Shown here: positions 1 through 25,024 of the stretch, piece after piece | Position numbering within the stretch: the stretch's first letter is position 1 | Layout: each line of letters begins with the position of its first letter | Virus record (IMG/VR): IMGVR_UViG_3300030390_001955 | Location: 1-25,024 of that record | Strand: one strand, 5' to 3' | DNA: 25,024 bases | Origin: a virus | The notes under the pieces: generated by a model | What the model saw: the letters and a program-made list of their open reading frames with translations, nothing else | The model's database searches: none | Told to the model about the DNA's origin: nothing | Translations under genes and position numbers: made by a program

Positions 1-72
1 TAAATTAATGAATGAAACTTCGTGTCCCACTTATATGTAAATATACGAACCCTTCTCCAGGTAACCACATTT
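1..72 (-). repeat. Intergenic 72-bp promoter repeat, copy 1
   Basis: This block is nearly identical to 1336-1407: the first 50 bases match exactly and only three substitutions are apparent over 72 bases. It is also related to 3972-4043. Read on the minus strand it contains a TTG-like box, a TTCG-TATATTTAC promoter core and a conserved leader with GTGGGACACGAAG. The gene it would drive lies beyond the left edge of the window. Confidence 0.85.
37..68 (-). promoter_or_regulatory. Bacteroidota-type promoter (GTG-N20-TATATTTAC)
   Basis: On the minus strand the -33 position is GTG (66-68), followed by exactly 20 nt ending in TTCG, then the -7 box TATATTTAC (37-45). Eight other sites in the window share this architecture. 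It would drive a gene located left of the window. Confidence 0.65.
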
Positions 73-291
73 TTATGCATAAGTCCTTATTTTTTCTTTG
101 CTTACTTGTACTATAGTATTATTCATTTTTATTAAAATATTACCATTATGGTGTATACCAAAGCACTTTTTACGTTTTTCATTATATAATATCCAATCTC
201 CTTTTTTTATCCCTACTGAAGCTTCCTCAACATATGATTTAGGGGAAGGCATTCCTGAATAATGACACCAATTATCTTCCATGTTTTTCAT
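73..291 (-). CDS. Small phage protein of unknown function (72 aa)
   Basis: I do not recognise this protein. It is 72 residues, moderately basic, and its middle part (roughly 27-62: WILYNEKRKKCFGIHHNGNI and onward) reads as a small beta-rich fold. The start overlaps the end of the upstream gene by 20 bases; an alternative ATG at residue 4 (position 282) is equally possible. It is the last gene of the unit starting at the 1372 promoter and is followed directly by the promoter repeat at 1-72. It is probably a non-essential early gene, inferred only from its size and setting. Confidence 0.6.
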   Translation of the reverse strand: MKNMEDNWCHYSGMPSPKSYVEEASVGIKKGDWILYNEKRKKCFGIHHNGNILIKMNNTIVQVSKEKIRTYA

Positions 292-517
292 TTAATAAGT
301 TTTTAAATGCTTCTTCTAATGTTATACCTTCACTTTCAGGTCTAAATCCTACTACTTCACCCTTATTATTAACCCAAAATTCATCTTTAGATGACTCAAA
401 CCAACAATCATCATGATATTGAGCCCACCAACCATTTTCTAGTAAGTATTGTCTTTTATTTATATTCAAGTGGTAAGGATTCGTTAGACTTATCTTTAGG
501 TGTAAATGTTGGATCAT
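272..517 (-). CDS. Small phage protein of unknown function (up to 81 aa)
   Basis: No family recognised. The central part is rich in aromatic residues (ENGWWAQYHDDCWFESSKDEFW) and the C-terminal third is acidic. The ATG at 517 implies a 62-base overlap with the upstream gene, unusually long for this region, and the first 16 residues look unlike the rest. An in-frame TTG at 469 would cut the overlap to 14 bases and give 65 residues, so the start is uncertain. The end overlaps the next gene by 20 bases, consistent with translational coupling within one operon. Confidence 0.6.
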   Translation of the reverse strand: MIQHLHLKISLTNPYHLNINKRQYLLENGWWAQYHDDCWFESSKDEFWVNNKGEVVGFRPESEGITLEEAFKNLLNEKHGR

Positions 518-701
518 CTAATTTTCTGTATTCCATAGAAGCAAATGGCTGTTCACCTATTTCTTTAACAGTTACATCTTGGGAATGTCGTCTATTTTCT
601 ATTGATAACTTTAAATCATTAGCACGTTTTTTAGCCATATAATCATTATCAGCATAAACGTACATATCCATTTGTACTACATATCTTTTATTTTCTCCCA
701 T
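456..701 (-). CDS. Small phage protein of unknown function (81 aa)
   Basis: An 81-residue soluble protein that opens with a beta strand (YVVQMDMYVYA) followed by a helix (DNDYMAKKRANDLKLSIE). This is a small alpha/beta layout of a kind common among uncharacterised phage proteins. The start is well supported: the ATG at 701 is preceded by AATAAAGGTT, the same leader found before at least five other starts in this window. The stop codon of the 29-codon ORF upstream lies inside this leader. No function can be assigned. Confidence 0.7.
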   Translation of the reverse strand: MGENKRYVVQMDMYVYADNDYMAKKRANDLKLSIENRRHSQDVTVKEIGEQPFASMEYRKLDDPTFTPKDKSNESLPLEYK

Positions 702-706
702 AACCT

Positions 707-796
707 TTATTTATTAAAATATTTATTTATTAACTTATCTTTAACTTCTTCACTAATCTGATTGGTTTGATATAATTCTTCTATTAATGTTACCAT
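707..796 (-). CDS. Possible 29-aa microprotein
   Basis: A 29-codon frame (MVTLIEELYQTNQISEEVKD then KLINKYFNK) fills the gap between two genes. Its ATG overlaps the stop of the upstream gene in a TAATG arrangement, and its TAA falls in the ribosome-binding leader of the next gene. It is predicted to be mostly helical, acidic at first and basic at the end. The tight fit suggests a real coupled gene, but it is very short and could be chance. Confidence 0.45.
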   Translation of the reverse strand: MVTLIEELYQTNQISEEVKDKLINKYFNK

Positions 797-1086
797 TATG
801 AGTGTATTTGAATTAATTTATCAATGTCTTCCCTTGATTGCCATCCTAAAACTAAATCATTATCGGCACCAATAAAATTTCCTGCTTGATCAAATACAGC
901 TACCTCGAATGAAGAAACATCTTCAACTTTATTAACTGCTTCTCTAACACCACCTTTACCTGTGCTGTACATACCTTTACCTGCTACAACTGATAATTCA
1001 ATGCCATTATCTAACATAAGTAATCCTTGAATGGCTTCTTTATCTACCTTATGTTGTTTAAATGTAATGTCTTTAAATGTTTTCAT
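796..1086 (-). CDS. Small phage protein of unknown function (96 aa)
   Basis: A 96-residue soluble protein, predicted to be beta-rich in its first two thirds (for example GIELSVVAGKGMYSTGKGGV and SSFEVAVFDQAGNFIGADND), ending in a short helix. No catalytic motif is visible and I do not recognise the family. The ATG at 1086 has the recurrent AATAAAGGTT leader directly upstream. It is the second gene in the unit driven from 1372 and couples to the microprotein downstream through TAATG. Confidence 0.7.
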   Translation of the reverse strand: MKTFKDITFKQHKVDKEAIQGLLMLDNGIELSVVAGKGMYSTGKGGVREAVNKVEDVSSFEVAVFDQAGNFIGADNDLVLGWQSREDIDKLIQIHS

Positions 1087-1098
1087 AACCTTTATTTT

Positions 1099-1323
1099 TT
1101 AGATGTTTGTTTTAGATATTTGTTTTTGTTCTTTTACCCAATTTCTCATAATTTTTAGTGTTTGAGAATCACTCATTTGTACGTAAGTGTTTTCTTTACT
1201 ACACCATTTTTGACAGTCCTTAATTCTATCCCACCAAACGTACCCAAAATCTCCATAATCATTCTTTTCCATAAATTTAATGTAGGAAATCTTTAACTTA
1301 TCTAAACTTTGTAATACTGTCAT
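1099..1323 (-). CDS. Small phage protein of unknown function (74 aa)
   Basis: A longer frame reaches 1365, but that would translate through the promoter repeat. The start chosen is the ATG at 1323 (MTVLQSLDKLKISY), which has the recurrent AATAAAGGTT leader directly upstream. The product is 74 residues, helical, with an aromatic central stretch (YGDFGYVWWDRIKDC). No family recognised. It is the first gene of the operon from the 1372 promoter and has a predicted leader of about 45 nt containing GTGGGACACGAAG. Confidence 0.7.
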   Translation of the reverse strand: MTVLQSLDKLKISYIKFMEKNDYGDFGYVWWDRIKDCQKWCSKENTYVQMSDSQTLKIMRNWVKEQKQISKTNI

Positions 1324-1335
1324 AACCTTTATTTT

Positions 1336-1407
1336 TAAATTAATGAATGAAACTTCGTGTCCCACTTATATGTAAATATACGAACTCTCCTCCGGGTAAC
1401 CACATTT
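1336..1407 (-). repeat. Intergenic 72-bp promoter repeat, copy 2
   Basis: Bases 1336-1385 are identical to bases 1-50 of the window; the remaining 22 bases differ at about three positions. The block separates the stop of the gene ending at 1406 from the gene starting at 1323. It carries both the promoter and a conserved 5' leader, so leader as well as promoter appears to be under selection, or the block was copied recently. Confidence 0.9.
1372..1403 (-). promoter_or_regulatory. Bacteroidota-type promoter (GTG-N20-TATATTTAC)
   Basis: The -33 box GTG is at 1401-1403 and the -7 box TATATTTAC at 1372-1380, with a 20-nt spacer ending in TTCG. It should drive the operon of five or six short genes from 1323 down to 73. 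Confidence 0.65.
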
Positions 1408-1636
1408 AATCGCCGAAAGCTTCAGATAATGTTGCGGGGTTGTCTCTTAAATAAGCATTAAGTTTTGATTGTTGTTTCCAAGAGCTCATAAATTCTTGCT
1501 CAGCAGCGTTAGTTTTAGGTTTTGAAGTATTAAACATCCATGGTGTATTTATTTTACACCATCTAATATAACCAGGATCATATTGTTGTACTTCAGATAT
1601 TAATTGGCCTTTATATTTACCTCTTGGAAATCTCAT
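1406..1636 (-). CDS. DUF3820-like small protein (76 aa), probably from a leaderless mRNA
   Basis: The N-terminal half (MRFPRGKYKGQLISEVQQYD then PGYIRWCK) carries the GKYKG...DPxYIxW pattern of DUF3820-type proteins, also seen as a C-terminal module in some DnaQ-like exonucleases. Here it stands alone without a nuclease core. The frame extends upstream to 1672 but that crosses the terminator and promoter, so the ATG at 1636 is chosen. It lies only 4 nt beyond the -7 box with no room for a ribosome-binding site, which predicts a leaderless transcript. The C-terminal half is polar and unassigned. Function unknown; a nucleic-acid role is only inferred from the family. Confidence 0.65.
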   Translation of the reverse strand: MRFPRGKYKGQLISEVQQYDPGYIRWCKINTPWMFNTSKPKTNAAEQEFMSSWKQQSKLNAYLRDNPATLSEAFGD

Positions 1637-1640
1637 ATAC

Positions 1641-1672
1641 GTGAATATACGAAAAATAATGCGCATCTCCAA
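1641..1672 (-). promoter_or_regulatory. Bacteroidota-type promoter embedded in terminator (TTG-N20-TATATTCAC)
   Basis: TTG at 1670-1672 overlaps the loop of the hairpin 1659-1686. The -7 box TATATTCAC is at 1641-1649, with a 20-nt spacer ending in TTCG. The downstream ATG (1636) falls where transcription should begin. Confidence 0.7.
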
Positions 1673-1686
1673 ATGGAAATGCGCAT
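1659..1686 (-). terminator. Hairpin terminator after the 1749-2705 gene
   Basis: An 8-bp perfect stem ATGCGCAT/ATGCGCAT continues, after one A/C mismatch, into a 3-bp stem with a 4-nt loop (1671-1674). On the minus strand it is followed by TATTTTTCG, a short T-run. It fits an intrinsic terminator ending the unit 2993-1749. Confidence 0.7.
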
Positions 1687-1697
1687 ATCATTAAAAG

Positions 1698-1738
1698 ACT
1701 TACTCTGGGACGCTGTTATAATGGATAGCGTAGTAAGT
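1698..1738 (-). other. Bulged stem-loop in the 3' untranslated region
   Basis: Seven base pairs (ACTTACT/AGTAAGT) stack directly on five more (ACGCT/AGCGT), separated by a one-sided 5-nt bulge at 1705-1709 and closed by a 12-nt loop (1715-1726). It sits between the stop of the acidic protein at 1749 and the terminator at 1659. It contains no reading frame. It may be an mRNA 3'-end structure or a small RNA; I see no tRNA fold. Confidence 0.5.
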
Positions 1739-1748
1739 ACTGTTTATT

Positions 1749-2705
1749 TTACTGGTAATCTTTTAGAAAACGACCGAAGTGTTCTCTTAATGCGATATCA
1801 GGTTCATTAACTGATAAGTATTGGGTAAATTCATCTACAATATCATCATCGTCCCCAGCATTTAGTATATCATCCATATGAGTTTCAATAAATCCTTTAA
1901 GTTCTTCTTTGCTTGCTCCTTTTTCTTTAATTAATAGAGACATAACTTGTTTAATTATTTCATCTCTATCTTCATACGGATCCAATGTAGAATCTATTTC
2001 TTTCATATGACTTGGTTTTATTCCTAGTTTAGCAGCTGCTCTTGAAACTCCATCCCTAGGTTTTTTATCTTTTTCTTTATCTTCTTCTCTAATACTAATA
2101 TCATCTAAAGCATCTCTTGTGCCCATAAACATTGGTATTTCTTCTGGTTTAGGATCTGGTGTTCGGTAAAGACTAAGTCTTTTATGCATTTCATTGTTTA
2201 GATGGTTAATTACATCTTCAGGATAAAACATATCGTCTTCAGTTAAATCCTCCCATATATCATCAAATGCATCTAAAAATTGTGCCTTTAATGGTCTACT
2301 AAGCATACCTTCAATTTTATTAGCTACTTCTTTATCAATTCTTACTTCGTTCATTTTATTTTTATTTGATTTAATATGGGATGTTGCATTTTCATATGAA
2401 TCGCCTTTATCAACTTTTCTGTAAGCTAAAGCTGCTGCTTTTTTCTTACCAGCAGGGATATCATCATCGGCATTTACTATATCATCGTATTTGTCTTCTT
2501 TAATACCTGCTTTGTCTTGAGATGCTTCAATTGCTAAATCAACGGCATCACCTTCTTTTACAGACTTTTCTTTAGCCATCATAGCTTTAATTTTTTTAAT
2601 CATCTCTTTATCAGGATGCTTATCTAGTCTTTCTTCCTCTTGTGCTCGTTCGTAATCTTTGTAACCCATACCTTCATGGATATCTAATAAATTGTATTTA
2701 CTCAT
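1749..2705 (-). CDS. Large acidic helical phage protein, unknown function (318 aa)
   Basis: A 318-residue, highly charged protein with long Asp/Glu/Lys-rich helical stretches: an N-terminal charged helical region (about 17-60), a central PRDGVSRAAAKLGIKPSHMKE segment that looks helix-turn-helix-like (about 217-236), and a C-terminal helical segment with an acidic DDDDIVDE cluster. There is no signal peptide, membrane segment or recognisable catalytic motif. It follows the membrane-anchored gene at 2709-2993 by 3 nt, so the two share a transcript, probably from the AT motif at 3019-3034. Abundance of charge and the shared motif with the virion-like gene at 4568 suggest a late or structural role, but this is inference. 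Confidence 0.8.
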   Translation of the reverse strand: MSKYNLLDIHEGMGYKDYERAQEEERLDKHPDKEMIKKIKAMMAKEKSVKEGDAVDLAIEASQDKAGIKEDKYDDIVNADDDIPAGKKKAAALAYRKVDKGDSYENATSHIKSNKNKMNEVRIDKEVANKIEGMLSRPLKAQFLDAFDDIWEDLTEDDMFYPEDVINHLNNEMHKRLSLYRTPDPKPEEIPMFMGTRDALDDISIREEDKEKDKKPRDGVSRAAAKLGIKPSHMKEIDSTLDPYEDRDEIIKQVMSLLIKEKGASKEELKGFIETHMDDILNAGDDDDIVDEFTQYLSVNEPDIALREHFGRFLKDYQ

Positions 2706-2708
2706 AAT

Positions 2709-2993
2709 TTATTTTTTTGCTTTTGGTTTTCTACCTCTTCGTTTTTTTCCTTTTACAGCATCAACTACATCTTTAGATTGTTTAGCTACTTCTTTAATAG
2801 CAACTCCTACATCTTTAATTTCTTTTTTTACTGCTTTAGCTCTACGCTTAGTTTCTAAAATTGTGTCTTCAATTTCGTCAGGAATAAAATCACCATCACG
2901 GTCATTTATTTTTCCCCTTTTATAAAAACCGAAATAGTAAACGGCAGCTCCGATTACTAAAATTACTACTATAAGACCTATGATTTTTAGCAT
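2709..2993 (-). CDS. Single-pass membrane protein with Ca-loop-like motif and basic tail (94 aa)
   Basis: Residues 3-22 form a hydrophobic segment (IIGLIVVILVIGAAVYYFGF), with no cleavage site evident, so it is probably an N-terminal anchor. It is followed at 29-40 by INDRDGDFIPDE, resembling a thrombospondin type 3 or EF-hand-like calcium loop. A helical stretch (about 41-80) leads to a strongly basic tail containing RRGRKPK, an AT-hook-like sequence. The combination of membrane anchor and possible DNA- or acid-binding tail is unusual. It is co-transcribed with the acidic 318-aa protein, which could bind the basic tail by charge; that is inference only. Family not recognised. Confidence 0.75.
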   Translation of the reverse strand: MLKIIGLIVVILVIGAAVYYFGFYKRGKINDRDGDFIPDEIEDTILETKRRAKAVKKEIKDVGVAIKEVAKQSKDVVDAVKGKKRRGRKPKAKK

Positions 2994-3018
2994 AATAAAT
3001 TTATTGATTAGTATTTTG

Positions 3019-3034
3019 TTATAAATATATAAAA
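3019..3034 (-). promoter_or_regulatory. Candidate second-class (late?) promoter motif
   Basis: On the minus strand the 16-mer TTTTATATATTTATAA lies about 26 nt upstream of the ATG at 2993. The identical 16-mer occurs at 5511-5526 ahead of the virion-like gene. No TTG is found 20 nt upstream, unlike the other promoter class. The plus strand reads TATAAATA, the T4 late box, but in the wrong orientation for these genes. Confidence 0.4.
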
Positions 3035-3035
3035 C

Positions 3036-3452
3036 CTAGGCTAAATTATATTTTTGTTTATACTTATCTACAAATGAAATACCTACTCCAATATCTACTA
3101 TTTCTGCTGTAGTTGGAATACCAACTAATTTATCTGCTGATAATATATAATCTATGTTTTCATTTTTAAACACTTTAATTTTAGTTTTAGCATTAGAACG
3201 ATTTGATGTTTTAAATACTAATACTACAGGTTGCTTACCATATGCTTTACCTTTTTCAGGTTTAAATTTAAGTTGACGTTCACCCTTAGCTGGGAAGTAT
3301 TCTGTTTTATAAGGACCACGATCAAATTTACTTCTATCATAGTGCCAAACTGATCTACTACCTATTTCAGGTTTAGAAGGAACTTCTAACATTTCCTGTG
3401 TATACTTTTGCCATGGTATTGCTTCTTGTTCTTTTGGTCTACCTCTACTCAT
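3036..3452 (-). CDS. Phage protein of unknown function with N-terminal AT-hook-like motif (138 aa)
   Basis: The protein starts MSRGRPKEQE, where RGRP is the core of an AT-hook. The rest has several basic and aromatic strands (SVWHYDRSKFDRGPYKTEYF; KPVVL-type strand QPVVLVFKTSNRS) ending in a beta/alpha segment. It may bind nucleic acid, but the family is not recognised. The ATG at 3452 lies just past the stop of the upstream gene, so the two are coupled. It is the last gene of the unit from the 4008 promoter. Confidence 0.7.
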   Translation of the reverse strand: MSRGRPKEQEAIPWQKYTQEMLEVPSKPEIGSRSVWHYDRSKFDRGPYKTEYFPAKGERQLKFKPEKGKAYGKQPVVLVFKTSNRSNAKTKIKVFKNENIDYILSADKLVGIPTTAEIVDIGVGISFVDKYKQKYNLA

Positions 3453-3453
3453 A

Positions 3454-3753
3454 TTATAGGTTTTTATCTATTTTATTATGTAAATTTGATTCGGCATAAT
3501 TAACTTTACCATACTTATCTTGTATACGAACATTATTACCTTTATGCATTGTGCCTGTATTATTTTTTATAGATTCAAATAAAAAATTAGTGTATGCTTT
3601 AGATTGTTTAAATATAATTTTAAATGGTTTATTTTCTACTTTAAAAGTAAATTCACCCCCATACTGTTCAAATTTCTTACATAGTGTTTTTTGTATAGAT
3701 GTAAAGTAATTCTTTTTAAGAAATAATAATTGTTTTTGCTCTAATTTATTCAT
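3454..3753 (-). CDS. Small basic phage protein of unknown function (99 aa)
   Basis: A 99-residue lysine-rich protein with an N-terminal helix (KLEQKQLLFLKKNYFTSIQK), two central strands (GEFTFKVENKPFKIIFKQ) and a polar C-terminal part. The start at 3753 has the recurrent AATAAAGGTT leader immediately upstream. Not recognised; basic composition would allow nucleic-acid binding but no motif supports it. Confidence 0.7.
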   Translation of the reverse strand: MNKLEQKQLLFLKKNYFTSIQKTLCKKFEQYGGEFTFKVENKPFKIIFKQSKAYTNFLFESIKNNTGTMHKGNNVRIQDKYGKVNYAESNLHNKIDKNL

Positions 3754-3773
3754 AACCTTTATTTCTAAATTAA

Positions 3774-3959
3774 TTATTGTTGGTTTTTACCGTCTGGAGA
3801 ATTGTATTTAGTTGAAACTAACTCACTAGCTAGTTCAGTAATCTTACAATCTTCTATTTGCCAACCTTGTTTTTTAATGGCTTTAATTAAAGCACCCATT
3901 GATGTAACTCTAACATTGTTATTTCTTTTCTTCTTAACATTTGTGATTTGATAAAACAT
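3774..3959 (-). CDS. Small phage protein of unknown function (61 aa)
   Basis: The frame is open back to 4001, but that would read through the promoter leader. The ATG at 3959 (MFYQITNVKKKRNNNVRV) is preceded by AATAAAGGTTAT, the recurrent leader with two extra bases, so it is chosen. The 61-residue product has a strand-turn-strand start and one helix (MGALIKAIKKQGW), like many small early phage proteins. No family recognised. It is the first gene of the unit from the 4008 promoter. Confidence 0.7.
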   Translation of the reverse strand: MFYQITNVKKKRNNNVRVTSMGALIKAIKKQGWQIEDCKITELASELVSTKYNSPDGKNQQ

Positions 3960-3971
3960 ATAACCTTTATT

Positions 3972-4043
3972 TTTAATTATTAATAGAGCTTCGTGCCCCA
4001 CTTATGTGTAAATATACGAACTCTCCTCACGGTATCCAAATTT
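3972..4043 (-). repeat. Intergenic promoter repeat, diverged copy 3
   Basis: It aligns along its length with 1-72 and 1336-1407, conserving the TTCGTG/CCCAC part of the leader, the promoter core and the AACTCTCCTC segment, but with clearly more substitutions than those two show between each other. Confidence 0.75.
4008..4039 (-). promoter_or_regulatory. Bacteroidota-type promoter (TTG-N20-TATATTTAC)
   Basis: TTG at 4037-4039 and TATATTTAC at 4008-4016, with a 20-nt spacer ending in TTCG. It should drive the three genes 3959-3036. Confidence 0.7.
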
Positions 4044-4051
4044 CCCGCGCA

Positions 4052-4486
4052 TTACTTTTCTACACTTTTAATGTGTTTACAGCGTCTGTCTTTTGCTCTC
4101 CATGTACCCGGACAGTTACAGCTGTATTTGCGTATACCATCGACAGATACGTGTTCTTTCGTGGTATAAATCTTGTCATTACTAGATGATTTGAATTTAT
4201 GTTCAAATACCTCAGCACGTTTAACTTTAGGTTTAATCCACTTTATATCACTTAATTCAGTTTCAGGTAATACTTCTTGCCACGTAGGAAGCATATATTT
4301 TTTACCACCTATATTAGCTAAACTTGGAGGATTAATTGCGTGTGTATGTTTATATTTAAATACTTTCACAGCAATAAAATTACCAAAACCTTTTGGATTA
4401 ACTCCGAATGCTTTACCTTTAGGCCAAGATATTACCCTTGTTCTAATGTTACCGTGTTTGTTGTAATTTGAAAATTCGTATAGCAT
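4052..4486 (-). CDS. SWIM-type zinc-finger protein (144 aa)
   Basis: The C-terminal segment (about 110-144) contains C123-x-C125, then C136-x-H138 in YSCNCPGTWRAKDRRCKHIK. This is the CxCxnCxH signature of SWIM zinc fingers, which bind nucleic acid or partner proteins in SNF2 helicases, transposases and phage proteins. Residues 1-100 are basic and beta-rich without a recognised domain. The frame is open to 4546, but that would cross the terminator and promoter; the ATG at 4486 has the AATAAAGGTT leader and is used here. It appears to be a single-gene unit between two promoters. Confidence 0.75.
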   Translation of the reverse strand: MLYEFSNYNKHGNIRTRVISWPKGKAFGVNPKGFGNFIAVKVFKYKHTHAINPPSLANIGGKKYMLPTWQEVLPETELSDIKWIKPKVKRAEVFEHKFKSSSNDKIYTTKEHVSVDGIRKYSCNCPGTWRAKDRRCKHIKSVEK

Positions 4487-4502
4487 AACCTTTATTTTAT
4501 AC

Positions 4503-4534
4503 GTGAATATACGAACAAATGGTGGGAAAGCCAA
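4503..4534 (-). promoter_or_regulatory. Bacteroidota-type promoter embedded in terminator (TTG-N20-TATATTCAC)
   Basis: TTG at 4532-4534 lies inside the 5-nt loop of the hairpin 4522-4544. The -7 box TATATTCAC is at 4503-4511, spacer 20 nt ending in TTCG. The predicted leader to the ATG at 4486 is only about 12 nt and contains AAAGG. Confidence 0.75.
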
Positions 4535-4544
4535 GCTTTCCCAC
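4522..4544 (-). terminator. Strong hairpin terminator after the virion-like gene
   Basis: A perfect 9-bp stem GTGGGAAAG/CTTTCCCAC with a 5-nt loop (4531-4535), located 23 nt downstream of the stop of the 4568-5479 gene. The following minus-strand bases CCATTTGTTCG are only modestly T-rich. The loop holds the -33 box of the next promoter. Confidence 0.75.
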
Positions 4545-4567
4545 ATTTATCTTTATGTAATTTATTA

Positions 4568-5479
4568 TTAACTTGCTACACCTGTTTTTGTAGAAGTAGA
4601 AGTAATACCTAATGCTGGAGTTCCTTGTCTACGTGCAATATTAGTTAATATTGTATTAAACGTACCATCCCCAGTTGTTATTGTTCCACTATTTAATGCT
4701 ACTGTAGACCCTGCCGCAAAACTAACTGTATCTGCCTGAAGTACACCAGCTACTACTGTAATAGAACCTCCTGTTGATCCAACCCCTAAAGAATCAGCTG
4801 CAAATGTAATTACTTCATTTGGAATGAAATCATTCCCAATTCCTGCTACATTAACTTCAATAATATTACCACCGACAACCTCTACTATCAGTACAATATC
4901 TTTTCCAGCACCTGATGTTGTATAATTAGTATTTGCTGCAAATGTATATATCTCATCTACAGGTGTTCCTGGTTGTACTACAGTACCTCCAGCTGATACT
5001 AAGTCAACTCCATTTTCTACAACGTTAGCTGAAAACCCTTGAGATGTAACTATAGCTGTTGGGTGAGGATGTTGAAATGTTAATTCATCTGTACCTGAAC
5101 CAGCACTGAATGTATAATTAAAAGTTGCTGCTGTTCCACCACCAAATTGATTATTTGCTACTGTAACTAATGGAGTACCTGTAACTAGTACTGGTTTTGC
5201 AAATTTAACTTTTAAGGTTTGTGTATTACCTGTATTTGTTTGAAATACTGGTAAAGCATCAAATGTTGCTGATGTTACTCCGTTTAAGCTTGTTCCTCCA
5301 GTTTGTGCTCTTTGTTGTTGAATAGCTTGTTGTTGTTGTAAAAAATCCATGTATTGATTTTCAAACAACAGTTTTTCTTTCCTATATTTTTGAGTTGCTT
5401 CTTGAAGGGGAAGATTTTTATTTTCTTTCTTCGTTTTCCAAATTGCCCAATTTCCAGGGTCGTTTGCTGTGTATACCAT
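4568..5479 (-). CDS. Putative virion structural protein, beta-rich (303 aa)
   Basis: Residues 1-60 are helical and polar, with a Gln-rich stretch (FLQQQQAIQQQRAQ, about 46-59) that could form a coiled coil. From about 61 the sequence is Gly/Thr/Val/Ser-rich with no Cys and repeating strand-turn units (TFNYTFSAGSGTDELTF; VITFAADSLGVGSTGGSITV; ADTVSFAAGSTVALNSGTIT). This composition is typical of phage tail fibres, head decorations and other virion surface proteins. The family is not recognised. The ATG at 5479 has the leader AATAAAGACTA and lies about 30 nt below the 16-mer AT motif at 5511. A strong terminator follows, so it is probably expressed alone and at high level. Confidence 0.75.
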   Translation of the reverse strand: MVYTANDPGNWAIWKTKKENKNLPLQEATQKYRKEKLLFENQYMDFLQQQQAIQQQRAQTGGTSLNGVTSATFDALPVFQTNTGNTQTLKVKFAKPVLVTGTPLVTVANNQFGGGTAATFNYTFSAGSGTDELTFQHPHPTAIVTSQGFSANVVENGVDLVSAGGTVVQPGTPVDEIYTFAANTNYTTSGAGKDIVLIVEVVGGNIIEVNVAGIGNDFIPNEVITFAADSLGVGSTGGSITVVAGVLQADTVSFAAGSTVALNSGTITTGDGTFNTILTNIARRQGTPALGITSTSTKTGVAS

Positions 5480-5510
5480 TAGTCTTTATTTTACTAGAGT
5501 TAGTTGTTTA

Positions 5511-5526
5511 TTATAAATATATAAAA
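5511..5526 (-). promoter_or_regulatory. Candidate second-class (late?) promoter motif
   Basis: The minus-strand 16-mer TTTTATATATTTATAA is identical to that at 3019-3034 and lies about 31 nt upstream of the virion-like gene's ATG. No TTG box is present at the 20-nt distance. Confidence 0.4.
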
Positions 5527-5551
5527 ATTATTGTTTCAATGTTTTTTTATG

Positions 5552-5698
5552 TTAATTTAATAATTTATCTTGAGTATTAATTTTTTGTAGGTCAAATGAT
5601 AAAGCATAACATAAATTTTTTAATTGACCTGCTTCATGGATTGCTATAAAATCTTCATCTGTTAAATTATTAAATAAGGATAATGCATTTAAATCCAT
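5552..5698 (-). CDS. Small phage protein of unknown function (48 aa)
   Basis: A 48-residue frame (MDLNALSLFNNLTDEDFIAI then HEAGQLKNLCYALSFDLQ...) predicted to be two or three amphipathic helices. An in-frame ATG four codons earlier (5710) would overlap the upstream stop by 8 nt. The ATG at 5698 has AAAAGGGA about 13 nt upstream and is preferred. It is the last gene of the unit that begins near 7124. No function assigned. Confidence 0.6.
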   Translation of the reverse strand: MDLNALSLFNNLTDEDFIAIHEAGQLKNLCYALSFDLQKINTQDKLLN

Positions 5699-5702
5699 AA
5701 TA

Positions 5703-6056
5703 TTATCCATTCCCTTTTCTTTTTGAATTAAGAGTTATAATTACTCCTTCCCATTTACCTAATACTATTTCATTATCTACTAAGAAATCTATTTTATTAG
5801 TAAATCTTTTATTCATCCTATCTTCAACAACCCATATACCATCCATCTTACCAGCGTTTTCAACACATACTTCTACTCCAAAGGTAAACCCTAATTTTTC
5901 TAAATCTCTAGATACTGCAATCCATTTATGTTTGCCTGGGTTATCGGCATCAATATGTTTATTAGAAGCGGTAATTAAGGGTGTTGAATCCGTTTGAGAA
6001 GGTACTGCATTATAAACAGTAGCCATTACAATATGTAAAGCGATTAATAATTTCAT
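5703..6056 (-). CDS. 3D-domain (RlpA/MltA-like double-psi barrel) protein, probable cell-wall enzyme (117 aa)
   Basis: A short hydrophobic start (MKLLIALHIVMA) could be a minimal signal peptide. Residues 12-112 match the 3D domain found in MltA-type lytic transglycosylases and Bacillus YabE/YocH-like proteins. The three conserved aspartates are seen in QTDSTPLITAS (D23), VVEDRMNKRFTNK and KIDFLVDN, together with the typical IAVSRDL strand. By family knowledge the domain binds or cleaves peptidoglycan glycan strands. In a phage this suggests a role in lysis or in wall penetration by the virion. It lies between two tiny genes in a tightly coupled unit upstream of the virion-like gene. Confidence 0.75.
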   Translation of the reverse strand: MKLLIALHIVMATVYNAVPSQTDSTPLITASNKHIDADNPGKHKWIAVSRDLEKLGFTFGVEVCVENAGKMDGIWVVEDRMNKRFTNKIDFLVDNEIVLGKWEGVIITLNSKRKGNG

Positions 6057-6058
6057 AG

Positions 6059-6229
6059 TTAAAAGTTTTTTAAAAAATCACCATTGATTTTCTTATCCTG
6101 TAATTTACGAAATTTTTCGTCGTTAGCCAAGCTTTTTGTGGCAAGTTTTTCTAAATGTCTTTCTTTTTGCTTATCATAATCCTTAGTAATCTTATGATAC
6201 TTTTTATCTAATGACTTTATTTTTTTCAT
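6059..6229 (-). CDS. Small highly basic helical protein (56 aa)
   Basis: A 56-residue frame (MKKIKSLDKKYHKITKDYDK then QKERHLEKLATKSL...) made of one long charged helix, probably a coiled coil, with lysine as the main residue. Its ATG overlaps the stop of the HNH-like gene in an ATGA junction, and its stop is 2 nt before the start of the 3D-domain gene. The precise fit supports a real gene. Function unknown; it may be a partner or regulator of its lysis-like neighbour, which is a guess from position. Confidence 0.6.
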   Translation of the reverse strand: MKKIKSLDKKYHKITKDYDKQKERHLEKLATKSLANDEKFRKLQDKKINGDFLKNF

Positions 6230-6843
6230 ATTCTGCTTATGTATTGGTTGGGATCATCTTCATTATCACCATCTAAACCTAACTCTTTTAGACGTTGTAA
6301 ATGATAATCATCTACTTCCCATTCTACTTTTTCGCTAGTACCAAAATGTTCCTGTTTAGTTTCTATTTGTTTAACATCCTTAGCATTAAATATATCACCA
6401 ACAGTTAAAAAATAATGATTATAACAAAGTAACTGGACATTATCCAAGCCGTAGTTATTACTATTATTATCTTGGAAGTGTAACAGCAAAGGAATTTTAT
6501 AGTCAAGTACTCTACGTTCTTTAAATTTACATACAGCACATTCCTCTAACATATACCCCTGTTCTATTAAGGCATATTTTAGTTTATCAGGATTAAATGA
6601 AGATGCTGCTATCCTACCTTCAATTATTTCAAGCATGTGAGGCATTTTCTTAGGTCCCCTTAAAAATTTAGGGATACCTTTACCTTGTTGGTTTTTATGT
6701 CCTGCAAATAATTTATATAATTTAGCCCACTTCTTATAGTGTTGATATGACACATGAAGATATCTAGCAGCAGCCATATTAGACTTAGTTTTTGCTTGGG
6801 CTGCTACAATCTGTTCTTTAGATAAAGGTTTTGCCTTAGGCAT
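6226..6843 (-). CDS. HNH-like protein with N-terminal HTH (205 aa)
   Basis: Residues about 8-45 (SKEQIVAAQAKTKSNMAAAR then YLHVSYQHYKKWA) look like a helix-turn-helix of the type in phage homeodomain-like proteins. Residues 102-143 hold C102-x2-C105, then LLLHFQDNNSNNYGLDNVQLLC with H122, D125-N126, N135 and C140-x2-H143. This matches the Zn-binding beta-beta-alpha layout of HNH endonucleases, although the second Cys of the usual C-terminal CxxC is replaced and H143 may serve instead. It could be a DNA-binding nuclease, a homing-type enzyme or a degenerate regulator. The C-terminal 40 residues are acidic. It couples to neighbours through TAATG and ATGA overlaps. Confidence 0.65.
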   Translation of the reverse strand: MPKAKPLSKEQIVAAQAKTKSNMAAARYLHVSYQHYKKWAKLYKLFAGHKNQQGKGIPKFLRGPKKMPHMLEIIEGRIAASSFNPDKLKYALIEQGYMLEECAVCKFKERRVLDYKIPLLLHFQDNNSNNYGLDNVQLLCYNHYFLTVGDIFNAKDVKQIETKQEHFGTSEKVEWEVDDYHLQRLKELGLDGDNEDDPNQYISRI

Positions 6844-7124
6844 TAATTTAATTTAAAGGTTACTGTGTCACCACTACTACCTCTTTCTCTATTAGTAGTA
6901 TTTACAAAAGATTCATATTGATCTTCTTCCATTATTATTGTCTCAGTCCAAGTATGGTCACCTGAACCCTTTGTTATTGGTATGCCACGTTTAGTGCTAA
7001 CACTAGAACAGTTAACACATACTTTATAACCATATTGAGTTAGCCTTAATTCAGGCATATCTTCTTTACATTTAATACAAGGAATCATTTTCATTTTTAT
7101 AGATGTTTTAATAGTCTGCCGCAT
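6843..7124 (-). CDS. Small zinc-ribbon protein (up to 93 aa)
   Basis: C16-x2-C19 and C36-x2-C39 (CIKCKEDMPELRLTQYGYKV then CVNC) form a treble-clef or ribbon like that of DksA/TraR-family proteins, and the EDMPELRL spacer resembles the DksA type. The remainder (KRGIPITKGSGDHTWTETI) is unassigned. The ATG at 7124 lies within an AT-rich motif. A start at residue 11 (7094, MKMIPC) would leave a longer leader and is a serious alternative. If it acts like TraR it could tune host RNA polymerase, but that is inference. First gene of the unit down to 5552. Confidence 0.65.
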   Translation of the reverse strand: MRQTIKTSIKMKMIPCIKCKEDMPELRLTQYGYKVCVNCSSVSTKRGIPITKGSGDHTWTETIIMEEDQYESFVNTTNRERGSSGDTVTFKLN

Positions 7125-7134
7125 AAATATATAA
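7123..7134 (-). promoter_or_regulatory. Possible weak second-class promoter motif
   Basis: The minus-strand sequence TTATATATTTAT shares 12 bases with the motif at 3019 and 5511, here overlapping the annotated ATG of the zinc-ribbon gene. It makes sense as a promoter only if translation starts at 7094. Confidence 0.25.
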
Positions 7135-7151
7135 CCTTTTAAAAATTGGAA

Positions 7152-7183
7152 TGGAATATACGAATATTAGATTAATTAACCAA
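7152..7183 (-). promoter_or_regulatory. Bacteroidota-type promoter overlapping the end of a glycosyltransferase gene
   Basis: TTG (7181-7183) is a leucine codon near the end of the upstream gene. The 20-nt spacer ends in TTCG and the -7 box is TATATTCCA (7152-7160). It should start the unit 7124-5552, with an AAAAGG sequence in the leader. Confidence 0.65.
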
Positions 7184-8317
7184 ATATTCTTTCATATTAA
7201 TTATATTAATTTTTAAATTACCTAGTTCAAAATCACCAATTTGACCACTATCTTGAATTATAGCTGCTAGTTGGTTTAAGAAAATATAATCCTGTTGATT
7301 AAAACTTGAGGCATCTACACTTACTAAAATATTATTTTGTTTTTCATTATCATAAGGTTTTATTCTATCAAATAAATCAGTAATTGTTCTTTTTGATTCT
7401 TTTTCTATATAATTTTTATAATCACAGTCAACATATAAAGTATCAAACCAAGGCTCTAACATTTCAATAAATTGTTCATTACAATTTTTAATTATTAAAC
7501 CTTTATCATATTTAGGGTGTATAATAGGATATTGATAAGAATCATTTTGGATCCATTCCCCCCATTTTCTTAAAAATTCTCTCCTACATCTATCCATCGT
7601 TTCCTTATAGTCAGAATTTTCAACTCCAACTCCTCCATTCCATCTATGACCTCTACAAGTCATATGATAACATAAAGAATCTCTGGATTGAGTCATTTCA
7701 TATCCAGCTTGAATCCATCTATTAAATATATCTGAATCTTCATAACCATAAGGGGTAAATCGTTGATCATGACCTCCTATACTCAAATGGTCTTCTTTAT
7801 ATAACATCCAAGGTGCAAATATACCTTTTGTAGTTACATCTTTATCTTTTTTAGCAGTATCTATAACAAAATTTTCAAATGCCTCCCAGGTAAAATCATT
7901 ATGGTCAACCCCAAAATTTTGAGTATGTTTTTCTAACCCTGTAGGATGAATTGGTGGTTCAATTCTAGTAGCACATACAACACTTAGAGGTTTAAGATGT
8001 TTTAACATATTTTCAAAATACCCTGGTCCTATAATCATATCTGAATGTAGTATAGATACAATTGGGGTTTTGGCTCTTCTCATCCCTTCATCATACCAAT
8101 AGGTATGTCCTTTTCTTTCTTTACCTATAATAGTAGTTAGATTTTTATCATCTAAACTATTTAACCATATATCAGTACCATCTTCAGATGCATCATCTAT
8201 AATAATCATAGGCACATTAGGAGCATATTTTTTTATACTTTGGTATGTATTTTTTAAATGTTCTAATGTGTTGTAACTAGGAATTATTACAGTATGCTGT
8301 TGATTTCTTTTCTCCAT
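7172..8317 (-). CDS. Family 2 glycosyltransferase with extra C-terminal domain (381 aa)
   Basis: The N-terminal ~230 residues are a GT-A fold: VIIPSYNTLEHL (10-21), the nucleotide-binding IIIDDASEDGT (38-47) and HSD at 91-93 in the place of the usual DxD metal motif. GGHDQRFTPYGYEDSDIFNRW (181-201) supplies the acceptor/catalytic acidic pair seen in galactosyltransferase-like GT2/GT27 members. It should transfer a sugar from an activated nucleotide donor. Residues 240-381 are a separate alpha/beta part without an assignment. It is the last gene of the glycan operon, overlaps the preceding gene by 31 nt, and has a promoter for the next unit inside its 3' end. Confidence 0.8.
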   Translation of the reverse strand: MEKRNQQHTVIIPSYNTLEHLKNTYQSIKKYAPNVPMIIIDDASEDGTDIWLNSLDDKNLTTIIGKERKGHTYWYDEGMRRAKTPIVSILHSDMIIGPGYFENMLKHLKPLSVVCATRIEPPIHPTGLEKHTQNFGVDHNDFTWEAFENFVIDTAKKDKDVTTKGIFAPWMLYKEDHLSIGGHDQRFTPYGYEDSDIFNRWIQAGYEMTQSRDSLCYHMTCRGHRWNGGVGVENSDYKETMDRCRREFLRKWGEWIQNDSYQYPIIHPKYDKGLIIKNCNEQFIEMLEPWFDTLYVDCDYKNYIEKESKRTITDLFDRIKPYDNEKQNNILVSVDASSFNQQDYIFLNQLAAIIQDSGQIGDFELGNLKINIINMKEYLVN

Positions 8318-9267
8318 ATATTTAAATCGTAATGTTTTCTATATAATTCTTTACATTGTTTGCTACACTTATTGTAAAATTCTTTATCATTCTTTAACCT
8401 ATTAGCCAATATACGAGCTTTTTCTACATCATCCACAGATACTGCTAATTCAGGATGACATAATCTTTGTGTATCGACATCTTTATTTCCTATACACGGG
8501 ATTCCAAAATAGGCACAGTTTAAACTAAAAGTACCAGCTGCTACAGTAGGCATTAAATGTACTGCGTATTTAAACGTAGATAATGTACTCATCCATTTAT
8601 CCCATGACAACCTATTAAGGTGATTTAAATCGGGTATATTTTCCTCTAATTTACGTTTAGCATGAGATTCTTGAGCCCATTTTTCACATTCGAATTCACT
8701 AGCAACTATATAACTTTGAAACCCACCATACCATCTTGCAAAATTACCACCTATAATTACTTTATTCTCCTTAGTCGGCTTAACATCTTTAATTAAGTCT
8801 TCAATTAATAGTGTTTTGATTACTTTAACTTCGTTATTTGGAAATAAACCTTTATAGAATTTAGAATCAATTTCGTTATGAGAAAATATAGTGTCACATT
8901 TGGATAAAATATTATAAAAATTAAATTGGTCTATAATATTATAATCATTAAACCACCAATTAGGACCTTCTTGTATATAATGTACTTTTTTATTATGAGT
9001 TTTTAACTTATCAATAAAGTCAGAAGCATATAAATTGGATACTGGGTTTATAGAGTTTGATATTTCACTTCCTTCTGCACTTAGATTTAGTTTACCCTTA
9101 GGTAAAATTAAAAATACATGATCATAATCTCTTATGTCATTATATAAACTTAAATTTTTATGGTGTGCGTCTAAAGCATTCATCCAAGCAAATTCGGTAC
9201 GCATATTTGTGTGTGTAGAAGAGATTTTACCCTCAAAACCCATTTCTGATAAGAATACTATGTTCAT
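8287..9267 (-). CDS. GT-B-type glycosyltransferase (326 aa)
   Basis: A two-Rossmann layout is suggested: the N-terminal half starts MNIVFLSEMGFEG and contains YDHVFLILPKGK. The C-terminal half has the nucleotide-sugar-binding region AAGTFSLNCAYFGIPCIGNK (about 246-265), followed by the typical closing helices (DKEFYNKCSKQCKELYRKHY). No clear metal motif is present, as expected for GT-B enzymes. Donor and acceptor unknown. The start overlaps the upstream SDR gene by 4 nt (ATGA type), so it is translated as part of the operon. Confidence 0.7.
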   Translation of the reverse strand: MNIVFLSEMGFEGKISSTHTNMRTEFAWMNALDAHHKNLSLYNDIRDYDHVFLILPKGKLNLSAEGSEISNSINPVSNLYASDFIDKLKTHNKKVHYIQEGPNWWFNDYNIIDQFNFYNILSKCDTIFSHNEIDSKFYKGLFPNNEVKVIKTLLIEDLIKDVKPTKENKVIIGGNFARWYGGFQSYIVASEFECEKWAQESHAKRKLEENIPDLNHLNRLSWDKWMSTLSTFKYAVHLMPTVAAGTFSLNCAYFGIPCIGNKDVDTQRLCHPELAVSVDDVEKARILANRLKNDKEFYNKCSKQCKELYRKHYDLNIWRKEINSIL

Positions 9268-9971
9268 TGTGTTAAAGATTTTAATTCAATAATTTGTTTT
9301 TTAATATTCCCAGTTTTAATATCCCCTATTAGAGTTTTATTTTTACCTAATTCTTTTGGAATTATATTAATATCTTTATTATATACATCTTTTATGGTAT
9401 TTAATAATTCATATTTAGATATAGGATTACTAGATAATGTAGTTAAACTTTTATAAGTATCCCAATTATTTATTAATTCTAAACATTGTTTAGACCACTC
9501 ATAAGTGGTAACCCCATTCCATATAGCCTTAGTATACCCAAATACTTCTTTTTCCTGTGATAAAAACCATTCTAATAAACTGGAATTAGAGTTTAATTCG
9601 GGACCTATTATAGATGCCTTTAAAATTTTAGTATTTTGTCCATATTTTAATATAAAATCTGATGCTTTTTTCTTACTTAAACCATAATTATCAGTATCCA
9701 TTTCACAATCAGTTCCTGGGTGTATAATTTTACATGAAGTATTTTCTATTAACCATATAGGGAGTTTATAATTTATTTCAAAATTATTTGTTCTTTGAGG
9801 TATTGCTCCTATACAATTAATTATAAAATCTTGTTTATTAAATGTTGATTTATCAAAATCAGGGAACCTTTGAGGGGTTATAGATACATTTAAATTTTTT
9901 ATTTTATTTAGGACGTTATAAACCATATGACCCAACATTCCTTTATGACCTAATATAAGTACATTATTCAT
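9264..9971 (-). CDS. RmlD-like NAD(P)-dependent sugar reductase/epimerase (235 aa)
   Basis: The Rossmann start VLILGHKGMLGHMVYNVL (4-21) matches the GxxGMLG of dTDP-4-dehydrorhamnose reductases (RmlD). FIINCIGAIPQ (49-59) is the expected fourth strand, and Y96-x3-K100 (YGLSK) is the catalytic pair of extended SDRs. At 235 residues it is shorter than typical RmlD (about 290), mainly in the C-terminal substrate domain. It probably carries out the reduction step of a deoxy-sugar nucleotide made by the dehydratase at 10630-11556. Exact substrate cannot be told from sequence alone. Confidence 0.75.
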   Translation of the reverse strand: MNNVLILGHKGMLGHMVYNVLNKIKNLNVSITPQRFPDFDKSTFNKQDFIINCIGAIPQRTNNFEINYKLPIWLIENTSCKIIHPGTDCEMDTDNYGLSKKKASDFILKYGQNTKILKASIIGPELNSNSSLLEWFLSQEKEVFGYTKAIWNGVTTYEWSKQCLELINNWDTYKSLTTLSSNPISKYELLNTIKDVYNKDINIIPKELGKNKTLIGDIKTGNIKKQIIELKSLTQ

Positions 9972-10633
9972 TGTTTAATACTTTTATAATAATCTAAAAT
10001 TTCATTTAATTTTTGATCAAATTCATTACTACCTATATTATTTAACCTATCATATACTTCTTTTACATTAGTATGATATAGTTTATATTTAACTTTCTGA
10101 TTATCTATCACCTGGATGGCATCTAGTACATGACATAGTGATATTGGGTTTGTATTATATTGAGATTCCAAATTATTAACTATATTATAGGCAAAGGTAT
10201 AAACAAAACAATTATAATAAGGTTTACCTTTGGTTCCAAATAAATTAGGTAATTTATAATTTTCAAATTTTATATTATTATCAATACAATATTCACCTAA
10301 AATATGTGTGGTATCTCTTTTAGCTTTCCCATACAAGGAATTAGGGTTAGATTCTTGTATAGAAGAAATATATTTAATAGGAATCTTAAGGTTATGTTTT
10401 TTTAACTCACCTATTAATGTTTTTGTTATTTGAATATTTTCTTTATATATCTCTTTGGAGGTATTTGATTCTTTCCCCCCAATAAAAGCACAGTGAATTA
10501 AAAAATTACAATCTTTTGCTTTTGTAATATCATAATTTCTTCCAAGTTTTATAACACTATCTCCCTTATTAGTATAGTATTCTGTTAAATGGGTACCTAA
10601 AAATCCATGTGCCCCTAAAATAGCTATTTTCAT
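9968..10633 (-). CDS. NAD(P)-dependent sugar epimerase/reductase, extended SDR (221 aa)
   Basis: Begins MKIAILGAHGFLGTHLTEYY with the GxxGxxG dinucleotide-binding loop (7-13). It has LIHCAF (45-50) in place of the usual LxHxAA, YISSIQ (88-93) and the Y101-x3-K105 catalytic pair (YGKAK). At 221 residues the C-terminal domain is reduced. It overlaps both neighbours by 4 nt and probably acts on the same nucleotide sugar as the adjacent dehydratase and RmlD-like enzyme. Whether it is an epimerase or reductase cannot be decided. Confidence 0.75.
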   Translation of the reverse strand: MKIAILGAHGFLGTHLTEYYTNKGDSVIKLGRNYDITKAKDCNFLIHCAFIGGKESNTSKEIYKENIQITKTLIGELKKHNLKIPIKYISSIQESNPNSLYGKAKRDTTHILGEYCIDNNIKFENYKLPNLFGTKGKPYYNCFVYTFAYNIVNNLESQYNTNPISLCHVLDAIQVIDNQKVKYKLYHTNVKEVYDRLNNIGSNEFDQKLNEILDYYKSIKQ

Positions 10634-11556
10634 GGTCTAAAATAGTTAAATGATTCCAACATTTCTTTTAATTCGGTTTTAGATACACATACTTTATCAC
10701 TTGTAAATTCTTCTTTTTGGTTAGAATCTGTTATATCTTTATAATGCATATAAATAGTATTATCCTTTAAGGTTTGACATCTTGGTGATTCTTCTTTTGA
10801 AATCATCATCTCATGTATCTTTTCAGATATTCTTGGTTTTCCAATTTTATATGTTAATCCGAATTCTTCTTCAAATATTTCAAATAAATCTTTAACTAGA
10901 AATGATTTTAAATCAGGTATAACATTAAAACCACTAGTATTAAGTCCTTTTTCAATTAAATCCATTGCCTCTTCTATGTCAATCATAAAACGAGTCATTT
11001 TATCTGAATATAGTGTAAGAGGATAATCTTTATCAATAGAATCCCAAATTAGTGGTATTATACTACCCGTAGAATTCAATACATTACCGTATACTGCGGT
11101 AGATAAACGTACATTAGAATCTTCAGCATTAACTATGAATGATTCACCTGCTACAAATTTCATAGCGCCATATAACGTAGTTGCTGCTCTTGATTTGTCT
11201 GAAGATATAAAACATGCTGCTTCAAAATTATTGTCTTCGGCTGCTCTTCTTGAGTTTATAGCACCATCAATAATTACTTTTATAGATTCTTCTACATTTT
11301 GGTCTACAGCCCCTATTTGTTTTAAAGATGCTGCGAATATTCCTATATCATGTCCAAAAGCAGATCTAGTTAATAAATCATAATTTCTAATATCCCCTAT
11401 AATACATTTAATATTAGGAAATTCTTTTTTTAAATAATAATGTTTAGCCTCATCTCTAGAATAGACAGTGATTTCATTATCCTTATAATAACGTTTTACT
11501 AAATTAGATCCTAAAAAACCAGCACCTCCTGTTATAAATATTTTTTTATTTTTCAT
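10630..11556 (-). CDS. UDP-N-acetylglucosamine 4,6-dehydratase-like enzyme (CapE/FnlA/PseB type, 308 aa)
   Basis: The dinucleotide loop GGAGFLG (10-16), GDIRNYD (53-59), AASLKQI (74-80), SSDK (117-120) and Y128-x3-K132 (LYGAMK) match the soluble polysaccharide-synthesis dehydratases (PF02719 type) such as PseB, FnlA and CapE. By family these take UDP-GlcNAc to a 4-keto-6-deoxy intermediate, some with C5 inversion. The two SDR genes that follow could complete a 6-deoxy-amino-sugar donor, an arrangement reminiscent of capE-capF-capG, but the specific product is inference. Length is near the usual 320-340. No membrane segment, so cytoplasmic. Confidence 0.8.
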   Translation of the reverse strand: MKNKKIFITGGAGFLGSNLVKRYYKDNEITVYSRDEAKHYYLKKEFPNIKCIIGDIRNYDLLTRSAFGHDIGIFAASLKQIGAVDQNVEESIKVIIDGAINSRRAAEDNNFEAACFISSDKSRAATTLYGAMKFVAGESFIVNAEDSNVRLSTAVYGNVLNSTGSIIPLIWDSIDKDYPLTLYSDKMTRFMIDIEEAMDLIEKGLNTSGFNVIPDLKSFLVKDLFEIFEEEFGLTYKIGKPRISEKIHEMMISKEESPRCQTLKDNTIYMHYKDITDSNQKEEFTSDKVCVSKTELKEMLESFNYFRP

Positions 11557-11560
11557 TTTT

Positions 11561-12361
11561 TTATTTTTTTATTATTAAAACCCAATTTTCGTTTATATGA
11601 GTTTTTATACCCTCAGCATAAGTTTCAACTGTGGTAAAATGTTTTTTTAATTCATTTAGTAAAAAAGATTTTCTATCTTCATCCCACATATTCATTAAGA
11701 AATAACCAAATTTACAATTTTGAATAACTTCTTTGATATAAAAATCCATCCCTTGTTTATCAAATTCACTAAGACACCAATTAGATATAACTAAATCCCA
11801 TTGATCTTGTTTTATATTTTTATTACTCCAAAAATCTACGTTTGAATAATTTAAACCTGTTAAATATTTTTTTTGCAGTTCGTTTACATGTTTTACATCA
11901 ATTAAGGTACAATGTTTAACCCCATAATCTAATAAAACTTTTGCTTGTCCTCCATATCCTGGACCTATTTCTACAACTTTAAAATTTGATATATCTCCTA
12001 TTTTATCAATTATATCATTTAAAATAGAGGCATGGTATACTGTACCTGGTGATATAAAACCTACTTGTTCTACTTCATATAAATCTGGGGATCCTATACT
12101 GTCTCCAGATGCAAAAAGAGGTAGTAGTTTTTGAATGCTAGGATTTGTTATTGTAGATAACCAGTCTTCTGCATAGCGTTTACTTCTAACATCTGATCCT
12201 ACTATAGATGTAAACTGTGGGTGTCTTTTAAATTCTTTAAATAGATTCTCATCGTGGCATGCTCTATAACAAAAGTTAAAAAAATCATTACCATAATGTG
12301 CTTCTTTATCATCTATAGGATCAGCACTCCATTCCCCTTCATATGTTTTTGTGTTACTCAT
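11561..12361 (-). CDS. SAM-dependent methyltransferase, putative sugar O-methyltransferase (266 aa)
   Basis: The segment VVEIGPGYGGQAKVLLDYGV (129-148) is a class I methyltransferase motif I, followed by LIDVKHV (motif II acidic residue) and WDLVISNWCLSEF (post-motif region). The overall pattern resembles the putative sugar O-methyltransferases found in polysaccharide clusters. The frame extends to 12424, but the ATG at 12361 (MSNTKTYEGEW) overlaps the preceding stop by only 8 nt and is preferred over a 71-nt overlap. It would methylate a hydroxyl on a sugar made or transferred by neighbouring enzymes. Confidence 0.75.
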   Translation of the reverse strand: MSNTKTYEGEWSADPIDDKEAHYGNDFFNFCYRACHDENLFKEFKRHPQFTSIVGSDVRSKRYAEDWLSTITNPSIQKLLPLFASGDSIGSPDLYEVEQVGFISPGTVYHASILNDIIDKIGDISNFKVVEIGPGYGGQAKVLLDYGVKHCTLIDVKHVNELQKKYLTGLNYSNVDFWSNKNIKQDQWDLVISNWCLSEFDKQGMDFYIKEVIQNCKFGYFLMNMWDEDRKSFLLNELKKHFTTVETYAEGIKTHINENWVLIIKK

Positions 12362-13268
12362 GTTTAAAGTGTTTGTTAAAAATATTGATAAAATATCCCA
12401 TTCTTTTTTTCCATGTATGTTCATTTTGAGCTATAACCATGGAATTGTGAGCTAATTCTTCTCTTTCTTGTTCATGATTTAAATAATATTCAAATTTTTC
12501 TAACCAATCATCTTCTCCAGCTAAAACAACATTATTACCAAAATATTGTTTTGCTAAGGGATGATCTACTAATTGAAAATTACCACTTAATGCTATGTTA
12601 AAAACACTTTGATTACAATCATTTCTATCTAAGGGTTTACCTTTACCTAAAATCTGATAGTCAACATGGAAGTTTATATTTATTTTAGATTGGTTTCTAA
12701 TAAGATTATGACTTTCATAAGGTATAAAACCTCTATTATATTTACCATAATTCATTCCCCCTAAAAAACAATTATATTTATCTAAAATAGGATATAAAAA
12801 TTTATCTTCATTTCTATAACCATGAGATAAGGTTCCCATAAAACAAGAATCGTATATCTTTTTTTCTTGAGTTTTAAAAAATAAATTACTATTTCCTGCT
12901 AAAGGAATATTATAAAATTCATAACCATTATTTTTATAATCTTTTATTACTGATGGTGTACTGTCTAGAGCGCCTATGAAAAAATCGATTATTCCCTTAA
13001 ATTTAAGATAAATAGGATCCCACTCATCTCTACACCCTATTATTTTGGTATTAGGGTGAAGACTTTTATAAGTCTCAAACATAGGTAAATGCTTTTCTTC
13101 AATAAAGGGGTAGATTAATACATCATATTCCTCAACTGTATTTAAGATAGAGTATTGGGGTATTGGTAAAAAATCTACTTTATATCCTAACTCCATTAAA
13201 CCATAAGCCCATCCTTTTAATATAGGAGTAGGATGAACTAAATTATCACATAATAAAAATTTTTTCAT
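12354..13268 (-). CDS. GT-B glycosyltransferase, CgeB-like / Glyco_trans_1_2 type (304 aa)
   Basis: The N-terminal half is a Rossmann-like domain (MKKFLLCDNLVHPTPILKGW; VEEYDVLIYPFIEE). The C-terminal half has DSCFMGTLSHGYR (about 140-152) and the donor-binding segment QSVFNIALSGNFQLVDH, then the standard closing region (WLEKFEYYLNHEQEREELAH; TWKKRMGYFINIF). This resembles spore-maturation CgeB-like and PF13524 glycosyltransferases. Donor and acceptor unknown. Separated from the previous gene by 17 nt, one of the longest gaps in this operon. Confidence 0.7.
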   Translation of the reverse strand: MKKFLLCDNLVHPTPILKGWAYGLMELGYKVDFLPIPQYSILNTVEEYDVLIYPFIEEKHLPMFETYKSLHPNTKIIGCRDEWDPIYLKFKGIIDFFIGALDSTPSVIKDYKNNGYEFYNIPLAGNSNLFFKTQEKKIYDSCFMGTLSHGYRNEDKFLYPILDKYNCFLGGMNYGKYNRGFIPYESHNLIRNQSKININFHVDYQILGKGKPLDRNDCNQSVFNIALSGNFQLVDHPLAKQYFGNNVVLAGEDDWLEKFEYYLNHEQEREELAHNSMVIAQNEHTWKKRMGYFINIFNKHFKHE

Positions 13269-13285
13269 ATAATTTTTTTAATTCT

Positions 13286-14764
13286 TTAATTTAAATTTTC
13301 TTTTTTATATAATTCTTCCCAACCCTCAGATATGTTTCCTCCAACTCTTACAAAATTATGATAAAATCTATGTTTTATACTTTTATTTTGAATAGTAATA
13401 TTACCACTAGTAGGTGGGTCTAATCTATCTAATAATATAATACCATTTTGTTGAGAAGCCCAATCATTCCCTGCAACTTCAAAATCCCAAGGTGAATACT
13501 CGGCTTTTAATACTTTTTTTAAATAATCTACTTCCCAAATGGCTGGTTGGACTGAATTTAGATACTCGCTAGACATTTTAAATTGGTATAGTTTGTCTTT
13601 CTCTAATTCAATTAAACCATATTCCGGAGTAAGTACATCAAAAACAATTTTATTAGCATTATATTTCCCCATTAACTCAATTTTACTATTTATAAAATCT
13701 TCAGTTAGAGGTTGGGTAAAATAATAATCATCTAAAATAAAAAATACATAAGGTGTTTTAATGTGGTCTAATGATTTTAACATTCTTTCCCCCCATTTTA
13801 AACCAGTTCCATCAGTTAATACTTGGTAATCTTTTAAAAACGGTGTTTCTAATTTGTTTATTGTTTCACTAACTAATATATTATGAGTATTTAACCCCCA
13901 ATATTTATTATATAAAATATCAAAATTTTTCCATAAAGGACTATAACTATCACAACTTCCAATTAATGTAGTTATTTTTTTGTTTGTTGGTGTATCCATT
14001 ATTAACCTTTCTTTAGGTGGCATTGATCTAATTATAGTTTCACATTCTTTCTGCCATGCTTCGTCTGTTTTAGATTCATTCTGTAGGTCGTCATGTCTAT
14101 TCAAAACATATACAGGTTGATCAATTCTTTTTATATGTTTTTTACCTACTAATTCAACTAAAGGCATACATAAAGCCCAATCACCTGTTATCCCAAAATA
14201 TTTCCCGGTTTTTGGGTTAATTAAATCTTTATCTGTTAATTTATCTAGTAACCAAGCTTTATATGTTCTTAAATGGCTATAAGGAAAATTTGACTTTCTG
14301 TAAGAATTGGTTCTATCTACTTCATCATCTAAATGCATATAAAAATGATTACCTACATTACCCTTAGGATATTCAATGTATTGACCATATGTCATAAGTG
14401 TTTTTGGATTTTTATATTCTTTTTCAATACTATCCAAAACAAAAGAATGTAATAACCAATCATCCCCATCAATTTCAACAATTATATCTTCTTTATTTAT
14501 TAAATTATTATTTTTTAAATAATTGTAAACATAAATAAAATTCCCTAAAAAACTTTTTTCTCCCTTATTATGTATTATTTGGTACTGGTCTGTGTCTTTA
14601 CCTATTGCTTCCTTTAAATACTCTAAAGTATTATCAGTTGATTTATCATACCCATAATACACTTTAAAATTTTGATTGCTTTGGGATTTTAAACTATTTA
14701 CGTTATTTTTTACCCATTTTCCTTTATTATAACACGTACTTATAATTATAAATTTGTTTTTCAT
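13286..14764 (-). CDS. Two-domain glycosyltransferase (GT2 plus second GT-A-like domain, 492 aa)
   Basis: Domain 1 (1 to about 245) is a classical family 2 enzyme: IIISTCYNKGKWVKNNV, YYGYDKSTDNT and the metal motif EIDGDDW (97-103). GDWALCMPLVELV (about 194-206) corresponds to the acceptor side. Domain 2 (about 260-492) starts again with TTLIGSCDSYSPLW and has FFILDDYYF (341-349) as its own acidic metal motif. The chain therefore appears to hold two transferases, as in polymerising or two-step enzymes such as hyaluronan or chondroitin synthases, though no homology to those is claimed. Overlaps the upstream gene by 4 nt. Confidence 0.75.
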   Translation of the reverse strand: MKNKFIIISTCYNKGKWVKNNVNSLKSQSNQNFKVYYGYDKSTDNTLEYLKEAIGKDTDQYQIIHNKGEKSFLGNFIYVYNYLKNNNLINKEDIIVEIDGDDWLLHSFVLDSIEKEYKNPKTLMTYGQYIEYPKGNVGNHFYMHLDDEVDRTNSYRKSNFPYSHLRTYKAWLLDKLTDKDLINPKTGKYFGITGDWALCMPLVELVGKKHIKRIDQPVYVLNRHDDLQNESKTDEAWQKECETIIRSMPPKERLIMDTPTNKKITTLIGSCDSYSPLWKNFDILYNKYWGLNTHNILVSETINKLETPFLKDYQVLTDGTGLKWGERMLKSLDHIKTPYVFFILDDYYFTQPLTEDFINSKIELMGKYNANKIVFDVLTPEYGLIELEKDKLYQFKMSSEYLNSVQPAIWEVDYLKKVLKAEYSPWDFEVAGNDWASQQNGIILLDRLDPPTSGNITIQNKSIKHRFYHNFVRVGGNISEGWEELYKKENLN

Positions 14765-15390
14765 AGTGTATCGTAATAGTTATTTTGTTTTTCTTGACGA
14801 TCAATTGTTTTTGGGTGATATAAAGATAATTGTTCAGTAGAGGGGATTGTTGCATATGTTTTAAAACCCTCTAAAACCTCATGTACTTTATTTTTCCATT
14901 TAATTTCGGGTTTATTTTTCCATATACGCCACTGATAATCAGGATAATTTACCCACCCTTTATCATCAACTTTCCAACCCCATTTTATCATGTGTTCATC
15001 AGTTAACCCTTCAACTGTATTTACTCTAGGAACTAAATATACTTCATTATGTGGATTATTTCCTAATACTTCTGGAAGGAAACCTAATAATACTTTATGA
15101 GGTATTTCATCAGCATCTATTTGAAATATATAATCTCCACTACATGATTTAGTTAAGAGATTTTTCCAATCAGCAAAATGCCCCTTAAAAGTGTCCTCAA
15201 CTAAAATAATATAATCTTCATAACTTAGTTCATGAAGGTAGCTTAGTAATTCAGATGTAGGTTTATTTTTACTTAGATCAACTAATACTACAATTTCATC
15301 TTGATGTCTTTTATTATTTAGCAGTAATGAGAGAAGTCTCTGTATTTCAAGAAACTCATCACATACTGTTATTGCATAACTTATTTTCAT
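14761..15390 (-). CDS. Family 2 glycosyltransferase, compact (209 aa)
   Basis: Starts ISYAITVCDEFLEIQRLL, has VVLVDLSKNK in the nucleotide-binding position and the metal motif QIDADEIPH (90-98). The segment YQWRIWKNKPEIKWKNKVHE (153-172) with LSLYHPKTIDRQ near the end is the acceptor-site layout seen in WaaE/SunS-like GT2 enzymes. At 209 residues it is a minimal GT-A catalytic domain with no membrane segments, so the acceptor is probably soluble. Donor unknown. Confidence 0.8.
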   Translation of the reverse strand: MKISYAITVCDEFLEIQRLLSLLLNNKRHQDEIVVLVDLSKNKPTSELLSYLHELSYEDYIILVEDTFKGHFADWKNLLTKSCSGDYIFQIDADEIPHKVLLGFLPEVLGNNPHNEVYLVPRVNTVEGLTDEHMIKWGWKVDDKGWVNYPDYQWRIWKNKPEIKWKNKVHEVLEGFKTYATIPSTEQLSLYHPKTIDRQEKQNNYYDTL

Positions 15391-15396
15391 ATTATT

Positions 15397-15840
15397 TTAT
15401 TCTGGTAATACTCCAATATACGAAAGAGCATCCATGTAATCACGTTCTTTGAATGATTTTATTGTAGACATATCCATTTTATGTGTTTGCCCTTCCACTT
15501 TAGCTACATCTTCATCCCCTAAAGGTATAGCTTTTACAGCTGACCAACTCCATTCTTCAGCATTAGTCCCACCAGCAAAAACCATTCCTTTGTCTTGGAT
15601 GTTAATTGTATTTGGGATCCAAATTAACTCTGTTTCAGGATCTTCCCAAGATATGTCTTTATATATTTCGGGTAGAGTGTTAATTTGTTCAATGTAAAAT
15701 TCTGTGTCTTTTTTCATTAAAGTATTAGTCCAAAACCCACAAGATAGACTAAGAAAATTAGTTATATCTTTATTTATTTCTGTTTTATAACAGAGATCTC
15801 CTCCTGATTTAGGACAATCTATAATAGTATCTAAGTTCAT
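15397..15840 (-). CDS. Phage protein of unknown function inside the glycan operon (147 aa)
   Basis: No recognised domain. Cys residues at 9, 17 and 34 (IIDCPKSGGDLCYK; LSLSCGFW) could bind metal, though no full ribbon is present. The middle (DPETELIWIPNTINIQDKGMVFAGG) is beta-rich and the end is helical. It lies between two glycosyltransferase genes with gaps of 6 and 1 nt, so it is produced with them. It may be an accessory or acceptor protein for glycosylation, or an unrelated passenger; only position supports the first. Confidence 0.7.
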   Translation of the reverse strand: MNLDTIIDCPKSGGDLCYKTEINKDITNFLSLSCGFWTNTLMKKDTEFYIEQINTLPEIYKDISWEDPETELIWIPNTINIQDKGMVFAGGTNAEEWSWSAVKAIPLGDEDVAKVEGQTHKMDMSTIKSFKERDYMDALSYIGVLPE

Positions 15841-15841
15841 T

Positions 15842-17143
15842 TTATTTTAATTTAGGTAATTGTAATTTAGGTAATTGTAATTTAGGTAATTGTAATTTAA
15901 CTTGTTTAGGAAATTCAGGAATATTTTTATCTAAAACCCTTTCTACTAATTCCTTCATTTTTTCCCAACTAAAATTAGTTTTAGCATAGTGTCTTTGTTT
16001 TTTAGATCTTTGTAGATACTGTTTATAACTCTTATAAACTTCTTTTAAAGCACTAATACCTTGTTTTTGGTTTACTTGGAACCATTGAGATTCTTGTATT
16101 AACCAATTATTAGCTGCTGATGGGTGAACATTTTCTAATTTTCCTGATAATAATACATTATATTCAGAATGTAAAAAATCAATATGACCACTCCACCCAG
16201 ATGCTATAATTGGTTTTCCAGTTAAACTAAATTCCAATAGAGGACGACCAAATCCTTCTCCCTTAGTAAAACTAACCATTGCTTTAACTTTGGAATGGTT
16301 ATATAGCTCATTCATTTCAGAATCATCAAATTCTCCATTTAGTAAATAGATATTTGGTAATTTAGCATCTCCATAATCATCCCTTAAAGCTTTAATTTTG
16401 TCTAAAATGGAATCTCTACTAATGTAAGAAGCAACTCCAGATGATGCCTTTAATATTAGGGCAGGTTTTTTACCTACTTTATGTCTAAATGCATCATAAA
16501 AAGATTTAACTAATATCCCAACATTTTTTCTATCATGACCTAATTCACCTTGCATCCAATGACCAACAAATAAATAACAAAATTCTTCTTTGATATCTTT
16601 CAGATCAATAGTTTTAATTTCTGATTGTTTAATAGGTTTATATGTTGTTAAATTTGCTCCTTCAAATATAACTTCGATAGGTTTTTCTAATTTTACAACC
16701 CCAACAACTTGACCTGTTTTTTGATCTTTTTTTTCGTAAGTCATTTTTTCAAAAGTATCCTTAGCAAATTTAGAAGAAACCCAATTCATATCCATTCTAT
16801 TTAACCCTTCAACCCATTCAGGCTTACAAGCAGTAGATTCAATTCCTGCAGTTATACCAATATTATACTTCCCAATAGGTTGAAATTCATTTGGTATAGT
16901 AATCTGAGCCCAAATTTCAGGTTGTGTTTTTTGCCAATCTTGTGGTACTATATGGTCTAATAAAAATGTCCATTCAGGGTGGTCTTTACAAAAACCCCAT
17001 GAAGTTTCTCCCCATTTTTGGGGTAAAAGTTGGACTTCATATTTATTTAATTCTATTATTGCTTTGATTTTATCTCTAGAATGAGCTCCATATCCGGAGT
17101 AGGAATCAAAGGGTGATGATATTACAAATCTTGGTTTACTCAT
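15842..17143 (-). CDS. GT4-like glycosyltransferase with C-terminal QLPKL repeats (433 aa)
   Basis: A GT-B enzyme of the GT4 kind. The N-terminal domain has SYSGYGAHSRDKI (14-26). The C-terminal domain has DRKNVGILVKSF (204-215), a strand with LNGEFDDSEMNELY, and the donor-binding GEGFGRPLLEFSLTGKPIIA (295-314) with the EX7E-like spacing. Such enzymes retain configuration and use nucleotide-diphospho sugars. The last 20 residues are three-fold QLPKL pentapeptide repeats encoded by a 15-bp tandem repeat, beyond the normal end of the family. It overlaps the upstream GT4 gene by 1 nt (TAATG). Confidence 0.8.
   Translation of the reverse strand: MSKPRFVISSPFDSYSGYGAHSRDKIKAIIELNKYEVQLLPQKWGETSWGFCKDHPEWTFLLDHIVPQDWQKTQPEIWAQITIPNEFQPIGKYNIGITAGIESTACKPEWVEGLNRMDMNWVSSKFAKDTFEKMTYEKKDQKTGQVVGVVKLEKPIEVIFEGANLTTYKPIKQSEIKTIDLKDIKEEFCYLFVGHWMQGELGHDRKNVGILVKSFYDAFRHKVGKKPALILKASSGVASYISRDSILDKIKALRDDYGDAKLPNIYLLNGEFDDSEMNELYNHSKVKAMVSFTKGEGFGRPLLEFSLTGKPIIASGWSGHIDFLHSEYNVLLSGKLENVHPSAANNWLIQESQWFQVNQKQGISALKEVYKSYKQYLQRSKKQRHYAKTNFSWEKMKELVERVLDKNIPEFPKQVKLQLPKLQLPKLQLPKLK
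15848..15898. repeat. 15-bp tandem repeat (three full units plus a partial)
   Basis: The unit TAATTTAGGTAATTG occurs three times without error at 15848-15892, followed by six matching bases. It is in frame and encodes the QLPKL tail of the glycosyltransferase above. Perfect short repeats of this kind readily change copy number by slippage without breaking the frame. Confidence 0.95.
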
Positions 17144-18585
17144 TAGTATATAATTTTATGGTTTAAAAATTTACCTTTATAATCGTTAGTATTAATTATT
17201 TCGTATTTTTCTCTTGGTTCCCAAGTATCAAATAATGTATCTAAGGCATCAATAACTTTTTCTGCTTGGTGTTTAGAATTAAATCCAGCTTCTTCACTTA
17301 AAGCCCATTCTCTTCCTTTTAATCCCCTTCGTTTTAGTTCTTTTCTACCTAAGTTGTAACATTCTTTTATTCTTTCCATAGCATCTTCCCATCTACATCT
17401 ATCATCAAAAATATAAGGTGTAGGTGGAGAACCTTGAATTGATCTACTAGTAGGGTAAACTGGGAATGCCCATTCACCATGTTCTTTATAAGTTCCTCTA
17501 TGGTTAGAAGGCACATCAGCGCTTGGTGTAAACCATTCCCCATTTTCATCTACAAATCTCATTTGATCTTGTATACCCCCAGTAACATTAGCTATAATTG
17601 GTGTACCAGCTAACATTGCTTCTGTATTTGCTAGCCCCCAACCTTCATTAGAAGTAAGTAAAATATGAGCATCTGCTATATTGTATAACCAATTTAACTG
17701 TTGTTCTGATAGTCTTTGGTCTATAAAAATTACATTATTTTTATATTCTTCTTCTAAAAGGTATTCTTTTACTTTAAGTAAATCAGTTCCAGCATCTGTT
17801 ATTTTCTCTGTTTTTAAAACCATATAACATTCTTTGGCTTCTTCTTTTGGTAAAGAATCTAAAAATGCTCTAAATGCTAACATAGCATCAGGAATTTGTT
17901 TTCTTCTAATATTTCTAGAGTTGAAAAATAAAGTAAATTTAGGTTTTTTATCCCCAAATAATGATGTTTTAAAGTTATTATATTCTAAATCACCATCACC
18001 TGTAATAGGGAAGAAATTAGTAATATCTTTCCCATGAGGTATATACCTAAACATTCTATTACCTTCATGACCTTTTAATACTAATTTATTAATATTAACA
18101 GTTTGTTTAGATATACCCATTAATAAATCACATGCTTCGTAATATGGTCTATTATACATTGGAGCAGGATAATCATCCCAAATATTTAAGTAAGAAATTG
18201 GAATACTTTTTCTAATCTCTTGCTCCATATTCCAAATATGCATGAAATATCTTGGGTCTGTAAATAAAAATAAAGCATCTGGTTTTTCTAATTTTATTAT
18301 TTCCCTTATTGCTTGTGTACTTCCATACCCATCAGTAGGATATAAAATAACAGAAGAATCCTCTAGCCCAGATAGTTTATTAGTACTATCAGATAAATCT
18401 AATCTCTTATTTTTCTCTGGGTGGTTAATTGATCCAGCTATTTGAACCCAATTAAAATGTTGAGCTGTATGTATTACTATTTCTTTTGCTACTGTAGCTA
18501 CACCAGAATGTACTCTAATATCATCACATATTAAGAGTATTTTTTTTCTTTTATCCTTGGGGATATACTTAAAGTCTTTATTCAT
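17143..18585 (-). CDS. GT4-like glycosyltransferase (480 aa)
   Basis: GT-B fold. The N-terminal domain starts KKILLICDDIRVHSGVATVA (14-33), with the usual glycine-containing loop near the donor site. The C-terminal domain shows FNSRNIRRKQIPDAMLAF (221-238) with the phosphate-contacting Arg/Lys, then ILLTSNEGWGLANTEAMLAG (308-327), the EX7E signature of GT4. About 50 residues between GGIQDQ and RCRWEDAMERI form an insert rich in Pro/Tyr (GEWFTPSADVPSNHRGTYKE and onward). It is the first glycosyltransferase of the operon, starting 8 nt before the stop of the small RHH-like gene. Confidence 0.8.
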   Translation of the reverse strand: MNKDFKYIPKDKRKKILLICDDIRVHSGVATVAKEIVIHTAQHFNWVQIAGSINHPEKNKRLDLSDSTNKLSGLEDSSVILYPTDGYGSTQAIREIIKLEKPDALFLFTDPRYFMHIWNMEQEIRKSIPISYLNIWDDYPAPMYNRPYYEACDLLMGISKQTVNINKLVLKGHEGNRMFRYIPHGKDITNFFPITGDGDLEYNNFKTSLFGDKKPKFTLFFNSRNIRRKQIPDAMLAFRAFLDSLPKEEAKECYMVLKTEKITDAGTDLLKVKEYLLEEEYKNNVIFIDQRLSEQQLNWLYNIADAHILLTSNEGWGLANTEAMLAGTPIIANVTGGIQDQMRFVDENGEWFTPSADVPSNHRGTYKEHGEWAFPVYPTSRSIQGSPPTPYIFDDRCRWEDAMERIKECYNLGRKELKRRGLKGREWALSEEAGFNSKHQAEKVIDALDTLFDTWEPREKYEIINTNDYKGKFLNHKIIY

Positions 18586-18778
18586 TTTCTTTTATTTCAA
18601 GATTAATTTGATTAGTAATTTGTTTACGAAAATCTTCATCTGTAAGATACAAAAATAGACTGCGGTCTGCAAGTTTTTGGAATGAAAATTTACGCTTTAC
18701 ACATTCAATTTTGAAATTCTCGAATAAATCGCTTTTGACTTTAACACTAGTTAGTGTCATCGATTTTTTATTGGTCAT
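18578..18778 (-). CDS. Small RHH-like (possible transcription regulator) protein (66 aa)
   Basis: The sequence MTLTSVKVKSDLFENFKIEC then VKRKFSFQKLADRSLFLYL fits a strand followed by two helices, the arrangement of ribbon-helix-helix (Arc/MetJ/CopG) DNA-binding proteins. The strand TSVKVK would supply the base contacts. The acidic tail (QINLEIKENE) may aid dimerisation. The start at 18778 has the leader AATAAAGACT. As first gene after the promoter at 18821 and ahead of 12 glycan genes, it could be their autoregulator; this is inference. Similarity to RHH is by pattern only. Confidence 0.6.
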   Translation of the reverse strand: MTNKKSMTLTSVKVKSDLFENFKIECVKRKFSFQKLADRSLFLYLTDEDFRKQITNQINLEIKENE

Positions 18779-18820
18779 AGTCTTTATTTATTAAAACATT
18801 ATTTATATATATACGTATGT

Positions 18821-18852
18821 GGGAATCTACGAAAAATGTTCACCGGCTCCAC
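18821..18852 (-). promoter_or_regulatory. Variant Bacteroidota-type promoter overlapping the nuclease stop codon
   Basis: GTG at 18850-18852, a 20-nt spacer ending in TTCG, and TAGATTCCC at 18821-18829, where TAG is also the stop codon of the nuclease gene. The -7 box is weaker than elsewhere. Also in this gap, at 18799-18806, the minus strand reads TATAAATA, which matches the T4 late box. Either could start the glycan operon. Confidence 0.5.
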
Positions 18853-19801
18853 ATAATTCTTTATCTTTACTATAAGGGCAGAAATTACAATTCCATTTAG
18901 ATGGGGATTTGTGATAATCTGCTTCTTTTATCTTCCCACTTGAACTGAAACATTCATTAATAAAATCATGAATAGCGTTTTTTGCTCTTGATAGTTTAAT
19001 TTTACCACTTGGTGGTACAAACTGTTGTACTCTATAAGCTTGATACGGTGACATAAGCTTTTCATCATCAGGATCTAATACTTTTCTTTTAAGAATAAAA
19101 AATTCAATTTCAATCTTATCTAAAGGTATTCCATATTGTTCTGAAAAATATTGTTTGTATAGTAATAATTGGAATTGTTTATTTTCATCTTTTTTAGCAT
19201 AATCATTCCAACCATTAGTGCTTGTCTTTATGTCGATTATCTTAAATGTCTCTGTTGCTTCATGGTATGTGACAACATCAAGATATCCCATGTACAATAC
19301 GTTATTTAACATTTTATTTGGTGCTACTACAATAGGTATTTCACAACCTACTAAATATGTACCTTTTTTACTAAAATATCTACTACGTTTTTTCTTAAAC
19401 CATTCTAAAATAGCAACCCCGTCTTCAAAAAACTCCCTCATTTCTGGTGCATCCGAGAAATGTTCTGAATTATTTGATTTATATTGTTTTTGGTATTCAC
19501 CTATATAAGCTTCTTGGAAATATTCTTGTATATCAATTTCTCTATCAGCAGCAGCAAATGATTTTTCATATGCTACATCTAAATAATGTTGCATCGCTTC
19601 ATGAACAGCTGTCCCAAATACAGTATGAATAGAAGATGTAAACCGTTTGATTTTATCTTTATACTGTAGTTTCCAACGATGAGGACATCCCCTAAATATA
19701 GACATCTGTGAATATGATACATTCTTTTGATATGCAAAATTTATGGGTGGTGGTGGATTATTTCTAATCTCTTTTACTATTTTAGGTAATTTTTTAGCCA
19801 A
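18827..19801 (-). CDS. PD-(D/E)XK nuclease, Cas4/RecB-like with Fe-S-type cysteines (324 aa)
   Basis: Motif order fits the RecB/Cas4 nuclease family (PDDEXK_1): SYSQMSIFRGCPHRWKLQY (29-47) with C39, GTAVHEAM (63-70) with H67, GYLDVV (172-177) with D175, and FKIIDIKTS (187-195) with the D190-x-K192 core. A C-terminal CNFCPYSKDKELC (305-317) supplies C305, C308 and C317. With C39 these are the four cysteines that hold a 4Fe-4S cluster in Cas4 and AddB. By family it degrades or trims single-strand ends; in phages such proteins act in replication-recombination or host DNA breakdown. Last gene of the replication unit. Confidence 0.85.
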   Translation of the reverse strand: MAKKLPKIVKEIRNNPPPPINFAYQKNVSYSQMSIFRGCPHRWKLQYKDKIKRFTSSIHTVFGTAVHEAMQHYLDVAYEKSFAAADREIDIQEYFQEAYIGEYQKQYKSNNSEHFSDAPEMREFFEDGVAILEWFKKKRSRYFSKKGTYLVGCEIPIVVAPNKMLNNVLYMGYLDVVTYHEATETFKIIDIKTSTNGWNDYAKKDENKQFQLLLYKQYFSEQYGIPLDKIEIEFFILKRKVLDPDDEKLMSPYQAYRVQQFVPPSGKIKLSRAKNAIHDFINECFSSSGKIKEADYHKSPSKWNCNFCPYSKDKELCGAGEHFS

Positions 19802-19802
19802 A

Positions 19803-20219
19803 TTATTTTTTCCATTTGTCTCGACCTACCAAAAGACCGATTATTCCATAATTGGCAATATCTATAAATGTATCTTCCATACCTTCACCTTCAACAAATG
19901 ACCTACCATTAACTAATAGATTTTTTAAACGTGAAATTTTATCGGTTAATCTAATACATAACCCAGTTAGTGAAAATTGTTTGTCATTGTTATTATTAAC
20001 GATATCTCCGCCTAAAGCAATGTTATTCAACCCATAATCCATATGTTTAGCTGCAAACATTTTATACATTTCTTGTTGGATTTGTTTAAATTCTTTAGAT
20101 AATTCAGGGTATTCTTTTTCAAATACTTTAACTGTTAATTTTGATGAAATACCTGATTTAGCATCCATAATTTCTCTGTCGCTCATTATTTCTTCATATT
20201 TAGTTATTGAACTACCCAT
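19803..20219 (-). CDS. DUF1599/Nmad1 (nucleotide modification associated) protein (138 aa)
   Basis: An all-helical protein with KHMDYG (58-63), RLTDKISRLKNLL (90-102) and EDTFIDIANYGIIGLL (115-130). This is the pattern of PF07659 (DUF1599, nucleotide modification associated domain 1), related to MazG-like all-alpha NTP pyrophosphohydrolases; the conserved Glu/Asp residues would bind metal. The family is reported with phage base-modification pathways, where it is thought to handle modified or normal nucleotides. It lies between replication genes here, supporting a nucleotide-pool role. No partner base-modifying enzyme is visible in this window. Possible alternative start at residue 12 (MSDREIMD). 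Confidence 0.75.
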   Translation of the reverse strand: MGSSITKYEEIMSDREIMDAKSGISSKLTVKVFEKEYPELSKEFKQIQQEMYKMFAAKHMDYGLNNIALGGDIVNNNNDKQFSLTGLCIRLTDKISRLKNLLVNGRSFVEGEGMEDTFIDIANYGIIGLLVGRDKWKK

Positions 20220-20448
20220 TAATTTGTGATTTTAATTTAAACTTACTGTAATATGTGTTTAGGCAAGTAATTCTGTCATCAGCATCAACTAACATTAAAA
20301 GTGCTTCCTCAGCATTTTTATAAAAGTCTCCTGTTGAATGGTCACCAATACCAACTCCTTTATTACCTAATAAATCTAAGGATAATAATGCTTTAGCTTT
20401 ATCTGCTTCTGCAGAAGTCATAAACATATTGTATAATTCTTTTGTCAT
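20212..20448 (-). CDS. Small phage protein of unknown function (78 aa)
   Basis: A 78-residue helical protein with an N-terminal TKELYNMFMTSAEADKAKAL segment and a second helix EEALLMLVDADDRITCLN. Not recognised. It overlaps gp62 upstream by 4 nt (ATGA) and the Nmad1 gene downstream by 8 nt, so it is translated with the replication genes. Confidence 0.7.
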   Translation of the reverse strand: MTKELYNMFMTSAEADKAKALLSLDLLGNKGVGIGDHSTGDFYKNAEEALLMLVDADDRITCLNTYYSKFKLKSQING

Positions 20449-20858
20449 TTTAATAAGGGTTTTATTTCTTTTTTATTTAATCCTCTATTCGATAATATAC
20501 GATTTATTTCTACGGGAGCCAACATACTTATATATTCTTTTGCTTCTTTATTAGAGCATTCAAAATAATTTTTAATATGACCTACTAAATCTTTATTTGG
20601 TTGTTTTACCTTAGATTTAATATATTTACTCCATTTATTATTTTTAGGAATAAACTCTTTATAAATAGAATATATCATTCTTTTTTCTTGTGGTGGAAAA
20701 TCTTGTACATAATTAACCACTTCAATATAGTCAGGGTTCATAGATATAAACCTATGAACCATATAACTATTCCAAACCTCCCAATCTTTCTCTGTAAAAG
20801 ATTCAACTGGGGGTTTGGTAGTATTAATTGCTTTTAACCAATCAAAGATAGAATTCAT
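20445..20858 (-). CDS. 62: gp62-like clamp loader small subunit (137 aa)
   Basis: The sequence pattern IFDWLKAINTTK (4-15), NSYMVHRFISMNPDYIEVVN (30-49) and IYKEFIPKNNKWSKYIKS (66-83), ending with KEAKEYISMLAPVEINRIL, resembles the clamp-loader small subunit of T4-like phages. In T4, gp62 joins four gp44 subunits to load the gp45 sliding clamp on primer-template DNA. T4 gp62 is about 187 residues, whereas this is 137, closer to the shorter cyanophage forms. The link with gp44 two genes upstream supports the call. Identified by pattern and context, not by alignment. Confidence 0.75.
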   Translation of the reverse strand: MNSIFDWLKAINTTKPPVESFTEKDWEVWNSYMVHRFISMNPDYIEVVNYVQDFPPQEKRMIYSIYKEFIPKNNKWSKYIKSKVKQPNKDLVGHIKNYFECSNKEAKEYISMLAPVEINRILSNRGLNKKEIKPLLK

Positions 20859-21100
20859 TAAAGGATATGATCTTTATATTCTTCTCTTAATTCTTTTGGA
20901 ATTGATGATTCTAGTATTTTTTTACTTGTTGCATCATAAAATACTGGAATGGGTAAGAGTGCATCTTCATCTGTACCCATTACAAATTTAGATACTGTTC
21001 TTAATAATACTCCTTGTGTGAATAAAACACCCCCATCAAAATTTTTGATAGATGTTGTGTTGTTTAAATCAATTGGTGGTTGTTGGACTTGTTGTTGCAT
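20858..21100 (-). CDS. Small phage protein of unknown function between gp44 and gp62 (80 aa)
   Basis: Residues 1-20 are polar and Gln-rich. The central strands (GGVLFTQGVLLRTVSKFVMG; LLPIPVFYDATSKKIL) form a small beta domain, and the end is helical. Not recognised. It sits with 2 nt to gp44 and a TAATG overlap to gp62. In T4 gene 62 directly follows gene 44, so this is an insertion into a normally adjacent pair and could be a clamp-loader accessory protein. Confidence 0.7.
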   Translation of the reverse strand: MQQQVQQPPIDLNNTTSIKNFDGGVLFTQGVLLRTVSKFVMGTDEDALLPIPVFYDATSKKILESSIPKELREEYKDHIL

Positions 21101-21102
21101 AA

Positions 21103-22032
21103 TTACTTATTATTTAATATTTGTTGGATTAACGACATTATATTTATTTCCTTGTCGATTCGGAAATTTGATTTGTATTGATGTTCATTTATTAAAATAG
21201 CTACTGTACCTTCTTTATCTGGTGAATATTCTGATGAGCGTTCATACAATGCTCTAAATAATTCATCAAAATCGTCTACATTAGCATCTGCTATAATTTG
21301 ACGTATATCATTGTAACAATCTACTTTATTAAATTTAGATCCTTCTGATAGAGCATTAATTACTTTATCTATATAATTAGACGATACTAGTATTGATTTA
21401 TCTAGTTTTAATGTATTATCTAACGTAGATAACTGTATAGTATTAATACATTTACGTAAATCAGGATAATATTGGTTAACTAAAGGTACTAAATCATTTA
21501 TATCATGTTCAATTGATTCTTGTTGTAAGATCCAATTTAAATGTTTAGCAACATCTTTTTTAGTTGGAGGTATAATTTTAAGTACTTGGCATCTTGATTG
21601 TAAAGGATCAATAATACGTTCTACAAAATTACAAGTCATTATAAACCTAGTAGTACGCGAAAACGTTTCAATGATATTACGGAGTGAAGCTTGTGCTTGG
21701 ATAGTAAGAAAATCAGCCTCATCCAAAATGACAACCTTAAGTGGTTTAAACGAAGCCACACTTGCAAAGCCTTGTACCTTATCCCTAATAGTCTCAATCC
21801 CTCTTTCATCGGAGGCATTAATGTAAAGGTGGTCGCAATCAAGGTTTTTAATAATAATTTTTGCAAGGGTTGTTTTACCCGTTCCTGCTGGTCCATAAAA
21901 TATTAAATTTTGAATATCATTCTGTTCTAAATACTTTGATATAGATTTTTTGATAGTCTCGTTTCCAACATAGTTCTCTAACTTACTTGGTCGATACTTT
22001 TCTACTAATAAACTATTGTCCAAACTCGCCAT
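21103..22032 (-). CDS. 44: gp44-like clamp loader large subunit, AAA+ ATPase (309 aa)
   Basis: Walker A GPAGTGKTT (47-55), Walker B VVILDEAD (100-107), sensor 1 region FIMTCNF (130-136) and the SRC motif with the trans arginine finger (146-148) are all present and in the order of clamp-loader ATPases. N-terminal LLVEKYRPSKLENYVG is the classic RFC/gp44 start. Helical collar follows from about 225. Length (309) is close to T4 gp44 (319). It uses ATP to open the sliding clamp and load it at primer ends. A gp45 clamp gene is not in this window. Confidence 0.92.
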   Translation of the reverse strand: MASLDNSLLVEKYRPSKLENYVGNETIKKSISKYLEQNDIQNLIFYGPAGTGKTTLAKIIIKNLDCDHLYINASDERGIETIRDKVQGFASVASFKPLKVVILDEADFLTIQAQASLRNIIETFSRTTRFIMTCNFVERIIDPLQSRCQVLKIIPPTKKDVAKHLNWILQQESIEHDINDLVPLVNQYYPDLRKCINTIQLSTLDNTLKLDKSILVSSNYIDKVINALSEGSKFNKVDCYNDIRQIIADANVDDFDELFRALYERSSEYSPDKEGTVAILINEHQYKSNFRIDKEINIMSLIQQILNNK

Positions 22033-22282
22033 ATATTGAATATTTCTTTTCTGGTTCTATAATTACTTCTTCTTCTGTAGTAGATATCGCGTATAATTCA
22101 CTTTTTAAGGGAGCAAGTCGATATTCACCTCTAAATCCTGTTTTTACCATATAAGCTTCTAAACAATCAGTTAATGTCTTATGTAATGGACCATCTGGTT
22201 CATTAGCAACTAATCTCCACTTATCACCTGGTGGTACTCTACGAGCAATTAAAATCTTATGTTCTTTTATTATTTTTTCCAT
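22013..22282 (-). CDS. Small phage protein of unknown function from a probable leaderless mRNA (89 aa)
   Basis: An 89-residue alpha/beta protein: MEKIIKEHKILIARRV, PPGDKWRLVANEPDG, then a helix TLTDCLEAYMVKTG and acidic C-terminal region. Not recognised. The ATG at 22282 lies 3 nt past the -7 box TATATTTAC, leaving no room for a ribosome-binding site, so translation probably starts at the 5' end of the mRNA. It overlaps gp44 by 20 nt and leads the replication operon. Confidence 0.7.
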   Translation of the reverse strand: MEKIIKEHKILIARRVPPGDKWRLVANEPDGPLHKTLTDCLEAYMVKTGFRGEYRLAPLKSELYAISTTEEEVIIEPEKKYSIYGEFGQ

Positions 22283-22285
22283 AAT

Positions 22286-22317
22286 GTAAATATACGAAAA
22301 ATAAATGGGGGAACCAA
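22286..22317 (-). promoter_or_regulatory. Bacteroidota-type promoter embedded in terminator (TTG-N20-TATATTTAC)
   Basis: TTG at 22315-22317 lies in the 9-nt loop of the hairpin below; TATATTTAC is at 22286-22294 with a 20-nt spacer ending in TTCG. It should drive the gp44/gp62/nuclease operon. Confidence 0.75.
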
Positions 22318-22331
22318 AAGCTCCCCCGTTT
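22303..22331 (-). terminator. Strong terminator after the chaperone/histone operon
   Basis: A GGGGGA/TCCCCC core (22307-22312 with 22322-22327) extends through AAAT/GTTT at the base to about 10 bp, with a 9-nt loop. On the minus strand it is followed by a T-rich run (TTTATTTTT). It lies just after the histone-like gene stop at 22334. Confidence 0.8.
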
Positions 22332-22333
22332 AT

Positions 22334-22501
22334 CTACTTAGATTCTGCTACAGATGCTTTTTTATAATCTGTAATTACTCTTTTAATAGCTTGCGCTGCT
22401 TTTCTAGCTCGTCCTTGACTTGCTTTTGTAGTTCCTACATGTTCCGCTGCTAAGGTATTAAAGTTTTCTTCAATTACCTCAAAAATTTCTTGTTTTGTCA
22501 T
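22334..22501 (-). CDS. Hc1-type histone-like protein (55 aa)
   Basis: The 55-residue product (MTKQEIFEVIEENFNTLAAE then HVGTTKASQGRARKAAQAIK then RVITDYKKASVAESK) has an acidic N-terminal helix and a basic Lys/Arg/Ala-rich C-terminal half. RARKAA...DYKKASVAESK closely resembles the RARKxxL...EFRKVSVEASK ending of the small Hc1-like histones of Flavobacteria and Bacteroides (PF07432 type). These coat and compact DNA. Start at 22501 lies about 31 nt after groEL, and the terminator follows directly, so it is the last gene of the groES-groEL transcript. It may package phage DNA or remodel the host nucleoid; resemblance is by recall, not alignment. Confidence 0.65.
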   Translation of the reverse strand: MTKQEIFEVIEENFNTLAAEHVGTTKASQGRARKAAQAIKRVITDYKKASVAESK

Positions 22502-22532
22502 TCTCTTTTTTATTTATTTATTAATTATTAAT

Positions 22533-24152
22533 TTACATTCCCATACCCATCATTGGGTCCATTTGTTGTTGTTGTTTATCATCACTAAGTTCATTAACTA
22601 CGGTACATTCTGTTAATAATACTGTACCTGCTACTGAAGCTGCGTTTTGTAATGCTGTTCTAGCTACTTTAGTTGGGTCAATAATACCCTCATCTTTCAT
22701 ATCAACTACTTTTTCAGTTTTGATATTATAACCATCCCATGTTTTGTTTTTAGTTGCTAATTTAGCTGATAATATTTCTGCTTGAGTATTATCGTATCCG
22801 GCATTTACTAAAATTTGTTTAAATGGTTGCATACATGCCTTTTTAACAATACTAGCACCTGTACTAGATGGTTTTATATCTGAAGAGGCATATAATAATG
22901 CTGCTCCACCTCCTGGTACTATTCCTTCTTCAATAGCTGCTTTTGTTGCATGTAATGCGTCATCAACTCTATCTTTTTTCTCCCTCATTTCAGTTTCAGT
23001 GTTACCACCTACATGAATAATAGCTACTCCTCCTGTGAATTTCGCGAGCCTTTCTTGAAGTTTTTCGATTTCGAACGGCGTTGTTGCTTTATTGATTTGT
23101 TGCTGTAATTCTTCAATACGTGCTTCAATCTGTTCAATTCCTCCTTTTCCATCTACTATTGTTGTTTCTTCTTTTCCTATTGTTGCGGTTCTAGCTTCTC
23201 CAAACCATTCCCAAGAAAATTTGTCAAGCTTCATTCCTTTTTGTTTGTCAAATACTACTCCACCAGTAGTAACAGCAATATCTTCTAATACTAATTTACG
23301 TCTATCACCAAAATCTGGGGCTTTAACTGCACATACTTTCATTGTACCTCTCATTTTATTAACAATAAGAGTTGCTAGTGCTTCATTATCAATATCTTCA
23401 GCAATAATCAATAATGATTTCGCTTGTGCCGATACTGCTTCTAAAATAGGTAATAATTCTTTTACATGAGTAATTTTTTGATCTGCAATAAGAATTAGAG
23501 GGTTGTCTAATGTAGCAGTCATGGTATTATTGTTAGTAACAAAGTATGGTGATTTATAACCTCTATCAAACTGTAACCCTTCAACAGTTTCTAAATAAGT
23601 TTCCCCAGTACGAGATTCTTCAATGTGAACAACACCTTCTAATCCTACTTTTTCTATTGCGGTTGCAATTAATTTCCCAGTTTCAGGATCATTATTAGCA
23701 GAAATGGTCGCAATTTGTTCTAATTGTTCTTCACCTGAAATATCTTCTGATATATTATTTCTAAGATTATCAACTATTTTTTCTACAGTTGAGTCTATAT
23801 CTCTTTTAATTTGAACTGCATTTTCATCATTATTCAAGGCATTTAAACCTGCTTTTACCATTTCACGAGCTAATAAAGTAGAAGTTGTTGTTCCATCTCC
23901 TGCTTTTTCAGCTGTTTTAATAGCAGCTTGTTTTACTAATTGTACTCCTAATTCTTGTTCAGGATCTTTAAGTGTAATAGATTTAGCAACAGTAACTCCA
24001 TCTTTTGTTGATTGGGGTATTCCTTGTTCATTTGCTATTACTACATTCCTACCATTAGGACCTAATGTTGATACTACAGCATCTGCTAAAATATCTATCC
24101 CTTTTACTAAATTTTCTCGGGCTGTTGAGCCTAGTGTGACTTGTTTACTCAT
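22533..24152 (-). CDS. groEL: GroEL (Hsp60) chaperonin (539 aa)
   Basis: A full-length chaperonin: D51 in KDGVTVAKS and GDGTTT (85-90) bind ATP-Mg, and D398 in RVDDALHATKAAIEEG with the following PGGG is the hydrolysis aspartate. The apical domain keeps GYKSPYF (198-204) and the hydrophobic helix KELLPILEAV used for substrate and GroES binding. The tail MDPMMGMGM resembles the Gly-Gly-Met end of bacterial GroEL. Residues 310-340 (KFSWEWFGEARTATIGKEET) diverge from the usual bacterial sequence. All catalytic residues are intact, so it should be active. Overlaps groES by 8 nt. Most phages borrow the host GroEL, so a complete own copy is unusual. Confidence 0.97.
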   Translation of the reverse strand: MSKQVTLGSTARENLVKGIDILADAVVSTLGPNGRNVVIANEQGIPQSTKDGVTVAKSITLKDPEQELGVQLVKQAAIKTAEKAGDGTTTSTLLAREMVKAGLNALNNDENAVQIKRDIDSTVEKIVDNLRNNISEDISGEEQLEQIATISANNDPETGKLIATAIEKVGLEGVVHIEESRTGETYLETVEGLQFDRGYKSPYFVTNNNTMTATLDNPLILIADQKITHVKELLPILEAVSAQAKSLLIIAEDIDNEALATLIVNKMRGTMKVCAVKAPDFGDRRKLVLEDIAVTTGGVVFDKQKGMKLDKFSWEWFGEARTATIGKEETTIVDGKGGIEQIEARIEELQQQINKATTPFEIEKLQERLAKFTGGVAIIHVGGNTETEMREKKDRVDDALHATKAAIEEGIVPGGGAALLYASSDIKPSSTGASIVKKACMQPFKQILVNAGYDNTQAEILSAKLATKNKTWDGYNIKTEKVVDMKDEGIIDPTKVARTALQNAASVAGTVLLTECTVVNELSDDKQQQQMDPMMGMGM

Positions 24153-24456
24153 TGTCTTTTTTTTCTTTTTTATTAATTTTTGCTAAAATTTGGTTTTCAG
24201 GTCCAACGTAATAATCTTCCCCGTCATAAGGTAACTTAGTAAAACCCATAGTAGGTAATACTACTTTATCTCCAACTTTTAGAGTAGTAGGTAAAAAACT
24301 TCCCATTTGTGTTGGTTGACCAGGACCAATTGCTACTACTTCTCCCATTTCATTTTTTTCATTCCCTAAATCTGGGACAATGATGTTACCAACTGTCGTT
24401 TCTCCGACCTCAATTGGTTTTACAATAACTGCGTTAAATAGCGCTTCTAATTCCAT
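24145..24456 (-). CDS. groES: GroES (Hsp10) co-chaperonin (103 aa)
   Basis: The start NAVIVKPIEVGETTVGNIIV (8-27) contains the beta barrel entry and the mobile loop, with hydrophobic IIV in the position of the IVL that binds GroEL. GEVVAIGPGQ (38-47), VGDKVVLP and GEDYYVGPENQILAKI follow as in bacterial GroES. Length 103 is near the bacterial norm (about 97) and much closer to GroES than to T4 gp31. Translationally coupled to groEL by an 8-nt overlap. It caps the GroEL ring during folding; likely clients are phage capsid or glycan enzymes, which is inference. Confidence 0.93.
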   Translation of the reverse strand: MELEALFNAVIVKPIEVGETTVGNIIVPDLGNEKNEMGEVVAIGPGQPTQMGSFLPTTLKVGDKVVLPTMGFTKLPYDGEDYYVGPENQILAKINKKEKKDNE

Positions 24457-24754
24457 CTGTGTAATTTTTAATGTTAGTACTTATTTTTATATAATTGTTA
24501 ATATATTCTTCTAAACTATCAAAATTTTCTACATCTGCTTTTAAAGTAGCTATTTTTTGTAAAGCTTGTTCAAATTTAGCGTAGTAATATAATGATTTTT
24601 CATAGGTTTTTGGTGTTCCCTTTTTAGCTCTAAAATGAGAGGCATCAGATGTCACATTTTGTTTTACAGTATAACTGTATTCATCTTTAGTAATAAAGAA
24701 TGGTTCTAGCAAAGGATCGGTAATAGTCTGAATAGACTTTCTTTTTGTTGTCAT
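24434..24754 (-). CDS. Conserved-looking phage protein of unknown function (106 aa)
   Basis: The chain begins with TITDPLLEPFFITKDEYSYT (10-29), continues with GTPKTYEKSLYYYAKFEQAL (46-65) and ends in helices (SLEEYINNYIKISTNIKNY). I have an impression of similar ITDPLxEPFFI proteins in other phages, but cannot name a domain. It overlaps groES by 23 nt and is the first gene after the 24774 promoter, so it is expressed with the chaperonins. Function unknown. Confidence 0.7.
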   Translation of the reverse strand: MTTKRKSIQTITDPLLEPFFITKDEYSYTVKQNVTSDASHFRAKKGTPKTYEKSLYYYAKFEQALQKIATLKADVENFDSLEEYINNYIKISTNIKNYTDGIRSAI

Positions 24755-24773
24755 ATAACTTATTTATTTAGAC

Positions 24774-24805
24774 GTGAATATACGAATAATATTGCGCTAG
24801 GACAC
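24774..24805 (-). promoter_or_regulatory. Bacteroidota-type promoter (GTG-N20-TATATTCAC)
   Basis: GTG at 24803-24805, TATATTCAC at 24774-24782, spacer 20 nt ending in TTCG. It should start the chaperone/histone operon 24754-22334. Only a weak 3-bp hairpin is seen around the -33 box here. Confidence 0.65.
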
Positions 24806-24823
24806 GCCTTTTTGGTAAAACTT

Positions 24824-25024
24824 TTATTTTATTTTAATTGTTTTTGCTTTTTTAGATTCCGCGATTGGAATAAATAGATGAAGCAAACCATCTTTCATTT
24901 CTGCTTCTAATTTCTCAAGTTCGAATTTAGCTGCTACTTTATAACCCAAGTTAAAAGATCGTTTGGCTAATCCTTTATAGATATACCCAGTGTAATCTTC
25001 TTCTTCTTCGGTTGGTTTATCATA
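24824..25024 (-). CDS. Hsp20 (alpha-crystallin type) small heat-shock protein, C-terminal part only
   Basis: The gene runs off the right edge; the visible 66 residues end at a TAA at 24824-24826. GYIYKGLAKRSFNLGYKV (13-30), then FELEKLEAEMKDGLLHLFIP (34-53) and KKAKTIKIK at the end are the last strands of the alpha-crystallin domain, including the A-x-x-x-n-GLL motif, and a C-terminal extension with the IKI interaction motif. T4-like cyanophages commonly encode Hsp20. It acts as an ATP-independent holdase and here borders GroES/GroEL, forming a chaperone cluster. Confidence 0.88.
   Translation of the reverse strand, partial: YDKPTEEEEDYTGYIYKGLAKRSFNLGYKVAAKFELEKLEAEMKDGLLHLFIPIAESKKAKTIKIK

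Follow-up and report, generated by a model that had tools for sequence, protein, structure and literature searches.

In the promoters of the phage N4 virion RNA polymerase, a DNA hairpin close to -12, with a conserved loop, is the recognition element. The Bacteroidetes primary-sigma promoter (sigma-ABfr / sigma-A) is composed of TTTG at -33 and TAnnTTTG at -7; in F. psychrophilum the sigma-A -7 box TAnnTTTG occupies -12 to -5 (PMC9723704), in B. fragilis TTTG was described at about -33 (PMC7366714), and in F. johnsoniae no -33 motif was found by RNA-seq, as stated in the latter paper. Leaderless genes make up about 5% in F. psychrophilum. Intrinsic (Rho-independent) terminators are characterized by a G+C-rich stem, a loop of 3-5 nt and a T-rich tail. 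Post-termination recycling of RNA polymerase has been described for promoters that are distant on the template or antisense (Kang 2020, Harden 2020).

The DNA analysed here (the window) is a whole linear IMG/VR contig of 25,024 bases with 29% G+C. It is a contig of a T4-like phage, whose long ORFs lie almost all on the minus strand. Among the encoded proteins are a T4-type clamp loader (phrog_168), GroES and GroEL (PF00166 and PF00118) and several glycosyltransferases. A nucleotide search against named phages found no relative of the window, and among these phages the clamp loader had only distant T4-like relatives, at about 40% identity at best. Clamp-loader relatives with 84-100% identity were found in 80 uncultured viral contigs, and the phage group is marine. 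Rfam and tRNA searches of the window gave no matches. From the form of the promoters, the host probably belongs to Bacteroidetes.

At site 1 (Table 1) the minus strand reads ATGCGCATTTCC-ATTT-GGAGATGCGCAT, then TATTTTTCG, then TATATTCA. Twelve pairs, including one G-U, join the 5' arm (1686-1675) to the 3' arm (1670-1659); both T of the TTG lie in the loop between them, and the 3' arm begins with its G. This TTG stands 20 nt upstream of TATATTCA. The preliminary description had given the positions of this hairpin, its loop and the TTG, which proved correct to the base, and the same geometry does recur at two other places, as it had claimed (sites 2 and 3). A stable G+C-rich stem with a short loop was found at all three sites; the RNA of site 1 folded at -19.1 kcal/mol, compared with a mean of -7.4 for shuffles (z = -4.45), and the z values against shuffles for the other two are in Table 1. 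A T-rich tract directly follows the stem at site 1 (TATTTTT) and at site 3 (ATTTATTTTT), and the tail of site 2, CATTTGTTCG, is a weak U-tract. In the gene downstream of site 1, 13 nt separate the start codon (1636-1634) from the first T of TATATT, and this gene is therefore probably leaderless; at site 3 the ATG at 22282 is 12 nt from the first T of the -7 box, a leaderless spacing.

Table 1. Coordinates of the features at sites 1 to 3 and of two comparison promoters in the window.
Feature	Position	Strand	Basis
Site 1, terminator-like hairpin, 12-bp stem, loop ATTT (1671-1674)	1659..1686	-	fold search, RNA folding
Site 1, TTG in the hairpin loop, -33 box of the following promoter	1670..1672	-	sequence
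Site 1, T-rich tail (U-tract) TATTTTTCG, from the stem to the -7 box	1650..1658	-	sequence
Site 1, -7 box TATATTCA, compare TAnnTTTG	1642..1649	-	consensus from PMC9723704, PMC7366714
Site 1, downstream gene, ExoX-like C-terminal motif PF20600	1406..1636	-	profile match
Site 1, upstream gene, 3' end carries the putative terminator	1749..2705	-	homologues in L122, L218, L224, L244 share the composite end
Site 2, hairpin, geometry as site 1, loop exactly TTG (4532-4534)	4522..4544	-	folding z -4.60
Site 2, -7 box TATATTCA	4504..4511	-	pattern match
Site 3, hairpin, 9-bp stem, loop TTT, TTG at 22315-22317	22307..22327	-	folding z -3.17
Site 3, -7 box TATATTTA	22287..22294	-	pattern match
Promoter with TTG and -7 box, no strong hairpin (comparison)	4009..4039	-	pattern match
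Promoter with TTG and -7 box, no hairpin (comparison)	7153..7183	-	pattern match

A second fold was seen between the upstream gene and the site 1 hairpin (1687-1748; ACTTACT-ACGCT ... AGCGT ... AGTAAGT, then CTTTT); its z was -2.63 and it had no Rfam match.

The arrangement TTG-N20-TATATTYA resembles the primary-sigma promoter (-33/-7) of a Bacteroidetes host in its TTTGG box, in its TAnnTT box and in the position of the -7 box relative to the predicted start. It differs in that TATATTYA matches TAnnTT of TAnnTTTG and ends with A instead of the consensus G, in the fixed 20-nt spacing and in the strong, extended TTTGG. The TTTG expected about 19-20 nt upstream is present as TTG-N20-TATATT at site 1 and at five other positions in the window. 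With the preceding CG (TTG-N18-CGTATATT) the pattern occurs six times on the minus strand of the window and is absent from the plus strand; the control read backwards gave one match. Two of these six matches are the comparison promoters of Table 1 (4009-4039 and 7153-7183), and another (20494-20522) lies inside coding sequence. The consensus of 182 hairpin-free non-redundant promoters, a set selected for the TTG and TATATT region, was aaAaaATTTGG...TTCGTATATTTAC. At most hairpin-bearing 22.3-kb junctions TATATT and ATG are 12-13 nt apart, which fits a sigma-A box at -12 to -5 (PMC9723704). Where the distance is 12 nt (22282 and most hairpin-bearing relatives), RNA would start at the A of ATG, and at site 1 it would start 1 nt before ATG; genes with such spacing would be leaderless. 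A scan of bacterial genomes for the motif gave 55 stretches under mixed organism names, with motif-bearing Flavobacteriaceae MAG contigs among them. A strong -33 box is visible in these phages, which probably infect Bacteroidetes, whereas this box has been hard to see in flavobacterial hosts.

Several other promoter forms were observed. In hairpin-free homologues of the 22282-22300 junction (L128, L134 and L153), TTTCGTATATT directly abuts ATG, and with the usual distance the first base of the RNA would lie past the start codon. Many hairpin-free promoters of the broad set (L001-L120, defined below) share an extended box TTTGGNTNCCCRAGA, possibly a recognition element for a phage factor. A promoter at 24767, in front of the gene preceding GroES, was set aside, with GTG at the box position and a fold z of -0.29 against shuffles. 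In this promoter (24775-24812), where GTG replaces TTG and a stable hairpin is absent, GCGTGTCCTAGCGC is conserved over the -33 position in dozens of relatives and could be a regulator site. A 72-nt promoter-plus-leader unit is present in three copies (1-72, 1336-1407 and 3972-4043), 78-96% identical to the first; the units carry TATATTTACAYATAAGTGGGRCACGAAG, and two of the three have GTG for TTG at the -33 position.

Corresponding gene ends carry the composite in relatives. In four of them, genes homologous to the one upstream of site 1, at 28-38% identity, end in composites with the loop on the box (register I), with different stems and different genes following. At the 22.3-kb junction, eight homologous hairpins retain TTG in the loop, and five of the nine pairs have changed on both sides; the covariation score was reached by none of 500 shuffles, and slid controls scored lower. 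A terminator-shaped hairpin superimposed on a promoter, with the -33 box in its loop, was recovered as first described, at homologous and at non-homologous junctions and with compensatory stem changes. Nine distinct sequences of the 22.3-kb junction have no hairpin, yet their -7 box is retained, 5 nt past the stop codon. Their last codons before the stop are GTG GCT GAG in eight and GTG GTT GAG in one, which puts TGTGG at the -33 position, whereas all 14 hairpin-bearing sequences have GTA GCA GAA/GAG (0/14 versus 9/9, P = 1.2e-6); this codon difference may be one evolutionary split, and is support for selection on the box but not proof of it.

In front of the gene downstream of site 2, relatives have a promoter with a TTG or TAG box at the same spacing, without hairpin in six of them (L224, L122, L040, L070, L042 and L019), with a hairpin in another register (register II, box in the 5' arm) in three (L218, L076 and L103), and with the loop on the box in others. 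The nine sequences of the 22.3-kb junction likewise have the -7 box without the hairpin. The proposal in the preliminary description, that hairpin formation exposes or hides the promoter box, is not supported by these relatives: the promoter is kept despite loss or shift of the hairpin, an outcome which that description had itself named as refuting. The promoter thus does without the hairpin, and its box can lie outside a loop. Access to the promoter seems not to be under the control of the hairpin, and a hairpin in nascent RNA leaves the duplex DNA read by sigma unchanged.

Through a survey of 1.25 Mb of sequence from the clade, taken in pieces, 33 T-tailed hairpins with a -7 hexamer close behind were found by a detector of ungapped stems, which misses imperfect stems such as that of L122, and with ORF length as the sole basis for calling sequence coding. 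In 24 of the 33 (register I) the loop falls on the box or within a base of it. In three (register II) the loop is shifted downstream and the 5' arm contains the box, and in six (register III) the loop is near the -7 box, which leaves the promoter box at the 5' foot or next to it. A single homologous junction accounts for many of the 24, and counted by junction register I occurs about five times in the clade, with about five more independent loop-on-box junctions in other contigs. In register I the box is constant at -23 to -21 from TATATT, and the arms are 8 to 12 long. A strong hairpin was present at 27 of 57 promoters with a TTG box, six of nine with TAG, none of 57 with other letters and none of 79 with GTG, the last group being dominated by two junction families; about half of the TTG promoters are hairpin-free.

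A broad set of 200 non-redundant promoters from 120 pattern-selected loci was selected for TTGG, and informs on the position of the hairpin relative to the box and not on how often the box is TTG. In this set register I was found seven times against 0.8 +/- 0.9 in column-shuffled controls, register II 18 times against 3.2 and register III seven times against 0.7; in the phage's own clade register I was found seven times against 0.2 +/- 0.4. Immediately 5' of the box (-34 to -25), hairpins showed no enrichment in the broad set (3 versus 2.7 shuffled). The expectation that TTG lies in the loop more often than by chance thus held against shuffling but not as a general rule. The loop as a generally privileged place for the box was rejected, with 18 boxes in the 5' arm against seven in the loop and 154 of the 200 promoters without hairpin.

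The T-tract separates the registers. Among non-redundant promoters, the 8 nt before the -7 region contain 5.8 T in loop-on-box cases and 3.5 in hairpin-free ones (P = 1.7e-6), with 3.5 in register II and 2.2 in register III. Since the extended T-tract is found only in register I, a full terminator fits this promoter in one register. We consider it likely that the composite is an intrinsic terminator superimposed on a Bacteroidetes-type promoter, with the loop placed on the box by geometry. RNA polymerase finishing the upstream gene would transcribe the hairpin and the U-tract, and the RNA would be released just before the -7 box. In the duplex, the host primary sigma would find the -33 box TTTGG and the -7 box TATATTYA 20 nt apart, and these boxes would start the next gene, sometimes leaderless. 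A usable terminator would need about 8-12 nt of 3' arm and about 8-12 nt of T-tract, together equal to the fixed 20-nt spacer, and because the two fill the spacer the hairpin would turn over at the box. We infer this geometric reading of the loop position from the anatomy. The stems can vary freely with TTG fixed because the loop alone among the parts of a hairpin needs no complement. Termination, initiation, the acting polymerase and sigma, and leaderless translation are predictions from sequence in this scheme. Compared with known intrinsic terminators, the phage hairpins share the stem, loop, tail and stem covariation, but their stem and tail occupy -45 to -13 of the next promoter.

That compaction merely sets terminator and promoter close, with the loop on the box by accident, we regard as very unlikely: there are three registers, and in the broad set the box is most often in the 5' arm, but loop-on-box exceeds the shuffles in both comparisons and deeply diverged relatives have the composite at the corresponding gene end. 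A cruciform or single-strand hairpin presenting or hiding the -33 box, with the N4 promoters as precedent, would agree with the box lying in a 3-5 nt loop at about five junction families and with the covarying stems. It is nevertheless extremely improbable, because orthologous promoters are hairpin-free, other registers put the box within the stem or at its foot, and the extended T-tract accompanies only the loop on the box, while a DNA switch needs none. On comparative grounds a hairpin requirement of the N4 type conflicts with the conservation of hairpin-free orthologous promoters; the phage hairpin resembles those of N4 as a hairpin in promoter DNA with a conserved loop, but differs in lying near -33, in being dispensable and in having a stem free to vary. 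Inverted repeats binding a dimeric repressor or activator over the promoter spacer are highly improbable as well. Hairpins with the box in the 5' arm and without extra T could in part be such operators, but stem sequences differ freely across junctions and relatives with pairing kept, unlike a sequence-specific operator, and no stem sequence motif conserved across the junctions of one phage was seen; the operator reading was rejected for stems that vary while pairing persists.

Coupling of the two signals, by which a polymerase would let go of the upstream RNA, remain on the DNA and start again at the promoter beneath it, is unlikely. Terminated RNA polymerase does stay on DNA and re-initiate at nearby promoters in vitro (PMC6978380, PMC6978322), and in the phage, as in the recycling described by Kang 2020 and Harden 2020, a promoter adjoins a terminator. 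The predicted release point is about 10-20 nt from the start site, hairpins on the promoter are enriched and those immediately upstream of the box are not, and the site 1 hairpin overlaps the promoter despite about 60 nt of free space upstream. However, the precedent is E. coli in vitro and not a Bacteroidetes polymerase or these phages, re-initiation was mostly antisense in one of the two studies (PMC6978322), the promoters work without any hairpin as judged by conservation, and compaction accounts for the same positions. The phage promoter is in the same bases as the predicted terminator and in sense, in contrast to those of Kang 2020 and Harden 2020. A hand-over device, in which one polymerase travelling in the same direction and never leaving the DNA transcribes a string of separately terminated genes, is quite unlikely.

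The superimposed predicted terminator and promoter are a recurrent, conserved genome compaction, with the stop signal and the next start signal within the same 40 bases. In literature searches, which covered mainly papers outside subscription, no published phage terminator had the -35/-33 box as its loop. The composite is a recurrent, sequence-defined case in which terminator and promoter share bases and the stem changes compensate, and selection on both functions can therefore be read from sequence. The composites are also natural templates for testing re-initiation by a polymerase from the terminator it has just used.

Other repeated signals were noted at gene starts. Many minus-strand genes begin with AATAAAGGTTATG, for example near 701, 1086, 1323, 3753 and 4485, a shared translation-start context without normal Shine-Dalgarno spacing. 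Motifs like TATATATTTATAA are located upstream of genes near 3020-3036, 5508-5524 and 7125-7135, and in two relatives (L222 and L236) a motif similar to TATATATTTATAA follows T-tailed hairpins, possibly as an analogue of a late promoter.

Follow-up and report, generated by a model that had tools for sequence, protein, structure and literature searches.

Analysis of a viral DNA stretch of 25,024 nucleotides (the whole stretch is hereafter called the window) revealed three junctions between co-directional genes, termed sites 1 to 3, which by their sequence are probably overlapping intrinsic terminators and promoters. At each of them, a stem-loop carries the TTG of a -33 box in or at its loop, and the spacing from TTG to the TATATT of the -7 box is 20 nt at all three sites. 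Such a short DNA segment apparently acts both as a terminator in RNA and as a promoter in DNA, two constraints that are separated by covariation. Every confident gene of the window lies on the minus strand, and the phage is marine, with a host probably among the Bacteroidota. The features at the three sites are as follows.

1659-1686, minus strand: hairpin of site 1, ATGCGCATTTCC-ATTT-GGAGATGCGCAT, then TATTTTTCG-TATATTCAC
4052-4486, minus strand: SWIM gene, with a SWIM-like motif CxCP...CKH and the start codon ATG at 4486-4484
4487-4503, minus strand: predicted start-site region plus the leader preceding the start codon, almost invariant in SWIM orthologues
4504-4515, minus strand: TTCG (4515-4512) and -7 box TATATTCA (4511-4504), recurring at other minus-strand gene starts
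4522-4544, minus strand: terminator-like stem-loop of site 2, with a 9-bp stem and CTTGG loop or a 10-bp stem and TTG loop
4532-4534, minus strand: -33 box TTG within the hairpin loop, exactly 20 nt before TATATT
4568-5479, minus strand: upstream ORF of 303 aa, function unknown, with its stop 24 nt before the hairpin
22307-22328, minus strand: hairpin of site 3, GGGGGAGC-TTTTG-GTTCCCCC, then CATTTATTTTTCG-TATATTTAC

Site 2 and its two sister sites

On the minus strand, the junction from the stop at 4568 to the SWIM ATG at 4486 reads ...GTGGGAAAGCTTGGCTTTCCCAC CATTTG TTCG TATATTCAC GTATAAAATAAAGGTT ATG. The hairpin (4544-4522) has the form GTGGGAAAG-CTTGG-CTTTCCCAC, which bears out an earlier note made from the sequence alone, in that it consists of a perfect 9-bp stem and a 5-nt loop containing the TTG of the promoter; an alternative pairing yields 10 bp with the loop TTG. 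The TTG (4534-4532) lies exactly 20 nt 5' of TATATTCA. Among all stems of 8 bp or more in the window, this is the sole one having six G-C pairs, and its RNA fold reaches -20.6 kcal/mol (z -5.4), a stability equalled in 0 of 200 shuffles. Site 2 thus possesses the stable G+C-rich RNA hairpin at a gene end that is typical of intrinsic terminators. The eight bases 3' of the stem (CATTTGTT) include just five T, making site 2 the poorest terminator among the three sites, whereas the stems of sites 1 and 3 are followed by good T-tracts (TATTTTTCG and CATTTATTTTTCG, respectively).

The earlier note had further stated that the stem of site 2 differs from those at the two sister sites, and indeed it shares no sequence with 1686-1659 or ~22328-22307. 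The placement of TTG varies slightly among the sites: it lies wholly in the loop at site 2 and at the 3' side of the TTTTG loop at site 3, and it straddles the ATTT loop and the 3' arm at site 1, where the 3' arm begins with the G of TTG. The relative L439 retains, at the site-1 junction, a 12-bp stem with altered pairs, has TAG at -33 and ends in an eight-T tail (TTTTTTTTCG).

In the 25 orthologues of the SWIM gene, conservation starts at the ATG at 4486. The start assigned by the ORF caller (4546, inside the hairpin region) was rejected, because the ATG at 4486 alone is common to the orthologues. A Pfam search of the SWIM gene gave no match, and no protein relatives were found among named phages; PHROG and Pfam searches of the 303-aa ORF were equally without match, as were the Rfam and tRNA searches.

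A promoter type recurring in phages

The primary-sigma promoter of Bacteroidota comprises a -33 TTTG and a -7 TAnnTTTG, and in Flavobacterium johnsoniae there is little -33 motif and a near-invariant G at -5 (PMC6847099). The predicted promoters at the three sites resemble this type in the TTG at -35 to -33, the TAnnTT at -7 and the matching spacing. The -7 box TATATTCA matches TAnnTT, but has C at -6 and A at -5. As transcripts of F. johnsoniae start 4-5 nt past the -7 box (PMC6847099), the start site of the SWIM transcript was placed by the same spacing within 4487-4503.

The same core is present at the minus-strand positions 24786, 1653, 49, 1384, 4020, 7164 and 22298, in most cases where a gene starts, and direct reading revealed TTG or GTG 20 nt before TATATT at these cores. 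Pattern scans of IMG/VR together with three orthologue searches yielded 839 non-redundant cores of T[TA][CT][GA]TATATT, of which 428 have TTG at the 20-nt spacing, compared to 3-35 at any other spacing; since TTG was demanded by one scan, though not by the other two, the number 428 is inflated in absolute terms. The correct spacing between a -33 TTG and the -7 box is thus found at sites 1 to 3 and in roughly half of the cores, and the element of TTCG plus -7 box occurs in hundreds of phage loci. The motif takes the form TTG-N16-TTCGTATATT[TC]AC, and a slightly stricter form was found in just 25 stretches across 84,980 prokaryote genomes; it therefore looks phage-specific.

Compared to the Bacteroidota primary-sigma promoters (PMC6847099), the phage set is distinguished by a strict TTG, a strict 20-nt spacing and a conserved TTCG, and it has mostly A at -5, rather than the G of F. 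johnsoniae. The strict -33 box, the TTCG and the A at -5 may indicate the involvement of a phage-modified polymerase or of another host clade. In the first 50 kb of Flavobacterium phage immuto, promoters of this type are nearly absent, and no isolate with the system was identified. A generic sigma-70 promoter scan was uninformative in the A+T-rich window, with 90 promoters found compared to 132 expected.

Several motif-bearing contigs were assigned to a Pelagibacter bin (L452 and L462), a Woesearchaeota bin (L449 and L467) or a Rickettsiaceae bin (L459), and are apparently misbinned phage. In addition, a 49-nt stretch of TTCG, -7 box and leader (TTCGTATATTTACATATAAGTGGGACACGAAGTTTCATTCATTAATTTA) has mismatch-free copies at 1-49 and 1336-1384 on the minus strand of the window, and a diverged copy is located ahead of the gene whose start is near 4001; this repeat is a duplicated promoter-leader cassette. 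The leader motifs GTGGGACACGAAG and GGCGGGAACGTC just past the start site (window 1384-1336, L452 and L461) possibly form small 5' hairpins; by fold energies, the leader region as a whole is unstructured in the promoter set.

Covariation, hairpin placement and the RNA strand

The orthologues of the gene downstream of site 3 provided 14 distinct hairpin junctions, in which a structure-anchored count of the seven inner pairs found 98 of 98 cells paired, with both sides changed in five pairs. The loop TTG is retained in 13 of the 14, and replaced by TAG in one. A formal covariation test on the gap-free subset of nine members gave 0.382, compared to 0.214 in shuffled alignments (0 of 500), and slid controls were all far lower. 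Two MAFFT alignments (A1 and A2) were set aside, as they misplace the 5' arm owing to varying loop lengths. The covariation analysis in related phages, which the earlier note had proposed as a check, therefore revealed among the site-3 orthologues both compensatory stem changes and a largely conserved loop TTG.

The junctions of the SWIM orthologues are more diverse. The hairpin of site 2 is shared by L124 alone, with an identical stem and hence no compensatory change. Unrelated hairpins are found in L130 (ATGGCAACC-AATTT-GGTTGCCAT) and in L133/L134 (AGAGCTGCTT-GGAA-AAGCGGCTCT), both having an apex TTG and the 20-nt spacing, whereas a strong hairpin is missing from most other SWIM junctions, whose -33 position is occupied by TAG, GTG or TTG. 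A missing loop TTG, which the earlier note would have taken as evidence against its proposal, was thus not seen among the hairpin-bearing SWIM orthologues.

Over positions -50 to -4, hairpins of at least 7 bp are present in 23 of the 428 promoters, compared to 0.6 in TTG-keeping shuffles; some promoters share a contig or come from related phages, so these counts represent fewer independent events. The hairpins concentrate at -25 to -12 relative to TATATT, with almost none nearby, and an upstream same-strand ORF end is close in 22 of 26 cases. Their centres peak at -22/-23, with TTG in or at the loop, and at -17/-18, with TTGG in the 5' arm, in addition to a smaller group near -13 that lies wholly within the spacer. 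Hairpins with TTG in the 5' arm (centre ~-17) are at least as many as those with a loop TTG. Accordingly, at least three geometries recur, among them the loop TTG, which holds at site 2 but is no general rule. The fold-energy excess also peaks over -45 to 0, at -2.00 ± 0.19 on the sense strand compared to -1.36 on the antisense strand, with flanks of -0.8 to +0.2. A generic terminator scan of positions 1-20000 found seven terminators compared to 6.6 expected; as this count matches chance, the significance of the hairpins lies in their placement relative to the promoter rather than in their number.

The selection on a composite structure that the earlier note had argued for is thus supported in the wider phage group by the site-3 covariation, the apex-TTG hairpins at SWIM junctions and the enrichment between the -33 and -7 boxes, whereas the loop position as an invariant is not supported, given the 5'-arm and spacer classes. 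Most orthologous SWIM junctions, moreover, are free of a hairpin, and several have TAG or GTG at -33.

Alternatively, these segments might be promoters only, with the inverted repeat a by-product, neutral or due to chance, of the extended consensus TTTGGnTnCCC and with no terminator at site 2. This would agree with the weak T-tract of site 2, the absence of the hairpin from most orthologous SWIM junctions and the generic terminator count, yet we consider it improbable. Exchanging promoter halves while keeping the consensus gave 4.5 hairpins (maximum 7) compared to the 23 observed, and eight TTG-centred stems were observed against 0.2 in this control (0.1-0.2 in all controls). The site-3 covariation and the stable fold of site 2 also speak against a promoter alone.

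Single stem interruptions are G-U on the sense strand in 30 cases and on the antisense strand in seven (p = 2e-4), compared to 14 to 11 in the combined control regions, which implies that the stems act as sense-strand RNA. In addition, TTG-centred hairpins are followed by 5.1 T in eight bases, compared to 3.5 of eight at the same positions of hairpin-free promoters. The G-U bias and this T excess together argue for an RNA terminator of the upstream transcript. It is very unlikely that the symmetry instead serves as a DNA palindrome controlling initiation rather than transcript ends, either as a dimeric-regulator site centred on the -33 box or as a cruciform of the kind extruded at the promoters of the N4 virion RNA polymerase. 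In many cases the -33 box is the exact centre of the symmetry, and some hairpins lack a U-tract, as such a palindrome would allow; however, stems unrelated between sites are incompatible with a sequence-reading regulator, the wobbles favour the sense RNA strand, and the boxes are of host-sigma type with host spacing. We likewise give very little credence to the hairpin guarding the 3' end of the upstream mRNA, or being cut by an RNase, without itself terminating, as the RNA-level constraint, the spacer hairpins and the poor U-tracts are compatible with this role but the T enrichment directly after TTG-centred stems and the long U-tracts of L319 (~9 T) and L439 (8 T) are hallmarks of terminators.

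Several points stand against the reading as overlapping terminators and promoters: the poor T-tract of site 2, the TTG-centred hairpins of L050, L122, L269 and L256 that have no U-tract, the lack of T excess in the classes centred at -17 and -13, the majority of promoters of this type being without a strong hairpin, and the A at -5 compared to the G of F. johnsoniae (PMC6847099). Spacer hairpins of the form TTGG-AACCCC-GAAA-GGGGTT-TCGTATATT fill the space between the -33 and -7 boxes without a U-tract (L074, L158, L195, L459 and others). Their GNRA tetraloops were dropped as an RNA signature, being equally frequent in flanking control regions.

Putative mechanism, module border and related systems

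We propose that, at an overlapping terminator-promoter junction, the hairpin would form in the upstream transcript, which would then stop within the T-rich interval separating the -33 box from the -7 box. In duplex form, the DNA of this junction would present the -33 TTG at the hairpin apex and the -7 box just past the U-tract to a host-type RNA polymerase, and the next transcript would begin ~30 nt past the apex. Since the predicted start site lies beyond the end of the hairpin, the new transcript would be free of it. The stem could drift by compensatory substitution, while the promoter would fix the apex TTG and the 20-nt spacing. Termination and initiation at the predicted junctions are what we infer from the geometry, its recurrence and enrichment, the sister-site covariation, the sense-strand RNA bias and the modular break, all of which were observed computationally.

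This modular break became apparent upon comparison of the window with the nearer SWIM orthologues, which are mostly 0.86-1.0 identical 3' of -4 and, L124 excepted, near random 5' of it. The SWIM gene retains the -7 half, and the sequence 5' of ~-4 is swapped between phages, including the upstream genes; a module border thus lies inside the promoter. At site 2, the upstream gene and the terminator at its end would carry the -33 half along, and the SWIM gene the -7 half. We tentatively raise the idea, doubtful as it is, that Bacteroidota phages split promoters across module borders, the terminator hairpin of each gene bearing a -33 box in a fixed position and its 5' end a -7 box, to be rejoined by recombination. 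If so, recombination would recreate an overlapping terminator-promoter, leaving shuffled genes both insulated and expressed. The junctions suggest how compact Bacteroidota phages insulate and shuffle genes. The promoter geometry could help to annotate phages that are nearly without transcript maps, and the compact junction is a possible insulator-promoter part for Bacteroidota genetics.

The nearest known kind appears to be the PeSL cassettes of T4-type phages, reportedly mobile regulatory cassettes of a promoter and a stem-loop. Like the window junctions, PeSLs reportedly combine a promoter with a terminating stem-loop where adjacent phage genes run in the same direction and tend to be shuffled, and the break at -4 and the swapped upstream genes of the SWIM junction agree with this. 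They differ in that the window sites have neither a T4 early promoter nor homologous cassettes moving as units: the promoter is of Bacteroidota type, and the hairpins at different sites share no common sequence. Moreover, hairpin and promoter overlap in the window, the apex of the hairpin holding the -33 box, and the module break is inside the promoter, a layout that PeSLs are not known to share. A literature search of partial coverage found no paper in which the loop of a terminator is described as the -33/-35 box.

The overlap may provide insulation, compactness or the recycling of polymerase onto the adjacent promoter. In E. coli, polymerase that has terminated is able to diffuse to a promoter close by and initiate there again (Kang et al. 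2020, PMC6978380), where the terminator likewise adjoins a promoter, pointing to a possible benefit of the overlap. In that work, the templates for the E. coli polymerase were designed and kept the two elements apart, whereas the elements predicted in the window overlap.

The window also codes for a T4-type clamp loader. A phage-encoded GroES-GroEL pair lies at 22533-24456, with the GroEL sharing 60% identity with that of Flavobacterium phage immuto, and about ten genes resembling those for glycosyltransferases or sugar epimerases lie in a row at 7172-18585.
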